Of a DNA stretch of 64,000 nucleotides, positions 1 to 64,000 are shown in pieces. The notes beneath the pieces are model-generated. The model did no database searches. It saw only the letters and a list, made by a program, of their open reading frames with translations, and had not been told where the DNA came from. Origin of the DNA: Sphingobium sp. WTD-1. Lineage in GTDB: Bacteria > Pseudomonadota > Alphaproteobacteria > Sphingomonadales > Sphingomonadaceae. How positions within the stretch are numbered: the first letter of the stretch is position 1; each line of letters opens with the position of its first letter. The stretch is from NCBI RefSeq assembly GCF_030128825.1, contig NZ_CP119127.1:4205501-4269500 (forward strand). The letters are read 5' to 3'. The translations under genes were made by a program, and so were the position numbers.

Positions 1-1243
1 GGGCATTATGAGTCGCGAATTGCGGGAAGACGGCATCAGGTGCGGCCAGCAGCTTCTTCGCGCAGGCGACATAGGCGACGTCGGTATGGACCTTGCGGGT
101 ATAGACCGGGAAATCGGCGAGGCCATCGACCTGCGCGCGCTTGATCTCCGCATCCCAATAGGCGCCCTTGACCAGACGCACCATCATCCGGCGATCGGCG
201 CGACGAGCGAGGTCGATGATCCAGTCGATGACGAAGGGGCAGCGCTTGCCATAGCCCTGGACGACGAAGCCCAGGCCATCCCAGCCGGCGAGGTCGGGAT
301 CAAGCGCCAGGCTTTCGAGCAGGTCGAGCGAGAGTTCGAGGCGATCCGCCTCCTCCGCGTCGATGTTGAGGCCGATGTCGTAGCGCTTCGACAGCAGCGC
401 AAGCTGCTTCACCGCCGGCAGCAATTCGCCCATCACCCGGTCGGCCTGCGCGCGAACGTAGCGCGGATGGAGCGCCGACAGCTTGATCGAGATGCCGGGG
501 CCGGCATAGATGCCGCGCCCAGCCGACGCCTTGCCGATGGCGTGAATCGCCTTTTCATAATCGGCATAATAGCGCGCGGCGTCGGCTGCGGTGGTCGCCG
601 CCTCGCCCAGCATGTCATAGCTATAGGCGAAGCCCTTGGCCTCCAACTCCTTGGCGCGCTTGACCGCCTCCTTGATCGTCTCCCCCGTGACGAACTGTTC
701 GCCCATCATCCGCATGGCGAGGTCGACGCCGCGACGGATCACCGGTTCGCCGGCGCGGGCGACCAGGCGGGCGAGCGCCGCCGCCAGGCCGCGATCATCG
801 ACGCTGCCGACCAGCTTGCCGGTGACGACCAGGCCCCAGGTCGCGGCATTGACGAACAGCGACTTGCCGCCGCCCAGATGCGAACTCCAGTCGCCATCGG
901 CGATCTTGTCGCGAATGAGCGCGTCGCGCGTGTCATTGTCGGGGATGCGCAGCAGCGCTTCGGCGAGGCACATCAGCGCCACGCCCTCCTGACTGGAGAG
1001 CGAATATTCCTGCACCAGCCCCTCGACCCCGGTGCCCTTGTGATTGGCGCGCAGGGTGGTGACCAGATGGCGCGCCGTGTCCGCCACGGCGGCGCGGGTG
1101 GCGTCGGGGAGGGTCGCCGCGTCGAGCAGCGGGGCAAGGCACTCGGCCTCGTCGCGGCGATAGGCGGCGGTGATCGCCTGGCGCAGCGGCGACTGGTCAC
1201 GGATGGCGGGGGCGAAGGCGGCAAAGGGATGCTGGTCGGTCAT
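1..1243 (-). CDS. putA: Bifunctional proline dehydrogenase / glutamate-semialdehyde dehydrogenase PutA, N-terminal part
   Basis: The frame opens with ATG at 1243 and stays open to the window edge, so about 414 N-terminal residues are present. The product starts MTDQHPFAAFAPAIRD and has the proline dehydrogenase (FAD, TIM-barrel) signatures of PutA: the stretch around GIYAGPGISIKLSALHPRY, then LNIDAEEADRLELSLDLLE and MVRLVKGAYWDAEIKRAQ. These are diagnostic of the FAD-binding barrel that oxidises proline to pyrroline-5-carboxylate. The P5C dehydrogenase half lies outside the window, so the bifunctional call rests on family knowledge: the N-terminal arm domain is typical of PutA rather than stand-alone PRODH. 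It is divergent from the Lrp-type gene at 1342, the usual putA-putR pairing. Confidence 0.93.
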   Translation of the reverse strand, partial: MTDQHPFAAFAPAIRDQSPLRQAITAAYRRDEAECLAPLLDAATLPDATRAAVADTARHLVTTLRANHKGTGVEGLVQEYSLSSQEGVALMCLAEALLRIPDNDTRDALIRDKIADGDWSSHLGGGKSLFVNAATWGLVVTGKLVGSVDDRGLAAALARLVARAGEPVIRRGVDLAMRMMGEQFVTGETIKEAVKRAKELEAKGFAYSYDMLGEAATTAADAARYYADYEKAIHAIGKASAGRGIYAGPGISIKLSALHPRYVRAQADRVMGELLPAVKQLALLSKRYDIGLNIDAEEADRLELSLDLLESLALDPDLAGWDGLGFVVQGYGKRCPFVIDWIIDLARRADRRMMVRLVKGAYWDAEIKRAQVDGLADFPVYTRKVHTDVAYVACAKKLLAAPDAVFPQFATHNA

Positions 1244-1268
1244 GCGACCAGAATATCCGATTGGCGCA

Positions 1269-1288
1269 ATTCATTCCGTCTTATGAAT
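1269..1288. promoter_or_regulatory. Candidate PutR (Lrp-type) operator between putA and putR
   Basis: The 98-bp gap between the divergent starts contains an inverted repeat, ATTCAT - 8 bp - ATGAAT, in an AT-rich patch. Lrp/AsnC proteins bind such imperfect palindromes, and PutR normally controls the divergent putA. The site is a reading of the sequence; binding is inferred. Confidence 0.4.
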
Positions 1289-1341
1289 GCCCCGATAAAT
1301 GCCAAAGTGACTTATTAATGGCAGCGTGATAGGCAAATTGC

Positions 1342-1827
1342 ATGAGCAACAAGCCCGCTATGGTCGAATTGGATGAGTTCGACCGGCGTATCATCGCCGC
1401 ACTGGTCGAGGATGGCCGCATGACCGTGACCGATCTGGCCGCCAGCGTCGGCCTGTCCAAGACACCCTGCCAGGTGCGGTTGAAGCGATTGCAGGAGAGT
1501 GGCGTCATTCGCGGCTTTCGCGCGATCGTCGATCCGGCCAAGCTGGGGATGGACCATGTCGCCTTTACCGAGGTGAAGCTGAGCGACACGCGGGAGAGTG
1601 CGCTGCGCGAGTTCAATGCGGCGGTACGACGCATACCGGAGGTCGAGGAATGCCATATGCTGGCAAGCAATTTCGACTATCTGCTCAAGGTTCGCACGTC
1701 CGACATCCGCCGCTATCGCATGGTGCTGGGCGAGAAGATTTCCGCCCTGCCCCACGTCGCCAGCACATCGACCTTCGTGGCGATGGAGACGGTGCTGGAG
1801 TCGGGCAGCAAGCGGCCGCGCCGTTAA
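1342..1827 (+). CDS. putR: Lrp/AsnC-family regulator, probable PutR
   Basis: 161 residues, the usual Lrp/AsnC length. Residues about 8-60 form the winged helix-turn-helix (LDEFDRRIIAALVEDGRM, then VGLSKTPCQVRLKRLQ). Residues about 70-150 form the RAM/effector-binding domain (VAFTEVKLSDT, then EVEECHMLASNFDYLLKV). It is divergent from putA with 98 bp between starts. In alphaproteobacteria this arrangement marks PutR, a proline-responsive activator of putA. Its stop codon shares the palindrome TTAA with the stop of the convergent small gene at 1824. Confidence 0.88.
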   Translation: MSNKPAMVELDEFDRRIIAALVEDGRMTVTDLAASVGLSKTPCQVRLKRLQESGVIRGFRAIVDPAKLGMDHVAFTEVKLSDTRESALREFNAAVRRIPEVEECHMLASNFDYLLKVRTSDIRRYRMVLGEKISALPHVASTSTFVAMETVLESGSKRPRR

Positions 1828-2027
1828 CGCGGGACCGAAGCCCCTTCCACCCGGATGCCGCGCCGCTGAAGTTCGGCCCGCGCCGCCTTCTGATGCGGGG
1901 TCAGGCGCTGATAGTCGGTGGTCGAACGCCAGATGTCGAGCACGTCCTGATCGCTGCGAAACGCGACGTCCGCCTCTGCATTGGCATAGTCCTGCAGACG
2001 ATATTTCCTCGGCGCTTTTTCGATCAC
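1824..2027 (-). CDS. Small conserved hypothetical protein
   Basis: 67 residues, basic and hydrophilic, beginning MIEKAPRKYRLQDYANAEAD and ending EGASVPR. There is no signal peptide, membrane segment or recognisable motif. It converges on putR, with the two stops overlapping. It resembles the small unannotated proteins found beside alphaproteobacterial put genes but I do not recognise a family. Coding status is judged from a credible start and a composition unlike a shadow frame. Confidence 0.5.
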   Translation of the reverse strand: MIEKAPRKYRLQDYANAEADVAFRSDQDVLDIWRSTTDYQRLTPHQKAARAELQRRGIRVEGASVPR

Positions 2028-2071
2028 CCGTCATCCCTTTCACGGGAGACGTAGCGGATTTTACGTAAAAG

Positions 2072-2093
2072 CCGCGTGATGGCCATCACGCGG
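2072..2093 (-). terminator. Hairpin downstream of the SGNH hydrolase
   Basis: A perfect 11-bp inverted repeat (CCGCGTGATGG and its complement, no loop) lies about 10 bp past the SGNH stop. Read on the minus strand it is followed by CTTTTACG. It probably ends the SGNH transcript; the T-run is short. Confidence 0.45.
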
Positions 2094-2103
2094 TTAAGGC
2101 GTA

Positions 2104-3333
2104 TTAATCAAACAGAGCCAGCGGCACGGCGTCACCCATGGCGCGATAGCCGGCCGGATTGGGATGGAGCGCATCGCCGCCATCATAAGCGGGCAGCAGC
2201 CGGTCGGGGCGCGCGGGATCGCGGGTGGCGCGGTCGAAATCGACCAGCCCGTCGAAATGGCCCGGCGCCCGGATCCAGGCATTGACCGCCTGCCGGTCGG
2301 CCTCATTCTGGGCATCGGCATGATAATAGGCGTTGCCGACGAAGGGCATGATGGTGGCGCCGATCACCTTGACCCCGCGCGCATGGGCGCGGGCGATGAT
2401 CTGGCGATAGGCGCCGATGATGCGAGCGACATGGGCCTTGTGATCCTCGACACTGACGGGCGCCTCGCGGGTCAGGGTGCCAAGATCATTGACGCCTTCC
2501 AGCAGGACCAGATGGGTGACGCCGGGCTGGGCCAGCACATCGCGGTCGAGCCGGGCGAGCGCATTGGGGCCAAGCCCGTCGTTCAGCAGCCGGTTGCCGC
2601 CGATCCCCTGATTGACGACGGCGATGTCGCGCCGCTTGGAATCGGCTTGCAACCGCTGGGCGAGCCGGTCGGTCCAGCGATCATTGCCGTTGGTGGTCGA
2701 ACCCTTGCCGTCGGTGATGGAATCGCCGAGCGCCACGACCAGCCGTGCGGGCGCGCAGCGTTCGACTTCCAGCGCGGCGAGGTTGAACCAGTGGTCGAAC
2801 GAGGCGGCGCCCGCCATCGCCGTATCGGTCAGATGATCGCCGGGCAGATGCCAAGAGGTGGCGCGCGAACCGGGATGCGAGGTCTGTTCCGGTTCACCCT
2901 GATAGCGGATGGTGACGGCGATATTGTCGAGCGCGGCGACCGGCAGCGATACCGGGTCAGAGAGATAATCGGCACCGGCCGGCACGATCAGGTCAGGGCT
3001 GCCATCGAAGCGCAGCGAAATGAGCGTGCCGGGATCGATCGCCGGCGCGGTGCTGGCGGGGGCGCGGGCGATGCTGACACCGGCGATATGGAGCGGCGCC
3101 GTGCCGGCGAGGTTGGAGATGCGCACCCGCAGCCGGTCCCCGGCGATCGAGGGGCGGACGATCTGGCGCAGCGACTGATCCTTGAGCGTGCCGGCGGGCA
3201 GTGCGGCGTCGCCGGTCGGGCGGAATTGCGAGGAGGCCCAGCCCGATACCCAGGTCGGCGTGCAGGTCTTTGCCGTGACGGGCTGGGCCAGCAGCAGGGC
3301 CAGCGGCAGGCTGGCGAGCAAGGGACGGATCAT
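2104..3333 (-). CDS. Secreted SGNH/GDSL-family hydrolase
   Basis: 409 residues from ATG 3333. This start is chosen over longer frames because AAAGGAA precedes it by 7 bases and the protein then begins with a good signal peptide (MIRPLLASLPLALLLAQPVTA). The catalytic block I GDSITDG places the serine at residue 205. Block III is GVND, and block V is DALH near residues 387-390 (Asp/His). The N-terminal 180 residues form a beta-rich accessory domain, as in two-domain bacterial GDSL esterases such as acetyl- or rhamnogalacturonan-acetyl esterases. The substrate is not evident. A carbohydrate deacetylase would suit the xylan locus beyond the prophage, which is inference. Upstream, the prophage end at 3461 has cut this gene off from its ancestral 5' neighbourhood. 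Confidence 0.85.
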   Translation of the reverse strand: MIRPLLASLPLALLLAQPVTAKTCTPTWVSGWASSQFRPTGDAALPAGTLKDQSLRQIVRPSIAGDRLRVRISNLAGTAPLHIAGVSIARAPASTAPAIDPGTLISLRFDGSPDLIVPAGADYLSDPVSLPVAALDNIAVTIRYQGEPEQTSHPGSRATSWHLPGDHLTDTAMAGAASFDHWFNLAALEVERCAPARLVVALGDSITDGKGSTTNGNDRWTDRLAQRLQADSKRRDIAVVNQGIGGNRLLNDGLGPNALARLDRDVLAQPGVTHLVLLEGVNDLGTLTREAPVSVEDHKAHVARIIGAYRQIIARAHARGVKVIGATIMPFVGNAYYHADAQNEADRQAVNAWIRAPGHFDGLVDFDRATRDPARPDRLLPAYDGGDALHPNPAGYRAMGDAVPLALFD

Positions 3334-3460
3334 CGGCTTCCTTTCGGTCGGGGATGGCGGGCGGCGCGTCCCCCAAAATGGGCATATGAGGGTCACTGAA
3401 TCGAAGTTCACAGTGTCGTGCGGCAGGCGTTGACGCATTTCCGCGCCTTTCCGAGTTTGC

Positions 3461-3545
3461 TGAAGCGCGACAAAAGCTTCTGGAGTGCGGGACAAGAGCT
3501 TTTGTAGCACCGCCAATGATCGCTACGCGACCAAAGCTTCCACGC
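3461..3545 (-). repeat. Prophage right end with three transposase-type binding repeats
   Basis: Three same-orientation repeats follow the terminal TG: GCGACAAAAGCTTCTGGAG (3467), GGGACAAGAGCTTTTGTAG (3489) and GCGACCAAAGCTTCCACGC (3527). The first two are 22 bp apart and the third 38 bp further on, which mirrors the R1-R2-R3 layout of the Mu right end. The opening TGAAGCG is also how the Mu right end begins, from memory. The third copy overlaps the 3' end of the gene ending at 3523. Confidence 0.8.
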
Positions 3546-4053
3546 GGCGCCTGAAGCGCTGACCTCTCCGTCGATCATCCTCAGCCGAGATGTCCCTGCG
3601 TCGCGCAACGTACGTTCCACCCCTGGCAAGGTAGAGCCCATTACCGACCGGCACGCCGTTCGTATGCACCATATAGATGCCTTCGATCACATCGTATTCG
3701 ATGCTGTCTTCCAGACCCGGCGGAGCAACATTCTTTACTGCTGCACGATACAGAGCAGCGCCAGCGTGGCTGTCAGGGCTATAAAGTTGAACAATGAATG
3801 GATCGATGTCGCGTGGTGTTGCCGCAGCGTCGTAGGCTTTAAACAACAGCTCGTAGAGAAGCGCCGGTCCCATCCGGTCCACCCAGCTCGTAACGATGCC
3901 GAGCCTCTTTTCGAAGCGATCGTCGAGCATTTCATACATCCAACACATAACTTGAGGCTCCAAGCCGAGCCGCTGCAGCGCGTGAAGATAGTCGCGTCCC
4001 GCACGTATCTCAGCAGGGCCGACGCCGTCGTCTTTCACTGGTTTTTCAACCAT
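3523..4053 (-). CDS. Prophage cargo protein of unknown function, partner of HEPN gene
   Basis: 176 residues starting MVEKPVKDDGVGPAEIRAG. There is no signal peptide or membrane span. The first third is helical (HALQRLGLEPQVMCWMYEML, then DDRFEKRLGIVTSWVDRMGP). The second half holds short hydrophobic strands (DPFIVQLYSPDS, EYDVIEGIYMV, GVPVGNGLYLARGG), and the C-terminus is very basic (ARRRDISAEDDRRRGQRF). I do not recognise a family. Its start overlaps the end of the HEPN gene by 19 bases, so the two are translated together. The pair lies between the tail fibre genes and the right prophage end, the slot where Mu carries com/mom, typical for cargo. Base composition is visibly less GC-rich than the phage structural genes. 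Confidence 0.65.
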   Translation of the reverse strand: MVEKPVKDDGVGPAEIRAGRDYLHALQRLGLEPQVMCWMYEMLDDRFEKRLGIVTSWVDRMGPALLYELLFKAYDAAATPRDIDPFIVQLYSPDSHAGAALYRAAVKNVAPPGLEDSIEYDVIEGIYMVHTNGVPVGNGLYLARGGTYVARRRDISAEDDRRRGQRFRRRVEALVA

Positions 4054-4451
4054 TGCACCACCCCCTCTTCTGAGAAAGCTGCCTTCACCATCGAGCGTGC
4101 TACTTGGCGTGTCATGCGCCCCGGCCGATAATCATGCTCTCGCTTCCAGTCCATTACGGTCCTTAGAAGGTGCCTCGGCGGAGGTGGAGTTGTCCGCACA
4201 TCGATGCCTGCAAGCCTAAATAGCATACGAATGTCATGGGTGTGATACTTCTCCGCCAATGTTCGATCGGGCCAGCAGTTCCAGCGCTCGCGCTTCATGA
4301 TCACCGCTTTTAGCGCAAACTCCACAGCACGCCCTGATGCGTTCCATGCGGCGTCGCAGTGCGCGCGGTGGTTGACCATGGCATCGGCCGTCGCTTGCTC
4401 GCGGGAAACCATGGCCCACCAATCATCAACTGTGAGAACGTGCTGTTCCAT
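4035..4451 (-). CDS. HEPN-domain protein, prophage cargo
   Basis: 138 residues. The stretch ASGRAVEFALKAVIMKRE, followed by KYHTHDIRMLFRLAGID, is the classic HEPN fold signature (an A.EFALKA helix, then T-HD-L..L..AG). HEPN proteins are four-helix ribonucleases or non-catalytic partners common in toxin-antitoxin, abortive infection and restriction modules. The catalytic RX4-6H motif is not obvious in the C-terminal helix; the only candidate is RTLAEKYH before the HD motif, so nuclease activity is uncertain. It is the first gene of a two-gene unit with the 176-residue protein. Its position in the Mu mom slot suggests a lysogenic conversion or superinfection-exclusion role, which is inference. 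Confidence 0.7.
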   Translation of the reverse strand: MEQHVLTVDDWWAMVSREQATADAMVNHRAHCDAAWNASGRAVEFALKAVIMKRERWNCWPDRTLAEKYHTHDIRMLFRLAGIDVRTTPPPPRHLLRTVMDWKREHDYRPGRMTRQVARSMVKAAFSEEGVVQWLKNQ

Positions 4452-4571
4452 AGCGGCTTTGCCGAGTCCCCTTCCTTGTGACGGATTTGATAGGGCAAAG
4501 GAGCGATATCGTCATCCAAGCTCTCCTCTCCAGGACGCCACAGACGATAAATCACAATTTCAAAGAGCCGT

Positions 4572-4594
4572 GAAAGGCGTCTGAGACGCCTTTC
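4572..4594 (-). terminator. Hairpin at the end of the late tail operon
   Basis: A perfect 10-bp stem GAAAGGCGTC / GACGCCTTTC with a 3-base loop lies 5 bases past the fibre gene stop at 4599. It separates the late structural genes from the HEPN cargo pair. The tail on the minus strand (ACGGCTCTTTG) is not a clean T-run, so termination efficiency is uncertain. Confidence 0.45.
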
Positions 4595-4598
4595 AAAA

Positions 4599-5246
4599 TC
4601 AGTTGCCCACCGCCCACCAGTCGAAGCCGGACAGGGCGTGGTCATTGTCATCGTCGCTCTGGAACTGCGCCTGGAAGCCGTTCTTGGTCGTGCTGCCGGG
4701 CACGATCTGGACCCAGAGGTCGCGATAGATGCTGGGGGCGGCGATCACGCCCTGGGTCAGCACGCTCCAGCAGCTGTTGGGGAATGGCAGCGCAAAGGCG
4801 ACGTTGCGCACGACTTCGCTGGTCACCGTCTCTCGATAATAGCCGAGCTTGAGGATCGCGAGGCCGCCGAGGAAGGATATCGTCCGTTCGCTGGTCGTCG
4901 GATCGACGGTGACCGTGATCGCCTGATTGAGGCCGCGACTGATCATCGCCAGGATCGCGACCAGGAGCTGATTGCTGGCGCCGCCGTCCAGGCCGGAATT
5001 GCCACCCAGCGGATCGGTAATGACCCTTTCGACATTGCCCTTCGCATGGGCGACATAGGCGATGATCGCCGCCGCAAGCTGATGCTGGCTTTCCTTGTCA
5101 GGCAGCGCGCCACCCAGCTGCGCAATGGCGGTGATGATCTCCTCCTGCACCGCATTGAGCCAGTCTGCATCAACGCGCGTCGCGGGAAGAGGGGTAACCT
5201 TGAAAAGGCCGCCAACCGTCGCGCCGGCACTATCGATCCTGTGCAT
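4599..5246 (-). CDS. Phage tail fibre / receptor-binding protein with gp53-like C-terminus
   Basis: 215 residues. The N-terminus (VGGLFKVTPLPATRVDADWLNAVQEE) is a typical fibre attachment segment. The C-terminal 75 residues (VAFALPFPNSCWSVLTQ, then NGFQAQFQSDDD, ending SGFDWWAVGN) match the knob of gp53-like tail fibres, which usually reads 'F.FP..C..V' and ends 'F.W.A.G'. It is the last gene of the late operon, after a second fibre-like gene, as in Mu S/U. It probably determines host binding. The short length compared with Mu S suggests a minimal fibre, or that the preceding gene supplies the shaft. Confidence 0.75.
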   Translation of the reverse strand: MHRIDSAGATVGGLFKVTPLPATRVDADWLNAVQEEIITAIAQLGGALPDKESQHQLAAAIIAYVAHAKGNVERVITDPLGGNSGLDGGASNQLLVAILAMISRGLNQAITVTVDPTTSERTISFLGGLAILKLGYYRETVTSEVVRNVAFALPFPNSCWSVLTQGVIAAPSIYRDLWVQIVPGSTTKNGFQAQFQSDDDNDHALSGFDWWAVGN

Positions 5247-5255
5247 GTCCGTTCC

Positions 5256-5837
5256 TTAAAAGCCGGGGAAGATTTCGATGATGTAGCCTTCCAGCACCAT
5301 GGTGTCGGAGGCGTTGGCCAGCTGGCCGGTCAACGTCAGCACCTGGTCGACCGACGTGTCGATCGCGGCCGCACCGTGCGCGTTGACGCCGGAACCGTAG
5401 ATAGACGTCGATCCGGCGCGGGCGATGAACTGGCTGGCCTGGTCGTTGCGATTGTTCATGCGAAGGAGCGAACCGACATTTCCCGAGGTGGTCACCGGCC
5501 AGCTGTTGATGGTCGCACCGCCGAACTTGTGCATGACCGTCTTGGTGTTCGCATTCTGGGATATGGTCCAGAAACTCTCGATCTTGAGCGATCCCTTCGG
5601 ACCCAGCGAACCGCCGGGGATGGTGATCGTCAGAAAATCATGCGTGGCCAGGCTGCCCGTCCACACGGCCGATGCGGCCCCATCCTGCGCCAAGATATAG
5701 GGCGCTTTCATATAAGCCTTTAGCAGCGCTGCCGTGATCAGCACGTCGGCGCCGCCCTGGATGCCGGCCCAGCCTTCAGCGCCTGTCAGTGCGGCCGCCA
5801 CCGCGAGGGCCGATGCCTTCTTGTCGAGTTCGGACAT
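5256..5837 (-). CDS. Phage tail fibre-associated structural protein
   Basis: 193 residues. It starts MSELDKKASALAVAAALTGAEGW and continues with a beta-rich, Ser/Thr/Gly-rich body (DFLTITIPGGSLGPKGSLKI, GATINSWPVTTSGNVGSLL), ending VLEGYIIEIFPGF. No catalytic motif is visible. It sits between the gp48-like baseplate protein and the terminal fibre, so it is probably a fibre shaft or fibre-tip protein. Its stop is 9 bases before the start of the gene ending at 4599. Function is inferred from position and composition. Confidence 0.65.
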   Translation of the reverse strand: MSELDKKASALAVAAALTGAEGWAGIQGGADVLITAALLKAYMKAPYILAQDGAASAVWTGSLATHDFLTITIPGGSLGPKGSLKIESFWTISQNANTKTVMHKFGGATINSWPVTTSGNVGSLLRMNNRNDQASQFIARAGSTSIYGSGVNAHGAAAIDTSVDQVLTLTGQLANASDTMVLEGYIIEIFPGF

Positions 5838-5838
5838 A

Positions 5839-6510
5839 TCAATCCTCCAATATGAGATGGCCGCCGGTCTCCAGCAGGCGATATCCGCCGCTCTCCAGCA
5901 GCGACGCGCCCGGATCGGTGGGATAGGAAAAGATCACGTGGGTATGCGCCGGGCGCGCGGCCGAGATGATGCATTCCAGGTCTAGCGCGGCGTCGCCCTC
6001 CAGCAGGGCTGAGCCGGCGGGATCGCCCGCGACCATATAGTTGAACACGCTGCCGTTGCGGACATGGACGCGCCAGATATAGCGCCACCGTCCCGCCGCC
6101 ACCTGGGCGCTGAGGCTGGTGTCATAGTCATCGACCTCGGGGTCGAACTCATGGATCGTAACGTCGAAACCGATCGACGCGGCCAGCGCGATATAGAATG
6201 CCGGCGTCTGCCCGGCCTGATAGGCGAGCTTGCGCCAGCAGGCGAGTTGACGCGCCGCGATCGTGGTCGCCGCTGCGGTGCAGGGATCGGGGAGTCCCAG
6301 CGCCGCTTCCCATTCGGGGAGCATCTCATAGGCGGTGCGAGGATCATATTCGGCCAGCAGCTGTTCCATACGCTCTTCGACGCGCGCAAACTCCTCGGCC
6401 CAGCCATCCAGCAGCTTGGTGAGCATCGCATCCTCCCCACGCGGCCAGGCCGCGCCGGGGGGAAGAAGCGCCTGCAGCTGCTGGCGATAGGCCGTCGCCA
6501 TCAGGCCCAT
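5839..6510 (-). CDS. Mu gp48-like tail/baseplate protein (DUF2313, YmfQ)
   Basis: 223 residues from ATG 6510, chosen because GGAG stands 7 bases upstream; a second ATG at 6501 overlaps the upstream stop as TGATG. The N-terminus, YRQQLQALLPPGAAWPR followed by LLDGWAEEFARVEERMEQLL, is the signature of the DUF2313 family that links baseplate to fibres. Near the middle are EWEAALGLPDPC and ARQLACWRKL, also family-typical. It follows baseplate J directly, as in Mu (gp47-gp48). Confidence 0.9.
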   Translation of the reverse strand: MGLMATAYRQQLQALLPPGAAWPRGEDAMLTKLLDGWAEEFARVEERMEQLLAEYDPRTAYEMLPEWEAALGLPDPCTAAATTIAARQLACWRKLAYQAGQTPAFYIALAASIGFDVTIHEFDPEVDDYDTSLSAQVAAGRWRYIWRVHVRNGSVFNYMVAGDPAGSALLEGDAALDLECIISAARPAHTHVIFSYPTDPGASLLESGGYRLLETGGHLILED

Positions 6511-7550
6511 GCGATGGCTCCGAAGGTGAGTATCTTGCCGGCATCGGCGGTCTGGTTGGTGGTCGGGCTGGTCAGCACATGATCCAGTTCGCCCGGCGCG
6601 ATCGAGATGGACTCGCGCATCCGGCTGACCAGGACCGTGCCACCGGGAATCGCATCGCGGGCAATAAGGTCGCGCAGCTCCGCTTCGACCGAGGCGCGCG
6701 TCGCGGCCGTGTCGGGCGTCAGGGCGATGGTGAAGTTGAGCGGCTGCGCGATCGGCGCCTCGACCGTCACCTCCGCCGTGACCGGACGCTCTTCCGCGAT
6801 CTTGGCCGCGACCAGGGCGACGGTGCCCGGATCGGGGATAATATCTTCCCGGCCGTCCATCACGAACAGCAGCTTGACCGTGCCCAGGCCGTTCCAGTTG
6901 GGATAAGGCCAGGCGCGTGTAACCCCGGCAATCTCCTTGGCCCAGCGGACATAGTCGCCGCTCTTTCCGCCTGCCGGCTGGTTGCGCAGGCGCTCCCACA
7001 CTCGGTCGTTCAGCTGCTCGATCGTCTCCTCGTCGCTGCCGCCGATGATCCCGCCGACAGCTACGGTCGCGACCGCCTGGACGCCGCTGGCGGGCGACTG
7101 GAAGGTCAGGGTCTGGCCGGCTGCCATCGCACCGGCTGCGCCGCCATCTTCGCAGGTCACCGCCACGCTGGCCGTCCCGCCCGCGATCGTCGCCAGCGCC
7201 ATGGTCGCAAATCGCACGCCATCCGCCCGCACCAGGATGCTGCCGGCCGGGGCCACGGCGCCATTGGTCCCGGCCAGGGTGACAGCGCCGGTCGCGGCGA
7301 TCGCCGCCTTGCGGACGATGCCCAGGCGGCTGGCCCAGCCGGTGACGGTGTCGGGATATTTGGGGTCGGGCAGGAAGCGCGCGCGATCGTCGATCATGCC
7401 ATAGAGGCCGTTCATTGCGCCGGCATGGACCCGCGCCAGGACGTCCAGCACGTTGCGCCGCAGCCGGCTGTCCGCGCCTGGCAGCTTGCCATTGATATCG
7501 TCCTGCGCGCGCGTAATCAGCTGGGTCAGGGTCGGTCGTTGAAAGCTCAT
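6501..7550 (-). CDS. Baseplate protein J-like (Mu gp47)
   Basis: 349 residues from ATG 7550, which overlaps the stop of the upstream gp46 gene by 4 bases. The N-terminus (MSFQRPTLTQLITRAQDDIN) and the centre (GSDEETIEQLNDRVWERLRNQPAGGKSGDYVRWAKE) are hallmarks of the baseplate J / gp47 family, which forms the wedge of contractile-tail baseplates. The segment VTRAWPYPNWNGLGTVKLLFVMDG is equally typical. The gene is full length with no disruption, so the baseplate set appears intact. Confidence 0.93.
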   Translation of the reverse strand: MSFQRPTLTQLITRAQDDINGKLPGADSRLRRNVLDVLARVHAGAMNGLYGMIDDRARFLPDPKYPDTVTGWASRLGIVRKAAIAATGAVTLAGTNGAVAPAGSILVRADGVRFATMALATIAGGTASVAVTCEDGGAAGAMAAGQTLTFQSPASGVQAVATVAVGGIIGGSDEETIEQLNDRVWERLRNQPAGGKSGDYVRWAKEIAGVTRAWPYPNWNGLGTVKLLFVMDGREDIIPDPGTVALVAAKIAEERPVTAEVTVEAPIAQPLNFTIALTPDTAATRASVEAELRDLIARDAIPGGTVLVSRMRESISIAPGELDHVLTSPTTNQTADAGKILTFGAIAWA

Positions 7551-8041
7551 GCGGTCCCCTCGCGCTCGATGCGGCCGCTCTCCGCATCCCACAAATAGTT
7601 GATGGCCAGGCGGGCGCCGCCCGGCCGGGTTAAGGTGATGGTGATGGACAGGCCGCCCGATCGGCGGCTGGCGGCAACCGGCAGCAGGACGCAGTCGATA
7701 TCGATCGCCGCGACGACGCCGTCGGCGACCAGCCAGTCCAGCGCCTCGCGGCAATAGTCACGGGCGCGGACGGCCGTCGTCGGCACGACCTTCGCGCGCG
7801 CCAGCAGCCACAGGCGCGACCCCGTCCGGTCGTTTGCGTCGTCGTTTGCACAGTCGCCCCACCAACCGCGACGATCGGCCCCACTGTCCGGTAGCGCGTC
7901 ATCGTCACGGGCGCGGACATCGGTGAAGAGCGAGATGGTCACCGCCGTGCGCAGGCCGTCGTCGGTGACCAGGTCGCCGGATGCGATCGCGATGTCGGCC
8001 GACCAGGCAGCGCTGTCGAAGACAAGGGCGATATCGGTCAC
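7547..8041 (-). CDS. Mu gp46-like baseplate protein
   Basis: 164 residues. It opens MTDIALVFDSAAWSADIAIASGDLVTDDGL, a gp46-family N-terminus, followed by DRRGWWGD and GSRLWLLARAKVVPTTAVRARDYCREALDWL. The W-G-D and 'S-LWLL-R-K' blocks are conserved in Mu gp46 and P2 gpW-like baseplate wedge proteins. It overlaps both neighbours by 4 bases, showing translational coupling. It acts in baseplate assembly. Confidence 0.9.
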   Translation of the reverse strand: MTDIALVFDSAAWSADIAIASGDLVTDDGLRTAVTISLFTDVRARDDDALPDSGADRRGWWGDCANDDANDRTGSRLWLLARAKVVPTTAVRARDYCREALDWLVADGVVAAIDIDCVLLPVAASRRSGGLSITITLTRPGGARLAINYLWDAESGRIEREGTA

Positions 8042-8331
8042 GCCGGCATGCTCCGGGCCTGCGACACGATCTTGATAGCCTGGCTGAGCGAGTAGCTCCC
8101 ATCGACGCGGACGACCAGCGTGGCCCGCCAGCCATTGGCATAGCGGGCATGGATGCGGCGCAGCCGGCTTTGGGCGTCGAACAGAGCGTGCGCCTCGATC
8201 GGCTCACCGTCGCCGCCGCGCTGCCCGCACTCGCGCAGCTTGTCAGCGACCATGGTCATATCCTCGCCGGGGGCGACGACGACCTTCTGCCAAGCGCGAT
8301 TGCCGCGCTTACGGGGAGAGCTTGCCTTCAT
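8038..8331 (-). CDS. Small phage protein between spike and gp46
   Basis: 97 residues from ATG 8331, which overlaps the spike gene stop (8328). The N-terminus is basic (MKASSPRKRGNRAWQKVVV), followed by EDMTMVADKLRECGQRGG and a strand-rich end (WRATLVVRVDGSYSLSQAIKIV). No family is recognised with certainty. Position and coupling put it in the baseplate module of Mu-like phages of alphaproteobacteria, so a structural or assembly role is likely. Confidence 0.6.
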   Translation of the reverse strand: MKASSPRKRGNRAWQKVVVAPGEDMTMVADKLRECGQRGGDGEPIEAHALFDAQSRLRRIHARYANGWRATLVVRVDGSYSLSQAIKIVSQARSMPA

Positions 8332-8915
8332 GCGATCTTCACCTTGCTGGAGCCGCCGGTGATGGCGGTGCTGCTGACTGTGTCGGTCTTGCGGGCGGCG
8401 AAGAGGCTCGCCCCTTCGCCCAGGGCAATGCTGCTGCCGTCCAGCAGCGCTTCGCCCTGGCCCTTGATCGAGACCGCACCATCCGCGTCGACGGTGAAAT
8501 CGCCGCCGGCTTCGACGCTGAAATTGCCGTCCGTCTGGCAGGCGATACCCAGCGACGAAGCTATGCGAATCCCGTCGCGGCCGATCAGCACGCACTGGCC
8601 CTGGTCGTCATGCAACGCGACCTCGCCCTCTTGGAGCGACTTGAGCCGATAGCGGCGATCGGCGATCGCGATGACCAAGGCGTGGCCGCGCAATCCGCCC
8701 ACTGCCAGCGAGATGGCTTCGGCGCCTGGCTTGGGATGCGCCGCGAAGCCATAGGGCTGGAAATGTTCGGCACCGTCCTGCGCCTCGTCGGCCAGCAGGT
8801 CGATCTGCACCGACTGGAGGCCGGTGCTGTCGTCGACGGCGGCCAGAACGGCGCGGCCGACCATCATCTGGATACGCCCCAACAAGGGGCTTAGCGCCCT
8901 TTGAAGCGCGCTCAT
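8328..8915 (-). CDS. Baseplate spike protein (Mu gp45 family)
   Basis: 195 residues. The N-terminal OB-like part (LGRIQMMVGRAVLAAVDDST, GLQSVQIDLLADEAQDGAEHFQPYGF) is characteristic of Mu gp45. The C-terminal 70 residues are a repetitive beta-helix (GNFSVEAGGDFTVDADGAVSI) like the trimeric membrane-piercing needle. It sits at the tip of the contractile tail. It overlaps its neighbours by 4 bases on both sides. Confidence 0.9.
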   Translation of the reverse strand: MSALQRALSPLLGRIQMMVGRAVLAAVDDSTGLQSVQIDLLADEAQDGAEHFQPYGFAAHPKPGAEAISLAVGGLRGHALVIAIADRRYRLKSLQEGEVALHDDQGQCVLIGRDGIRIASSLGIACQTDGNFSVEAGGDFTVDADGAVSIKGQGEALLDGSSIALGEGASLFAARKTDTVSSTAITGGSSKVKIA

Positions 8916-9967
8916 GCCGCTTCCTTTTCCGCCAGCTGAGCGAAGGCACCGGGCGGCGCGATCGACAGGGTCGCGATCGTCCCTTCGCCGTCCGACTTGG
9001 CGAACGTAACCGCCGCGATCAGCATGACCTCATCCGCCATGCCGATCTGCGCGCAACGCACCCGCACCCGGCTGTTGGGTCGCCACAAGGCGCCGCCTGG
9101 CGCCACGCGCCAGCCCAGCACACGGATGTCCGCGCCCCTGGCACGGCCAGCGCGCACGCCCGCCTCGAATTTCGCGCGTGCCCCTGCGCTGGCGCCGTCG
9201 CTCTGCTCCTCCGCCACCAACAGCAGCGGGCGATAGCGGCGCACCCCGGCATCCTTCGCCTCGCCCTTGATCTGGCTCACCGTCTTACCGTGGCGCTCAT
9301 CATCGCCATGGGCCTGGCCCTTGACGATATAGTCGGAAAAGCGCTCGCGATGATCGGTGCGTCCCTCGGCCGACTTGATGTTGACGCCCAGCTCCAGGGT
9401 GGCGACCGGCGCGCCGGCATCGGGCGTAGTAATCTCCAGGTCGCCCGAGGCGGTGGGGACAGCGATAAGGCCCCGGAAGCGCAAGAGACGCTCGATCGCG
9501 GCGGCGACCGTCTCGCCCTGCTGGATCGCGAACTTGCGAATCGCCGCACCCGTGCTGACCTTGACCGCGACCGTCACCCCGAACGGCTTGGCCAACTCGG
9601 TCGCGATCGCCTCCAGCTTGACGTTGCGCCAGCTTGCCGGCCTGGCGATCGCGGAACAGTCGGCCAGGTCGCCCGTCTTGTCGCGACCCTCGACCGTGAT
9701 GCCGTGCGATTCCCCGTCGATCGCAGGTGACACCGCATCGACCCAGCCATCGACCACGACCGCGCCGCCGATCTTGAGCTGGCAGCGATCGTCCGCTGCG
9801 ATCACCAGCAGCTGGCCGGCTGCATCATCCTTGGAGGAAAGCGACAGGCGGAAGGCACCGCACATCGCGTCGATCGCGCGGGTCACGCTGACCTCTGTCC
9901 AGCCCGCGTAGAGCTTGCCGTTGATCGCCAGCTCGACCTTCTCGGCGATGATATCCGCGTCAGCCAT
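8912..9967 (-). CDS. Tail hub protein (Mu gp44 / gpP, gpD-like)
   Basis: 351 residues from ATG 9967. That start overlaps the upstream small gene and gives the typical N-terminus MADADIIAEKVELAINGK. The body holds gpD/gp44 hub features: DRCQLKIGGAVVVDGWVD, GITVEGRDKTGDLADCSA and AAAIERLLRFRGLIAVPTASG. Then come RFSDYIVKGQAHGDD and LWRPNSRVRVR. In Mu, gp44 forms the trimeric hub to which spike gp45 attaches, and here it precedes the spike gene. A 32-residue N-terminal extension is possible but lacks a better start signal. Confidence 0.9.
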   Translation of the reverse strand: MADADIIAEKVELAINGKLYAGWTEVSVTRAIDAMCGAFRLSLSSKDDAAGQLLVIAADDRCQLKIGGAVVVDGWVDAVSPAIDGESHGITVEGRDKTGDLADCSAIARPASWRNVKLEAIATELAKPFGVTVAVKVSTGAAIRKFAIQQGETVAAAIERLLRFRGLIAVPTASGDLEITTPDAGAPVATLELGVNIKSAEGRTDHRERFSDYIVKGQAHGDDERHGKTVSQIKGEAKDAGVRRYRPLLLVAEEQSDGASAGARAKFEAGVRAGRARGADIRVLGWRVAPGGALWRPNSRVRVRCAQIGMADEVMLIAAVTFAKSDGEGTIATLSIAPPGAFAQLAEKEAA

Positions 9968-10160
9968 GGTCCGCCCCCAGGGTGCGGCGCACGCGATCTC
10001 CGGCCCGCCGCATTTCGTCCCAGGCGCGGCCGGTCTCACGGGCGGCATCGCCATGCAGGTCATGGGCGCGACGATAGTTCGCCTCTGCCAGCTGTAGGGC
10101 GCACGCCGCCGTGCGGATCGTGTCCAGCTGCGTTTCCCAGCGCGTCTCGACCTCAGCCAT
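9960..10160 (-). CDS. Small phage protein between gp43 and gp44 homologues
   Basis: 66 residues, predicted helical and highly charged (MAEVETRWETQLDTIRTAAC, then RETGRAWDEMRRAGDRVRR). It overlaps both neighbours by 8 bases, which argues that it is translated. No family is recognised; it may be a tail assembly accessory. Confidence 0.55.
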   Translation of the reverse strand: MAEVETRWETQLDTIRTAACALQLAEANYRRAHDLHGDAARETGRAWDEMRRAGDRVRRTLGADHG

Positions 10161-11382
10161 TCACTGCCTCCCTGCTCAAGACCTGGAGCGCCACGCCGCC
10201 CGGCACGAAGCCGGGGTGGCGCACCTTGTTGCGGGCGACGATCTCGTCCGCCCGATCGATCACGCTGGACGGGTCGCCATAGAGGCGCATGGCGATCACC
10301 AGCGCCGGCTCGGTGACGGCTGGCGTGTAGCGCTGCAGCCGGGCAAGCGAACCGCCGCGCGCAGTCAGGTCGGCCGTGCAGGCGCGGCGCAGCGCGTCAT
10401 ACTGATCCGCGCCGCCATCGTCGCCGGCATCGGCCTGGCGCAGCGCGAGCGCATCGAGCCGATCAGCGGCATCGTCACGCGCGGCGACCGCTTCGTCATA
10501 GGATGCAAAGTCGCTGCCAGCGAGCCAGCGCACCAACTCGGCCGAGGCGGCGAGATTGACCAGCTGCACCATTGCCGCCTGGTTCTCCCGCTCCAGATTG
10601 CGGGCGGGCGTGTCACCGGTCACCGGCGGCAAATCACCGCCCCAGTCCATCAGCGCGCGATAGCTGTCGCCCTCGGCCGGGCCGCCGATCGCGCCCAGCA
10701 CCTGGACCAGGCTGACGACGGCGCGGCCGAGATCGATCGGCGCGCGCAGCAGCACCGCGGTTTCGCCAAGAAGCCCGAGATTGGTCTGCAGCGCCGCCAG
10801 CGCACCACCAAAGCCACCCTGAAGACCTGCACGGAGCGAGACCAGCGTGGTCGCGCCGCCCAGCACCTTCTCGGCCGCTTCCTCGACAAAGGCGGTCGCG
10901 CCCTCGACCGAGAATGCAGCACCGAACAGCGAGGGCGCGGCATCGGCCGCGACATCAGCCTGGGCGATGGCGGCGGCCTGTGTGTCCGCCGTGGCGACGG
11001 CCGGCGCCGGCAGGCCGGTTTCGATGAAGTCGATCGTGAACCAGGCGATGTTGATGCCGTCGATCGCGGAGTCCCGGCGCGACCAGGCACCCGCCGGCAC
11101 CGCGACCTGCATCGACCCGAACCAGGGGTGGATCAGCGTGCCGGCGCCCGGCGCCTCCAGTGCGTCGACCAGCTCATTGGCGAGGGCCGGATAATCCTCA
11201 CCGACAATATGGCAGTCGATGCGATAGCTCCGCGCGGCCCGGCCCAAATCCTCCCAGACCGGCTTCTCCGCCTGGGGGAATTCATGGACGACGCCGCGAC
11301 GGCCGCCGCTGGTCTCGCTCTCCTCGGTGCGAAAGGCGACACCGCGAAAGCTGCCCTTCTGCCAGCCGGCCGGGGCGCTCAT
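10153..11382 (-). CDS. DNA circularisation / tail protein N (Mu gp43)
   Basis: 409 residues from ATG 11382, overlapping the tape measure stop. The N-terminal domain (WQKGSFRGVAFRTEESETSGGRRGVVHEFPQ, split here as WQKGSFRGVAFRTEESET and RGVVHEFPQAEKPVWEDLG) is the DNA circularisation protein N-terminal domain of Mu gpN. It continues YRIDCHIVGEDYPALANELV and GTLIHPWFGSMQVAV. Despite the historical name it is a tail/baseplate component injected with or attached to the hub. Full length compared with Mu gpN is about 490, so this is a somewhat shorter version. Confidence 0.88.
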   Translation of the reverse strand: MSAPAGWQKGSFRGVAFRTEESETSGGRRGVVHEFPQAEKPVWEDLGRAARSYRIDCHIVGEDYPALANELVDALEAPGAGTLIHPWFGSMQVAVPAGAWSRRDSAIDGINIAWFTIDFIETGLPAPAVATADTQAAAIAQADVAADAAPSLFGAAFSVEGATAFVEEAAEKVLGGATTLVSLRAGLQGGFGGALAALQTNLGLLGETAVLLRAPIDLGRAVVSLVQVLGAIGGPAEGDSYRALMDWGGDLPPVTGDTPARNLERENQAAMVQLVNLAASAELVRWLAGSDFASYDEAVAARDDAADRLDALALRQADAGDDGGADQYDALRRACTADLTARGGSLARLQRYTPAVTEPALVIAMRLYGDPSSVIDRADEIVARNKVRHPGFVPGGVALQVLSREAVNG

Positions 11383-12926
11383 GCCGCACCTGCCATCTGG
11401 CGGCCGGTGTTGACTTCGACATCGATGCCGGCGGCCGACAGCTTGGTCGGCTTTGCGGTCGTCCCGGCCGGCGTCTTGATCGTCAGTTCGACCTTGGCGT
11501 TTGGCGCAGCCTGCGCCTGCGGCCGGCTGGCGTCGATAAAGGGTACGCCGCTCGATCGCGCAGGAGAACGCCGGGGCGGGCGGTTGGCCGGCTGTGCCGG
11601 TGCCGCGTCCATGAACGGGACGCCGCTGGGTTTTGGCGCTGGCGCCGCCTTGGGCTTTGCCCAACTGGGCGCATGGTACTTTAGCTGGAAGGGGTTGGTT
11701 GTTGAGTTCCATTCGACGCTGCCCAAGGCATCGCGATAGCCCCACAGATTTTCAGCATCGCCAACAAACTTGCGAACCTTGCCCCCTTTTTCATCCAGTT
11801 CCCGCAAGGCGCCCGCCAGCGTCGAAACGGCGCTGCCGACATCGCGGATGCCGCCCGCGATTCCCCGCCAGTCGGTACTACCGACGACGTCGATCAATTC
11901 GCCAAGGCCTTTGCCCGTGTTTTCAGCCCAGCGCTGGAGGCTCCCGTCCTTTTCCATCTGGCCAAGGCTGTCATTGATCCGGTCGATCTGCTTATTCACC
12001 TGGGCGCCAAAGCCCCCTTCCCAGACGCGGTTGGCGATGCGGCCCATGCCGTCCATCAGGTTCGACCATTTGCCCTCGGTCGTCTTGGCCAGGCGCTCCA
12101 TGCCGCCCGCAAATCGCTGGTCCATGATGCCGAGCAAAGCCGTGCGGATCTCGGTCGACGTCTGCCTGACCATCTTCGACATTTCCTTGCCGTTGCGCTG
12201 CCAGCGGAAGGTGACCTTGTCGCCCTGGACGGCGGCCTTGATGCCGAATTCCTTGATCCGCTCGAATTCGCCTGTCTGCGCATCGGCGATCATCTCGACC
12301 GCCTGCATCAGCGACTTGCCCATGCCGGCGGCCGTGTCGCCCAGCGACCGGAGCGTCCCGTCGGTCGGGTCGATGCCATAGGCCTTGAGCGCGATGAAAG
12401 CCTCCATCACGTCGTTCAGTTCATAAGGCGTCCGCGCGGCGAAATCCGACACCCAGTTGAGCGCGCGCTCGCCGGCAGCGGCCGATCCTTCCAGTCCCTC
12501 CAGCTGGACGCGGAATTTCTCAAAGGTCAGGCCGGCGGTCACGACCTTGTAGAGCGCGGCCGACAAGCCGGCGCCGGCCAGCGCCGTGCCCGCCATCAGG
12601 CCGGTGCGCAGCGAGCTGCCGATCATGCCGCCCGCGCGATAGGCCAGCTTTTCCATCTGCGCCTGACTGAACTGGATGCGCCGATCGAGCGCGGCCAGCG
12701 CGCCGATCGAGCGGCGCGACGTCGACACGAAGCCGGTGCCTATGCGCCGTGCGGCGCGATCGAGGCGATTGGCCGAGCGCTCGGCGCCATCCATCCGCTG
12801 GTCGAGCGAACGCATGTCCAGCGCCGATCGCCGCGAGGCGCGGCCAAGGCCGGTGACCGCCGCATCGACCCGCTCAGTCGGGCGGCTGGCGCGATCGATC
12901 GCCTCCAGGATCAGCGAGAGCCTCAT
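11379..12926 (-). CDS. Tail tape measure protein
   Basis: 515 residues. It has an N-terminal coiled coil (LIDRASRPTERVDAAV-like heptads through residue 90), hydrophobic segments near residues 95-130 (GGMIGSSLRTGLMAG, TALAGAGLSAALYKVVTAGL) and the conserved tape-measure core FEKFRVQLEGLEGS, FAARTPYELNDVMEAF and KSLMQAVEMIADAQTGEFERI. The C-terminal 90 residues are Pro/Ala-rich with a repeated motif (SGVPFMDAAPA and SGVPFIDASRP). It sets tail length; at 515 residues it predicts a short tail compared with Mu. It overlaps gp43 and the chaperone extension by 4 bases each. Confidence 0.9.
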   Translation of the reverse strand: MRLSLILEAIDRASRPTERVDAAVTGLGRASRRSALDMRSLDQRMDGAERSANRLDRAARRIGTGFVSTSRRSIGALAALDRRIQFSQAQMEKLAYRAGGMIGSSLRTGLMAGTALAGAGLSAALYKVVTAGLTFEKFRVQLEGLEGSAAAGERALNWVSDFAARTPYELNDVMEAFIALKAYGIDPTDGTLRSLGDTAAGMGKSLMQAVEMIADAQTGEFERIKEFGIKAAVQGDKVTFRWQRNGKEMSKMVRQTSTEIRTALLGIMDQRFAGGMERLAKTTEGKWSNLMDGMGRIANRVWEGGFGAQVNKQIDRINDSLGQMEKDGSLQRWAENTGKGLGELIDVVGSTDWRGIAGGIRDVGSAVSTLAGALRELDEKGGKVRKFVGDAENLWGYRDALGSVEWNSTTNPFQLKYHAPSWAKPKAAPAPKPSGVPFMDAAPAQPANRPPRRSPARSSGVPFIDASRPQAQAAPNAKVELTIKTPAGTTAKPTKLSAAGIDVEVNTGRQMAGAA

Positions 12927-13120
12927 TCGTCCTTTCGCTCTTCATTTATGCGCTGGGCCTGGCTCAGCCAGAACTCCAGCTCGGTATCCGTGAGGGCCAT
13001 GGCATCGGCCGGTGACCAGCCGCAGCGGAAGACCAGATCGCCTAGGCAATCACGCCAGTCGCTGGGCCATGCTCGGTAAAAAAACCAAGGCACTCGTCCA
13101 GGCGGTCGAGGTCGACCCAA
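12923..13120 (-). CDS. Tail assembly chaperone frameshift extension (E' / GT-type)
   Basis: This frame has no good start of its own. It lies in the -1 frame relative to the upstream chaperone gene (13042-13362) and overlaps its 3' end, where a run of seven T residues occurs. Slippage there would join 95 zero-frame residues to 51 residues of this frame (YRAWPSDWRDCLGDLVF to INEERKDE), giving a 146-residue fusion. The motif DCLGDLVFRCGWSP, then ELEFWLSQAQRINEE, resembles the GpE'/T extension proteins that recruit the tape measure protein. Its stop overlaps the tape measure start as ATGA. Confidence 0.8.
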   Translation of the reverse strand: MGRPRPPGRVPWFFYRAWPSDWRDCLGDLVFRCGWSPADAMALTDTELEFWLSQAQRINEERKDE

Positions 13121-13362
13121 TCGATCTTCTGGATCACGACCATCATCTGGCCGGTGACGCTGGCCAGCATTTCATGCGTGCGCTGCGCCGCATTGCCTTC
13201 GCTGCTGGCGATCACGCGCTCCACGCCGGTCAGGCGGCGAAGCTGCAGCTTCTCCAGCAGCGTCTCCTGCTCGCCGACCTTGTATTTGACCGGATAGATC
13301 AGGTCATAGCTGTTGTCCGGGTTCAGATAGGACGGGCGAGCCGGCGCGGTCGGCGCGGTCAC
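13042..13362 (-). CDS. Tail assembly chaperone (Mu gp41 / P2 GpE family)
   Basis: 106 residues from GTG 13362, chosen because AGAGGAAG lies 5 bases upstream and GTGA overlaps the tube gene stop. The body (DLIYPVKYKVGEQETLLEKL, LRRLTGVERVIASSEGN) matches the tail assembly chaperone family found between tube and tape measure. The last residues before the stop (LDECLGFFTEHGPATGVIA) include the slippery codons. It binds the tape measure protein during tail assembly. Confidence 0.88.
   Translation of the reverse strand: MTAPTAPARPSYLNPDNSYDLIYPVKYKVGEQETLLEKLQLRRLTGVERVIASSEGNAAQRTHEMLASVTGQMMVVIQKIDWVDLDRLDECLGFFTEHGPATGVIA
13078..13084 (-). other. Programmed -1 frameshift site (seven T) in the tail chaperone gene
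   Basis: On the coding strand the heptamer is T TTT TTT in the zero frame (codons GGT TTT TTT ACC), a perfect X XXY YYZ slippery site. It is exactly 95 codons from the GTG start. The -1 frame beyond it is open for 51 codons up to the tape measure gene. Such shifts at this locus are conserved across long- and contractile-tailed phages. Confidence 0.85.
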
Positions 13363-13727
13363 GATACTTCCTCTGCCGCCTTGCCATACAGGACGCACTT
13401 GGCCTTGCCGTCGCTGGTTCCCATCGGCGGGCGACCTTCGCTATAGGCCTGGCGCACGACGAAGCTCTTACCATTGTCGAACTCGATCGTGGCAGTGGCG
13501 CCGGTGATCAGGCCGAAACTGGTGGCGCTGAAGCCGCCCTTGGTGAGCGCGTTGAATTCCAGCTTGCTGGGCTTCACCGGCCCTTCCTGATAGGCGCCTT
13601 CCTCATAATCGCCTTCGACCGGCGTGCGGCTGGGGCCGCCGGGGTCCAGCACCGTATCGCCCGCCGTCTCGTAGAGAACGCCGTCGATCTTGACCTTTGC
13701 TTTGCCGATGACCTGGTTTTTCGCCAT
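13359..13727 (-). CDS. Tail tube protein (Mu gpM-like)
   Basis: 122 residues. MAKNQVIGKAKVKIDGVLYE is the conserved start of Mu gpM-type tube proteins, followed by PSRTPVEGDYEEGAYQEGPV and KLEFNALTKGGFSATSFGLI. It forms the inner tube of the contractile tail and follows the sheath gene after 36 bases, the usual order. Confidence 0.9.
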   Translation of the reverse strand: MAKNQVIGKAKVKIDGVLYETAGDTVLDPGGPSRTPVEGDYEEGAYQEGPVKPSKLEFNALTKGGFSATSFGLITGATATIEFDNGKSFVVRQAYSEGRPPMGTSDGKAKCVLYGKAAEEVS

Positions 13728-13763
13728 GTCCTATTTCCTTCTAAAAGCCCTTTGAACGCTCGC

Positions 13764-15194
13764 TCAGAGGATGAATTCGATGCGGGTGGCGAGCTGCAGC
13801 AGGCCGTTGACCGTGTCGGGGGTCATCAGCGTGTTGAGCTGGCGGCGGTTGGTCGCGTCGCGCTCGATCACCAGATTGGCGATGAAGCCGTCGACATCCT
13901 CCATCAGCTCGGCCTCTTCCCACTCGCGGGCGAGCGCGATCGTCTCGGCATGGACCGACGCGATCGCGTCCTCGGTCAGCTTCGCGCGCGGGAATTTCTC
14001 GGCCATGCGCACGCGATAGCTGTAGCGATAATAGCCCAGCGTCGCGGTGGTCTGGACGTCGAGATAGCTGTCATCGTCGAAGCCGGCGGCGCTCACCTGG
14101 TAGCAGCTGATCAGCCGCTCGATCGCGACATTGCCCTCCGCGTTGACGCGGAAGGTGGAGATGCCATCCTTCAGCAGCAGCTCGCGCTCGGTGCGGATGA
14201 AGCGATGCTCCGGGCGCGGCGCGCGAATCCCCGCGACCACCAGGTCGGTCAGCGGCCGGGCCGGGTCGATCTGCAGATAATAGGCCGCCACCGAGGCAAA
14301 GGCGGCCGCGACGATCCAGGGCGGCGACGGCAGATTATAGCCGCCGACGATCGTCGCATGCTTGCCATTGCGCGTCGCGCCAAAGCTCGACAGGGTCGAA
14401 AAGCTGCCCGACAGACCGAAATAGGCGCGCCCTTCGATCTGGCGCACCGGTCCCCAGCGATCCTCCAGGTCGGTGTCGATCACCGACATGTTCGCCGCAT
14501 CGTTCACGCCGATCGCGATGGTCTGGTACCAGGCGTCGCCCAGGCTCGCGACCAGGCTGGTAAGATCGGGGTTCGTCGCGCCTGCCGCCATCGGCACGAT
14601 CGTCGCGGTCACGCCGGCCGGCAGAGATTCCCCGTCGAAATAATTGGCGCGCAGGTCGATGTCGTTGCCCGCCGTGCCCTTGTGCCGACAGGTCAGGGTG
14701 ACGACGGCGGCCGCTGCCGAAGCGGTCACTGGCAGGTCGGGCAGCGCATTGATCGCAGCGGCGACGGCGGTGGCGATCGTGCTGGCGCTCGCGCCGCTGG
14801 CGACGGCTACCGGCACGCGGACACCAGCGATCATCAGCGCCAGTGTGCCGGCGGCGGTGGACGGCCCGCCGATCGTGATCGAGCCGGTGGCCGCAACACC
14901 CGCCGCGTTGTCGGCGATGGGCATCGCCCAAAGTTCGACCTGGCTGCTGGCGGTCAGCGCGGCCGCCACCATCGCCGCCAGGATCGAGCCGCGCCCTGCC
15001 AGGGTTGCGCCCTGCTCGGCGCGGGTCACCCGCACCGGCGCCGAGACGCTGGCCGCGCCGATGCACTGGCCGATGAGAGGGATTTTCTGCAAGGCGGGCG
15101 GCAGGCCCTGGCGCGCGCGATTATTGGCGATCTCGACCTGCGATCCGGGGACGCGCTGGTTGGACGAAATCTTGTCGAAAGCAAAGCTGGCCAT
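13764..15194 (-). CDS. Contractile tail sheath protein (Mu gpL-like)
   Basis: 476 residues, the Mu gpL size. It opens ASFAFDKISSNQRVPGSQVE and continues KIPLIGQCIGAASVSAPVRV, the conserved sheath N-terminus that in Mu reads 'I..N.RVPG'. The C-terminal part (GISTFRVNAEGNVAIERLIS, YRVRMAEKFPRAKLTEDA, GFIANLVIERDATNRRQLN) is the conserved sheath core that binds the tube. The middle is an Ala/Thr-rich variable insertion. It is intact, so a contractile tail could be built. Confidence 0.93.
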   Translation of the reverse strand: MASFAFDKISSNQRVPGSQVEIANNRARQGLPPALQKIPLIGQCIGAASVSAPVRVTRAEQGATLAGRGSILAAMVAAALTASSQVELWAMPIADNAAGVAATGSITIGGPSTAAGTLALMIAGVRVPVAVASGASASTIATAVAAAINALPDLPVTASAAAAVVTLTCRHKGTAGNDIDLRANYFDGESLPAGVTATIVPMAAGATNPDLTSLVASLGDAWYQTIAIGVNDAANMSVIDTDLEDRWGPVRQIEGRAYFGLSGSFSTLSSFGATRNGKHATIVGGYNLPSPPWIVAAAFASVAAYYLQIDPARPLTDLVVAGIRAPRPEHRFIRTERELLLKDGISTFRVNAEGNVAIERLISCYQVSAAGFDDDSYLDVQTTATLGYYRYSYRVRMAEKFPRAKLTEDAIASVHAETIALAREWEEAELMEDVDGFIANLVIERDATNRRQLNTLMTPDTVNGLLQLATRIEFIL

Positions 15195-15412
15195 CAGGCG
15201 TCTCCATCCTTGGCGGGTTCGGCCGCCTTCTTGTCCCCGGCCGCGACGCTCTTGGCATCGGTCGGCTCAATGTCGCCCTGGTCCAGGCGGCGCTGCCAAT
15301 AGGCGGACCAGGCCAGGCCTTTGCCGTGCGGCGGCAGCGGTGCGCCCCCGTCATCGGGGTCGCGGACCTGAAGGCCCGCCTTGGGCCGGAAATAGCGAAG
15401 CTGGTCGGTCAT
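15194..15412 (-). CDS. DUF2635-type small phage protein
   Basis: 72 residues from ATG 15412, overlapping the upstream stop by 4 bases. YFRPKAGLQVRDPDDGGAPL, then HGKGLAWSAYWQRRLDQGDI, is the DUF2635 signature (VRDP, G..V....YW.RRL.DGDV) found just upstream of Mu sheath genes. The C-terminus is Lys/Ala-rich. The role is unknown; it is tail-module associated. Confidence 0.85.
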   Translation of the reverse strand: MTDQLRYFRPKAGLQVRDPDDGGAPLPPHGKGLAWSAYWQRRLDQGDIEPTDAKSVAAGDKKAAEPAKDGDA

Positions 15413-16068
15413 GACGGATCGGTCTCCTGAAGGGCGATATGGTCGGTGGCGTCGGCGTGCGGATCGTCGGGCAGCTGGGCGCCTGGCACGATCGGATCGG
15501 CGTCGACGGGATGCGGCGTGCCGAACGCAGGCACGTCCCAATTCACATGCAGGGCGGCCAGCTCTTCGTCGCTGTCGTCGCCAGCCAGCTGGATGGTGAA
15601 GCGACAGCCGAGCATCATCGCATGGCCGGACAGGTTGAGGTCCTGCATCGCCTTGCTGCGCTTGAGCGGCTGACAATCGCCGACCGTCATCGGCGCGACC
15701 AGGTCGAGGCCCAGCATCTGCCGATCGAGCAGCGCCGCCGCGCCCAGCGCCAGCCGATAGCTGCCCGGCTCTTTCGCCGGATTGGGGCCACCATGGCGGT
15801 TGGCCGCTTCATCGGGCCGGGCGCTGCTATGGACGACAACCAGGCCGAAGGTGCCGGTGACGGCGATGACGCCATCGCCCCAGGACTCCGGATCGCTCCA
15901 GCCGGTGAAGCCGACCCAGGCGGCCGGGCCTTTGATCTCGCCGCGCTTGGCGGCGAGGTAGGCCTCCCAGTCGTCCGGCAGCGTATCGAGCCGGTTCCAG
16001 GCAAAGCCCAGCGCGTCCTGCATCGCCTTCAGCCGCGCCAGCACGGCCAGTTCGATCGCCGCGATCAT
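15409..16068 (-). CDS. Mu gp37-like tail protein (DUF1834)
   Basis: 219 residues. MIAAIELAVLARLKAMQD opens the gp37-type fold; later RLALGAAALLDRQMLGLDL and MQDLNLSGHAMMLGCRFTIQL are characteristic. It sits between the gpG-like morphogenesis gene and DUF2635/sheath and overlaps both by 4 bases. It probably works in head-tail connection or tail termination. Confidence 0.82.
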   Translation of the reverse strand: MIAAIELAVLARLKAMQDALGFAWNRLDTLPDDWEAYLAAKRGEIKGPAAWVGFTGWSDPESWGDGVIAVTGTFGLVVVHSSARPDEAANRHGGPNPAKEPGSYRLALGAAALLDRQMLGLDLVAPMTVGDCQPLKRSKAMQDLNLSGHAMMLGCRFTIQLAGDDSDEELAALHVNWDVPAFGTPHPVDADPIVPGAQLPDDPHADATDHIALQETDPS

Positions 16069-16592
16069 TGCTCGGCCCCCAGATAGTCGGCGACATGACC
16101 GCGAACGCCTTCCATCCCGTCCGACGACAGGCCGATGAACTGGCGCTGCGGGGTGCTGGCCTTGCGGCGATGCGCCTTGACGGTGACCGTGATCGGCTCG
16201 GCCAGCGTCACGCCGAACACTTCGCGCATGACGCGCTTATGGCTGGCGACCTGCTCGACACTCGACCAGCCATCATTATGACGGCGCGCGTAGACGACGT
16301 TGGTGCCCGCCTCGACGCGGGTGCGGCTGGCGACATGGGTGATCGACCCGCGCAGGCGGCGGCTGTCGGTCAGCGTCTTGCCCCCGGTCGCGATCGCGCG
16401 CTGCGACTTGTCCCAGGGAATGCCGGCGGGCGAATGCTCGCCGTCGAAATTCTCCTCGATGTCGACCTCGATCTCCATGCCGAGGATGTCCATCAGCGGG
16501 GTGAGGTCGCCCAGCCGGTCGAGCAGCAGCGACAGATCGCGCTGGACCTCGACCAGGCCGTCGATCGACAGGGACATGCCGGCGCCGGCCAT
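16065..16592 (-). CDS. Virion morphogenesis protein (Mu gpG / tail completion S family)
   Basis: 175 residues. The motif SPAGIPWDKSQRAIATGGKTLTDSRRLRGSI contains the family hallmark (GxPW..L...T, then G..LTDSG.L..SI); the segment AGTNVVYARRHNDGW follows, and PQRQFIGLSSDG is the conserved 'P.R.F.GLS' near the end. In Mu it is gpG, involved in tail completion and joining. It is coupled to the DUF1320 gene upstream, the two sharing position 16592. Confidence 0.9.
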   Translation of the reverse strand: MAGAGMSLSIDGLVEVQRDLSLLLDRLGDLTPLMDILGMEIEVDIEENFDGEHSPAGIPWDKSQRAIATGGKTLTDSRRLRGSITHVASRTRVEAGTNVVYARRHNDGWSSVEQVASHKRVMREVFGVTLAEPITVTVKAHRRKASTPQRQFIGLSSDGMEGVRGHVADYLGAEQ

Positions 16593-17005
16593 CAGAATTC
16601 ACCCAGGGAATCGCGGCTGAAGGTCCGCTGGCGATCGGGCACGATGACGGCACCGGTCCGCGACGGGATATCCTGCTTGCCCTGGTCGATCTTGATCAGG
16701 CCCCTGGAAATATCCTTGAGCTGGTCGAGCGCACGGGTCTCGCGCTTCTCGATCGCCTCGGGCGGCGCCTTGTGCAGCTTGGCATAGGCGATTTCGCAGA
16801 CCAGTTCGGTCAGCAGCGGCGGCAAGGCGCGGCCGGGTGCCGGCGCATAATATTTCGCGACATAGCCTTCGGCGATCGACGAGGCGGTCTGCAGCTTAAC
16901 GTTGATCGCGGCGATCGCCTGCGCGTTCCAGCCGTCCTGGTCGGTGAGCTGCACCAGCTCATCTTCGCCATAGCGCGCTTTCATATCTTCGGCGGTGGCG
17001 AACAT
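16592..17005 (-). CDS. Mu gp36-like head-tail protein (DUF1320)
   Basis: 137 residues. MFATAEDMKARYGEDELVQL is the signature N-terminus of DUF1320 (Y.T..D...R.GE.EL.QL.D). It continues with ASSIAEGYVAKYYAPAPG and LTELVCEIAYAKLH. In Mu, gp36 lies between capsid accessory gp35 and tail genes. It is the first gene after a 156-base gap that contains two hairpins. Confidence 0.9.
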   Translation of the reverse strand: MFATAEDMKARYGEDELVQLTDQDGWNAQAIAAINVKLQTASSIAEGYVAKYYAPAPGRALPPLLTELVCEIAYAKLHKAPPEAIEKRETRALDQLKDISRGLIKIDQGKQDIPSRTGAVIVPDRQRTFSRDSLGEF

Positions 17006-17040
17006 GGCGGTCTGCAGGCTCCTGTGATGAAATGGTCCGG

Positions 17041-17106
17041 GACGGGGTCACAGGGCAGCAGCCCCGTCCCGGTTGGGCCTGCCGCCCGGTGAGCGGGGCG
17101 GCAGGC
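17041..17106. repeat. Two tandem hairpins between head and tail genes
   Basis: The first stem is GACGGGG / CCCCGTC (17041-17068). The second is GCCTGCCGCCC / GGGCGGCAGGC (17077-17106, 8-base loop). No clean T-run follows on the minus strand, so they may be RNA processing or attenuation structures separating head from tail expression rather than simple terminators. Confidence 0.45.
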
Positions 17107-17161
17107 GGTAAAAGGTCCATGAAAGCCCGCGCGGAGAGGTGGCGCAGACAGTCGGAGGGAC

Positions 17162-17761
17162 CTATTCGTCGGCGGCCTTGGCCTTGGCGGCGGGCTTCTT
17201 GGCCTTGTCGAGCGCGGCCTGAAGGTCCGCGATCTGCGCCTGGCGATCGCTGGCGGCACCCTCCACCTTCACCAGTTCGTCGCTCAGCTGCTGATTGGCC
17301 GCCTGCAACGCCGCGACCTGGCTCGTCGCGCCTTCCAGATCGTCGCGCGCTGCCGCCAAATCGCCAGTCAGTCGTCGGACCTGGTCCTGAGCAATAACCA
17401 GCTGGTCGTTGGCCACGCCGAGTGCGGCCGATCGCTCGTCGAGCATATGCCGCAGGCTGCCGACGTCCTGGGAAGCATCGACCGGCGCCGGGGGGATGGC
17501 CTCAAGTTCGACGCCCGGCGCCGCATCAATGAACGCCTGCAGCTGCTCGTCGGTAACTTCAGCCGTCAGTTCCGGCACGACCATGAACTGACCATTGTCC
17601 TGGCCGACCATGACCGTGACGGCCGGGTCTTCCAGCAGTTGACGCAACTGCCCGACGCCGAGCGCCAGGATGGCCACGGTCAGCGGCGCGCCGACCGGGA
17701 AGGATAGCCCAGCCCGCCGATAAGGCGTGCGGGCGGCGGTGAGGAGGAGCGCGCCGTTCAT
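17162..17761 (-). CDS. Mu gp35-like capsid-associated protein
   Basis: 199 residues from ATG 17761, which overlaps the capsid stop (TAATG). The first 60 residues (LLTAARTPYRRAGLSFPVGA, then LGVGQLRQLLEDPAVTVMVG) form the Mu-like 'FluMu N-terminal' domain (HI1506 type). The rest is a long coiled coil (residues about 100-190, SLRHMLDERSAALGVANDQL to QAQIADLQAALDKAKK) ending in a Lys/Ala tail. Its role in Mu is unproven. Confidence 0.82.
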   Translation of the reverse strand: MNGALLLTAARTPYRRAGLSFPVGAPLTVAILALGVGQLRQLLEDPAVTVMVGQDNGQFMVVPELTAEVTDEQLQAFIDAAPGVELEAIPPAPVDASQDVGSLRHMLDERSAALGVANDQLVIAQDQVRRLTGDLAAARDDLEGATSQVAALQAANQQLSDELVKVEGAASDRQAQIADLQAALDKAKKPAAKAKAADE

Positions 17762-18663
17762 TAGGCGAGCCACGCCGAGGGGAGTACCCGCGCCGTGTCC
17801 TTCCATTCGTTGGTCTCGCCGTCGGCGCCCAGCTCGTTATTGACGATCTTGAGGGCCGCGCTTTCGAGCGAGGGCGCACAGAGGAGCAGCGGCTTCGCGC
17901 CGGTCAGAAGGCCGAGCGGGCGGCCATAGTCGCCCTTCATGCCCATCAATGCGGCGCGGGCAGCGGCATAGTTGGCGGCAGTCAGCGGCTGCTTGCTGCC
18001 CCAGGCGAATTGCCAGAAGCCGAAACCGACATTGTAGCGCGCGTCGGCGCCGTAGACGAACTTCTTGCGCCAGAAGACATTTTCGTCGTTCGGGTTGTCC
18101 TTCGTGATGAACTGGACCTTCTTGCGCTCCTGGAAGATGATCGGCTTCAGTACGCGGCTGACGTCGATCAGGAACCAGGGCGCGCCGGCACCGCCATCGG
18201 TATTAGCGACCGAAGTGACGTTGCCATTGGCATCCAGCACCGGATGGTCGGTGTCGAAATAATATTGGCCGTCATAGCAGGGCGTCGTGAAGCCCGCCTT
18301 CATCAGGGCGAACACCAGTTCGCAGGGATGCGCGGCGGCGGCGCGGCCCATCTCGGTAAAGAGCATGCCATACTGACCGAGATTGTCGTCCTCGATGTCG
18401 TTGCGCTCGACCTCGATCGTGTCTTCCCAATCCTTGTTCTTGATCGTGTAGTCGGACTGGCTGATCTGGTTGAGAACACGGTCGCCCAGCCATTCGCGCA
18501 TGCCGCGCACCTGGTTGAGCCAGCCATATTCATTCTTGCCGGTGGAAGACGGGACCACGCTGGCGATTTCGAGATGTTGCGGCGGCGCCATGCCGAGGCC
18601 ACCCCGGAAGGCGGCGGAAAAGCCGGTCCCGAGCGTGCGCAGATTGCCGGTATTGATTTCCAT
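17761..18663 (-). CDS. Major capsid protein (Mu gpT family)
   Basis: 300 residues from ATG 18663, with AAGGA about 12 bases upstream. The N-terminus (MEINTGNLRTLGTGFSAAFR) and HLEIASVVPSSTGKNEYGWL, followed by REWLGDRVLNQI, are hallmarks of the Mu gpT major head protein. YDGQYYFDTDHPVLDANG and NVGFGFWQFAWGSKQPLT are also conserved. The protein is full length and undamaged, although the terminase and portal needed to fill the capsid are missing from the prophage. Confidence 0.93.
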   Translation of the reverse strand: MEINTGNLRTLGTGFSAAFRGGLGMAPPQHLEIASVVPSSTGKNEYGWLNQVRGMREWLGDRVLNQISQSDYTIKNKDWEDTIEVERNDIEDDNLGQYGMLFTEMGRAAAAHPCELVFALMKAGFTTPCYDGQYYFDTDHPVLDANGNVTSVANTDGGAGAPWFLIDVSRVLKPIIFQERKKVQFITKDNPNDENVFWRKKFVYGADARYNVGFGFWQFAWGSKQPLTAANYAAARAALMGMKGDYGRPLGLLTGAKPLLLCAPSLESAALKIVNNELGADGETNEWKDTARVLPSAWLA

Positions 18664-18685
18664 GTTGTGCGGTTCCTTGCTGGGA

Positions 18686-19096
18686 TCAGGCGAAGGCGAC
18701 CCAGACGCCATCGGCGTCCACGTCGACGATTTTGCCGGCCTTGGATCGGGTGCCCCCCCCATCGGTCTTGGCGACCGTCTGGTTGTCGACGATGTAACAA
18801 TCGTCCCCGATCTCGGCGATGGTGATGGCGTCGGTCGACGCGCTGTTCTCGAAGGGGAACACCCCCTTTTCGACGCGCACCGACTGATCGCCGGCAGCGC
18901 CGCCGCTATTGTCGACCGTGTTCATGGCAACGCCATCGGCGATCTGGCCGGTCGCGGTGGCGCCGCCAGTGGCGAAGCCGGTGGCGTTCAGCATCACGAT
19001 GGTCCCCGCCAGAATTTTCGTGGCGGCCATCTTGCGGCTGAACTGGACACCGTCGCGGCGGCGCGTCTTCGCGCGCGGGGTGCTGATAGCGGTCAT
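18686..19096 (-). CDS. Capsid cement / decoration protein
   Basis: 136 residues. The pattern GVQFSRKMAATKILAGTIVM, then GQIADGVAMNTVDNSGGAAGDQSVRVEKGVF (split as GQIADGVAMNTVDNSGG and DQSVRVEKGVFPFENS), and IGDDCYIVDNQTVAKT is that of small beta-rich cement proteins encoded next to the capsid gene of Mu-like phages. It lies directly upstream of the major capsid gene with 22 bases between them, and overlaps the mosaic frame by 4 bases. Confidence 0.8.
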   Translation of the reverse strand: MTAISTPRAKTRRRDGVQFSRKMAATKILAGTIVMLNATGFATGGATATGQIADGVAMNTVDNSGGAAGDQSVRVEKGVFPFENSASTDAITIAEIGDDCYIVDNQTVAKTDGGGTRSKAGKIVDVDADGVWVAFA

Positions 19097-19830
19097 GCGG
19101 CGGCTCCCTTCTGCAGCTTCTTCTCGGCGAGCATCGCTTCCTCACTGACCCCCATCAGGGCGCAGGCCGCGATCTCGTCGGCGCTGAGCTTGTCGGCACC
19201 ACCCGTGCCCGGTGCCGGGTCGGTGCCCAGGTCGGCGCCGGCAGCGACCACGACGGGCGCCGCACCGACAAAGTCGCGCCAGAACGTCTCGATATCGATC
19301 GCGCGCGAACCGTAATCTTCAGGCTTGGCCAGCGGCGTGTTGCCGGTATAGGCGCCATCAAAGGCCGGATGCTTGGCGATCGCATCGCAGAAGTCGCGAA
19401 AGCCGCGCTCTATCGGCTTGGACTGGCCGCGATAGGGCTTGGCCCAATGGACGGTGATGCCCAGCGCGGTCAGCACGCCCAGAGGGTCTTCATCCCTGAT
19501 CTTGAAGCGGAAACGCGTCCTGGCGCCGCCGGTCAGCCATTTGGAGGCGAAGGCGCGGCCATTATCGGAGAGCAGCCCCTTGGGGATTCCCCATTTCTGG
19601 AAGAGGTCGGCGAACACCAGGCGCGCAGTCACCATGTCCTCGCTCTCGGCCAGCAGCACCGTCATCTCGGCCGCGATAACCGTCCGGTCGCGATCGTCAT
19701 GCCTCAGCACTTCGGCCACCGTCCGCGCGACCCGTGCGTCCACGCCGGCCAGCGCCGCCGGCAGCGTAGCCCGCTGCGGCGCTTCGAACGCGAAGGCGAA
19801 CTGGTCGGCAGAGGCGCGCGATTTAGCCAA
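19093..19830 (-). pseudogene. In-frame mosaic: early DNA-binding protein + MuA transposase core + capsid protease tail
   Basis: 245 codons made of three unrelated parts. Residues about 1-57 (DQFAFAFEAPQRATLPAALA to DRDRTVIAAEMTVLLA) match the start of an early protein usually encoded just before transposase A in alphaproteobacterial Mu-like phages. Residues about 58-179 (FQKWGIPKGLLSDNGRAFAS, YRGQSKPIERGFRDFCDAI, GNTPLAKPEDYGSRAIDIET) are the MuA rve core from around the second catalytic Asp onward; the N-terminal DNA-binding domains and first catalytic Asp are absent. Residues about 180-245 (FVGAAPVVVAAGADL, LSADEIAACALMGVSEE) match the C-terminus of the Mu gpI protease/scaffold, the normal neighbour of the capsid gene. 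Collinear order implies two internal deletions that kept the frame. Transposase activity is not expected. Confidence 0.8.
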
Positions 19831-20098
19831 GGCGGACTCCCCGGCGCTCCAGTTCCGCCATCAGGGAAGATGTTGCGACATGGGCGAGGTCATCGCCGAC
19901 CAGCCGAAGGTTGCGACTGGAGCCGGCTTGCCCCCGACGCAAATAGCCGTCGCGCACCAGCGCATCGACCACCCGAAAGGCATTGCCCTTGGATTTGACA
20001 CCCATGGCTGCCGCGATCTCCGTCAGCGCCGGACAAACGCCCGTCGAGGAAATCCGATCGCGGATGAAATCATAGGCGCAGCGCTGCGACGGCGTCAC
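19823..20098 (-). CDS. LexA-like winged-helix DNA-binding protein
   Basis: 91 residues from GTG 20098 (overlapping the previous stop as GTGA). TPSQRCAYDFIRDRISSTGVCPALTEIAAAMGV, read as YDFIRDRISSTGVCPALTEI and then AAAMGVKSKGNAFRVVDALV, is the LexA N-terminal winged-helix pattern (P...EIA...G..S......L..L...G.I). There is no protease domain. It probably regulates phage genes. It overlaps the mosaic frame by 8 bases. Confidence 0.72.
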   Translation of the reverse strand: MTPSQRCAYDFIRDRISSTGVCPALTEIAAAMGVKSKGNAFRVVDALVRDGYLRRGQAGSSRNLRLVGDDLAHVATSSLMAELERRGVRLG

Positions 20099-20241
20099 TT
20101 TGCGCCTCCCTGGCCGCGATGCGGTGGCAGGCTGCCGAGGACACGGGCAACTGCATCGGCCGACAGCGCATCCGGCGCCGGCTTTACGTTGGAGGTCGGC
20201 CCGAAATAGCCGTACAGCGTGATGTAGCGAGGCTTGCGCAT
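20095..20241 (-). CDS. Small phage early-operon protein
   Basis: 48 residues (MRKPRYITLYGYFGPTSN start, PPHRGQGGAK end) between two coupled genes, with a GTGA overlap downstream and a 2-base gap upstream. No family is recognised. It is supported only by operon packing and its start context. Confidence 0.5.
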   Translation of the reverse strand: MRKPRYITLYGYFGPTSNVKPAPDALSADAVARVLGSLPPHRGQGGAK

Positions 20242-20243
20242 GC

Positions 20244-20462
20244 TCAGTCCCTCATCCACCAAAAACGGTCGTTGGCCTGATCCTCGGGCTGGATAGTCAG
20301 TTCGCGCGCCATCAGGCTGGCAGTCCGCTCGACCACTTCGCTCTGGGCGCGATGCGCCAGGGCGCGCTTGCGACGGCGCAGTTCGACGATGGTGCAGCCC
20401 ACCGCCAGGGCCTCCTCAAATTCAGTGCGGGCGCGACGGAAGCGATCGGCATCGGTGATCAT
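20244..20462 (-). CDS. Small phage early-operon protein
   Basis: 72 residues, helical and charged (FRRARTEFEEALAVGCTIVE, then RRRKRALAHRAQSEVVERTA). It overlaps the methyltransferase stop by 4 bases (ATGA). No family is recognised; it could be a small DNA-binding or regulatory protein. Confidence 0.55.
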   Translation of the reverse strand: MITDADRFRRARTEFEEALAVGCTIVELRRRKRALAHRAQSEVVERTASLMARELTIQPEDQANDRFWWMRD

Positions 20463-21166
20463 GCGGCCAACTCCAGTTGGGGAAGCACCCCCACGCGCCG
20501 CAGATCGAAGTCACGGTCGATCAGCTTCTGGGCCGGGGTGCGGGGCGGAATGATGCGGGTTATCGTGTCGCGGGTCGGCGCGCGCAGGTCCCAGACCAGC
20601 CACATGTAATCGATCGTGCCGCGCTTCCACGCGGTCGGGCGCTTCGTCTTGGGATCGAGCGCGGCCAGTGCCGTGCCCGGCGGCATCGAGGGGCGATCGC
20701 AAAACTCCAGCTTCAGCTGGGGCGGATATTCCTGAAAAAAGCCGTAACGGCCTTCGCAGGCCCGCCAGCGCAGCGGGACCAGGATGCACACCAGACCGCT
20801 CGCCAGCATCAGGGCGCGGCGCACGAACCGCTCGGCGATTCCCGGCGCGCAGCCATAGGGAATATTGGCCACGATGCTCAGCCGCGCCCAATGTTCCAGC
20901 ATGCACGTCTGTTCGCCCAGGAAGTCATGCTCGCCCAGGAACAGGTGGGCCGGCTCGGTCGGCAGCCAGCGATTGACCAGGTCGGTGCCCATCGCTTCGA
21001 ACCCGGCTGCTGCGAAGGTGCAGGGGATCGTCCCAAGGCCGCAGCACGGGTCCCAGACCAAATCCTGCGGGTCGAAATCGACCATCTGCATCAGCGCGCG
21101 GACGGTCCATGTCTGTTCGACATACCAGTCCTGGGGATGGCGATCGGGGCGATCGGCGCCGGCCAT
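20459..21166 (-). CDS. Phage adenine-specific DNA methyltransferase-like protein
   Basis: 235 residues from ATG 21166, overlapping the previous stop as TAATG. The SAM-binding motif I is VWDPCCGLGTIP, followed by FEAMGTDLVNRW (motif II, acidic after the strand). The catalytic motif IV position reads SIVANIPYG, a variant of (N/D)PP(Y/W). It is shorter than restriction-associated enzymes and has no nuclease neighbour, so it looks like an orphan phage methyltransferase protecting the genome or altering expression. Target specificity cannot be read. It belongs to the early operon with ParB-like and small DNA-binding genes. Confidence 0.72.
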   Translation of the reverse strand: MAGADRPDRHPQDWYVEQTWTVRALMQMVDFDPQDLVWDPCCGLGTIPCTFAAAGFEAMGTDLVNRWLPTEPAHLFLGEHDFLGEQTCMLEHWARLSIVANIPYGCAPGIAERFVRRALMLASGLVCILVPLRWRACEGRYGFFQEYPPQLKLEFCDRPSMPPGTALAALDPKTKRPTAWKRGTIDYMWLVWDLRAPTRDTITRIIPPRTPAQKLIDRDFDLRRVGVLPQLELAA

Positions 21167-21381
21167 TATGCGGCGCCCTTTTCGGCGAGATGCCGGCGAC
21201 CGGCATCGGTCAGCGTCCAGACCTTGCTGCTGTGCAGCCGTCCATTGGCACCATAGGCAATGGCCTCGTCGACCAGCTTGAGCTGCATCAGCTTGACCAG
21301 GTCGATGTTCGACCAGGGCGCGATGATCATCCGCTGCGCGAGAAGCTCCAGCAGCCTTGTTTGCTTGGCGGTCAGTTTCAC
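21166..21381 (-). CDS. Small winged-helix-like phage protein
   Basis: 71 residues from GTG 21381, chosen because GGGAGG stands 5 bases upstream and GTGA overlaps the previous stop. KLTAKQTRLLELLAQRMIIA, then SSKVWTLTDAGRRHLAEKGA, resembles a small winged helix (the L..L......T..G...L pattern). It may be a regulator of early genes. Confidence 0.6.
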   Translation of the reverse strand: MKLTAKQTRLLELLAQRMIIAPWSNIDLVKLMQLKLVDEAIAYGANGRLHSSKVWTLTDAGRRHLAEKGAA

Positions 21382-21704
21382 AGACGCCTCCCATCGGCAT
21401 AGGTGACGCGCGCGCCATCGGCCGCGATCGCCACGGTGGACATGGATTGTGCGGGGGTGCGGGGCGCGCGGCGCAGATGGTCCTGGCAATCGCGGAAGGC
21501 GACGCCATAGGCCCGGTTGAGCTGTTCCTGATCGTCGCGCGGCGCCCGACAATGGGCAGCGCGGGCCGCGTTATAGGCAGTCAGCACCGCCTGGCGCAGT
21601 TCCAGTGGAAGCGTGAACCAGTGATCCTTGCAGAACCAGCCCCGGCTGATCTGCGCGCGGCACCCCTCGGCCGAGCAACTGGTATGGTGGCGGGCGCCGA
21701 TCAC
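21378..21704 (-). CDS. Small zinc-binding-type phage protein
   Basis: 108 residues from GTG 21704. The N-terminus has a Cys/His cluster, HHTSCSAEGCRAQISRGWFC, followed by KDHW, suggesting a zinc knuckle (C-x4-C-x8-C-x2-H). The middle is helical (LELRQAVLTAYNAARAAHC). It is coupled to both neighbours by overlapping stops and starts. The function is unknown. Confidence 0.6.
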   Translation of the reverse strand: MIGARHHTSCSAEGCRAQISRGWFCKDHWFTLPLELRQAVLTAYNAARAAHCRAPRDDQEQLNRAYGVAFRDCQDHLRRAPRTPAQSMSTVAIAADGARVTYADGRRL

Positions 21705-21907
21705 CAGCGCCTCCCCACGAACATGTCGGCCGGATCGATCGGAGCCGAGGTGGGCGCAGCGCCACCATGCGGGCGCAACTTTTCGGCGAGCGAGGCCCAG
21801 CGTTCAGCGTCGTTGCTCTCTTTGCTGGCTTCCGCATGGGCAGCTGCGAACAGGAACAGCTTGGCGCGCTCCCAATCCGTCAGTTTGATGGTCAGGGGCG
21901 TCGTCAT
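21701..21907 (-). CDS. Small phage early-operon protein
   Basis: 68 residues. It opens MTTPLTIKLTDWERAKLFLF and continues with an acidic/basic helical stretch (AEASKESNDAERWASLAEKL). The start overlaps the ParB-like gene stop (ATGA). No family is recognised. Confidence 0.55.
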   Translation of the reverse strand: MTTPLTIKLTDWERAKLFLFAAAHAEASKESNDAERWASLAEKLRPHGGAAPTSAPIDPADMFVGRRW

Positions 21908-22905
21908 TTGCCGATCCCTTCTTCCTCGATCCGCGCGTCCAGCGCGGCACGCAGCGCCAGCAAGGCGCTCGGCTTCATCGTTTTCACGATCTCGGGTGCG
22001 ATCCGCGCCTGGTCGCCGGCCGACAGGCGGGCGAGGTTCGACGTGGTGTTGTTCATATACTTGGTCGCGCCGGTCGGCGCCGCACTTGCCTTGGGCGTCG
22101 ACAGGCCCAGCCCGTCCATCGCCTGGGCCAGCGTCATGTCCGGCGTTTCGACCAGGCTTTCGATCAGCGCCTGGCGATTGCCGAGGTCCACGATCGAGGC
22201 GATGTCGCGTAGGGCTGAGGCATTCTCGCCGACCGTCGGATGCGTCGCCAGGCCCCGCCACAGGTCGGGAAAAGGCGCGATCAGCGCGCGGTGGAGGGCG
22301 AGGTCCTTCTTGACGCTCTCAATCGACATTCCGATCGCTGAGGCGACCTCATCACGCCAGCCGTATACGCGGGTAAAGTTTACCCGCGTATTTTCCGCCT
22401 CTGCCTCGACCAGATCATCGTCGCGCTCAACGCCCGGTGCCTTGGCGCTTTTGGCATCCCAGCGAGCGCGGATTGCAATCTGCTCGGGTGACAGATCGCC
22501 ATGCTGCTCTTTCAGGCGGGCTTCAGCGGCATCGGCTATGGCACGCACGAAACTCGCCCGCTCCAACGGGCTGCGCGACGGACGCGCAGCATTTTCCATC
22601 GCTTCGATCTGAAGCGCGTCGGCGCCGGCCTCGACTGCGATCGCGTCGATCACGGCCAGGCCGACCATGCGCGCGCCTTCAAGGCGGTGATGGCCCGCGA
22701 CCAAGGTCCACGGTGCTGCGGCGCGCGGCCCACTGGCACGAACGATGATCGGCACGATCTGGCCATCCTCCGCCATTAACTGGCCCATGGCCTGCGCCTT
22801 GTCGGAATGGAAGGCGCCCAGTCGGTCGCCGATCAGGATTTCGTTCGGGGATAGCGCCAGAACGGCGCCAGCTGTTTCCACGACTTTCTTGGCTGCAGTG
22901 GCCAT
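21904..22905 (-). CDS. ParB/Srx-fold protein of the prophage early region
   Basis: 333 residues. The N-terminal ParB domain is clear: LSPNEILIGDRLGAFHSDKA, DGQIVPIIVRASG, then WTLVAGHHRLEGARMVGL, whose GxxR-type box reads AGHHRLEGA. A central helix-turn-helix follows (SAIGMSIESVKKDLALHRAL). The C-terminal third (ALRAALDARIEEEGIGK end) is helical. No parA is present, so plasmid-like partition is unlikely. In Mu-like phages such proteins lie between Ner and the transposase genes and may be DNA-binding regulators or CTP switches. It is the second gene of the leftward operon. Confidence 0.85.
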   Translation of the reverse strand: MATAAKKVVETAGAVLALSPNEILIGDRLGAFHSDKAQAMGQLMAEDGQIVPIIVRASGPRAAAPWTLVAGHHRLEGARMVGLAVIDAIAVEAGADALQIEAMENAARPSRSPLERASFVRAIADAAEARLKEQHGDLSPEQIAIRARWDAKSAKAPGVERDDDLVEAEAENTRVNFTRVYGWRDEVASAIGMSIESVKKDLALHRALIAPFPDLWRGLATHPTVGENASALRDIASIVDLGNRQALIESLVETPDMTLAQAMDGLGLSTPKASAAPTGATKYMNNTTSNLARLSAGDQARIAPEIVKTMKPSALLALRAALDARIEEEGIGK

Positions 22906-22907
22906 GT

Positions 22908-23168
22908 TTATCGGGCCTTCTCAATTTTACGGTGCGTGGAGGAGCGAGTTTCGCTAACGTCCGAACATTCGGATTTCGAAAAATCGGATATAGGACGCTC
23001 GATGGCTGCTTTGATTGCCTTTTCAACCCGCGCACTTGCGCGCCCCCGAAGGAGGTCATGCACGGATTTCGCTGGGAGTTCGTACCGGGCTTCGAAAGCG
23101 GAAACCGTCACAAATCTCTTGCGCAGCTCGGCCTTCACATCCTCCGGATGCATCTTAGAAAGTCTCAT
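22908..23168 (-). CDS. ner: Ner-like transcriptional regulator
   Basis: 86 residues from ATG 23168; GGAAGG stands 5 bases upstream, and a longer frame from 23228 has no such signal. MHPEDVKAELRKRFVTVSAF, then ARYELPAKSVHDLLRGRASA and VEKAIKAAI, is the Ner/Nlp helix-turn-helix (W/HPEDIKAALRK.G.....A...G). In Mu, Ner shuts down early and repressor promoters during lytic growth. It is the first gene of the leftward early operon and its start codon abuts the divergent repressor frame. Confidence 0.85.
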   Translation of the reverse strand: MRLSKMHPEDVKAELRKRFVTVSAFEARYELPAKSVHDLLRGRASARVEKAIKAAIERPISDFSKSECSDVSETRSSTHRKIEKAR

Positions 23169-23876
23169 ATGAACCTTCCGAAAGTTCGTTACGAGAAATC
23201 GGATAATCCGAATAACCGGAAGCGTCAAGCGCTCACCACCGAAAATCCGGTGGGTTTGCGAGTCGTGTCGCTTTTAGGAGAGCGGGATCTCGTTTGGCTG
23301 AGCCGGGAAACCGGAATTCCGGTTAGCACGCTAAGTGACAGCGTTCTGAAGGGCATTTCCAAGGCTGATAACGCGGTAAAAATAGCCGAGGCCTTCAAGG
23401 TCTCCGTGGACCATCTTCTCACGGGCCGGCCGGTCGAAAAGTTCGCGGCTGCCCCCGTGGCCGCTATTGACGATGCGGAATGGGAGGACGTGCCTCTCTT
23501 TGATCTGCGGAACGTCACCGACACCGGCAAAGGCGAACCTCAATCCTGGACGCCGTTCCGAAAGGACTGGCTTAATCGGTCGTTGGGAACGTCGTTCGAT
23601 CTATATTTGGTTCGGCTTCTCTCAGACTACCGCAGCCGCCTTGGCGATCGCGACCTTGCCGAAGGCGACCTTGTGTTTGTGAGGGAGATCACTCCTGGCG
23701 AACTCGCGGACGGCCATGTTGTGATTTGGCGGCGAGAGGGGGGACTGAAGGTTGCCCGCTACGCTCTTGCTCCGCGCGACCGCGAGGATGGAGATGTTAT
23801 CTATCCTGGCGAGGTCAGTGACGACCAGTTCGTCCCGATCTGCCGCATTTACGGCAAATATCTGCAAAGGATTTGA
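23169..23876 (+). CDS. Prophage repressor, XRE helix-turn-helix plus S24-like C-terminal domain
   Basis: 235 residues from ATG 23169; the true start may be GTG 23250, which would leave an untranslated operator. Residues about 28-90 form the DNA-binding domain (VVSLLGERDLVWLSRETGI, then STLSDSVLKGISKADNAVKI and VDHLLTG). The C-terminal half (FRKDWLNRSLGTSFDLYLVR, GDLVFVREITPGELADGHVV, VICRIYGKYL-like end) is the beta-barrel of LexA/CI-type repressors. The Ser/Lys dyad of an active S24 protease is not obvious. It is divergent from Ner, the standard Mu lysogeny switch. Confidence 0.82.
   Translation: MNLPKVRYEKSDNPNNRKRQALTTENPVGLRVVSLLGERDLVWLSRETGIPVSTLSDSVLKGISKADNAVKIAEAFKVSVDHLLTGRPVEKFAAAPVAAIDDAEWEDVPLFDLRNVTDTGKGEPQSWTPFRKDWLNRSLGTSFDLYLVRLLSDYRSRLGDRDLAEGDLVFVREITPGELADGHVVIWRREGGLKVARYALAPRDREDGDVIYPGEVSDDQFVPICRIYGKYLQRI
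23199..23211. promoter_or_regulatory. Candidate operator in the Ner/repressor control region
   Basis: The 13-bp palindrome TCGGATAATCCGA lies about 30 bases upstream of the Ner start. Related half-sites (TTCGGATTT and ATCGGATAT) occur at 22969-22990 inside ner, and AACCGGAATTCCGGTT lies at about 23309. Repeated ATCGGAT-type half-sites around a divergent repressor/Ner pair are expected of phage operators. Binding is inferred. Confidence 0.45.
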
Positions 23877-23878
23877 CG

Positions 23879-24049
23879 ATGGGGAATCTCAGTAGCTGTC
23901 CGCGATGTGGTCGGGCTGCCGGGAAGGGCGACACTCGCTGCGTGTCGTGTGGCGAAGATTTGAATATCCGATCACGCAGAGGCAGAGACATATTTGTCGG
24001 GCTCGGCGTGGTTCTGATAATTGCCATACTCGCCTACCAAGGTCAGTAA
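23879..24049 (+). CDS. Small zinc-ribbon membrane protein
   Basis: 56 residues: two CxxC pairs (SCPRCGRA and RCVSCGED) followed by a basic stretch and one membrane span (IFVGLGVVLIIAILAYQGQ). It starts 2 bases after the repressor stop, so it is probably cotranscribed in lysogens. Lysogen-expressed small membrane proteins sometimes modify the host envelope or exclude other phages; this is inference. Confidence 0.6.
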   Translation: MGNLSSCPRCGRAAGKGDTRCVSCGEDLNIRSRRGRDIFVGLGVVLIIAILAYQGQ

Positions 24050-24053
24050 GTTG

Positions 24054-24362
24054 ATGACCGCGATACCGGATGCACGGGCGAGCTTGATGAAGCTTGCCAT
24101 TCAAAATCGTCTCGGGATTTTGCTGATCGACGACGCAGGCGATTGCCCGATTAGGCCTACCCATAATCACCTGTTTGAAAAACCACGGCCGCCCTTATGC
24201 CTGGAGGATGGCGGCCCGCCCGCTTGGTGCGAAAAAGCGCCTTGCACATGCTCTGCGAAGCTAGGCGAACTACCTTCTGGCTATAGTAAAATTTCCGGAT
24301 TGGAAAAGCGATGGAGCGCTTTGAAGGCGGATTGGGAATCGCTGTACGGCACGATGGATTGA
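24054..24362 (+). CDS. Hypothetical prophage protein
   Basis: 102 residues from ATG 24054 (a longer frame overlaps the previous gene). ASLMKLAIQNRLGILLIDDA, then a Cys-containing middle (PLCLEDGGPPAWCEKAPCTC) that could bind metal. Composition is less GC-rich than neighbours. No family is recognised. It lies downstream of the repressor, the lysogeny-expressed side of the prophage. Confidence 0.5.
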   Translation: MTAIPDARASLMKLAIQNRLGILLIDDAGDCPIRPTHNHLFEKPRPPLCLEDGGPPAWCEKAPCTCSAKLGELPSGYSKISGLEKRWSALKADWESLYGTMD

Positions 24363-24425
24363 CGATTGTGTTCTCTTTATGTTCTCATTCGTTGATCGGC
24401 ACGAGTCGATGAATGGAGGAATGTC

Positions 24426-24668
24426 ATGGAGCATGCAGACCCGACCCAATTTGCGACGGAGAAGAAGCCGCCTTTTGGCCAATGGCTGATCCAGCAGGAA
24501 CAGCGCAGGGGAGCGATTGGCGAACTCGCCAGGCATGCCAAATCTGATCGCGGATTCCCGCGCAACGGCGACGTGAAGGATGCCTGGAAGCGGCTCAACA
24601 GCATCCAGGCCGAAGGCGACCTCTATGACGCGATGGAGGAAGCGGAGCTGGATTATCTGGCGCTATGA
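24426..24668 (+). CDS. YozE_SAM_like domain protein
   Basis: 80 residues. FGQWLIQQEQRRGAIGELAR, HAKSDRGFPRNGDVKDAWKR and AMEEAELDYLAL match the YozE SAM-like fold: the family pattern is F..WL..Q..R.D.IG.LA..A..D..FP, and ends A..EW. Such small proteins are common in phage and plasmid genomes of alphaproteobacteria, with unknown function. It overlaps the next gene by 4 bases (ATGA). Confidence 0.75.
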   Translation: MEHADPTQFATEKKPPFGQWLIQQEQRRGAIGELARHAKSDRGFPRNGDVKDAWKRLNSIQAEGDLYDAMEEAELDYLAL

Positions 24669-24991
24669 ACGTCCGGCGCCGCGATCCGGCTTATTGCTTT
24701 GCCGCGTTGGGCAGGCAGAGGGCGCCCTGGCGGCCGACCATACAACAGGCCAGGGCGGACGCGCTCGACGCTGGCTTTGGCAGCTGGGGCGACCATCTTC
24801 CTAAGCCGGGGACGGAACGGCGCATCTTCTTGGATGCGCTGGCCGAAATCTGGTCGACCCACGAACTGGTGCCGGCCGTCCCGCGCGAAGTGGTCGAACC
24901 ATCGGTGCGCAAGGAAGAAGTCGGCGACGACTATGCCGGCCTCTCCAGGATCGACCGGATCATCGCCCGCCGCGAAGGGAGAATGCGCTGA
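24665..24991 (+). CDS. Hypothetical prophage protein
   Basis: 108 residues, basic N-terminus (MNVRRRDPAYCFAALGRQRA), helical middle (ARADALDAGFGSWGDHL) and charged end (YAGLSRIDRIIARREGRMR). It is coupled to both neighbours by overlaps (ATGA, and a shared base at 24991). No family is recognised. Confidence 0.55.
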   Translation: MNVRRRDPAYCFAALGRQRAPWRPTIQQARADALDAGFGSWGDHLPKPGTERRIFLDALAEIWSTHELVPAVPREVVEPSVRKEEVGDDYAGLSRIDRIIARREGRMR

Positions 24992-25302
24992 TGGCCAGCC
25001 GCCGACGCAAGGGCGAGCGCCCGATCGACAAGAGCCAATTCTATCGGCCCTATGACGAGACCCACCCGGTTGCCCATGCCATCCGCACAGGATCGCGATG
25101 GTTTCTCGCCTGGCAGTTCCAGTACGGCTTCAGCGATGCGCGCCTGGTTAAACAGACCGGACTGGCGCCGGGCCGGCTGCGCCAGCTCGACCAGGACGCG
25201 CCCGTCCTGCAGGCGGAGGTCGACGCTCTGGCCGCCGCCTATGGCGTCCAGCCGTCCGACATCATAACATCGCTGCCTGATCCTGCGCTGCTGAAGGAAT
25301 AG
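24991..25302 (+). CDS. Small helix-turn-helix-like prophage protein
   Basis: 103 residues. LAWQFQYGFSDARLVKQTGL, then PGRLRQLDQDAPVLQAEVDA and YGVQPSDIITSLP, has the spacing of a helix-turn-helix followed by a helix similar to XRE proteins (LA.AYGV.P..I). It lies third in a four-gene rightward unit near the left prophage end. A regulatory role is possible. Confidence 0.55.
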   Translation: MASRRRKGERPIDKSQFYRPYDETHPVAHAIRTGSRWFLAWQFQYGFSDARLVKQTGLAPGRLRQLDQDAPVLQAEVDALAAAYGVQPSDIITSLPDPALLKE

Positions 25303-25305
25303 AGG

Positions 25306-25425
25306 ATGGACGGCGACCCGACCTGGAAGCGCTATCTGATCCTGGTCGAGGTCGCCGCCATCGCCATCCTGCCCCTCTGGTCGATCCTCGATCGACCCGC
25401 CCGCTGGCTCCTCGCGCACCTCTGA
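25306..25425 (+). CDS. Tiny single-span membrane protein
   Basis: 39 residues (MDGDPTWKRYLILVEVAAIA, then ILPLWSILDRPARWLLAHL) with one hydrophobic span. GAGG lies just upstream and it follows the previous stop by 3 bases. It may be a phage membrane effector or a chance frame; no homologue is recognised. Confidence 0.45.
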   Translation: MDGDPTWKRYLILVEVAAIAILPLWSILDRPARWLLAHL

Positions 25426-25897
25426 AAAAATCGGCCCAGTTCGCGCACAGCAAAGCGCGACCATATTCGGGCATTGCCACCCCAAAAGCCCCGATCTGCC
25501 TGACTTTTGCAAAAGTGGGACCATCAAACGGAACTGGGACCAGCCGGGTCCCACTTAATTTTCATCGATACGGCCCGGAAGCGGTTGCTCGGAACCCCGT
25601 AAAAGGCCTCTCAAAGGTCTGAAACGCCCATTTGAAGGGCTTTGAAGGCACGACGCGGCAAAACCTCTTACGGCCTTCCACGGACGGCTCACTCTAAATA
25701 CTCTGGTCCCAGCACTGTATATTTGGCCCACCACTCTAGACACAGGTCGGACCGCCTTGCCGAACGGCCAAATTTTTGAGCACCCCTCGAAAAGCGCCGA
25801 AACACGGGCCTTCTGTCCCACGCAATCCCGGATAGTCGCGGATAATCCCGCCTCATCGGCCCATTGGGATCACTCCAAACCCTTGTGTCCCCTTTCA
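25426..25897. other. Non-coding left end of the prophage
   Basis: About 470 bases without a convincing gene. It contains repeated GGGAC-type motifs (near 25515, 25534, 25707 and beyond) and an AT-richer patch, in keeping with transposase binding and bending sites. The last 25 bases form the element terminus. Confidence 0.6.
25687..25897 (-). repeat. Prophage left end with transposase-type binding repeats
   Basis: Read on the minus strand: L1 GGGACACAAGGGTTTGGAG within 25873-25897, L2 GGGACAGAAGGCCCGTGTT within 25803-25823, and L3 GGGACCAGAGTATTTAGAG within 25687-25713. These share G[GC]GAC[AC]..AG with the three right-end repeats. L1 and R1 occupy the same distance from their terminal TG. 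The wider spacing than at the right end is also a Mu feature (L1-L2-L3). Confidence 0.7.
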
Positions 25898-26115
25898 TTT
25901 GCCGCGACCTGCAACGCGCCGGTGACGCGACACCAGGGTCACGGCCACGCGCCAGTGACGCACCCATGAGGTGACAGGGACGCGACGACCGGGTCACGAC
26001 AAGGTCATGGCAAAGGGATCAGCGAGGACGGGTTCATGGCCAAGGGTAGACCAAATATCCTCCAACATTGGAAGGCCCTGCCCTATGCCGAGCCGCGGTC
26101 CCAACCACTTCCAAG
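25898..26115. other. Host intergenic DNA with clustered GTGAC/GTCAC motifs
   Basis: The target duplication TTTGC is followed by a stretch with repeated GGTGAC or its complement at 25921, 25937, 25954, 25969 and 25992, plus GGTCATGGC / GTTCATGGC at 26003 and 26032 each followed by AAGGG. No gene is seen. Before insertion this DNA was continuous with the region upstream of the SGNH gene, which itself carries GGGTCACTG at 3390. Confidence 0.5.
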
Positions 26116-26143
26116 AAAAAGGGCCGGCGTTGCCGCCGGCCCT
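26116..26143 (-). terminator. Rho-independent terminator of the TonB receptor gene
   Basis: Stem GGGCCGGC / GCCGGCCC with a 6-base loop, followed on the minus strand by five T residues, 24 bases past the receptor stop codon. Confidence 0.85.
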
Positions 26144-26166
26144 GTCAGTGCATCCCTGGGAGAGGA

Positions 26167-29031
26167 TCAGAAGTTGGCCCGGATACCGGCGAGCACGGTG
26201 CGGCCGGGATAATAGACCGAATAGGCCGCGTTCGAATATTCGAAGGTGGTGCGGATCGGCTCGTCCGTGATGTTCAGCACATCGAGCGTCAGGCGCAGCG
26301 CCTTGTTGAAGAAGGGCAGCTGATAGCCGGCCGACATGTCGAGCTGGCCACGGGCGTCGGACTTGAGGTCGGCGCCGTTGATGCCGTTTTGCGGGCCGTT
26401 CACGGCGATCGCCTCGTCATTCCAGACATAGTTCACGCTGACCGACAGACCGCCATTTTCATAGAAGCCCTGCAGGTTGTAGCTCCAGGGCGACACGCCG
26501 GTCGCGACCAGGCCCGACGAGGAGGACTGCTTGAGATAGGTGCCATTGGCCGAGAAGCCGAGGCCCTTCACCAGGAAGTCGAGCGGCTGCACCCAGGTCG
26601 CTTCGATACCCTTGATCTTGAGATCGCGCAGGTTGACCGGGCGGTTCACGGTGATCGGCAGCTGAGCGACCGGGATACCGGTCTGGAGCGACCGGTCGTT
26701 GAGGGCGTTCTGCTGCGTCGAGATCAGGCTGTCGAACGGAATGTTGAGCGACCCGAAGGCAACCTGTTCGGAGGTGGTGACGGTGAAGCCCTGGATATTC
26801 TTCATGAACAGCGACACGCCGACATAACCGATGCCGCCGGTGTAGATTTCGCCGCCGAGGTCATAATTGTCCGAGGTGTAGGGCTTGAGGTTCGGGTTGC
26901 CCGCCGTGGCGGTCAGCGCCGAAGGATCGGAGAAGGTGATGCCCGGCAGGATCGCGCCGGCATCCGGGCGGGTCATCGTCCGCGAGGCCGATGCACGCAG
27001 CTTCACATTATCCATGACATCATAGGTCAGGTTGATCGACGGCAGGAAATTCTCGTAGGTCGAGGACGAGGTGATGTCGACGATCGCCGTGCCGACCTGG
27101 CTCGGCCCGACGACCAGCTGGTCGGTGTGGGCGTAGCGCATACCGGTGTTGATGTGCAGGTCGCGGCCGGCAATCGTGGTAACGCCGTTCAGTTCGAAAT
27201 AGGCACCCCAGACCTTTTCATCCATGTCGCCGGTCGCGCCGCCGGTGACGGCCCCGCGTGCTTCGGGCGCGCTGTCGCGATAGCTGGCATAGTTGGTGGC
27301 CTGCTTGAGCGCATCGAAGTCCGGCACGATGAAGCCGGCGGTCGAGGAGCTGCGCAGATACTGAGCGATGGCGCTGGTCGGCACGGTGCCGGTGGCGCCG
27401 GTGCAGCCAGTGCCGCAGACCGACAGCTGATAGGCGGTGCTGTTGTCATAGGCGCGGATCGAACGGGTCGCCTGATCATAGGCGCCGCCGACCTTCACGT
27501 TGAACATGTCATCGCCATAGGACACATCGAGATGCGCGCCCTTGGTCTCGGTCTTGCGACGGACCAGCTGGATATTCTGGCGATACCATTGCCAGCTGCC
27601 GTTGTTGGGATCGTTGAGGTCGAGATTGCTGGTGATCGACGGATAGTCGCCACCGGTATTGTCATAATAGGTTTCGACACCCGACTGCGGCGTGGTCTGG
27701 AACGCCCAGGTCGGCTGTTCGCGGAAGAAGCGGCTCTTCGACCAGTTGGCGCTGAGGTCGACCTTCAGATCCTCGGTCGGCTGCCAGCTGACGCTCGGGT
27801 TGACGTTCCAGAATTTGGTCGTCTGCTTGAACAGGCTGGCTTCGAGGAAATAGGAGGAGTTGGCGAAGGTGCCGCTGGTGACGACGCCATTGTCATCGAC
27901 GGTCAGGTCGATCGGCACCATGCCACCGGTCGACTGGGCGCTGGTGCCCGGCCCCGAGTTGCGGACCTGCCAGTTCATGTTGACCTTGCTGTAGTCGCGC
28001 TTGGACTTGGCCCAGATGCCGTCCAGGGCGAAATGCAGCTCGTCCGACGGGCGCCATTCGAGCGAGGCCAGCGCCGAAATGCGCGAGCGATCGCCTTCGG
28101 TCAGGCTCTTGCGGCCGAGACGCGGGATCAGCGCAGTGCTGAGCTGGTCGCGGGTCAGGCCCGAAGTGGCGACGACATCGACCGGCTGGCCCGCGACCAG
28201 GCCATGGCCGGTATTGTTGGGCACGACCGAAGCCCAGGAGAAATTATTGCCGCCGGCGTCGCCGGCGCCGAGATTGCCGTCGGTCCAGCCGACCGATTCA
28301 AAGCCATCGACGCGGGTCTTGGTCTTCACGCCGGCAACGCCGACGAGGATGCCGAAGGTGTCGGTGGTGTGGCTGGCGACGATTGCGCCGCGCGGGCTGA
28401 ACTTGTCGTTATTGTCGGTATATTGGCCCTGCGCCACGACGGTGACATGGGTGCCTTCCTTGTCGAAGGGACGGGCATTGCGCAGGTTGACGGTGCCGGC
28501 GATGCCACCTTCGAGCGTCGAGGGCGACGGGCTCTTGGCGAGGTCGAGGCGGGTGAAGAGTTCCGACGGGAAGAAGTCGAGATCGACTTCGCGGTTGGCG
28601 CTGCCGCCGTTGGTGCCGCCGTCCGACGCGACCTGAAGCTGCGAACCGTTGAGCAGCACGCGGGTGAAGCTGGGGCCAAGGCCGCGGATCGCGACCTGGG
28701 TGCCTTCGCCGTTGATATCGCGGTTGAGGCGAACGCCGGGCATGCGGTTCAGCGTTTCAGCGAGGTTCGTGGCAGGCAGCTTGCCGATATCCTCAGCAAA
28801 AATCGAGTCGCCGAATGCGACCGCATTCTTCTTGGCGTTGGTGGCGCTTTCCAGTGAGGCGCGGATACCGGTGACGACGATGTCGGCGGTTTCGCTGTCC
28901 TGCGGCGCGGCGGCGGTTTCGGCCGGTGCGGCGGCATCCTGCGCGGCGGCAGCCTGGGCCAGGCCCAGCGCCCCGAAGGCGGATGCGGCGAACAGGGCCG
29001 CACGGATATTATGGTAGCGTGAAACGTTCAT
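26167..29031 (-). CDS. TonB-dependent outer-membrane receptor for oligosaccharides
   Basis: 954 residues with a signal peptide (NIRAALFAASAFGALGLAQAAAAQ). The plug begins SETADIVVTGIRASLESATN, with LPATNLAETLNRMPGVRLNR and GTQVAIRGLGPSFTRVLLNG. The 22-strand barrel ends in a terminal aromatic (YYPGRTVLAGIRANF). The size and 'GIRASLESA' plug type are those of sphingomonad/Caulobacter receptors for plant oligosaccharides. It lies next to GH2, hexuronate and GH3/GH67 genes and has two LacI-type operators upstream, so xylo-oligosaccharides carrying glucuronate are the likely cargo; this is inferred from context. Confidence 0.92.
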   Translation of the reverse strand: MNVSRYHNIRAALFAASAFGALGLAQAAAAQDAAAPAETAAAPQDSETADIVVTGIRASLESATNAKKNAVAFGDSIFAEDIGKLPATNLAETLNRMPGVRLNRDINGEGTQVAIRGLGPSFTRVLLNGSQLQVASDGGTNGGSANREVDLDFFPSELFTRLDLAKSPSPSTLEGGIAGTVNLRNARPFDKEGTHVTVVAQGQYTDNNDKFSPRGAIVASHTTDTFGILVGVAGVKTKTRVDGFESVGWTDGNLGAGDAGGNNFSWASVVPNNTGHGLVAGQPVDVVATSGLTRDQLSTALIPRLGRKSLTEGDRSRISALASLEWRPSDELHFALDGIWAKSKRDYSKVNMNWQVRNSGPGTSAQSTGGMVPIDLTVDDNGVVTSGTFANSSYFLEASLFKQTTKFWNVNPSVSWQPTEDLKVDLSANWSKSRFFREQPTWAFQTTPQSGVETYYDNTGGDYPSITSNLDLNDPNNGSWQWYRQNIQLVRRKTETKGAHLDVSYGDDMFNVKVGGAYDQATRSIRAYDNSTAYQLSVCGTGCTGATGTVPTSAIAQYLRSSSTAGFIVPDFDALKQATNYASYRDSAPEARGAVTGGATGDMDEKVWGAYFELNGVTTIAGRDLHINTGMRYAHTDQLVVGPSQVGTAIVDITSSSTYENFLPSINLTYDVMDNVKLRASASRTMTRPDAGAILPGITFSDPSALTATAGNPNLKPYTSDNYDLGGEIYTGGIGYVGVSLFMKNIQGFTVTTSEQVAFGSLNIPFDSLISTQQNALNDRSLQTGIPVAQLPITVNRPVNLRDLKIKGIEATWVQPLDFLVKGLGFSANGTYLKQSSSSGLVATGVSPWSYNLQGFYENGGLSVSVNYVWNDEAIAVNGPQNGINGADLKSDARGQLDMSAGYQLPFFNKALRLTLDVLNITDEPIRTTFEYSNAAYSVYYPGRTVLAGIRANF

Positions 29032-29077
29032 ACAACCTCTCCCCGAGCGCTGCCCCCGACTATCCGGTGGGCGTATC

Positions 29078-29091
29078 TGGTAGCGCTATCA
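29078..29091. promoter_or_regulatory. LacI-type operator O1 for the TonB receptor
   Basis: TGGTAGCGCTATCA, a near-perfect palindrome inside the longer repeat CTGGTAGCGCTATCAG, lies just downstream of the -10 element and so over the expected start of transcription. The same 14-mer occurs before xylX (60686), and a one-base-shifted relative lies before GH3/GH67 (40846). Confidence 0.75.
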
Positions 29092-29099
29092 GATGCAGA

Positions 29100-29127
29100 C
29101 CAATAAAGTGCCCGTCCCAATTGTCAA
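29100..29127 (-). promoter_or_regulatory. Promoter of the TonB receptor gene
   Basis: On the minus strand TTGACA (29127-29122) is followed after 16 bases by TATTGG (29105-29100). The predicted start falls within operator O1, so repressor binding would block initiation. Confidence 0.6.
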
Positions 29128-29140
29128 GATATGGGACGGG
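29111..29140 (-). terminator. Hairpin between GH2 and the TonB receptor
   Basis: Perfect 9-bp stem CCCGTCCCA / TGGGACGGG with a 12-base loop, followed by CACTTTATT on the minus strand. It may terminate or attenuate transcripts from the GH2 gene. It overlaps the receptor promoter -35 region. Confidence 0.45.
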
Positions 29141-29146
29141 CGAAAA

Positions 29147-29160
29147 TGGTAACGTTATTA
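29147..29160. promoter_or_regulatory. LacI-type operator O2 upstream of the TonB receptor
   Basis: TGGTAACGTTATTA, a palindrome around a central CG with the LacI/GalR form TGGTAACG-TTA-CA, lies about 55 bases upstream of the predicted start. Paired with O1 it could allow looping. Confidence 0.6.
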
Positions 29161-29164
29161 ATTT

Positions 29165-31846
29165 TCAGCGGACTGTGGCATTTGTGCTGATGACGGCCTG
29201 CGCCGCGGTCAGGCCCGGTGCGCTGGCGCGGACGGTTACCCGCCCCTTCTCGCCCGGCTTGGCCTTCACGATCACCAGCGCCAGGCCATTGAAAGCCTTG
29301 CGATCATGCGACGGAAAGGCGGTCAGATCGGTCGGGTCGCCATTGTCGGTGGCAATGATCTCGCCCGGTCCCTCGATCGAGAAGCGGATGTCCTGCTTGG
29401 CGGCGGGAACGACATTGCCGTCCTTGTCGAGTATCTTGAGCGTCACGAAGCTCAAATCACGGCCGTCATCGACGATGGCGCTGCGATCGGCGGTCAGCGA
29501 CAGCTTTGCCGCCTCGCCCACGGTGCGGATCGTCTCGGTCGCCCAGGGCTGGCCCTTCTTCCAGGTGACGACCTTCACCTCGCCCGGTTCATAGACGACA
29601 TAGTCCCAGCGGAAGCGATATTCATAATCGCGCTTCTTGACCTTGCCCTGCGACTTGCCGTTGACGAACAGTTCCGCCTCGTCGGCCGAGGAGAAGACAT
29701 GGACCGGGGTGATCTGGCCGACGCGGTCGGGCCAGGTCCAGTGCGGCAGGATATGCGCGAATTTGAGGTCCGGCCGCCAGCGCGCCTGGTAGAGCCAGAA
29801 GCGGTCCTTGGGGAAACCGGCGAGATCGAGGATGCCGGAATAGCTGCTGCGCGACGTGTAATAGGGGGTCGGTTCGCCGAGATAATCGAAGCCGGTCCAG
29901 ACGAACTCGCCCGCGACATAGGGGTTCTGGTCATCGGCAGCCCAGACCCGGTCGGGCGAGGAGCCGAAATCGGCGGCGTGCATCTCATAGGCGGAGACCT
30001 GATGCGTGTCGGGATTGCCGCCCGACCAGGGGCGGACCGGACCGCTGATCGCGCCGGCGACCGGGAACATATATTCGCCGCGGCTGGAAAGGGCCGAGGC
30101 GCTTTCGGTGGACAATATGACCTTGTCCGGGAATTTCGCGCGGAAGGCGGGATATTGGCCGACGATGCCGCGAATGCCGGCGCCCTGATAATTGAGGCTG
30201 ATGACGTCCACGGTGGTCGGCAGCAGCATGTCCGCCTTGGCATAGTTCATCGCGCTGGTGGCGGGACGGGTCGGGTCTTCCTGATGCGCGATGGCGACCA
30301 GTTCGCGGCCGATCTTTGCGCCCGCCTCGCCATCATATTGTTCGCCGACCTCGTTGCCGATGCTCCAGATGATGATCGAGGGATGGTTGCGGTCGCGGCG
30401 CAGCATGGCGCGCGCGTCGGCCTCATGCCAGTCGGGGAAGATCAGGTGGAAGTCATGCGGGGTCTTCTTCTTCTCCCAGCTGTCGAACACCTCGTCCATC
30501 ACCAGGAAGCCCATGCGGTCGGTAAGTTCGAGCAGTTCGGGCGCGGGCGGATTATGGCTCATGCGCACGGCGTTGGTGCCCATGTCGCGCAATATTTCGA
30601 GCTGGCGCTCGGCTGCGCGGGCGTTGAAGGCGGCACCGAGTGCGCCAAGGTCATGATGATTGTTGACGCCGCGCAGCGGGATCTGCTCGCCATTGACGAT
30701 CACGCCCTTGTCGGGATCGAACTTGATGTCGCGTACGCCGAAGCGGGTCTCGTAGCTGTCGATCAGCTTGCCGCCCTGGGTCACGGTGGAGACGGCGACA
30801 TAGCGGTTGGGCGCCTGCGTGGGCGGCGGACCCCAGAGGCGCGGGTTGCTGAGGATCGTGCTGCCCTTCAGCTCCGCCTTGCCATGGGCGGCGATGCTGG
30901 TCGACTGGCGGGCGATGCTGGCGACGGGGCGGCCGATGCGCTTGCCGCTGGCGTCGATCGCATAGAAAGCGGTCGCGACCTCGACCTGCGCCGGGGTGTC
31001 GCCGTCATTGTCGAGGGTGAGGCTCAGGTCCACGCTGGCCTGCGCCTTGCTGACCTGCGGCGTGCGGACGATGCTGCCCCACTGGCCGACATGGACCTTG
31101 TTGGTGGTGGTGAGATAGATGTCGCGATAGAGGCCGCCGCCCGGATACCAGCGCGCCGAAGCCTGGGGATTGTCGAGGCGGATCACCAGCTGGTTCTGCC
31201 CGCCCGGCACCGCATAGGGGGTGAGGTCGAGGCGGAAGCTGTTATAGCCATAGGGCCAACCGCCGACGAGCTTTCCATTCAGCCAGACGGTGGCGTAGGA
31301 CATCGCCCCCTCGACATCGAGGAAGATCGACTTGCCCTTGTCGCTGGCGGGGATGGTCAGCGCCTTGCGATACCAGCCGATGCCCCAGCTGGGCAGGCGG
31401 CCCATGCCGCCATAGGGGCCATCCTTGATGAAGGGGCCGGCGATGGCCCAGTCGTGCGGCAGGTCGACATGGGTCCAGCCGCTGTCGTCGAAGCCGGGCT
31501 GGACATAGGCGACGGTGCCGCCAGGATTGCCGGCGGGGCGGGTGTGATGCCTGGCGGGATCGGCGATGAAGGGATTGGCGCTGGGCAATATCCAGGGCTT
31601 GAGCACGCGGGCGCCGCTATCGTCCACCTGCACCGCCGCGTCGGGGCGGGCGTCAGCCACCTTGCCGTCGCCGGCATCCTCGATCGGCGGACGGACATCA
31701 TAGCGCAAATCCTCGCTCAGGCCGGCGGGATCGCCCTTGGTGAAGCGCCAGTCGCGGCTGATCGAGACGCTGTCGCGCGGCGCGGCCAGCAAGGTCGCGG
31801 GGCTGAGCAGGCAGGAGGCGAGCAGGATGGTGCGCAGGGTCTTCAT
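29165..31846 (-). CDS. GH2 family beta-galactosidase-type glycoside hydrolase
   Basis: 893 residues with signal peptide (LRTILLASCLLSPATLLAAP). The GH2 sugar-binding domain (HVDLPHDWAIAGPFIKDG, GIGWYRKALTIPA), immunoglobulin-like domain and TIM barrel are in order. The acid/base Glu is in WSIGNEVGEQYDG and the nucleophile Glu in VILSTESASALSSRGEYM. The C-terminal domains (ARWRPDLKFAHILPHWTWPD, then VHVFSSADEAELFVNGKSQG) are the DUF4982 and beta-sandwich modules of GalA-type enzymes. The substrate is uncertain: galactosides on hemicellulose, or possibly another beta-linked side chain. It ends the leftward operon just before the TonB receptor. Confidence 0.88.
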   Translation of the reverse strand: MKTLRTILLASCLLSPATLLAAPRDSVSISRDWRFTKGDPAGLSEDLRYDVRPPIEDAGDGKVADARPDAAVQVDDSGARVLKPWILPSANPFIADPARHHTRPAGNPGGTVAYVQPGFDDSGWTHVDLPHDWAIAGPFIKDGPYGGMGRLPSWGIGWYRKALTIPASDKGKSIFLDVEGAMSYATVWLNGKLVGGWPYGYNSFRLDLTPYAVPGGQNQLVIRLDNPQASARWYPGGGLYRDIYLTTTNKVHVGQWGSIVRTPQVSKAQASVDLSLTLDNDGDTPAQVEVATAFYAIDASGKRIGRPVASIARQSTSIAAHGKAELKGSTILSNPRLWGPPPTQAPNRYVAVSTVTQGGKLIDSYETRFGVRDIKFDPDKGVIVNGEQIPLRGVNNHHDLGALGAAFNARAAERQLEILRDMGTNAVRMSHNPPAPELLELTDRMGFLVMDEVFDSWEKKKTPHDFHLIFPDWHEADARAMLRRDRNHPSIIIWSIGNEVGEQYDGEAGAKIGRELVAIAHQEDPTRPATSAMNYAKADMLLPTTVDVISLNYQGAGIRGIVGQYPAFRAKFPDKVILSTESASALSSRGEYMFPVAGAISGPVRPWSGGNPDTHQVSAYEMHAADFGSSPDRVWAADDQNPYVAGEFVWTGFDYLGEPTPYYTSRSSYSGILDLAGFPKDRFWLYQARWRPDLKFAHILPHWTWPDRVGQITPVHVFSSADEAELFVNGKSQGKVKKRDYEYRFRWDYVVYEPGEVKVVTWKKGQPWATETIRTVGEAAKLSLTADRSAIVDDGRDLSFVTLKILDKDGNVVPAAKQDIRFSIEGPGEIIATDNGDPTDLTAFPSHDRKAFNGLALVIVKAKPGEKGRVTVRASAPGLTAAQAVISTNATVR

Positions 31847-31857
31847 CAGCGGCTCCG

Positions 31858-33318
31858 TCAGAGCTGGGCGAGCGCGGCGCGAGCGCCGTCGGCTTCGAGG
31901 ATGGCGAGCCAGCGGATCAGCGCGGCGCGGAAGGCGGCATTGCCGGCAATGTCGGCGGGCACCACGGCGTCGAAGGCGAGGATCGCGTCGACCCGAGCCT
32001 CGGTGGAAGGGGCACCGGCCAGCCGGGCGGCGATGGCGGCGGCGAGCGGATCGTCGACGACATGGGCTTCGCCCCGGTCATCGACGCCGGCCTGCCAGCG
32101 GACCCAGGCGGCGACGGCGAGCGACAGGGCATCGATCCCCTGCCCTGCCGACAGCCGCGCGGCGATGGTGGCGAGCAGGCGCTGCGGCAGCTTCTGCGAT
32201 CCGTCCATCGCGATCTGGCGGGTGCGATGCTGCAGGGTCGGATTGTCGAAGCGCGCCATCAGCTCGCGGCGATAGGCGGCGACGTCCAGCTCGGGCGGCG
32301 GCGACAGGGTGGTCTGCGCCTCGTCCCACAGACTTTCGACGAAATGCCGGGCTTCGGGCAACGCCAGCACTTCATGGACATGATCGATGCCGGCGAGGCC
32401 GCCGAGATAGGCGATACCGCTATGCGCGCCGTTGAGCAGGCGCAGCTTCGCCTCCTCCCAGGGGGCGACGGCGGCGGTCACCTGAACCCCGGCGCCGAAA
32501 TCCGGGCGCGGACCGCAGAATTTATCCTCGATCACCCATTGCAGGAAGGGTTCGGTCTTGACCATGGCCTGATCCTCGACGCCGAGCCGGCCGGCGAGCG
32601 CGGCGATATCGGCGTCGGTGGTGGCGGGAACGATGCGGTCGACCATGGTTTCGGGGAAGGCCCCTTCCGCCGCGATCCAGTCGGCCAGCGCCGGGTCGTG
32701 CCGGGCGGCGAGCGCCAGCACGGCGTTGCGCAGGCGGGTGCCGTTGTGCGGCAGATTGTCGCAGCTGATCGCGGTGAAGGGCGGCAGGCCCGACGCCCGG
32801 CGCGCGGCGAGCGCGGCAACGAGGAAGCCGGGCGCGGTCTGCGGCGCGGCGAGCGAGGCAAGGTCGGCGGCGAGCTGGGGATCGCCCTCGATCAGGGCGC
32901 CGGTCGCGGGGTCGAGCTTATAGCCTTTCTCGGTCACGGTCAGGGTGACGATATGGGTATCGGGCGCGGCGAGCGCGACGACCAGCGCGGCCGGGTCTTC
33001 CGGCGCGACCAGCACCTCGCTCACCACGCCGATGATGCGCGCCTGCTCGGCCGAACCATCGCGCACCAGCATGGTGTAGAGGCAATCCTGCGGCATCATC
33101 TGGTCGCGCACGCCGGGCGACCGCAGCGACGCGGCGATCACGCCCCAGCGCAGGTCGCCGGCGGTCAGCGCATCATCGAAGATGACCGCCTGATGCGCGC
33201 GGTTGAAGGCGCCGATGCCGAGATGGACGACGCCGGGGCGGACCGCCGCGCGATCATAGCCGGGACGGACGATATCGGCGGGCAGGCCGGCGAGCGTGGC
33301 GGACGATAGACGGGTCAC
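31858..33318 (-). CDS. uxuB: Fructuronate reductase / mannitol dehydrogenase family
   Basis: 486 residues. The N-terminal Rossmann domain has VVHLGIGAFNRAHQAVIFDD. The core has TLTVTEKGYKLD, then FTAISCDNLPHNGTRLRNAV and FPETMVDRIVPATTDAD. The catalytic Lys-containing C-domain shows KLRLLNGAHSGIAYLG. These are the signatures of the polyol dehydrogenase family to which mannonate oxidoreductase UxuB belongs. Location between the ExuT-like transporter and ManD makes fructuronate to mannonate reduction the likely job, the step before ManD. Confidence 0.9.
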   Translation of the reverse strand: MTRLSSATLAGLPADIVRPGYDRAAVRPGVVHLGIGAFNRAHQAVIFDDALTAGDLRWGVIAASLRSPGVRDQMMPQDCLYTMLVRDGSAEQARIIGVVSEVLVAPEDPAALVVALAAPDTHIVTLTVTEKGYKLDPATGALIEGDPQLAADLASLAAPQTAPGFLVAALAARRASGLPPFTAISCDNLPHNGTRLRNAVLALAARHDPALADWIAAEGAFPETMVDRIVPATTDADIAALAGRLGVEDQAMVKTEPFLQWVIEDKFCGPRPDFGAGVQVTAAVAPWEEAKLRLLNGAHSGIAYLGGLAGIDHVHEVLALPEARHFVESLWDEAQTTLSPPPELDVAAYRRELMARFDNPTLQHRTRQIAMDGSQKLPQRLLATIAARLSAGQGIDALSLAVAAWVRWQAGVDDRGEAHVVDDPLAAAIAARLAGAPSTEARVDAILAFDAVVPADIAGNAAFRAALIRWLAILEADGARAALAQL

Positions 33319-33322
33319 AGGA

Positions 33323-34597
33323 TCAGGCAGCCTCTTGCGAGAGAGTCACGGGCGCATAGCGCGGGACGATAAGGTGCAGCACCAGCAGCGCCAGCAGATA
33401 GGCGCAGGATGCGACGATGAAGATCGGCTGGAAGCTGCCGACGGTTTCCAGGATGATGCCGGCGAACTTGGCCATCAGCATGCCGCCGATCGCGCCGGCC
33501 AGCCCGCCAAGCCCGACCACCGACCCCGCCATCCAGCGCGGGAAGAGATCGCCCGGCAGCGCATAGACATTGGCCGAAAAACCCTGATGCCCGGCGCAGG
33601 CGAGGCCGATCAGGCCGACCGCGATCCACATATTGGGCGCCTGCGCGGCAAAGGCGATCGGCAGGGCGCAAAGTCCCGCGCAAAACATCGCCGTCTTGCG
33701 GGCGCGGTTGATGGCCATGCCCCGGCCCATCAGCCGCGACGACAGCCAGCCACCCGCGATCGAACCGACATCGGCCAGCAGATAGACGGCGATCAGCGGC
33801 GGGCCGAAGTCCAGCATCTTCACGCCATATTGCTTGTTGAAGAAGTCCGGCAGCCAGAAGAGGAAGGTCCACCAGACCGGATCTATCAGGAAACGCGAGG
33901 TCATATAGGCCCAGGTCTGGCGATAACGGAACAGGGTGCGCCACTTGACCGGGCGGGCCGGCTCCTGCGGGTCCGCCTCGATCCAGGCCAGTTCCTCGGC
34001 GCTCAGCCCCTTCTTTTCGCGCGGGCGGCGGTAGAAGGTCAGCCAGGCGGCGAGCCAGAAGACCGTCAGCAGGCCGGTGAGGATGAAGGCCCATCGCCAG
34101 CCCAGCGTGACCGCGATGACCGGGACAATCAGCGGCGTCAGGATCGCGCCGACATTGGAGCCGGCATTGAAGATGCCGATGGCGAAGGCGCGTTCCTTCT
34201 TGGGGAACCATTCATTGGTGGCGGCGATCGCCGCCGGGAAGGTGCCCGCCTCACCGATCGCCAGCGGAATGCGGGCGAACAGCATGCCGGCGGTCGAGGT
34301 GAAGAAGATGTGCATGACATGGCCGATCGTCCACAGGCCGACCGCCAGCGCATAGCCGGCCCGCGCGCCGATCCGGTCGATCAGCCGGCCGAAGGCGACA
34401 TAGGCGATGCCGTATCCGGCCTGGAACCAGATGGCGAGATCGGCATAGCCACTCTCGCTCCAGCCATAGCGGGCCTGCAGATCGGGCTTGAGCGTCGGCA
34501 GGACGAGCCGGTCGATATAGCTCAGCACCACCGCCGCAAAGAGCAGGCCGCAGACAATCCAGCGGACCTTTCCGGACGGTTTGGGGATCGTAGTCAT
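33323..34597 (-). CDS. exuT: MFS hexuronate transporter, ExuT/GudP type
   Basis: 424 residues, 12 predicted membrane spans, from ATG 34597; a longer frame would begin inside a dispersed repeat. VRWIVCGLLFAAVVLSYIDR, then GWSESGYADLAIWFQAGYGI and GRLIDRIGARAGYALAVGLW, and IGEAGTFPAAIAATNEWFPK are the anion:cation symporter/hexuronate features. WWTFLFWLPDFFNKQYGV is also typical. It lies 4 bases upstream of uxuB and probably imports glucuronate or galacturonate across the inner membrane. Confidence 0.88.
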   Translation of the reverse strand: MTTIPKPSGKVRWIVCGLLFAAVVLSYIDRLVLPTLKPDLQARYGWSESGYADLAIWFQAGYGIAYVAFGRLIDRIGARAGYALAVGLWTIGHVMHIFFTSTAGMLFARIPLAIGEAGTFPAAIAATNEWFPKKERAFAIGIFNAGSNVGAILTPLIVPVIAVTLGWRWAFILTGLLTVFWLAAWLTFYRRPREKKGLSAEELAWIEADPQEPARPVKWRTLFRYRQTWAYMTSRFLIDPVWWTFLFWLPDFFNKQYGVKMLDFGPPLIAVYLLADVGSIAGGWLSSRLMGRGMAINRARKTAMFCAGLCALPIAFAAQAPNMWIAVGLIGLACAGHQGFSANVYALPGDLFPRWMAGSVVGLGGLAGAIGGMLMAKFAGIILETVGSFQPIFIVASCAYLLALLVLHLIVPRYAPVTLSQEAA

Positions 34598-34617
34598 TGG
34601 CCGCTCCGACAATATTT

Positions 34618-34706
34618 CGTCATTCCCGCGAACGCGGGAATCCAACTCCGGACCTCGCGATTGGGGCTATGGCAGGAGATGGATCCCCGCTTTCGCGGGG
34701 ATGACG
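34618..34706. repeat. Dispersed palindromic repeat upstream of the transporter gene
   Basis: Two imperfect palindromes: CATTCCCGCGAACGCGGGAAT (34620) and GGATCCCCGCTTTCGCGGGG (34680), separated by about 40 bases. The same design, TCATCCCCGCGCAGGCGGGG and GATTCCCGCCTGCGCGGGAA, occurs at about 50645-50728. It is a REP-like intergenic element family. It sits between exuT and manD and may affect mRNA stability. Confidence 0.7.
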
Positions 34707-34735
34707 GCGTGGAGTGGCCAAAGCAGGTCAAGCGA

Positions 34736-35947
34736 TCACCAGTTGAACATGGTGCCGTCTTCGAGCCGGTTCACCGGCAGGAAGGCCCGATTATATTCAT
34801 ATTTGGCGGCCAGTTCCTCGTCGATGTCGACGCCCAGGCCCGGCTTGTCGCCCGGATGCATCGCGCCGTTCTCGAACGTATAGGCATGGGGGAAGACGGC
34901 ATCGGTCTCGGGCGTGTGGCGCATATATTCCTGCACCCCGAAATTGGGCACCGACAGGTCGAAGTGGAGCGCGGCAGCCATGCAGACCGGCGACAGGTCG
35001 GTCGCGCCATGGCAGCCGGTGCGGACCTGATAGAGATCGGCGAGGTTCGCGATCTTGCGCAGATGGCTGATGCCGCCGGCATGGACCACGGTGGCGCGGA
35101 TATAGTCGATCAACTGATTCTGGATCAGTTCGCGGCAGTCATGGATCGAGTTGAAGATCTCGCCCACCGCCAGCGGCGTGGTGGTGTGCTGGCGGATCAG
35201 CTTGAACGCGTCCTGATTTTCCGCCGGGGTCGCATCTTCCAGCCAGAAGGGGCGATATTGTTCCAGATCCTTGCCCAGGCGCCCGGCCTCGATCGGGGTC
35301 AGGCGATGATGGATGTCGTGCAGCAGATGCACGTCCCAACCCAGCGCTTCGCGGGCGGCCTTGAACAGTTCCGGGACGACGCGCAGATATTTGCTGGTGT
35401 TCCAGACATTTTCGGTCGGCAGGTCGGCGTCGGCGGGTTCGTAGAAATATTTGTCCTTCGACACGCCATAGGTCGACGCCATGCCGGGGACGCCGCACTG
35501 GATGCGGATCGCCTTGTAGCCCTGCGCCTGATATTCCAGCGCGACCTTGACCGTATCCTCGATCGTCGTGCCATTGGCATGGCCATAGACCATGACGCTT
35601 TCCCGGCTGGCGCCACCGAGCAACTGATAGACCGGCAGGCCGGCAATCTTGCCCTTGATATCCCAGAGCGCGGTATCGACGGCGGCGATGGCCGACATGG
35701 TCACCGGGCCGCGGCGCCAATAGGCGCCCTTGTAGAGATATTGCCAGATATCCTCGATCTGGTGCGCGTCCCGGCCGATCAGGCAGGGAATGACATGGTC
35801 CTGCAGATAGGAGGCGACGGACAGTTCGCGGCCGTTGAGGGTCGCATCGCCCAGACCATAGACGCCCTCTTCGGTCTCGATTTTGAGGGTGACGAAATTG
35901 CGACCAGGACAGGTAACGATGACCTTGGCGCCGGTAATCTTGGGCAT
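34736..35947 (-). CDS. manD: D-mannonate dehydratase ManD (enolase superfamily)
   Basis: 403 residues from ATG 35947 (GGGAG 4 bases upstream). This start gives [20 protein letters not shown], the known ManD N-terminus. Metal ligands Asp211, Glu237 and Glu263 lie in DIHH, FWLEDA and VGEIFN. The acid/base groups Arg148 and His213 are present, as is Tyr160. Numbering is shifted by exactly one relative to Novosphingobium ManD as I remember it. It dehydrates D-mannonate to 2-keto-3-deoxygluconate. The operon order GH3-GH3-manD-exuT-uxuB supports glucuronate breakdown; the isomerase (uxaC) and KDG kinase/aldolase are not in the window. Confidence 0.95.
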
Positions 35948-36033
35948 GGATGCTCCCCTAAAACTGGTATGACCAATAAAGGCCATAGGCGATAATCATT
36001 TTGCCTTCAACGATATTGGTCAGGCCAATACCG

Positions 36034-38412
36034 TCAGGCGATTTCCAATGTAACCGTCTGAAGCGTGGCACTGTCCGGCCCGACCATGATGTCGAACAGG
36101 CCGGGTTCGACCACCTCCTGCATGTCGAGATTCCACAGCGCAAAGGCCTCCGGGCCGATGGTCAGGCGCACGGTGCGGCTTTCGCCGGGCGCCAGCGCGA
36201 TCCGCTCGAAGCCCTTCAATTCCTTGAGCGGGCGGGTGACCGAGGCGGTCTGGTCATGGACATAGAGCTGCACCACCTCCTCGCCAGCGACAGTGCCGAC
36301 ATTGCGGACATCGACCTCCACCGTGACTTCACCGCCCACGCCGATGCGGCTGGCCGACAGGCGTGGCTTGCCAAATTCGAAGCTTGTGTAGCTGAGACCG
36401 AAGCCGAACGGGAAAAGCGGGCTGGCGTCGGCGAAGAGATAGCCGCGCCGCGAGGATGGCTTGCGGTTGTAGAAGATCGGGATCTGGCCGGCGTCGCGCG
36501 CGACGGTGACGGGCAGCTTGGCCCCCGGATTGACGTCGCCGAACAGGATATCGGCCATCGCCGTGCCGCCCTCCTGCCCCGGATACCAGCATTCGATCAG
36601 CGCATTGGCACCATCGACCACCGCAGGATAGCTGGGCGGGCGACCGTTGATGGCGCAGACCACCACCGGCTTTCCGGTCGCCTTCATCGCGGCGAACAGG
36701 TCATTCTGCTCCCCCACCAGATCAAGGCTGGTGCGATCGCCCAGATGGTTCTTGGCAAAGCCTTCGCGGCTGGTCTGTTCGGTGTCGCCGATGGCCAGCA
36801 GGATGATGTCGGCGGTCTTCGCAACCTCGACCGCTTCGGCGATCAGCTGGCGGTTCTTCGCCGGATCGGCCAGCAGCACTTCATCCACCGAGCGATCCTC
36901 GCTCTGGGTGATGAAGACGCCCTGGGCATGGACGATGTCCGCCCGGTTGCCGAGCTTCGCCCTGATACCGTCGAGCAAAGAGACCGCCTGGCGCGGGATC
37001 GAGGAATAGCCGCCCAGCCGCGCGATCGCGGCATTGGGGCCGATCACGGCCACCTTGCGATGGGCGCCGGGCTTGAGCGGCAGGACGCCGTCATTCTTCA
37101 GCAGAACGATCGACTTGTGCGCCGCCTTGAGCGCCAGCGCGCGCGCCTCCGCATTGCCGGTGAGCGCATCATAATCGGCGCGCGGCCAGGGATTTTCGAA
37201 CAGGCCCGCGCGGAACTTGAGCGTCAACATGCGCGTGCAGGCGAGGTTGACGGCCTCAAGGGGCACTTTTCCGGCGCGGACCTGTTCGACGAGCGTGCGA
37301 TAGGCCAGGCCATCGGGCAGCTCGCAATCGACCCCGGCGCGGAGCGCGGCACGGGCCGTCGCTTCCAGGTCGGGCTGGACATGGTGGATAGTGTCGAGTT
37401 CGGGGACGGCACCGTAATCGCTGACCACGGCGCCATCGAAATGCCATTCGCCGCGCAGGATATCGCCGAGCAGCCATTTATTCTGGTGGCTGGGGACGCC
37501 GTCAATCTCGTTATAGCTGGGCATGACGGCAGCGATGCCGGTGCGCTTGACCACCTGACGGAAGGGCGGGAAGAAATTCTCGCGCAGTTCGCGCTCGCTG
37601 ATCGGCGCGGGCGCGATGTTCTCGCCGGCCTGCGGCTGGCCATGACCGGTCATATGCTTGAGCGTGGCCATGACCTTGTCCGGGCCGATCTGCTTGCCCT
37701 CCCCCTGCAGGCCCAGCACGGCGGCGACGCCCATCTCGCCGCAGAGATAGGGGTCTTCGCCGAAGGTTTCCTCGATCCGGCCCCAGCGCGGGTCGCGGGC
37801 GATGTCGACCACCGGCGAAAGGGCGAGATGGACGCCGCGCGCACGCACTTCCCGAGCGATAACCGACTGGACATCGGTCATCAGCTGGCGGTCGAAGCTG
37901 CCGGCAAGGCCGATCGCCATCGGGAACATGGTGGCGTCGGTCGCCATGTAGCCGTGGAGCGACTCCTCGTGGAAGAGGATCGGGATGCCGAGGCGGGTCT
38001 CTTCCACCGCCCATTTCTGGACGGCGTTGATGAAGGCGACGGTATCGGCCGGGGTGCGCCAGCGCGCGCCGACGCCGCCGGCCTGGGTCGATCCGTTGGG
38101 CGCGCCGCGCCGGTCGGACGGGCGGGTGATCTGGCCGAAGCTGGCGGGATAGGCCTTGCTCGCCTTGGCCGGCGAGAAGGTGAGATCGTCCATGATGTCG
38201 GCCTTGGTCGCCCAGAGCGCGATGATCTGGCCGACCTTTTCCTCCAGCGTCATGCGGCCGAGCAGGTCGCGCACGCGCAGGTCGATGGGGGCGGACGCAT
38301 CCTTGTAGAGCGGGCCGCCCTTCCCCTTCGCCGCCAGCGGGGCGGCAGCGAGGGCGGAGGTGGAGGCGAGCAGGCCAAGGGCCTGGCGGCGGGCGAAGCG
38401 GGTCGTCATCAT
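36034..38412 (-). CDS. GH3 family beta-xylosidase/glucosidase, Tat-exported
   Basis: 792 residues. The N-terminus TTRFARRQALGLLASTSALA is a twin-arginine signal. The GH3 TIM-like domain has the nucleophile Asp332 in AVVSDYGAVPELD, with substrate-binding VVDIARDPRWGRIEETFGED and ATLKHMTGHGQPQAG. The second alpha/beta sandwich follows (KSIVLLKNDGVLPLKPG, FGFGLSYTSFEFGKPRLSAS), and a C-terminal fibronectin III-like domain (VDVRNVGTVAGEEVVQLYVH). It probably removes xylose from xylo-oligosaccharides. It is 3 bases downstream of the second GH3 gene and clearly paralogous to it. Confidence 0.9.
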   Translation of the reverse strand: MMTTRFARRQALGLLASTSALAAAPLAAKGKGGPLYKDASAPIDLRVRDLLGRMTLEEKVGQIIALWATKADIMDDLTFSPAKASKAYPASFGQITRPSDRRGAPNGSTQAGGVGARWRTPADTVAFINAVQKWAVEETRLGIPILFHEESLHGYMATDATMFPMAIGLAGSFDRQLMTDVQSVIAREVRARGVHLALSPVVDIARDPRWGRIEETFGEDPYLCGEMGVAAVLGLQGEGKQIGPDKVMATLKHMTGHGQPQAGENIAPAPISERELRENFFPPFRQVVKRTGIAAVMPSYNEIDGVPSHQNKWLLGDILRGEWHFDGAVVSDYGAVPELDTIHHVQPDLEATARAALRAGVDCELPDGLAYRTLVEQVRAGKVPLEAVNLACTRMLTLKFRAGLFENPWPRADYDALTGNAEARALALKAAHKSIVLLKNDGVLPLKPGAHRKVAVIGPNAAIARLGGYSSIPRQAVSLLDGIRAKLGNRADIVHAQGVFITQSEDRSVDEVLLADPAKNRQLIAEAVEVAKTADIILLAIGDTEQTSREGFAKNHLGDRTSLDLVGEQNDLFAAMKATGKPVVVCAINGRPPSYPAVVDGANALIECWYPGQEGGTAMADILFGDVNPGAKLPVTVARDAGQIPIFYNRKPSSRRGYLFADASPLFPFGFGLSYTSFEFGKPRLSASRIGVGGEVTVEVDVRNVGTVAGEEVVQLYVHDQTASVTRPLKELKGFERIALAPGESRTVRLTIGPEAFALWNLDMQEVVEPGLFDIMVGPDSATLQTVTLEIA

Positions 38413-38415
38413 GGC

Positions 38416-40791
38416 TTATTGCACCGTCAGGGTGGTGGACTGGAGCGCGACCGAGCTGTTGCCGGTCATGATCTCGAAATCGCCGGGCTCGACGACGCGG
38501 TGCATCTGGTCGTTCCACATCTGCAGCGCCTCGGGACCGACCGTGAAGGTGACGGTGCGGCTCTCGCCGGGTTTCAGCGTGACGCGCTGGAAGCCCTTCA
38601 GCTCCTTGACCGGACGGGTGACCGAGCTGACCTTGTCGCGGATATAGAGCTGGACGACCTCGTCCCCTTCCCGCGCGCCGGTGTTGCGGACATCGACCGA
38701 GACGCTGGTCTTGCCGCCGATGCCGATCCTGGTGGCGGACAGGCGCGGCGCCGACAGGCTGAAGCTGGTATAGCTGAGGCCGAAGCCGAAGGGATAGAGC
38801 GGGTCGGTGGTGTCGAACAGATAGCCGCGCCGGGCCGAGGGCTTCATATTGTAGAAGAGCGGCAGCTGGCCGGCCGAGCGCGGCACGGTGACGGGCAGCT
38901 TGCCGCCCGGATTGACGTCGCCGAACAGGATGTCGGCCACGGCATTGCCGCCCTGCTCGCCCAGATACCAGCCTTCCAGGATGGCGTTGGCCTGTTCGCT
39001 GACCTTCACCGTGGAAGCGGGGCGGCCGTTGATGAGGACGACGGTGATCGGCTTGCCGAGCGCCTTCAATGCATCGAACAGCTCCTGCTGCTCACCGACC
39101 AGGTCGAGGCTGGGGCGGTCGCCCAGATGGTTGTCGGCCCAGCCCTCGCGGCTCGACTGTTCGGTGTCGCCCAAGGTCAGGATGATGCGGTCGACATTGC
39201 GCGCCGCCTCGACCGCCTGGGCGATCAGCTTGCGGTTTTCGGCCGGCTCCGACTTGGTGACGCTGTCGGCCCACCAGTCGTCATCCTCGGTGATCTTGAC
39301 GCCCTGGGCGAAGACAATGTTCGCCTTTGCGCCGACCCGCGCCTTGATCCCTTCCAGGATCGAGACGCTGTGCGGCGGCTGGCCATAATAGCCGCCCAGC
39401 CGCGCGACCGCCGCGCTGGGGCCGATCACCGCGATTGTGCCTTCGGGCTTCAACGGCAGCATGCCGTCATTCTTGAGCAGGGTGATCGAGCGCTGGGCCG
39501 CGGTGCGGGCGAGCGCGCGGGCCTCGTCATTATTGGTGATCGCGGCCGCCGCATTGGCGTCGGCATAGGGATTTTCAAACAGGCCGGCACGGAACTTCAG
39601 CTCCAGCATGCGGCGCACGGCGAGATCGACCTTCACTTCGCTGACCTTGCCCTCGCGCACCAGCTTGCCGAGCGTGGCATAGGACAGGCCCTCCGGCAGG
39701 TCCGCGTCGACGCCGGCATCGAGCGCGCGCATCGCCGCTTCTTCCAGATTGGCGGCGATATGATGGATGCTCATCAGCTGATCGACGGCCGAATAATCGG
39801 AGACGACGGCGCCGCGAAAGCCCCATTCTTCCCGCAGGACATTTTCCAGCAGCCAGCGATTGGCGTGGCTGGGCACGCCGTCAATCTCGTTATAGCTGGC
39901 CATCACCGCCTCGATGCCGGTGCGTTTCACCACCTGTTCGAAGGGCGGGAAGAAATTTTCGCGCAGTTCGCGTTCCGACACCGGCGCCGGGCCGATATTG
40001 GTGCCGCTTTCGGGCTGGCCATGGCCGGTCAGATGCTTGAGCGTGGCGAAGACATGATTGGGCTGGAGCGTGCGCGAACGGCCAACGCCCTGAAGCCCCT
40101 CCACCGCAGCAACGCCCATTTCGCCGACCAGATAGGGATCCTCGCCATAGGTTTCCTCGATCCGGCCCCAGCGCGGGTCGCGGGCGATGTCGACCACGGG
40201 CGAGAGCACCATCGGCACGCCGCGCGCGCGGATTTCGCGGGCGATCACCTGATTGACCTGGCGCAGCATGGCGGGATCCCAGCTCGACGCCATGGCGATC
40301 GACTGGGGGAAGCTGGTCGCGCCAACGGCGGCATAGCCGTGCAGCCCCTCCTCATGGAACAGGATCGGGATGCCGAGCCGGGTCTGCGTCATCGCCCATT
40401 TCTGCAGGCCGTTGACCAGCGCCACGGTGCGGCGCGGATCGCGGCCAGGCACGACGCGCGGGCTGAAACTGCCACGACCGTCCGACGGACGGGTAAAATG
40501 GCCGATGCCGTTGGGGAAGGTCGGGCTGAGCTTGCTGGGGTCCAGTTCGCCCTGCGCGTCCAGCAGCTTCACCTTGTCGGTCCAGACGGTGGTGATCTGG
40601 GCGATCTTTTCATCCAGCGTCATGCGCGCCAGAAGATCATCGACGCGCGCCTCGATCGGCGCGGACGCATCCTTGTAGAGCGGGCGCGCCGATTGGCCGG
40701 TCGCGGGTGCCGCCGTAACGGGCGTGAGCGGCGCCGCCATCACCAGCGACAGCGCTGATGCTGCGCACAAAAACTGAACTGACCGGATCAC
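38416..40791 (-). CDS. GH3 family beta-xylosidase/glucosidase, Sec-exported
   Basis: 791 residues from GTG 40791 (GGAGAGGGG upstream), giving a Sec signal (VIRSVQFLCAASALSLVMAAPLT). The nucleophile Asp is in GAVVSDYSAVDQLMSIHHI, with VVDIARDPRWGRIEETYGED and FATLKHLTGHGQPESG. The three-domain GH3 architecture is complete and ends with VRNTGAREGDEVVQLYIRD. The longer frame from 40926 overlaps a divergent start and is rejected. A LacI-type operator lies 55 bases upstream. It heads the leftward operon of six enzymes. Confidence 0.9.
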   Translation of the reverse strand: MIRSVQFLCAASALSLVMAAPLTPVTAAPATGQSARPLYKDASAPIEARVDDLLARMTLDEKIAQITTVWTDKVKLLDAQGELDPSKLSPTFPNGIGHFTRPSDGRGSFSPRVVPGRDPRRTVALVNGLQKWAMTQTRLGIPILFHEEGLHGYAAVGATSFPQSIAMASSWDPAMLRQVNQVIAREIRARGVPMVLSPVVDIARDPRWGRIEETYGEDPYLVGEMGVAAVEGLQGVGRSRTLQPNHVFATLKHLTGHGQPESGTNIGPAPVSERELRENFFPPFEQVVKRTGIEAVMASYNEIDGVPSHANRWLLENVLREEWGFRGAVVSDYSAVDQLMSIHHIAANLEEAAMRALDAGVDADLPEGLSYATLGKLVREGKVSEVKVDLAVRRMLELKFRAGLFENPYADANAAAAITNNDEARALARTAAQRSITLLKNDGMLPLKPEGTIAVIGPSAAVARLGGYYGQPPHSVSILEGIKARVGAKANIVFAQGVKITEDDDWWADSVTKSEPAENRKLIAQAVEAARNVDRIILTLGDTEQSSREGWADNHLGDRPSLDLVGEQQELFDALKALGKPITVVLINGRPASTVKVSEQANAILEGWYLGEQGGNAVADILFGDVNPGGKLPVTVPRSAGQLPLFYNMKPSARRGYLFDTTDPLYPFGFGLSYTSFSLSAPRLSATRIGIGGKTSVSVDVRNTGAREGDEVVQLYIRDKVSSVTRPVKELKGFQRVTLKPGESRTVTFTVGPEALQMWNDQMHRVVEPGDFEIMTGNSSVALQSTTLTVQ

Positions 40792-40845
40792 GACGCCCCT
40801 CTCCAATTTTGTCGCGGCTTTCCTTTTTGCTTGCCGCCGATCAAC

Positions 40846-40859
40846 TGATAGCGTTACCA
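40846..40859. promoter_or_regulatory. LacI-type operator between GH3 and GH67
   Basis: TGATAGCGTTACCA, the same half-sites as the TonB receptor and xylX operators. It lies in the 150-base divergent region, 54 bases from the GH3 start and 82 from GH67, so it could control both directions. Confidence 0.75.
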
Positions 40860-40941
40860 TCACAACCCAAGAGCTGCTTGTCAATGCCACCGTTGGCAAT
40901 GCACCAAAAAATTGCCTGCGGGCCAAGGGGGAGAGGACCGA

Positions 40942-43101
40942 ATGTTTGCGCGCCTGTTTTGCTGGATCATGGCCAGTATCTTGCTAGTTGGCGCCCTGCT
41001 GATCGGCGCGCCGCGCGCCTGGGCCGAGGATGGCTATGATCTGTGGCTGCGCAATGCGCCGGCCGATGCCGCCGGCGCCCAGCGGATTGGGGCCAACGCG
41101 CGCAGCATTGTCGGCGCAGACACCTCCACCATGGCGATCGCCCGGCAGGAATTGCAGCGCGGCATTGCCGGGCTTACCGGCGCCACCGTGCCCCTGACAG
41201 CAACAGTGCAGCAAGGTGCGATCCTGCTGCAGTCGGCCGCACAGCAGGACAAGCCATCGGTGCCGACCGACGGGCTGGGCGCTGACGGCTACGCGATTCG
41301 CACCATGACGGTCGCGGGCAAGCCGGTGACGGTGATTGCTGGCGCGACCGATGTCGGCGTGCTGCACGGCGCCTATACCTGGCTGCGCCTTGCCCGCACC
41401 GGCGCAGCCCTCGACCGGATCGATATGCGCAGCGCGCCGCGCATCGGCCTGCGCCTGCTCAACCATTGGGACAATCTGGATGGCACGGTGGAGCGCGGCT
41501 ATGCCGGCCAGTCGATCTGGGACTGGTGGCGCCTGCCCGATTATAAGGGGCCGCGCTATACCGACTATGCCCGCGCCAATGCCTCGCTGGGCATCAATGG
41601 CACCGTGCTCAACAATGTGAACGCCAAGTCCGACAGCCTGACCGCGGCCTATATCGCCAAGGCGGCGGCGCTGGCCGACCTGTTCCGCCCCTATGGCATC
41701 AAGGTCTATCTGTCGGTCAAATGGACCGCGCCGATGGAACTGGATGGCCTGAAAAGCGCCGATCCGCTCGACCCGGCAGTTGCCGCCTGGTGGAAGGCCA
41801 AGGCCGACGAGATCTACAAGGCGATCCCCGATTTCGGCGGTTTCCTGGTGAAGGCGAACAGCGAGGGCCAGCCCGGCCCGCAGGATTACAAGCGCACCCA
41901 CGCCGACGGCGCCAACATGCTGGCGGCCGCGGTCAAGCCGCATGGCGGCATCGTGATGTGGCGCGCCTTCGTCTATGCCCATGACAATCCCGACGATCGC
42001 GCCAAGCAGGCCTATAGCGACTTCAAGCCGCTCGACGGCCAGTTTGCCGACAATGTCATCGTCCAGGTGAAGAATGGCGCGATCGACTTCCAGCCGCGCG
42101 AACCCTTCCACCCGCTGTTCGGCGCGATGCCCAAGACGCCGCTGATGATGGAATTCCAGATCACCAAGGAATATCTGGGCCAGTCGACCCACCTAACCTA
42201 TCTGGGCACGCTGTTCGAGGAGACGCTGAAGAGCGATACGCTGGCCAGGGGCAAGGGATCGACCGTCGCCAAGGTGATCGACGGATCGCTGGAAGGCCAC
42301 AAGCTGACCGGCATCGCCGGGGTCGCCAATATCGGCGTCGACCGCGACTGGAGCGGGTCGATCTTCAACCAGGCGGACTGGTATGCGTTCGGCCGCATGG
42401 CGTGGGACACGGACCTGACCGCCGAGGCTGTCGCGCGCGAATGGGCGGCGCAGACCTTCTCCCCCGATCCCAGGGTGGTTGCGCCGATCGTCGCGATGAT
42501 GATGGGATCGCGCGAGGCGGCGGTCGACTATATGACGCCGCTGGGCCTGGCCCATATCATGGGCACCGGCCATCATTATGGCCCCGCCCCCTGGGTGTCC
42601 GAACTGGCACGGCCCGAATGGAACCCGGTCTATTATCACAAGGCCGACAAGCAGGGCATCGGTTTTGACCGGACCAGGACGGGCAGCAATGCCACCGGCC
42701 AATATGCGCCGGCGCTGGCGAAGCTGCTGGACAATCCGAAGACCACGCCGGAGCGCGAACTGCTGTGGTTCCATCACCTGCCCTGGGACTATCGCCTGCA
42801 ATCGGGCGAGACGCTGTGGGACGGCCTCATCCATCATTATGACCGGGGCGTCGAAACGGTCGCGGCGATGCAGCGGGACTGGGCCAAGCTCAAGCCTCAG
42901 GTCGACGCCGAGCGCTTCGCGCAGGTCGAGACCTTCCTGGCGATCCAGCATCGCGAAGCGCAATGGTGGCGCGACGCGTGCATCGCCTATTTCCAGTCGG
43001 TGTCCGGCCGCCCCCTGCCCGCCGGCAGCGCGGCGCCCGCCCACCCGATCGACTGGTACAAGGCGCTCAGCTTCCCCTATGCGCCGGGGCACCCGAAATG
43101 A
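40942..43101 (+). CDS. aguA: GH67 alpha-glucuronidase
   Basis: 719 residues from ATG 40942 (GGGAGAGG upstream) with a signal peptide (FCWIMASILLVGALLIGAPR). Family landmarks: RLLNHWDNLDGTVERGYAGQSIW (read as RLLNHWDNLDGTVERGYAG, SIWDWW), YGIKVYLSVKWTAPMELDGL, and the general acid Glu308 in KANSEGQPGPQ. WRAFVYAHDNPDDRAKQAY and FQITKEYLGQSTHLTYLG follow, with the C-terminal domain at WYAFGRMAWDTDLTAEAVAR. It releases (4-O-methyl)glucuronic acid from xylo-oligosaccharide ends. It is divergent from GH3 and followed by lacI. Confidence 0.95.
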   Translation: MFARLFCWIMASILLVGALLIGAPRAWAEDGYDLWLRNAPADAAGAQRIGANARSIVGADTSTMAIARQELQRGIAGLTGATVPLTATVQQGAILLQSAAQQDKPSVPTDGLGADGYAIRTMTVAGKPVTVIAGATDVGVLHGAYTWLRLARTGAALDRIDMRSAPRIGLRLLNHWDNLDGTVERGYAGQSIWDWWRLPDYKGPRYTDYARANASLGINGTVLNNVNAKSDSLTAAYIAKAAALADLFRPYGIKVYLSVKWTAPMELDGLKSADPLDPAVAAWWKAKADEIYKAIPDFGGFLVKANSEGQPGPQDYKRTHADGANMLAAAVKPHGGIVMWRAFVYAHDNPDDRAKQAYSDFKPLDGQFADNVIVQVKNGAIDFQPREPFHPLFGAMPKTPLMMEFQITKEYLGQSTHLTYLGTLFEETLKSDTLARGKGSTVAKVIDGSLEGHKLTGIAGVANIGVDRDWSGSIFNQADWYAFGRMAWDTDLTAEAVAREWAAQTFSPDPRVVAPIVAMMMGSREAAVDYMTPLGLAHIMGTGHHYGPAPWVSELARPEWNPVYYHKADKQGIGFDRTRTGSNATGQYAPALAKLLDNPKTTPERELLWFHHLPWDYRLQSGETLWDGLIHHYDRGVETVAAMQRDWAKLKPQVDAERFAQVETFLAIQHREAQWWRDACIAYFQSVSGRPLPAGSAAPAHPIDWYKALSFPYAPGHPK

Positions 43102-43175
43102 GATTTTACTTAAGCTTGCGCAATGATCCCGCTAGCAGAGAGGTTTAGTCCCATGTCGAAGGCCCCGAAATCCTG

Positions 43176-44249
43176 ATGGAAGCCAGAAGTTCCCGCCGCC
43201 AGCGCAACGCGCCCACCATCAACGATGTGGCGAAACATGCCGGCGTGTCGCCGATGACGGTGTCGCGGGTGATCAACGGTGAACAGGTGGTGCGGGCGGC
43301 GACCAAGGAGAAGGTGGAGGCGGCGATCGCCGCGCTCAACTACTCCCCCAGCGCCGCCGCGCGTAGCCTGGCGGGCGGCGACGAGACGCGGATCGGCCTG
43401 CTCTATTCCAACCCATCGGCATCCTATCTGTCGGAATTCCTGGTCGGCAGCCTCGACCAGTCGAGCCGCGCCGGCATCGACCTGGTTGTCGAGAAATGGG
43501 ACGAGCAAACCGCGATCAAGGCGGTGGTCGACCATCTGGTGCGCGGCCGGATCGACGGCGTCGTGCTGCCGCCGCCGCTGTGCGACCATGAAGCGATGAT
43601 CGATGCGCTGCGCGAGGCGGGCATCCCCGCCGTCGTGGTGGCGACCGGCCATGCGCCGGCCAGCCTGGCCGCGGTCAGCATCGACGACCGGGGCGCGGCC
43701 TATGAAATGACCCGGCACCTGATTGGCCTGGGCCATAACCGCATCGGCTTCATCAAGGGGCATCCGAACCTGAGCGCCAGCGAGGAACGGTATCAGGGCT
43801 ATATCCGGGCACTGGGCGAAGCCGGCATCGCGCTGGACGATGCGCTGGTGGAACAGGGTTTCTTCACCTACCGATCCGGGCTGGACGCCGCCGAGCATAT
43901 ATTGGCGCGCGACAATCCGCCGACCGCCATCTTCGCCAGCAATGACGACATGGCCGCTGCGACGGTGGCGATCGCCCATCGCAACGGGCTGGACGTGCCC
44001 GGTGACCTTACCGTCTGCGGCTTCGACGATACCTCGCTCGCCACCACCATCTGGCCGGAACTGACCACCATCCGCCAGCCGATCAGCGCCATGTCGCGGG
44101 CGGCGGTCGACCTGCTGGTGCGCCATATCAAAGGGCGCCGCAGCCAGAGCGAGGATGGCCCGCCGCACATGCTGCTGGACTATGAACTGGTCCGCCGCCA
44201 GTCCGACGCCGCGCCACGGCTGCGCCCCAAGCACAAGGGCCGAAAATAG
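43176..44249 (+). CDS. LacI-family regulator of the glucuronoxylan locus
   Basis: 357 residues. The LacI helix-turn-helix is TINDVAKHAGVSPMTVSRVI, with the hinge helix SPSAAARSLAGG. The periplasmic-binding-like core includes IDGVVLPPPLCDHEAM, MTRHLIGLGHNRIGFIKGHP, TAIFASNDDMAAATVAIA and LTVCGFDDTSLATTIWPELT. The conserved tyrosine/alanine-type hinge suits operators with central CG, as in the palindromes found here. It is likely the regulator of the three to four TGGTAGCGCTATCA-type sites in the window; the ligand (aldobiouronate, xylose or glucuronate) is unknown. Confidence 0.88.
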   Translation: MEARSSRRQRNAPTINDVAKHAGVSPMTVSRVINGEQVVRAATKEKVEAAIAALNYSPSAAARSLAGGDETRIGLLYSNPSASYLSEFLVGSLDQSSRAGIDLVVEKWDEQTAIKAVVDHLVRGRIDGVVLPPPLCDHEAMIDALREAGIPAVVVATGHAPASLAAVSIDDRGAAYEMTRHLIGLGHNRIGFIKGHPNLSASEERYQGYIRALGEAGIALDDALVEQGFFTYRSGLDAAEHILARDNPPTAIFASNDDMAAATVAIAHRNGLDVPGDLTVCGFDDTSLATTIWPELTTIRQPISAMSRAAVDLLVRHIKGRRSQSEDGPPHMLLDYELVRRQSDAAPRLRPKHKGRK

Positions 44250-44509
44250 GATCGGCCGCGCTTAACTTCGCATATTTCCTGCACATCCTGACATTTTCAT
44301 GCGCGCGTTGGAAATCTTCGTGCGAGGATGGAGGGTGCGCGGACGATGGGAAAGAGCCTTGGGCCGGTGTAGCAGGATGCGGAGGCTGTAGGACAGGCTT
44401 GGGTCGAAACAAGGCATAATAGCCCTTCCGGGGCGTAGGCAAGGGCGGCTTCTGGTCGCAACCTGCCCGTCCGAACTTGCTTACGCGGCCCAGACGCTCT
44501 CGTCGTCCG

Positions 44510-45256
44510 CTAGATCAACCCTCGCACGATCCAGCCCGGCAGCGTCGCGATCGCCAGCAAAGTGCCCAGCGGCACCCGGCTCTGCCCCTGCACCGCCCGG
44601 CCCAGCGCCAGCGCGATCAGCGCCCCTACCAGCCCCAGCGAGGCCGCGATCAGCAGGATGAAGGGCAGCGCCTGCCAGCCCAGCCAGGCGCCGATCGCGC
44701 CGAGCAGCTTGGCGTCGCCCAGCCCCAGCCCCTCGCGCCCGCGCAGCGCGCGATAGCCGAGCGCGATCGCCAGCAGTCCCAGATAACCCGTTGCCGCGCC
44801 GATCACCCGGTCGACCAGCGCGACGTCTGTGGTCCAAAGCCCCAGGGTGAAGCCCAGAAAAGCCAGCGGCAGGGTCAGCGCATCGGGCAGCCAGAAATAG
44901 CGCCAGTCCAGTAGCGCCAGGGTCAGCAGCATCCAGCCGAGCAGCGCCCAGCCGATCCCGCCCAGATCCGGCACGAAACCCAGCGCCAGCGCGCCGATGA
45001 TCGCGCAGCCCGCCTCCACCCGGCCATGGAGCGGATCGATCGCCACGCCGCAGGTCCGGCATCGGCCGCGCTGCACCAGCGCGCTCAGCATCGGCACCAG
45101 GTCGATCGCCCCCAGTAGCCGGCCACAGCCGTCGCAGGCCGACCGGCCGCGCATCACGCCGCGCCCCTGCGGCCAGCGCAGGATCAGGGTGGCAAGGAAG
45201 CTGCCCGCGATCGCACCCGCGATCGCGCCGACCAAGGCCGCCCAGGGATCGATCAC
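44510..45256 (-). CDS. gspO: Prepilin leader peptidase GspO
   Basis: 248 residues, several membrane spans. The zinc-type cysteines CDGCGR and CRTCGV are present. Catalytic aspartates are in LLDWRYFWLPDALTLP and in GLGLGDAKL (the GxGxGD motif). Cuts the leaders of pseudopilins GspG-K and methylates the new N-terminus. It is the last gene of the secretion operon and overlaps gspN by 4 bases. Confidence 0.92.
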   Translation of the reverse strand: MIDPWAALVGAIAGAIAGSFLATLILRWPQGRGVMRGRSACDGCGRLLGAIDLVPMLSALVQRGRCRTCGVAIDPLHGRVEAGCAIIGALALGFVPDLGGIGWALLGWMLLTLALLDWRYFWLPDALTLPLAFLGFTLGLWTTDVALVDRVIGAATGYLGLLAIALGYRALRGREGLGLGDAKLLGAIGAWLGWQALPFILLIAASLGLVGALIALALGRAVQGQSRVPLGTLLAIATLPGWIVRGLI

Positions 45257-45975
45257 AACGTCCCTTCGACCTTCAGCACATAGGCGTTGCCGACCGTGGC
45301 GAAGCCCGCCTGCCCCAGCGTCCCGGCCAGCGCCGGATCGGCGGTTTCCACCCGCATTTCGGCGGTATAGCGGCCCGACCGCCAGATACGCAGATTGATC
45401 TTTTCCATGCCAGACTGGCTGACCAGCGGCAGCAACAGCGCGTCACCATCGCAGGCGACCGTGCCCGACAGCCCCTGCGACAGATTCAGTCCGGCGATCT
45501 GCGTCGCCATCCGCGCCCGCACCCGGCCTTCGGCATGGCCGCAGACATCGCCGCGATAATAGCCGCTGACATCCTCCATCATCAACCCGCTGACCGGCAG
45601 CGGCGCGAAGGTGCGGCCCAGCGGCACCGAACCGGTCACGTCATCTATGCCGATCCGGTCGAGACCGACAGTCAGCGCCCCTTGGACGTCGTCGGGCTGG
45701 CCGCGATGCCGGGCGATGTCGAACCGCGCCCGGCCGACCAGCAGCGATAGCGGCGACAGGCCGGCGCGCACCGACCCCATCGGCATTTCACCCAGCATCA
45801 GCTGGTCGATCCGCCCGCTCCACACGCTGCCGCGTATCTCGCGCGCGGCCAGGCCCAGCCGGTCAAGCTGCGCCAGCCCCAATGCGACGCGCATCGGAAT
45901 GAAGAGGATCAGGCCGAATATGAACAGCGCGATCAGGATGATGCGCATCCGGCGCGACAGGAGCAGCCCCTTCAT
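45253..45975 (-). CDS. gspN: Type II secretion protein GspN
   Basis: 240 residues. An N-terminal membrane span (MRIILIALFIFGLILFIPMR) is followed by a periplasmic domain (GSVWSGRIDQLMLGEMPMGS, LSPLSLLVGRARFDIA). This matches GspN, which is present in only some T2SS operons. It overlaps both neighbours by 4 bases. Confidence 0.82.
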   Translation of the reverse strand: MKGLLLSRRMRIILIALFIFGLILFIPMRVALGLAQLDRLGLAAREIRGSVWSGRIDQLMLGEMPMGSVRAGLSPLSLLVGRARFDIARHRGQPDDVQGALTVGLDRIGIDDVTGSVPLGRTFAPLPVSGLMMEDVSGYYRGDVCGHAEGRVRARMATQIAGLNLSQGLSGTVACDGDALLLPLVSQSGMEKINLRIWRSGRYTAEMRVETADPALAGTLGQAGFATVGNAYVLKVEGTL

Positions 45976-46460
45976 TGGCCGCCTCCACGCACGAGCACCG
46001 CCTGCACCGACACGCTGCCTGCGGTCGGCGAGGGCCGCGCGCTCATCGTCTCGACGCGCAGCCCCTGCGCCTCCAGCCCCGCGATCCAGCTCATCATCGC
46101 CACCGGACGGACCGAGGCGATGGCGATCTCCATCCGGTCATTGCCCTGCGGCTGCGCCCGTTCCAGCGTCAGCCCGGCCTCGCCCGCGCTCTGGCCGACA
46201 AATTGTTCGATCGGGATGGACGGGCCGGTCGGTGTGGGCCTGCGCGGCAGATGCTTCAACAGCTTCACCTTGGCGCGGATCGCCGCATTGCGATCGGTCG
46301 CCTCGCGCAGGGCATCGCGGGCGGAACGCTGCGCATGGGTCAGCGGCCGCGCCACACCCAGCCACAATATCACCACCGCCAGCAGCGCGAACATCACGCC
46401 CAGCATCCATTGCTCGCGCGGCGACCGCTCGATCCAATAGGCTTTCATCCTGTCCATCAT
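45972..46460 (-). CDS. gspM: Type II secretion protein GspM
   Basis: 162 residues. The N-terminal cytoplasmic segment (AYWIERSPREQWMLGVMFAL) leads into a membrane span (MLGVMFALLAVVILWLGVAR). The periplasmic half is ferredoxin-like (NDRMEIAIASVRPVAMMSWI). ATG ATG start; the coupling overlaps gspL and gspN by 4 bases. It is part of the inner-membrane platform with GspL. Confidence 0.82.
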   Translation of the reverse strand: MMDRMKAYWIERSPREQWMLGVMFALLAVVILWLGVARPLTHAQRSARDALREATDRNAAIRAKVKLLKHLPRRPTPTGPSIPIEQFVGQSAGEAGLTLERAQPQGNDRMEIAIASVRPVAMMSWIAGLEAQGLRVETMSARPSPTAGSVSVQAVLVRGGGQ

Positions 46461-47575
46461 GACCGCACCGTAATATCTGCCAGCGTGCGCCCGCCCGGAT
46501 CCTGGGACGGGGTCGCCGTGATCGTGTAACCGGCCGCCTGCAACGCCAGCAGCACGATGTTGATGTCATCCGCCTTGGCGGCGGCCAGGGTCGCACGAAC
46601 CATGCCGTCGGGATCGCGCGACAGCGCCGTCAGCGACACGCCCGGCGCATCCTGCATCGCGCTCATCAGGCCGGCGACCGGCGCGGTGAAGGCATAGGCG
46701 CCGGCTCCGCGCGCGGCGAGTTGCCGGTCCATCTCCGCCTCGACCTGCATCACGTCGTTCGCCTCGGGCAGCACCTGCCGCGCCAGCGCCAGGCTCTCGC
46801 CATCAATCTGGCTGGCGGCGACATTCTGCCGCACCAGCGTCACCAGGCTGATGAGCAGGCTGGCCAGCAGGATCAGGCCGCACCAGATCGCGATCCGGCC
46901 CAGCGCCCGCGTATCGATCTGCCGCCGCACCCGCTTGGCGAAATCGCCTTGGCGCAGGTCGATCGGCGGCGCGTCGAGCGCCGCCACCAGCCGCGCTTCG
47001 ATCTCGTCTGCCGCGACCGCTCGCACCGGCGCATCGCCGATCAGTTCGGGCAGCGCCATGTCGGCGGTCAGCGCCATGTCAGGGCCGCGCAATACCGACG
47101 CACCGCCAATCATTCCGGATACGAAATCATTATCGCTTTCCGGCAGCAGCAGCGCCGCCGGCACGATGATGTCCGGGTCCAGCCCATGATGCTGCGCCCA
47201 GAGCAGCCAATGCTGCATGTCGCTGCGCGCCGCGACCGCCACAATATGCGGGCGGGCGGGATCGTCATTCTCGTCGGCGGCGGCGAACAGCTGGTCGGAC
47301 GGCAGGATGGCGCCGGCCAGTGCGCCCAGACGCGCCGCCGCCCGCCCCTGCCGCGCCGGCAGATCGGGATGCGACACCCAGTGCAGCGCCACCAGCGCGG
47401 CCGGCGGCACCAGCATCACCCGCGCCTTATCGGGCAGCGCGGCCAGGCCACAGGCGGCCAGCCAGTTGGCACCGGCGCCGGTCTGGACGATCGCGCCATC
47501 CACCACCCGCATCCATGTCGGCGCGTCCTCCGCCCCTTCGGGCAGGGCAATGATCAGGGCATCGGCCGAACTCAT
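46457..47575 (-). CDS. gspL: Type II secretion protein GspL
   Basis: 372 residues from ATG 47575, overlapping gspK. The cytoplasmic actin-like domain (residues about 1-230) has RVMLVPPAALVALHWVSHPD and AAARLGALAGAILPSDQLFA. One membrane span lies at WCGLILLASLLISLVTLV, and the periplasmic end is GAYAFTAPVAGLMSAMQDAP. It connects ATPase GspE to the platform. Confidence 0.85.
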   Translation of the reverse strand: MSSADALIIALPEGAEDAPTWMRVVDGAIVQTGAGANWLAACGLAALPDKARVMLVPPAALVALHWVSHPDLPARQGRAAARLGALAGAILPSDQLFAAADENDDPARPHIVAVAARSDMQHWLLWAQHHGLDPDIIVPAALLLPESDNDFVSGMIGGASVLRGPDMALTADMALPELIGDAPVRAVAADEIEARLVAALDAPPIDLRQGDFAKRVRRQIDTRALGRIAIWCGLILLASLLISLVTLVRQNVAASQIDGESLALARQVLPEANDVMQVEAEMDRQLAARGAGAYAFTAPVAGLMSAMQDAPGVSLTALSRDPDGMVRATLAAAKADDINIVLLALQAAGYTITATPSQDPGGRTLADITVRS

Positions 47576-48567
47576 GCGCCCGCCCCCCAATCGCGCCGCA
47601 CCAGCCGGATCGGCGGCTGCCGGGCATCGATCAGCCCGCGCTCCACCACTTGCGTCCCCCCTACATTCACCGACACGTCCACTCTGAAAAATCCCGTCGT
47701 CAACTTGACCTGCTCGGCGACCTCGGTGAGCGGGCTGAGCCCGACCAGAGAGGGTGCCTGCCAGAATTGGGGTGTGCTGCCGTAGCCTTCCGCCGGCCGT
47801 TGCGCCAGCAATTGCCGTGCCTGCGCAACGCTCAGCTGCCCCGGCAGCAGCATCGCGAACAAGGGCGCCTGATCGGGCAGCAAGGTATTGATATTGATCG
47901 GCGACATGTCCGACACCGGCAGCGCACAGACCCAGGGCCGGACCAGATCATAGACCGCCGGCGTGATGCCGTTCACCGCCCGCAGCTCGCTGGCGTCGAC
48001 CATGAAGCGGTTGGCGGTGCGATAGGGCCGCGCCGCGCGGGCATAGGTCTCGTCCTCGGCGCCGCCCGGCTGGGGCACGCTGTCGGTATCGATCCAGTCG
48101 GCAAGCGAGGCAGCGGCGACCTGCGCCTGGCGCACATCGACGCCCAGCGCCTGCAACAGCGCCTGGAACTGCGAAACCGCCACCGGGCGCACCTTCAGGC
48201 TGTTCTCGTTGTTGCCGGCAACCACGCTGTTGAGGTTGAAGCAGTTGCTGCCGTCGGTCACCCGCGCCGTCGCCATGCCGCCGGGCACCGGGATCGCCTG
48301 CGGCGTGCCCATCCAGTTGCCCGCCAAGGTCGTCTTGCCGGGGCTGGCCGCGACCAGATCGCCGATCTTGAGGCGCGCGATCACCATGCCGGCATCGGCA
48401 AAGGCCCGCCCCTGATCGACCGCGCCGCCATTGCCGGTCATTCGCGTCGCCAGCGCTACCCGTTCCAGCGCCGTGGCCGCCACCACCGCCATCACCGCGA
48501 CCAGCAGCAATACGGTCAGCAGCGCGGCGCCGCGCTCTTCGGGCCGGTTGGGATCAGGCCGCCGCAT
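47572..48567 (-). CDS. gspK: Minor pseudopilin GspK
   Basis: 331 residues from ATG 48567, chosen for the strong AGGAGG 6 bases upstream; longer starts lack it. Prepilin leader ends at ERG and is followed by AALLTVLLLVAVMAVVAATA, without the usual Glu5, as is typical for GspK. The alpha domain includes LADWIDTDSVPQPGGAEDETYA and NRFMVDASELRAVNGITPAV. It caps the pseudopilus tip with GspI and GspJ. Confidence 0.88.
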   Translation of the reverse strand: MRRPDPNRPEERGAALLTVLLLVAVMAVVAATALERVALATRMTGNGGAVDQGRAFADAGMVIARLKIGDLVAASPGKTTLAGNWMGTPQAIPVPGGMATARVTDGSNCFNLNSVVAGNNENSLKVRPVAVSQFQALLQALGVDVRQAQVAAASLADWIDTDSVPQPGGAEDETYARAARPYRTANRFMVDASELRAVNGITPAVYDLVRPWVCALPVSDMSPININTLLPDQAPLFAMLLPGQLSVAQARQLLAQRPAEGYGSTPQFWQAPSLVGLSPLTEVAEQVKLTTGFFRVDVSVNVGGTQVVERGLIDARQPPIRLVRRDWGAGA

Positions 48568-49249
48568 TGGACGCCTCCTGATCGTCAAGCGGCGCTTCCC
48601 TGGGACCGGGCGCCACCAGGAAGCGCAGCGTGACCGGCGGCTCGCCGGTGCGCTTGACCACCATCTCCACCGCGCGCGGCATCAGGTCGGGCTGGCCCGG
48701 CGTCCAGTCCTCGCGCCACTTGCCCTCTACGTCGCGGAAGCGGAGCGTCACCTCCTCGACATGGTCGAGCAGCGCCGCCGGCTCGTCGCCCGCCGCGCCG
48801 TCGATCTGGGCATAGCCGCGCCGTTCCAGCCGGCCCTGCCGCACCCAATATTCCACCTTCTGCAACGATGGTCGCGGCAGATCGCCCAGATTGTCCCATC
48901 CGCCGCGCACGAACTGCATCACCGGCTGTTCCTCGCCGTCGCGATGCGCCCAGAAGGCCGGCGCCAGCGTCCCCGCCTCGGTGCGGCTGATGCGCGGCAC
49001 CGCCTGGCCAAGATCGGCCGACAGCGCGCCCGCGGCCCGCTGGATCGCCGCCATGTCGTCCAGCCGCGCCTTGACCTGCGCCTGCGCCGACACGCTGTTG
49101 CCCAGCAACAGCACACCCGCCGCCGCCAGCATCGCAAAGATCATCAGCGCGACGAGCAGCTCGATCAGCGTGAAGCCGTGTTCGGCGGAACGCCTCAAAG
49201 ACGTAAAACCTTGTTCACCCCGTCCGCCTTCCGGCTTCTCCGGCCTCAT
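48554..49249 (-). CDS. gspJ: Minor pseudopilin GspJ
   Basis: 231 residues from ATG 49249 (GGAGG 7 bases upstream; TGATG coupling with gspI). The prepilin signal is RSAEHGFTLIELLVALMIFA. The C-terminal part (YWVRQGRLERRGYAQID, LLDHVEEVTLRFRDVEGKWR) matches GspJ. The 25-residue leader is longer than usual. Confidence 0.88.
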   Translation of the reverse strand: MRPEKPEGGRGEQGFTSLRRSAEHGFTLIELLVALMIFAMLAAAGVLLLGNSVSAQAQVKARLDDMAAIQRAAGALSADLGQAVPRISRTEAGTLAPAFWAHRDGEEQPVMQFVRGGWDNLGDLPRPSLQKVEYWVRQGRLERRGYAQIDGAAGDEPAALLDHVEEVTLRFRDVEGKWREDWTPGQPDLMPRAVEMVVKRTGEPPVTLRFLVAPGPREAPLDDQEASNAAA

Positions 49250-49650
49250 CACTCCACCTCCCGCAGGAAGCTGAGCACCACCGGCGATGCGCCCGGCTGG
49301 CCATCGACCACCAGATCGACCTGCAACAGGCGCTTGTCCTCGCTCGCCTTGACGGTGCGGGTCCAGTGCCAGCGGCGGCCGCCATTTTCGACCTCGCCAT
49401 CCTCCTCGCCGACCGAGGGCGGGGCGACATCGCTCTGCACCTCGACCATCAGGTTGCGGGCGACGATCTGGCCCAGCGCCTTGCTGTCGAGGTCGGCGGC
49501 GGTGCGCAGCGTCACCCCCTGCAACCGCACCAGCGCCAGCGCCGCCAGGCTGAACACCGCCAGCGCGACCAGCATTTCGAGCAGCGTGAAGCCCTGCTGG
49601 GCGGAACGCGACGAAGGCGCGACGCCCTTTTCATTGCGCCGATCAGCCAC
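49249..49650 (-). CDS. gspI: Minor pseudopilin GspI
   Basis: 133 residues from GTG 49650, overlapping gspH. Prepilin signal SRSAQQGFTLLEMLVALAVF. The globular part ALGQIVARNLMVEVQSDVAP has the GspI pattern (A..IA.N.L). It is a tip pseudopilin. Confidence 0.85.
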   Translation of the reverse strand: MADRRNEKGVAPSSRSAQQGFTLLEMLVALAVFSLAALALVRLQGVTLRTAADLDSKALGQIVARNLMVEVQSDVAPPSVGEEDGEVENGGRRWHWTRTVKASEDKRLLQVDLVVDGQPGASPVVLSFLREVE

Positions 49651-50098
49651 CGACCGCGACCTTTCCGGCCATGTCGACGCTGACCTGCACCCGCTCCGCC
49701 TCGCGCGCCAGGGTGATGGTCAGCGGATCGGTGGGCAGGCCGGTGCCGTCGAAGGCGATCTGCTGGCGGCCGTCCTGGCCCACCAGCGCCCGCGTGCCCG
49801 TCTTCCAGTTGGCGCTGACGAAGGGCTTTTCCTCCATCGGCACCCATTGGCCGCCCTCGCGGCGCTGGAACCCATAGCCCGAGGCCGAGACCCACACGCC
49901 CATCGGGCGCGCGGTGACGACCGCTTCGTCGCGCGCGGCGGCAACGCGCGCGGCAAAGCGGTCGGCATCGTCGACGATCCGGCCGCGCGGATCGGGAATG
50001 GCGATCACCACGGCAGCCGAAATGAAGCCGATGATCGTCAGCACGACCATCAGCTCGATCAGCGTGAAGCCATGTTCGGCGGAACGCGAAAAGGACAC
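49643..50098 (-). CDS. gspH: Pseudopilin GspH
   Basis: 151 residues if GTG 50098 is used, giving a 10-residue leader before GFTLIELMVVLTIIGFISAA. An ATG at 50239 would add 47 residues translated from a dispersed repeat (around GGFDRLSPNGGG) and overlap gspG by 35 bases; neither start has a strong ribosome site, so the start is uncertain. The body (AARVAAARDEAVVTARPMGVW, MEEKPFVSANWKTGTRALVG) is GspH-like. Confidence 0.82.
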   Translation of the reverse strand: MSFSRSAEHGFTLIELMVVLTIIGFISAAVVIAIPDPRGRIVDDADRFAARVAAARDEAVVTARPMGVWVSASGYGFQRREGGQWVPMEEKPFVSANWKTGTRALVGQDGRQQIAFDGTGLPTDPLTITLAREAERVQVSVDMAGKVAVGG

Positions 50099-50190
50099 GA
50101 AGCCGTTTCGTGGCGGAGCCGATGCCCCGCCACCGTTCGGGCTGAGCCTGTCGAAGCCCCCTGCCGAGCGGAGCGAGGTAGCTCGTTCCG
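50099..50190. repeat. Dispersed repeat between gspG and gspH
   Basis: Contains TTCGGGCTGAGCCTGTCGAAG (one base longer than quoted motifs elsewhere; core GGGCTGAGCCTGTCGAAG) followed by an inverted pair GCCGAGCGGAGCGAG / CTCGTTCCGCTCGGC. The core is a repeat I know to be widespread in sphingomonad genomes. It sits at the 5' end of gspH. Confidence 0.55.
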
Positions 50191-50204
50191 CTCGGCGCGC
50201 GGCA

Positions 50205-50753
50205 TCACATTTCGCTGGAATAAATGTCCGCATTCTCATTCTCGCCGCCCGGCTGGCCGTCGGCGCCCAGCGAGCTGATGTCGAACGCGCCCTTCTTGCC
50301 CGGCACGGTGTAGATATAGGCGCGGCCCCACGGGTCCTGCGGCAGCTTCTTGATATAGCCGCCGCGGCGATAGCGCTGCGGCTGCGCCAGCGATGCGGGC
50401 GGGTTGAGCAATGCCTGCAGACCGTCCGACGCGGCGGGATAGTTCAGGTTGTCGAGGCGATATTGCTCCAGCGCCTGTTCGATGGTCGAAATGTCGGCCT
50501 TGGCCTTCTCGACGCGGGCGGTATCGGTGGCGGGAATGACGTTGATCGCCACGATCGTCGCCAGCAGGCCGATGATGACGATCACGACCATCAGCTCGAC
50601 CAGCGTGAAGCCGTGTTCGGCGGAACGCCCCACTTCCTGTTCGTCATCCCCGCGCAGGCGGGGATCCATCTCCCCAGCTTGCGCTTTCGGTTCGACGTTG
50701 AGAGATGGATTCCCGCCTGCGCGGGAATGACGGAGGGAGAGGATCTTTCGCAT
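50205..50753 (-). CDS. gspG: Major pseudopilin GspG
   Basis: 182 residues from ATG 50753, fixed by a perfect AAGGAG 6 bases upstream. The prepilin site is RSAEHGFTLVELMVVIVIIG, but the leader before it is 48 residues long; residues about 8-38 (LRHSRAGGNPSLNVEPKA, MDPRLRGDDE) are the translation of a REP-like repeat. The mature part is standard GspG: IEQALEQYRLDNLNYPAASD, QPQRYRRGGYIKKLPQDPWG, then DISSLGADGQPGGENENADI with the calcium loop. It forms the pseudopilus shaft. Confidence 0.93.
   Translation of the reverse strand: MRKILSLRHSRAGGNPSLNVEPKAQAGEMDPRLRGDDEQEVGRSAEHGFTLVELMVVIVIIGLLATIVAINVIPATDTARVEKAKADISTIEQALEQYRLDNLNYPAASDGLQALLNPPASLAQPQRYRRGGYIKKLPQDPWGRAYIYTVPGKKGAFDISSLGADGQPGGENENADIYSSEM
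50641..50732. repeat. REP-like repeat inside the gspG leader
   Basis: CATCCCCGCGCAGGCGGGGAT at 50646 (palindromic arms CCCCGC/GCGGGG) and GATTCCCGCCTGCGCGGGAA at 50706, the same two-palindrome design as at 34618-34706. It lies entirely within the gspG coding region and keeps the frame open. Confidence 0.75.
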
Positions 50754-50764
50754 ATTCTACTCCT

Positions 50765-51982
50765 TCAAGCCCCTGTCAGGCTTTGCAGCTGCAGGATCGG
50801 CAGCAGGATGGACAGGATGATGACGGCGACGATGCCGCCCATCAATATGATGATAATCGGCTCCAGCATGGCGAGCGCGGCCGATGTGAAGGCGTCAAAC
50901 TCGCGCTCCAGATAATCGGCCGCGCGTTCCAGCATCGTGTCGAGCCGCCCGGCACTCTCGCCGCTCGCCGCCAGATAGACCAGCAACGGGGGAAACACCC
51001 CTGCCCGCTTCAACGCCGCCGACAGGCTGCCACCGCCCCGGATCGCCTCGACAATCTCGTCCGACGCCTTGCGCAGCACCCGATTATGCACCGTGTTCGC
51101 GGTCAGCGACAGGCCCTCCATCAGCGGCAGCCGGCTCGCCACCATGGTCGAGAGCGTGCGCGCCATCCGCGCGGCATGCAGGTCGCGGATCAGCCGGCCC
51201 AGCACCGGCAGGCCCAGCAACATTGCGTCGAAGCGATAGCGGAAGCTGTCGATCTTGAGCGCGCGCCAGAAGCCGAAGGCGCCAAGCCCGATCAGGATCA
51301 GCAACAACCACCAATAGCCTGCCAGGAAGGCGGAAATGCCCATCACCATGCGCGTGAGCAGCGGCAATTGCTGGCCCACCGTGTCGAACTGTTCGACCAC
51401 CTTGGGCACGACGAAGATCATCAGCGCCGCGACCACGAACACGGCGAAGGTCGCCAGCACCGAAGGATAGGCGATGGCGGTCAGCACCTTGGAGCGCATC
51501 ACCGCCTGCCGCTCCATCAGTTCGGACAGACGCTCCATGATGGTGGGCAGGCTGCCGGAGCTTTCGCCGGCCGAGATCATCGCGCGATAGAGGGCAGGAA
51601 AGCTTTTCGGCTCCGCGCCCAGCGCATCGGCTAGCCGCCGTCCCTCCAGCACGCCGGAATGGACCTTGCCCACGATCGCCCGGACATGATCCTGCTCGCT
51701 CTGCCGGCTGATCGTGCGCAGCGACTCCTCCAGCGGGCTCACCTGGATCAGGGTCGACAACTGCCGGGTGAAAAGCGTCAGTTCCTTGGCCGACAGCTTG
51801 GGCGCGCGCAGCGACAGGCCGGCCCGCTTGCGCGCGACCGACACCGCGCCCGGCTCCAGCCGCACGACGAACAGCTTGCGCGCATCCAGCTTTACCCGCG
51901 CCTCGTCCAGGCTGTCCGCCTTGACGCTGCCCTTGCGTTCCTTGCCCGCCGGATCGATCGCGACATAGTCGAAATCAGCCAT
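50765..51982 (-). CDS. gspF: Type II secretion platform protein GspF
   Basis: 405 residues from ATG 51982, overlapping gspE by 8 bases; MADFDYVAIDPAGKERKGSV is the family N-terminus. Two GspF domains are visible (KELTLFTRQLSTLIQVSPLE with FPALYRAMISAGESSGSLPT; and RMARTLSTMVASRLPLMEGL with FPPLLVYLAASGESAGRLDT). Three membrane spans. It is the inner-membrane platform that works with GspE. Confidence 0.93.
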   Translation of the reverse strand: MADFDYVAIDPAGKERKGSVKADSLDEARVKLDARKLFVVRLEPGAVSVARKRAGLSLRAPKLSAKELTLFTRQLSTLIQVSPLEESLRTISRQSEQDHVRAIVGKVHSGVLEGRRLADALGAEPKSFPALYRAMISAGESSGSLPTIMERLSELMERQAVMRSKVLTAIAYPSVLATFAVFVVAALMIFVVPKVVEQFDTVGQQLPLLTRMVMGISAFLAGYWWLLLILIGLGAFGFWRALKIDSFRYRFDAMLLGLPVLGRLIRDLHAARMARTLSTMVASRLPLMEGLSLTANTVHNRVLRKASDEIVEAIRGGGSLSAALKRAGVFPPLLVYLAASGESAGRLDTMLERAADYLEREFDAFTSAALAMLEPIIIILMGGIVAVIILSILLPILQLQSLTGA

Positions 51983-53516
51983 CGGCAATGGTTTCCACCT
52001 CGGTCGCATCGCGGCGCGACACGCGGATCGCTTCCTCGGCCGTGGTCTGGCCGTCGCGCACCAGCGCGCGCGCGGCCGACCCCAGGTTCGGCGCATTGAG
52101 GAAGGCATGGCGGGCGATCAGCGACTCGTCGCCGCCATCGTTGATCAGGCGGCGGATCGTGTCGTCGACGCGGATCGCCTCGAACACGCCGATCCGGCCC
52201 TTGTAGCCGGTGCCGTTGCATTCGTCGCAGCCGCGCGCCCGGTAGATGATCGTGCCGGGGTCAAAGCCCAGCAGGGCGCTTGCCGACTTGTCGGCCTGCA
52301 CCGGCTCGCGGCAATGCTGGCACAGCCGCCGCACCAGTCGCTGAGCGACGACGGCGCGCAGCGTGGAGGCGAGCAGGAAGGGTTCGACCCGCATGTCGCG
52401 CATACGGGTGATCGCGCCGACCGCGTCATTGGTATGGACGGTGGACAGCACGAGATGGCCGGTCAGCGACGCCTGCACCGCTATCTCGGCGGTCTCGCGG
52501 TCGCGGATTTCGCCGACCATGACGACATCGGGGTCCTGGCGCAGGATCGCGCGCAGCCCGGCGGCAAAGGTCAGGCCGACCTTGGCATTGACCTGGGTCT
52601 GGCCGACGCCCTCCATCGCATATTCGACCGGGTCTTCGACGGTCAGGATATTGCGGCTACCGTCATTCAGGTTGCGCAGGCCAGCATAGAGCGTCGTCGT
52701 CTTGCCCGAACCGGTCGGCCCGGTGACCAGGATGATGCCGTTGGGCTCGCTCAGCCCCTCGCGGAAGATGCGGTCGGGCGCACCGGTCATGCCCAGCAGG
52801 TCGAGCGTGATGCCGGCATTTTCCTTGTCTAGGATACGCAGCACCACCCGCTCGCCTGCCCGGCTAGGCAGGGTCGATACGCGCACGTCGAGCAGCTTGC
52901 CGCCCAGCGTCAGGCCGATGCGGCCATCCTGCGGCACGCGCCGTTCGGCAATGTCGAGCCGCGCCATCACCTTGATGCGGCTGACCACCACCGGCGCGAC
53001 ATGCGGCGGCATGCGTAGCGTCTCGCGCAGCACGCCATCCACGCGCATCCGCACGATCAGGCCCGTCTCATAGGGTTCGATATGAATGTCCGACACGCCC
53101 TGGCGCGCGGCCTCGGCAATGATGCCGTTGATCAGGCGGATCGCCGGCGCGTCGTCCGCGCTGTCGAGCAGATCGTCGGCGGTCGGGATATCTGCGGCCA
53201 ATATGTCCAGCTCGTCCGCGCCGACGTCGATCGACCCGGCCATGGCGGCAGCGCTGCCCTCCATCGCATAATGATCGGACAGATGCCGGTCGAACTGCGG
53301 CGCCTCGACAAAGCGCACGTCGAAGCTGCGGGCGAGATGACGGCGCACCTCCAGCAACACGCGCGGATCGCTGCCCTCGCGCACCGCGATCGACAGTCGC
53401 TCGCCATCCTGCGGCAGCATCACCACGCCATGCTTGCGGGCAAAGCCATAGGGGATGTCGACCGGTCGTGGCGGAAGAACCGACGGCATTACCGTCACAT
53501 GCTCCTGTTCGCTCAC
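51975..53516 (-). CDS. gspE: Type II secretion ATPase GspE
   Basis: 513 residues. The N1 domain is RPVDIPYGFARKHGVVMLPQ. The ATPase core has Walker A GPTGSGKTTTLYAGL, the Asp box ILTVEDPVEYAMEGVGQTQV, Walker B LRQDPDVVMVGEIRDRETAE and the His box TGHLVLSTVHTNDAVGAI. The zinc finger CQHC...CDEC (RLCQHCREP, GCDECNGTGYKGRIG) is intact. It powers pseudopilus assembly. Confidence 0.96.
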   Translation of the reverse strand: MSEQEHVTVMPSVLPPRPVDIPYGFARKHGVVMLPQDGERLSIAVREGSDPRVLLEVRRHLARSFDVRFVEAPQFDRHLSDHYAMEGSAAAMAGSIDVGADELDILAADIPTADDLLDSADDAPAIRLINGIIAEAARQGVSDIHIEPYETGLIVRMRVDGVLRETLRMPPHVAPVVVSRIKVMARLDIAERRVPQDGRIGLTLGGKLLDVRVSTLPSRAGERVVLRILDKENAGITLDLLGMTGAPDRIFREGLSEPNGIILVTGPTGSGKTTTLYAGLRNLNDGSRNILTVEDPVEYAMEGVGQTQVNAKVGLTFAAGLRAILRQDPDVVMVGEIRDRETAEIAVQASLTGHLVLSTVHTNDAVGAITRMRDMRVEPFLLASTLRAVVAQRLVRRLCQHCREPVQADKSASALLGFDPGTIIYRARGCDECNGTGYKGRIGVFEAIRVDDTIRRLINDGGDESLIARHAFLNAPNLGSAARALVRDGQTTAEEAIRVSRRDATEVETIADG

Positions 53517-55771
53517 TTCTGCTCTCCGCTTGGCGGCAGGTCGACCGGGCGGACGACGCCGCTCGACTGCCGCACCGTGGGTTCGATGACCTGGACCTGT
53601 CCCGGTGCCGGCGATGTTGCCGGCGAAGCGGCGCCCGGCGCACTGACCTGCGGCTCGACCAGCATGTCGCCGGGCTGCGGCGCGATCGGGGGCTGCGCAC
53701 CCATATAGTCGCGCACCAACTCGTCGATGGTCGGCTCGCTGTCGGGGCTGCGCTGCAACTGCATGCCGCGCACATAGCCATAGCGCTGCTGGGTCAGGCG
53801 CTGCGCATCTTCCTTGGTGCGCAGGATGGTCGGGCGGATGAAGACCATGAGGTTGGTCTTGGTCCGGCTCTTGCTGCGCGACTTGAACAGCTCGCCAATG
53901 CCCGGAATGTCGGACAGCAGCGGTATGCGCTCGATCGTCTTGCGCTCATTATCGTCCAGCAGGCCGCCCAGCGCCAGGATTTCGCCGTCATCGACCGTGA
54001 CCGTGGTCTCGATCTCGCGCTTGTTGATGATCAGGTCGCTGCTCGAATTGCTGACCGGCCCCGCCACGCTCGACACTTCCTGCTTCAGGAACAGCTTGAT
54101 CGCGCCGCCGGTGTTGATCTGCGGCTTCACCTCCAGCTTGATGCCGACGTCCTGGCGCTGGACGGTGCGGAACTGGTTGTCGAAATTCTGGCTCAGCGCC
54201 TCGCCGGTGGTCACCGGCACCTGCTGGCCGACCAGGATCGAAGCCTTCTGATTGTCCAGCGTCATCACCGACGGCGTGGACAGCAGGTTACTCTCGGTAT
54301 CCGACTTCACTGCATTGATGATCGCGCCGAAAATGCCGTTCTTGCCGATCTGCGTGCCAAGACCGCCGACGATGCCGGTCGCGCTGGCCAGGCTATCGAC
54401 CGCCGCCTGGGTCAGGCTGCTGGCCAGATCGCTGTTGGTCTGCGTCTCGGTCGTCGTGGTCGTGCCGTCGGCCGCCACCACCGTCGTCTTGGTGGTGCCC
54501 AGCTTGGTCGCGCCATAGGCACCGGCGATGGTGATCAGGCTGGGCGAGGCATTGCTGTAATTGGTCGCGGCAAAGCCGGTCGACGTGCTGCCGAGCAGGA
54601 ACTGCACGCCCAGCTTCTTGGCCGCCGCATCGCTGATCTCGACGATGATCGCCTCCACCAGCACCTGCTCGCGGCGGGTGTCGATCTGGCGGATGGTCTC
54701 GCCCAGCATGCGCTGCACATCGCTGTTCGCCGCGACGATGATCGCATTGGCGCCTTCATAGCGGGTGACGATCGCCGGACCGCGGGTCGAAATGCCGCTG
54801 CCGCTCGATCCACTGGAGCCGGCTGCGACCGGCGCCGCCGCCGCACTGGCCGGGGCCGCGCCACCACCAGCGCCGCCGCTGGCGCCGGCCGCCGGCACCG
54901 ATGAGGTGACGGGGGTGCTGCTCGACTGGCCGATCAGTTGCTGCAACACCGGCAACAGCTTCTCCGCATCGGCATGTTCCAGCCAGTAAACGCGGATTTC
55001 CGTGCCGCTCGCCGCCTGCCGGTCCAGCTCGCGCGCCATATTGGCCAGGCGCGTGACGGTATTCACATCGCCGCGAATGGCGATCGCATTGCTGCTGTCG
55101 ATCGGCACCACGCTGGCGGCCGCCGCCGCGCCATTCTCGCCGCCGCCGCCGCTCTGCACCAGCGCCTGCAGCGATGTCGCGATCTCGCGCGCGCCGGCAT
55201 TTTTCAGCATCACCATCTGGGTCGAGCTGGTATCGCGGTCGACCCGCGCAATCACCTGGCGGATGCGCGCGACATTGTCGGCATAGTCGGCGACGACGAT
55301 GCTGTTGCCGGCGCGATTGGCGGTGACCGTGCCTTCCTTGCTGATCAGCGGGCGCAGCGTTTCCAGCACGCTCGCCGCATCGACCGAGCGCAGGCGGAAG
55401 ACTTCGGTGACGAAGCTGTTGCGGGTCGCCGCCCGGCCCACCGCGCTCGGCTGGCCGGCCGCGCCATCCGCCGGCTGGATGCGATAGGCGCCACCGGGCG
55501 CCGGCACCGCGACCAGGCCGTTGGCGCGCAGCGTCGACAGCACGATCTCGAAATATTCCGACTTGGACAGCGGCCGGTCGGTCACCACCGACACCTTGCC
55601 CTGCACCCGGTTGTCGATGATGAAGGTGCGGCCGGTGACGCGCGCGGCATCCTGGATGAAGGCGCGAATATCGGCATCGCGCACATTCAGCGTCTGCTGC
55701 GCATGGCCGGGAACCGGGGCAGCCAGGACCAGCGCGAGGGCGGCGGAATATTTGAGGATATGTCTGGTCAT
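53513..55771 (-). CDS. gspD: Type II secretion secretin GspD
   Basis: 752 residues with signal peptide (ILKYSAALALVLAAPVPGHA). N0 is LNVRDADIRAFIQDAARVTG; N1-N3 domains follow (RLRSVDAASVLETLRPLISK, VMLKNAGAREIATSLQALVQ, VYWLEHADAEKLLPVLQQLI). A Gly/Ser/Ala-rich linker precedes N3. The secretin core is VQFLLGS to VTVDDGEILALGGLLDDNER and IPLLSDIPGIGELFKSRSKS. The C-terminal Pro-rich tail may bind a pilotin. It forms the outer-membrane channel. Confidence 0.96.
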   Translation of the reverse strand: MTRHILKYSAALALVLAAPVPGHAQQTLNVRDADIRAFIQDAARVTGRTFIIDNRVQGKVSVVTDRPLSKSEYFEIVLSTLRANGLVAVPAPGGAYRIQPADGAAGQPSAVGRAATRNSFVTEVFRLRSVDAASVLETLRPLISKEGTVTANRAGNSIVVADYADNVARIRQVIARVDRDTSSTQMVMLKNAGAREIATSLQALVQSGGGGENGAAAAASVVPIDSSNAIAIRGDVNTVTRLANMARELDRQAASGTEIRVYWLEHADAEKLLPVLQQLIGQSSSTPVTSSVPAAGASGGAGGGAAPASAAAAPVAAGSSGSSGSGISTRGPAIVTRYEGANAIIVAANSDVQRMLGETIRQIDTRREQVLVEAIIVEISDAAAKKLGVQFLLGSTSTGFAATNYSNASPSLITIAGAYGATKLGTTKTTVVAADGTTTTTETQTNSDLASSLTQAAVDSLASATGIVGGLGTQIGKNGIFGAIINAVKSDTESNLLSTPSVMTLDNQKASILVGQQVPVTTGEALSQNFDNQFRTVQRQDVGIKLEVKPQINTGGAIKLFLKQEVSSVAGPVSNSSSDLIINKREIETTVTVDDGEILALGGLLDDNERKTIERIPLLSDIPGIGELFKSRSKSRTKTNLMVFIRPTILRTKEDAQRLTQQRYGYVRGMQLQRSPDSEPTIDELVRDYMGAQPPIAPQPGDMLVEPQVSAPGAASPATSPAPGQVQVIEPTVRQSSGVVRPVDLPPSGEQK

Positions 55772-56628
55772 TGGCCTTGCAATATCAGGTTGATCGGCAC
55801 TGTGACGGCGCCGCGCTCCACGGTCAGGGACAGGCGTGCGCCGGGCACGATCTGGTTCTGCAATGATGCCAGGTCACCGGCCGATCCGATCGGCTGGCCG
55901 TTGATCTGGGTCACGATGTCGCCGGCCTGGAAACCGGCATTTTGAAAGCCCGGCCCCTTGGGGCTCAGCACCAGCCCGGTTACCCGGCCATTCTGGGTGC
56001 GCGGGGAAAAGCCGATGTCGCGCTTCACCGCATCGGCGCTCGGCGCATCGCGGCCCGGCACCGGCGAGGGCGGCCCCTCGCCCGGCGCCATACCCCCCTC
56101 GGGCGCGCCGCCCAGTCCACCGGCCGGCCCACCGGCCGCCGACGCCGGTTGCGACTGGTCGAGGAACACCTGCTCCTCCGCCCCGCCGCGATCGATGGTC
56201 ACATGGTCGAACAATACCGCCTTCAGCACCACGCCCGGCATGATCTCGTCCCCCACGGCATAGCTGTTCTGGATGCCGTCGGGCGTCGCCAGGATCGCCG
56301 ATCCCTGCCCCGTCCCCTCGTTCAGCCGCACGCCATAGAGCGTCAGCGCCAGCGAGGTGACGACGCCATTGCCCGCCTGCGGCGCGCCCGTGCGGAAAAA
56401 GGGATCGAAACTGGCGAACAGCGCCTGTCGCGCACTGGCAGAAAGCACCTGCGCCTGACGCCCTTCCCAGGGGCCAAAGGCACCGACCGGCGTCAGCAAC
56501 ACCCATACCAGCCGGGCCAGCTGCAATGCCAGCACTGCCAGCAACAGCTTCTCGACCAGCCCCAGCCAGTCGACCGGCCGCGCATAGCGCCGCCACCCTT
56601 GCAACTTGTCGCCGAACGGCACACGCAT
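55768..56628 (-). CDS. gspC: Type II secretion protein GspC
   Basis: 286 residues: one N-terminal membrane span (VEKLLLAVLALQLARLVWVL), the homology region (TLYGVRLNEGTGQGSAILAT, VGDEIMPGVVLKAVLFDHVT), a Pro/Gly-rich linker and a C-terminal PDZ domain (GLVLSPKGPGFQNAGFQAGD, IVTQINGQPIGSAGDLAS). It links the platform to secretin GspD and heads the operon. The PDZ domain is often involved in substrate choice. Confidence 0.92.
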   Translation of the reverse strand: MRVPFGDKLQGWRRYARPVDWLGLVEKLLLAVLALQLARLVWVLLTPVGAFGPWEGRQAQVLSASARQALFASFDPFFRTGAPQAGNGVVTSLALTLYGVRLNEGTGQGSAILATPDGIQNSYAVGDEIMPGVVLKAVLFDHVTIDRGGAEEQVFLDQSQPASAAGGPAGGLGGAPEGGMAPGEGPPSPVPGRDAPSADAVKRDIGFSPRTQNGRVTGLVLSPKGPGFQNAGFQAGDIVTQINGQPIGSAGDLASLQNQIVPGARLSLTVERGAVTVPINLILQGQ

Positions 56629-56806
56629 GAGCCGAAATGTCCCCCTTGGTTCGCCCGCCTGCTAGGCAACTCTTCTTACTGCCAGATGACGTTTATGTTA
56701 CCATAATATGACAGTGAGCAATGGGGCCGCGACGATGCTTGCATTTCGCAGGGTCAACGATAGCTAGGGCCACGGAAACCGGCCTGTAGCGCCGTCATTC
56801 GCGGAA

Positions 56807-57472
56807 ATGCCCATGACCTCGTCCGACCCGATCCTGTCACCGCCCGCCGCACCTGACGCCGATCCGGCCTGGATTGCCAGCCATCCGCGCGTCCAGCGGG
56901 TGCCCAGCAAGGATCTCACCCTCTTCATCCAGCGTGATTTCCTGAGTGTTGACGAATGCGCGCAGCTGATCGCGCGGATCGATGCGGACCGTCGCCCCTC
57001 GACCATCGCCGACGCCAATGGCGACGGCTATTTCCGCACCAGCGAGACCTGCGACCTCGACCATGGCGACCCGTTCGTCGCCGCCATCAACGCCCGGCTC
57101 GACAGCTTCGCCGGCATCGCCACCCAATATGGCGAACCGATCCAAGGCCAGCGCTATGGCGTCGGCCAGGAATTCAAGGCACATACCGATTATTTCGAGC
57201 CCAAGGGCGCGGACTATGACAGATTCTGCGCGGTCGCGGGCAACCGCACCTGGACCTTGATGGTCTATCTCAACGAACCGGCCGCCGGTGGCGCCACCCG
57301 CTTCACGAAGATCGGCAAGACGGTGCAGCCCGAAACCGGCAAGCTGCTGGCCTGGAACAACCGCATCACCCCGGATCGCTTCAACCCCGCCAGCATCCAC
57401 CACGGCATGAAGGTCCGCAGCGGCGTCAAGCATGTCATCACCAAATGGTATCGCGAACGCCCCTGGGGGTGA
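56807..57472 (+). CDS. 2-oxoglutarate/Fe(II) dioxygenase, prolyl 4-hydroxylase type
   Basis: 221 residues. The double-stranded beta-helix core has the metal motif HTDYF (His-x-Asp) in GQEFKAHTDYFEPKG and the distal His in NPASIHHGMKVRSGVKHVIT, with the 2OG-binding Lys/Arg after it. RTWTLMVYLNEPAAGGATRF is the family signature between them. The final KWYRERPW is typical of P4Hc proteins. It hydroxylates a protein or small-molecule substrate that cannot be read from sequence. Divergent from the secretion operon. Confidence 0.88.
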   Translation: MPMTSSDPILSPPAAPDADPAWIASHPRVQRVPSKDLTLFIQRDFLSVDECAQLIARIDADRRPSTIADANGDGYFRTSETCDLDHGDPFVAAINARLDSFAGIATQYGEPIQGQRYGVGQEFKAHTDYFEPKGADYDRFCAVAGNRTWTLMVYLNEPAAGGATRFTKIGKTVQPETGKLLAWNNRITPDRFNPASIHHGMKVRSGVKHVITKWYRERPWG

Positions 57473-57581
57473 AGCGGTGGCGCCATGACTTGAACGGGCG
57501 AGAAGCGGAATGGCGGCTTTTGGGCATGACGATGCTGAAAGCTGACGTTACATAGAAGGCGACAGCGCGGTGGAGATGCGA

Positions 57582-57866
57582 ATGGCGCGACTAAAACACA
57601 CCATCAAAAACAGCAGTAATCAGCCGCAGTTTGTCAATTTCGAACTCTCTACGCACCGATACCGGCTCGAACCGGGGCAAGAAATGCATTTCTTCTACGA
57701 GTCCGATTTCCCTCGAGCTGACGAACCACCGCTTATCACGGATTTTATCGATAATGATGGGATCATAGAAATCGTCATCTGGACTAATTTCGGTTCGGAG
57801 GAAGGACCGTTCTTGCAGAATGGCGAGGAAGCGATGACGGATTGGGGGCTACCCGACCGGCCGTAA
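57582..57866 (+). CDS. Hypothetical protein
   Basis: 94 residues from ATG 57582, chosen because GGAG stands 6 bases upstream; GTG 57570 and ATG 57576 are alternatives. It is beta-rich and acidic (HTIKNSSNQPQFVNFELSTH, RYRLEPGQEMHFFYESDF, IIEIVIWTNFGSEEG). No family is recognised. Its lower GC content than neighbours suggests transfer. Confidence 0.6.
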   Translation: MARLKHTIKNSSNQPQFVNFELSTHRYRLEPGQEMHFFYESDFPRADEPPLITDFIDNDGIIEIVIWTNFGSEEGPFLQNGEEAMTDWGLPDRP

Positions 57867-57919
57867 GCAAGTCTGGAAATTGACCATTCTAACGACAACT
57901 TCTGGTCGCTTCCAGACCG

Positions 57920-58069
57920 TCCTCCCCTGCAAGGGGAGTGCAAGGGACCTTGAACTGGCCGAAGGCCAGACGGAGAGGCGTCTCCCTCTCGATAGGGTGA
58001 TACCCCTCCACCACTTCGTGGTCCCCATCGGCAGAGTCGCGTGCCTCTGCCGAACCTTTCAGGGGAGGA
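57920..58069. repeat. MITE-like intergenic element with 10-bp terminal inverted repeats
   Basis: A 150-bp segment bounded by TCCTCCCCTG and CAGGGGAGGA, with internal palindromes (CTCCCCTGCAAGGGGAG, CTGGCCGAAGGCCAG, and ACTTCGTGGT). Similar elements with CCTCCCCTTTCAGGGGAGG ends are, from memory, common in sphingomonads. It fills the 330-base gap between the hypothetical gene and the purB terminator, which otherwise holds no gene. Confidence 0.6.
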
Positions 58070-58128
58070 ATTTACAGCCGCTTCTGGTCGTCCTTTTTCG
58101 TCATGACTTCGCCATGCTCGCAAGGACG

Positions 58129-58160
58129 AAAAAGGGCGCCGGACCGGTGGTCGGGCGCCC
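58129..58160 (-). terminator. Rho-independent terminator of purB
   Basis: On the minus strand GGGCGCC and GGCGCCC form a stem around an inner GACC/GGTC stem, followed by five T. It lies 39 bases past the purB stop. A further inverted repeat, CTTTTTCGTC / GACGAAAAAG (58093-58134), overlaps it. Confidence 0.75.
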
Positions 58161-58198
58161 CTTTCGTGACTTTCGCGCGGTGCTGGCCGTGCGCGGGG

Positions 58199-59515
<1,317 letters not shown>

Positions 59516-59802
59516 GGGCGAATCCTGCGACTGGAGGGTGAATATTGCCGCGCCGCCTAGCAGCCCGCGCCCTTTGGGGCAATTGAGGAGGCTCCCCTGC
59601 CCCGCCCGCGCATCATCCGGCCGCAATTATCCAAGCAAAGACAGTCGAACCGAAGCATTTCATAAGTCCAAATGCGTAGATGAACCGATGTTCAGGAACT
59701 TTTCCTAGTCTTCATGTATTATGTCATGGCAATTAAGGCATGAAGCCAAAGCAGGCACCCAATGCAGGCCCTGCGCGTTTCAATGATATAAAGGATGTCG
59801 CC

Positions 59803-60183
59803 ATGATCCGCACCTTGCTTCTGACGAGCGCCATGCTGGTCGCAGCGCCCGCATTGGCGCAGCAGGCCGCGCCGGCCGATCCGGCAGCACCCGCCAGTTC
59901 GACCGCGCAGCCGGCAAACCCGGCCAATTCGGTCGCCGCGATCGTCGAGTCGGAATTCCCGGCCTATGACACGAACAAGGACGGACAGCTGGACCAGGGC
60001 GAGTTTTCGCGCTGGATGGTGGCCCTCAAGGATCAGGAGATGAAGGCCACCGGCAAGACGCTGCCGCCAGCCGAAGTAACTGCCTGGGCCAGCGGCGCCT
60101 TCACCACTGCCGATGCCGACAAGAGCATATCGGTCAGCAAGCCCGAACTGATCAGCTATCTGAGCGGCAGCGCGGGCGCATAA
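59803..60183 (+). CDS. Secreted EF-hand calcium-binding protein
   Basis: 126 residues from ATG 59803, giving a signal peptide (MIRTLLLTSAMLVAAPALAQ). An Ala/Pro-rich linker follows, then one canonical EF-hand loop (DTNKDGQLDQGEF, residues about 70-82) and a second weaker loop (DADKSISVSKPEL). Periplasmic EF-hand proteins of this length are common in sphingomonads; function unknown. Confidence 0.82.
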   Translation: MIRTLLLTSAMLVAAPALAQQAAPADPAAPASSTAQPANPANSVAAIVESEFPAYDTNKDGQLDQGEFSRWMVALKDQEMKATGKTLPPAEVTAWASGAFTTADADKSISVSKPELISYLSGSAGA

Positions 60184-60243
60184 ATATTTCCCTTCCCGTC
60201 ACGAAGGCAGGGAAAATACAGAACCCCAAGCGGGTCGCACCGG

Positions 60244-60277
60244 GGCGGCATGTCATAGAACATGCCGCCTCTTTTTT
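60244..60277 (+). terminator. Rho-independent terminator after the EF-hand gene
   Basis: Perfect 10-bp stem GGCGGCATGT / ACATGCCGCC, 6-base loop, then TCTTTTTT on the plus strand. Confidence 0.88.
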
Positions 60278-60319
60278 GATGGCGGGTGGCCGCGGGGCCG
60301 GGAACAGGCCCCGACCGGC

Positions 60320-60505
60320 TCAGCGGCGCTTCTTGGTATAAAGCAGGGCGGCGACGATCGCGGCCGAGCCGATGCCCACGGCAGTGCCCATCCACACGGC
60401 CTTTCCGGCCGACTTGCGCGCCGCATCGGCGAGATCGGGGGCATTATCCTCTGGCTGAAGGGCTTCTGCGCCGGCGTCCGGCACGCTCTCTTGGTTCTTC
60501 TTCAT
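60320..60505 (-). CDS. Small single-span membrane protein
   Basis: 61 residues from ATG 60505 (AAGGGGG upstream): an acidic soluble N-terminus (MKKNQESVPDAGAEALQPED) and one membrane span (AVWMGTAVGIGSAAIVAALL) ending in YTKKRR. No family is recognised. It is read toward the EF-hand gene and stops before its terminator. Confidence 0.65.
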   Translation of the reverse strand: MKKNQESVPDAGAEALQPEDNAPDLADAARKSAGKAVWMGTAVGIGSAAIVAALLYTKKRR

Positions 60506-60661
60506 AGTCCCCCTTCTATGCCGCAGCCCGGCGGGACTGAAAAGGGCTGACGTAGCGGCAAGGCCGGAAATTCGCCGTGCCACGCGCACGCCATGACGCC
60601 TGGCCCGCCGCCAGCAAAGCCCCGACGCCCTGCCCCTGCGAGCGATTTTCATCAGGGGGTC

Positions 60662-60699
60662 TTGACTTGCACCGCCCTTCCATGTTGGTAGCGCTATCA
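60662..60699 (+). promoter_or_regulatory. Promoter and LacI-type operator of the xyl operon
   Basis: TTGACT at 60662 could serve as -35, with a weak -10 (TTGGTA) 17 bases on, overlapping the palindrome TTGGTAGCGCTATCAA (60685-60700). The core TGGTAGCGCTATCA is identical to operator O1 of the TonB receptor. Repression by the LacI protein at 43.2 kb, or a close paralogue, is inferred. Confidence 0.68.
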
Positions 60700-60725
60700 A
60701 TCAACAACCAGGTGCATAGGAGAAG

Positions 60726-61877
60726 ATGATGCCGGGGGATACCGCCTTGCTTGACTGTCTGCCGCATGACTGGCGGACCGGGCTTTTCCTGGGCCGCATC
60801 CAGACGAACGCGGGCCCGAGCCCGATCCTGGTGTCGCAGGGCGTCGTTTACGACATGAGCGCGATCGCGCCGACCAGCGCCCAGTTGGTCGAGAAGCTGC
60901 CCTTCGTCGCCGCCACCGATGGCGAGAAGATCGGCGATCTGGACGCGATCGAAGCGGCCCTGCTGAGCCCGGTCGACCTGCAATGCGTCAAGGCATGCGG
61001 CGTGACCTTTGCCCTGTCGGCGCTGGAGCGCGTGATCGAGGAACGAGCGCGCGGCGATGCCGGCGCTGCTGCCGAAATCCGTGGTCGCCTGGAAGAGCGG
61101 GTGGGCGGATCGATCCGCGCCGTGGTGCCGGGCACCGAGGAAGCCGCAGCGCTGAAGGCCGCGCTGATCGAGGACGGCCTGTGGTCGCAATATCTGGAAG
61201 TGGCCATCGGCCCGGACGCGGAAGTGTTCACCAAGGCGCCGGTGCTGGCGACGGTCGGCCCGATGGCGGAAATCGGCATCCGGTCCGATTCCACCTGGAA
61301 CAATCCCGAGCCCGAGGTCGTGCTGCTGGTCAATGCCGATGGCCAGGCCGTGGGCGCGACGCTGGGCAATGACGTCAACCTGCGCGATTTCGAAGGGCGC
61401 TCCGCCCTGCTGCTGGGCAAGGCGAAGGACAATAATGCGTCCTGCTCGCTCGGCCCGCTCGTCCGCCTGTTCGACGGCGATTTCACCATCGACGATGTGC
61501 GCAATGCCGAAGTCGGCCTGACCATCGAGGGGCCGGAAGGCTATATGCTCGAAGGCACGAGCCGGATGGACCAGATCAGCCGCGATCCGCTGGAACTGGT
61601 GCGCCAGACCCTGTCGGAACATCAATATCCCGATGGCTTCGCCCTGTTCCTGGGCACGCTGTTCGCGCCCGTGCAGGACCGTGACGAGGAAGGCCGCGGC
61701 TTTACGCACAAGGTCGGTGACATCGTTGCCATCTCCACCCCGCGCCTGGGCAAGCTGATCAATCCGGTGGTGACGTCGAAGGACGCCGCCCCCTGGACCT
61801 TCGGCCTGACCGCGCTGATGACCAATCTTGCCGGGCGCGGTCTGCTCTCGGCCGTCGACCAGAAAGAAACTGCATGA
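60726..61877 (+). CDS. xylX: 2-keto-3-deoxy-D-xylonate dehydratase (FAH family), XylX
   Basis: 383 residues. PVDLQCVKACGVTFALSALERVIEERARGDAG (read as PVDLQCVKACGVTFALSALE and ERARGDAG), VAIGPDAEVFTKAPVLATVG, and GNDVNLRDFEGRSALLLGKA with KDNNASCSLGP closely follow Caulobacter XylX. The fumarylacetoacetate-hydrolase core has the metal site Glu-x-Glu in NNPEPEVVLLV. It dehydrates 2-keto-3-deoxyxylonate to alpha-ketoglutarate semialdehyde in the Weimberg route. First gene of the operon. Confidence 0.9.
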   Translation: MMPGDTALLDCLPHDWRTGLFLGRIQTNAGPSPILVSQGVVYDMSAIAPTSAQLVEKLPFVAATDGEKIGDLDAIEAALLSPVDLQCVKACGVTFALSALERVIEERARGDAGAAAEIRGRLEERVGGSIRAVVPGTEEAAALKAALIEDGLWSQYLEVAIGPDAEVFTKAPVLATVGPMAEIGIRSDSTWNNPEPEVVLLVNADGQAVGATLGNDVNLRDFEGRSALLLGKAKDNNASCSLGPLVRLFDGDFTIDDVRNAEVGLTIEGPEGYMLEGTSRMDQISRDPLELVRQTLSEHQYPDGFALFLGTLFAPVQDRDEEGRGFTHKVGDIVAISTPRLGKLINPVVTSKDAAPWTFGLTALMTNLAGRGLLSAVDQKETA

Positions 61878-62632
61878 GCCGCGCCATCTACCCGAGCCTG
61901 AAGGGCAAGCGGGTCTTCATCAGCGGCGGCGGCAGCGGCATCGGCGAAGGGCTGGTCGAAGCCTATGCGATGCAGGGCGCGCATGTCGCCTTCTGCGACA
62001 TCGCCATCCCCGAGAGCGAGGCCCTGGCCGCACGGCTGAGCGGCTGTGCCTTCACCCCGATCTTCCACGCCTGCGACCTGCGCGACATCGACGCGCTGCA
62101 GGCGATGATGGCGCGGGTCGAGGCGGAACTGGGCGGGATCGACATCCTGATCAACAACGCCGCCAATGACGATCGCCACACGATCGAGGACGTGACCCAG
62201 GCCTATTGGGACGAGCGGATGGCGGTCAATCTGCGCCACCAGTTCTTCGCGGCGCAGGCGGCGATCCCGGCGATGAAGCGCGCCGGCGGCGGCGTGATCC
62301 TGAACTTCGGTTCGATCAGCTGGCACCTGGCCCTGCCCGACCTCATCCTCTACCAGACCGCCAAGGCGGCGATCGAGGGGCTGACGCGCAGCCTGGCCCG
62401 CGACCTTGGCCGCGACAATATCCGCGTCAACACCATCATTCCGGGCAATGTGAAGACGCTGCGCCAGGAAAAATGGTACACGCCCGAAGGCGAGGCCGAG
62501 ATCGTCGCGGCCCAGTGCCTGGACGGCCGCATCCTGCCGGTCGATGTCGCCGCGCTGGCCATGTTCCTGTCGTCGGACGATGCGCGCTATTGCACCGGCC
62601 ATGACTATTTCATCGACGCCGGCTGGCGCTGA
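61874..62632 (+). CDS. xylB: D-xylose 1-dehydrogenase (SDR), XylB
   Basis: 252 residues, overlapping xylX by 4 bases. Rossmann Gly motif ISGGGSGIGEGLVEAYAMQG, then INNAANDDRH. Catalytic Ser in LNFGSISWHLALPDL and YxxxK in LYQTAKAAIEGL. The end of the protein (RYCTGHDYFIDAGWR) and QEKWYTPEGEAEIVAAQC are characteristic of Caulobacter-type xylose dehydrogenase. It oxidises xylose to xylonolactone. Confidence 0.92.
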   Translation: MSRAIYPSLKGKRVFISGGGSGIGEGLVEAYAMQGAHVAFCDIAIPESEALAARLSGCAFTPIFHACDLRDIDALQAMMARVEAELGGIDILINNAANDDRHTIEDVTQAYWDERMAVNLRHQFFAAQAAIPAMKRAGGGVILNFGSISWHLALPDLILYQTAKAAIEGLTRSLARDLGRDNIRVNTIIPGNVKTLRQEKWYTPEGEAEIVAAQCLDGRILPVDVAALAMFLSSDDARYCTGHDYFIDAGWR

Positions 62633-62633
62633 G

Positions 62634-63509
62634 ATGAGCGACGCCGCACCGCGCAGCGTCCTGTCGGTCGGGGCGATGCTGGGCGAAGGGCCGATCTGGG
62701 TCGCGCGCGAGGCGGCCTTGTGGTTCGTCGACATCAAGGGCCATGCGATCCACCGCTTCGACCCGGCGCTGGACGTGTCCAAGAGCTGGACCACGCCGGG
62801 CCAGGTCGGCTGGATCGTGCCGACCGACGACGGGCTGTTCGCGGTCGGCCTGCAATCGGGCGTGCATCGCTTCGATCCGAAGAGCGGCGCCTTCACCCTG
62901 CTCCACGCGCCCGAGGCGCATCGGCCGGGCAACCGGCTGAACGACGCCACGGTGGCGCCTGGCGGCGCCCTGTGGTTCGGATCGATGGACGATGCCGAGG
63001 AAGAGGAAAGCGGTCGCTTCTATCGACTGCATCGCGGCGACCTGGTCGAGAGCGGGCTGGCCGCCGTGTCGATCACCAACGGCCCTGCCCTCTCGCCCGA
63101 CGGGCGCATCCTCTATCATACTGACACGCTGGGCCGCGCCATCTGGCAATGTCCGGTCGATGCCGATGGCGTCGCCGGCGCCGCCACCCTGTTCACGCGG
63201 ATCGAGGATGGCGCGGGCTATCCCGACGGCCCCACGGTCGATGCCGAAGGCTGTCTGTGGACCGGGCTGTTCGGCGGATGGGCGGTGCGCCGCTATGACC
63301 CGGCCGGGCGGTTGATGCGCGAAATACGCTTTCCCGTCGCCAACATCACAAAGATCGCCTTTGGCGGCCCGGTCCTGATGACGGCCTATGCCACGACGGC
63401 GCGCAAGGGACTGGATGTGACAGCGTTGACAGAACAGCCCCTGGCAGGCGATCTGTTCGCCTTCGACGCCGGCGTCGCGGGGCTGCCCGGCCATGTCGCC
63501 ACGATATAG
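62634..63509 (+). CDS. xylC: Xylono-1,4-lactonase (SMP-30/gluconolactonase family), XylC
   Basis: 291 residues from ATG 62634, one base after the xylB stop. SMP-30 beta-propeller features: LGEGPIWVAREAALWFVDIK (metal Glu), RPGNRLNDATVAPGGALWFG (Asn/Asp), GPALSPDGRILYHTDT and DGPTVDAEGCLWTGLFGGW. It opens the lactone made by XylB. The order xylX-xylB-xylC supports the assignment. Confidence 0.92.
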   Translation: MSDAAPRSVLSVGAMLGEGPIWVAREAALWFVDIKGHAIHRFDPALDVSKSWTTPGQVGWIVPTDDGLFAVGLQSGVHRFDPKSGAFTLLHAPEAHRPGNRLNDATVAPGGALWFGSMDDAEEEESGRFYRLHRGDLVESGLAAVSITNGPALSPDGRILYHTDTLGRAIWQCPVDADGVAGAATLFTRIEDGAGYPDGPTVDAEGCLWTGLFGGWAVRRYDPAGRLMREIRFPVANITKIAFGGPVLMTAYATTARKGLDVTALTEQPLAGDLFAFDAGVAGLPGHVATI

Positions 63510-63538
63510 AAGAAATAGAGAGCTGGAAGGACAAGCAG

Positions 63539-64000
63539 ATGAGTGAGGGGAGCGCCGGGAAGGTCAATATGGCCTTCATCGCAGCGATCGTGGCCGTCGC
63601 CACGATCGGCGGTTTTATGTTCGGTTATGATTCGGGCGTCATCAACGGCACCCAGAAGGGGCTGGAAGCCGCCTTCGACCTGGGCAAGCTGGGCATCGGC
63701 GTCAATGTCGGCGCGATCCTGGTGGGCTCGTCGATCGGCGCATTCGGCGCGGGCCGCATGGCCGACATCATCGGCCGTCGCGGCGTGATGATGCTGGCGG
63801 CGATCCTGTTCCTGGTGAGCGCGCTGCTGGCCGGTGCCGCCGGTTCCTCCGCCATCTTCATCATCGCCCGCATCATCGGCGGTCTGGGCGTGGGCGCGGC
63901 GAGCGTCATCTCGCCGGTCTATATCTCCGAAGTCACCCCCGCATCGATCCGCGGCCGGCTGTCGAGCGTGCAGCAGGTGATGATCATTTCGGGCCTCACC
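63539..64000 (+). CDS. Sugar porter (MFS), probable xylose transporter, N-terminal part
   Basis: About 154 residues before the window ends, starting at ATG 63539 (GGAAGG upstream). IGGFMFGYDSGVINGTQKGL is the sugar-porter TM1 motif; GRMADIIGRRGVMMLAAILF is the RxGRR loop; VGAASVISPVYISEVTPASIRG (read as ISPVYISEVTPASIRG) is the PESPR-like/EhxPxxxRG region. As the last gene of the xyl cluster it probably imports xylose. Confidence 0.88.
   Translation, partial: MSEGSAGKVNMAFIAAIVAVATIGGFMFGYDSGVINGTQKGLEAAFDLGKLGIGVNVGAILVGSSIGAFGAGRMADIIGRRGVMMLAAILFLVSALLAGAAGSSAIFIIARIIGGLGVGAASVISPVYISEVTPASIRGRLSSVQQVMIISGLT

Follow-up and report, generated by a model that had tools for sequence, protein, structure and literature searches.

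The window analysed here, a stretch of 64,000 nucleotides from contig NZ_CP119127.1 of Sphingobium sp. WTD-1, contains on its minus strand an open frame of 245 codons, which runs from a TTG start at 19830 to a TGA stop at 19093 and in which pieces of three phage genes are read as one. The segments of the frame and the joints between them were placed as follows:

19093..19830, minus strand: the fused open frame, from the reading of the ORF
19645..19830, minus strand: start of an early protein (residues 1-62), from the phrog_2345 model and 90% DNA identity to phage locus L010
19280..19652, minus strand: piece of the MuA core (residues 60-184), from family models and DNA alignment, with only D89 and E141 kept
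19096..19282, minus strand: tail of a gpI-type protease (residues 184-245), from family models and DNA alignment
19645..19652, minus strand: joint 1, with 2-8 bases common to both stand-in parents, at most TGGCCGAG
19280..19282, minus strand: joint 2, with CTG common to the L015 MuA and the L025 protease

The MuA part of the frame matched PF02914 at residues 42-185 (E 7e-30) and phrog_310 at residues 60-185; the early part matched phrog_2345, 'transcriptional regulator', at residues 13-62 (E 1e-4), and the protease tail matched phrog_328 at residues 185-238 (E 4e-5) and PF10123 at residues 182-232 (E 0.0018). The last of these scored 18.3 bits, below the curated family cut-off of 25.2, because only profile positions 275-327 of 330 were kept. 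DNA alignment to phage loci placed the three parts more securely than the family models: the early part (19830-19645) was 90% identical to L010, the MuA piece (19652-19280) 88% to L016 and 87% to L015, and the protease tail (19282-19096) 87% to L025. By these alignments of each third to intact phage proteins and DNA, the joints were fixed at ~19645-19652 and ~19280-19282, and the three-part homology is far beyond what chance would give; the shared frame alone is not. Translation of the fused frame would be possible, since its TTG start codon is the same in phage L013 and its TGA overlaps the ATG of the next gene (19093-19096), as in the related phage IMGVR_UViG_3300014663_000002 (hereafter G118; loci L010, L025 and L054).

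None of the three pieces amounts to a working unit. The MuA piece keeps what we take to be, by motif and by comparison with MuA, the second and third catalytic acids (D89 and E141); the first, found in the DGH motif of the L015 MuA, is gone. Compared with the Mu transposase family, the fusion retains 124 of ~660 residues and is without the first catalytic acid, the first three core strands, and the N-terminal and C-terminal parts. Among the Pfam models, only PF02914 positions 35-186 of 221 and no PF09299 were found in it; P0006, a MuA relative with a whole core, matched PF02914 over 1-221 together with PF09299, and the L015 MuA has more than 300 residues ahead of its core. The frame consequently falls short of a Mu-type DDE transposase, which has three catalytic acids, an N-terminal end-binding part and a C-terminal barrel. 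With the Mu gpI-type protease (PF10123) it has the last 62 residues in common (83% identity to G118 over 181-245), whereas the body is absent, and a whole protease domain was not found (18.3 against 25.2 bits). When modelled with AlphaFold2, the fusion reached a mean pLDDT of 53.5 (45 sequences) and no residue at pLDDT of at least 90, against a mean of 77.5 for P0006 (30 sequences); relative to the P0006 model, the first three strands and everything after ~residue 190 were absent. The fusion product, if made, is thus predicted to hold no complete domain and should be without transposase or protease activity.

The frame lies within a defective Mu-like prophage, of which the following features were assigned:

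3461..25897, minus strand: defective Mu-like prophage, 22,437 bp, from TG...CA ends with a 5-bp repeat and from blastn and tblastn to G118
3456..3460, no strand: TTTGC, presumed target-site duplication, right side; host flanks ungapped against G016 and G018
25898..25902, no strand: TTTGC, presumed target-site duplication, left side; 5-bp repeat at the TG...CA end
3467..3536, plus strand: three right-end motifs GSGACMNRAG (3467, 3489, 3527), presumed transposase sites
25701..25891, minus strand: three left-end motifs GSGACMNRAG (25701, 25810, 25882)
18686..19096, minus strand: the gene that follows, for a head protein whose position suggests a cement or decoration type; phrog_1731, 98.5% to G118
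17761..18762, minus strand: major head protein gpT; PF10124 (E 3e-120) and phrog_371
4599..15194, minus strand: retained tail module, with sheath, tube, tape measure, baseplate hub and wedge, and fibre
19823..22905, minus strand: retained early genes, with a LexA-type HTH protein, a DNA methyltransferase, a ParB-like protein and small frames

A TG...CA pair with a 5- or 6-bp repeat was sought near the ends expected from homology, and a single solution was obtained. When the host flanks were joined, they matched uninterrupted sites in G016 (93%) and G018 (90%) with no gap at the insertion point, although the five target bases at these sites differ from TTTGC; G029 matched the joined flanks weakly (70%). 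The motif GSGACMNRAG, which was derived from these same two termini, had 10 matches in the window against 5.6 expected, and at least 10 in 4 of 100 shuffles. Six of the 10 fell within the terminal 76 and 197 bases of the prophage, and it is this placing at both ends, not the total of 10, that counts as evidence.

In addition to the features listed, head-tail genes are retained; phrog_1731, matched by the gene after the fused frame, is a 'virion structural protein' family of head and packaging. Identity to G118 ranges from ~98% (the head protein after the fused frame, and gpT) down to ~49% (a gene of the tail-fibre region, 5265-5837). The element thus carries the marks of a Mu-like prophage, namely TG...CA ends with a 5-bp target duplication and gpT-type capsid and contractile tail genes, but not everything needed to grow autonomously (MuA, MuB, terminase, portal, lysis), the G118 versions of which were unmatched in the prophage. 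We infer that transposition, DNA packaging and cell lysis should all be beyond it on its own, because the transposase, terminase, portal and the relative's known lysis gene have been lost. A tailocin, for which the kept tail module might speak, was considered and rejected, as the capsid is kept and the G118 endolysin is unmatched; a tailocin has its own lysis and has lost the capsid, and the lysis part was judged within the prophage.

Several further observations were made in the prophage. The interval from the tail-fibre gene to the right end holds two overlapping small genes (3523-4451, minus strand), a possible cargo pair; the first encodes 138 residues with a weak HEPN match (PF05168, 19.4 bits, cut-off 22) and the second 176 residues with no Pfam match. 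Neither was matched in PADLOC, and the 138-residue protein was unmatched among the phage records. Inside the left end, at 25516-25553, TGGGACC repeats and an inverted copy, partly common to L015, make up a candidate repressor operator. In a scan of 16500-24500, promoter-like sites numbered 2 (1.4 in shuffles) and terminator-like sites 8 (5.8 in shuffles); of all these sites, a single terminator-like one (23211-23199) is on the phage strand.

In related phages the three parts are separate genes in the same order. In all 44 of the loci at which a script found both parts (one record may count as several loci), the early gene and MuA shared a strand, and the early gene lay 1176-1248 bp upstream. 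G118 carries all three parts in this order on a single record, and so does contig C80 of G114, a genome of the same genus, in which ~16 kb separates the MuA piece from the protease tail. The G118 equivalents of the two gaps are 5327-6530 and 6901 to ~22122, so that ~1.2 kb and ~15.2 kb are gone; with them went most of MuA, a MuB-type protein, the endolysin, the terminase, the portal, a gpF-type protein and the protease body. When ten G118 proteins of the larger gap were tested, six matched named functions (a MuB-type DNA transposition protein, an endolysin, the small and the large terminase, a portal, and a gpF-type minor head protein), one belonged to a family of unknown function and three had no match. 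No tblastn match in the prophage was obtained for any of 17 G118 frames between 7560 and 21131, as called by a script; the gene caller, used on the window and on G118, was crude and put some frames on the wrong strand. The preliminary description had proposed that three collinear phage genes were fused by loss of the DNA between them, and the family models, the DNA alignments, the 44 loci, G118 and G114 all bear this out; its list of the lost genes is right in outline, as judged by the gap proteins of G118.

G118 is the same as the prophage in gene order, with DNA identity of 86% over window positions 9370-16068 and 91% over 16062-19282; its early gene, MuA and protease are separate, whereas in the prophage they are joined in one frame. 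It is 37.5 kb long, against 22.4 kb for the prophage, and its ends do not reach the prophage ends. Over the MuA piece kept in the prophage, G118 has only 72% DNA identity. The PF02914 Mu transposases of L015 and L016 are 93.5% and 86.3% identical to residues 60-183 of the fusion. The piece at 19280-19652, compared with L010 6530-6901, belongs to a different MuA lineage from the one carried by the phage that most resembles the prophage in its structural genes; the parent phage was therefore a mosaic. Three early genes of G118 (2708-2944, 4195-4695 and 4904-5149) had no match in the window, through either loss or natural variation. The same was true of the G118 tail frame 33436-33831, across which G119 and G121 align unbroken, and which is probably an extra of G118.

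The possibility of a genuine 245-residue protein family was rejected, as searches of proteins, of viral, phage and plasmid records and of same-genus genomes gave no full-length homologue; the frame is a scar and not a family, as first described. Of 139 proteins, the 120 that were listed included a single one covering the full query, the window's own; the next best reached 74%. None of 126 alignments over 82 loci joined two parts, at a threshold of 40% identity over 20 residues in each part. Coverage of at least 80% was reached in none of 35 phage records and none of 6 plasmid records, and in the 8 of 94 same-genus genomes with a match the parts lay apart in the 7 others. Apparent fusions of early gene and MuA in L071, L072, L074, L078, L083 and L087, with matches from residue 26-44, were rejected, the extra residues being ordinary MuA aligned by chance; a separate early gene lies upstream of MuA in L072, L074, L078 and L087. 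The MuA matches of L035 and L036 that reached residue 232-234 were likewise chance extensions into later MuA sequence. In the whole genome, the single match to the MuA family (PF02914) was the piece itself, and no helper transposase was found. P0017 of Sphingomonas paucimobilis (248 aa) appears by eye to be another broken MuA, out of frame after the core, and decay of MuA may be nothing unusual in its group.

To count shared bases at the joints, the true parent was replaced by stand-in relatives, and bases common to the scar and both parents were scored. At joint 1, 2-8 bp were shared over 15 parent pairs; the 8 bp, TGGCCGAG, occurred in one pair of the 15 (L014 early gene with L016 MuA), and pairs with L010, the closest early gene, shared 4-5 bp. 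Joint 2 shared CTG (3 bp), which is no more than chance, as runs of 3-4 occur a few bases away. Microhomology, which had been suggested as a check, was therefore met with at joint 1, to an extent that depends on the parent chosen, and not beyond chance level at joint 2. Such short or absent shared sequence fits illegitimate recombination, without proving it. The weakness of the microhomology counts against the scar reading, which does not, however, rest on it.

The preliminary description had held that two joints which both preserve the frame are improbable, and this was not borne out. Words shared by the early gene and MuA were in phase in 42-50% of cases (words of 3 to 8 bases; for 8-base words one other phase was equally common), and those shared by MuA and the protease in 42-55% (words of 3 to 7 bases). 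With 42-55% of shared words in phase, the chance of both joints being in frame is near 0.2 (~0.18-0.23 with the phase bias, 0.11 without it), and the fused frame had itself been picked for being in frame; in-frame joining is thus unremarkable, a matter of ordinary luck and codon-phase bias. In a simple simulation, two random non-overlapping deletions left only 0.37 kb between them in 3.5% of cases, a result that favours one compound event, weakly and after the fact.

Estimates of dN/dS were 0.16 for the early part to L010, 0.05 for the MuA piece to L015, and 0.25 for the protease tail to L025, against 0.32-0.50 between intact phages for the last; the next gene and gpT, ~98% identical to G118, gave 0.04. 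The low values of the pieces resemble those between intact phages and mostly record evolution before the joints, and no decay is visible either; they say little on selection since, because no relative is younger than the joint. The start region is kept, as is the overlap of the scar stop with the next start, and the compared structural genes are open over nearly their whole length; these features point either to a recent loss or to a continued importance of translation.

Taken as a whole, the fused frame is very probably a deletion scar in a decaying Mu-like prophage. A phage ~37 kb long inserted by transposition, as the ends, the 5-bp repeat and the uninterrupted site in relatives show. Illegitimate recombination, proposed here as the mechanism behind the observed joints and gaps, would then have removed two stretches, of ~1.2 kb and ~15.2 kb, with 0.37 kb of the transposase surviving between the two gaps and the frames meeting in phase by luck, aided by codon-phase bias. 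Given how near the two breaks are to each other, one compound event, consisting of two template jumps, would be as likely as two separate deletions.

That selection kept the frame, either because translation of the scar is coupled to that of the cement and capsid genes or because the fusion protein functions, would agree with the TGA/ATG overlap at 19093-19096 that G118 also has, with the conservation of the next gene and gpT (dN/dS 0.04) and with values for the scar pieces that are not raised. A comparison to a phage is no measure of selection after the joint, however; capsid genes without portal, terminase and protease should not build a working head, in-frame joints have a chance near 0.2, and there is neither a conserved copy nor a good predicted fold. 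We consider this reading highly improbable, and the earlier suggestion that the product is still made, or that selection spared downstream translation, is left without support. The element could also be a natural mini-Mu, a shortened element that was moved here, or can still be moved, by the transposase of a helper phage. Its ends are intact (TG...CA, three end motifs per side, identical 5-bp repeats) and its own transposase dead, as expected of a mini-Mu, but neither several copies nor a helper was found: there is one copy in the genome with no other MuA-family match, the whole frame is in 0 of 93 other same-genus genomes searched, and a full-length prophage decaying in place yields the same ends. 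A mini-Mu is therefore unlikely, if somewhat less so than a frame kept by selection.

A further conjecture draws on both of these. Loss of the middle could have made one long early-promoter transcript, which begins at the ParB-like gene, crosses the scar and continues into the head and tail genes, between working transposon ends; the element would then be a natural mini-Mu, open to being moved and packaged by a related helper phage, with the scar as a translational bridge, for which we see only a very slender chance. Prophages are repeat-prone in assemblies, and three prophage pieces might have been joined by an assembly artefact; the 6-contig genome, however, holds one MuA-family and one gpT match, with no confusing second copy found, and the site is inside a 5.08-Mb contig, which makes an artefact the least probable of these accounts. 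The deletion scar in a decaying prophage is the reading that we retain.

Such a scar looks like an ordinary one, in an incomplete prophage of a kind already known, with no sign of function. According to PMC7744054, incomplete prophages have lost lysis, portal and terminase genes and kept tail genes, the same as in this element; transposase genes are there enriched rather than lost, which counts against the scar as part of that pattern of decay. The present prophage departs from the incomplete or cryptic ones of that account in two ways: its transposase has gone as well, and its truncated genes are read in one frame.

The scar matters little alone, and it provides a clean case of a grounded transposable prophage, whose ends are exact, whose gaps are known and whose insertion site is uninterrupted in relatives. 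For annotation, a chimeric frame of this type may get named 'transposase' from its best domain match. In-frame chimeras arising by deletion should be no rarity where a genome combines high GC with strong codon phase.
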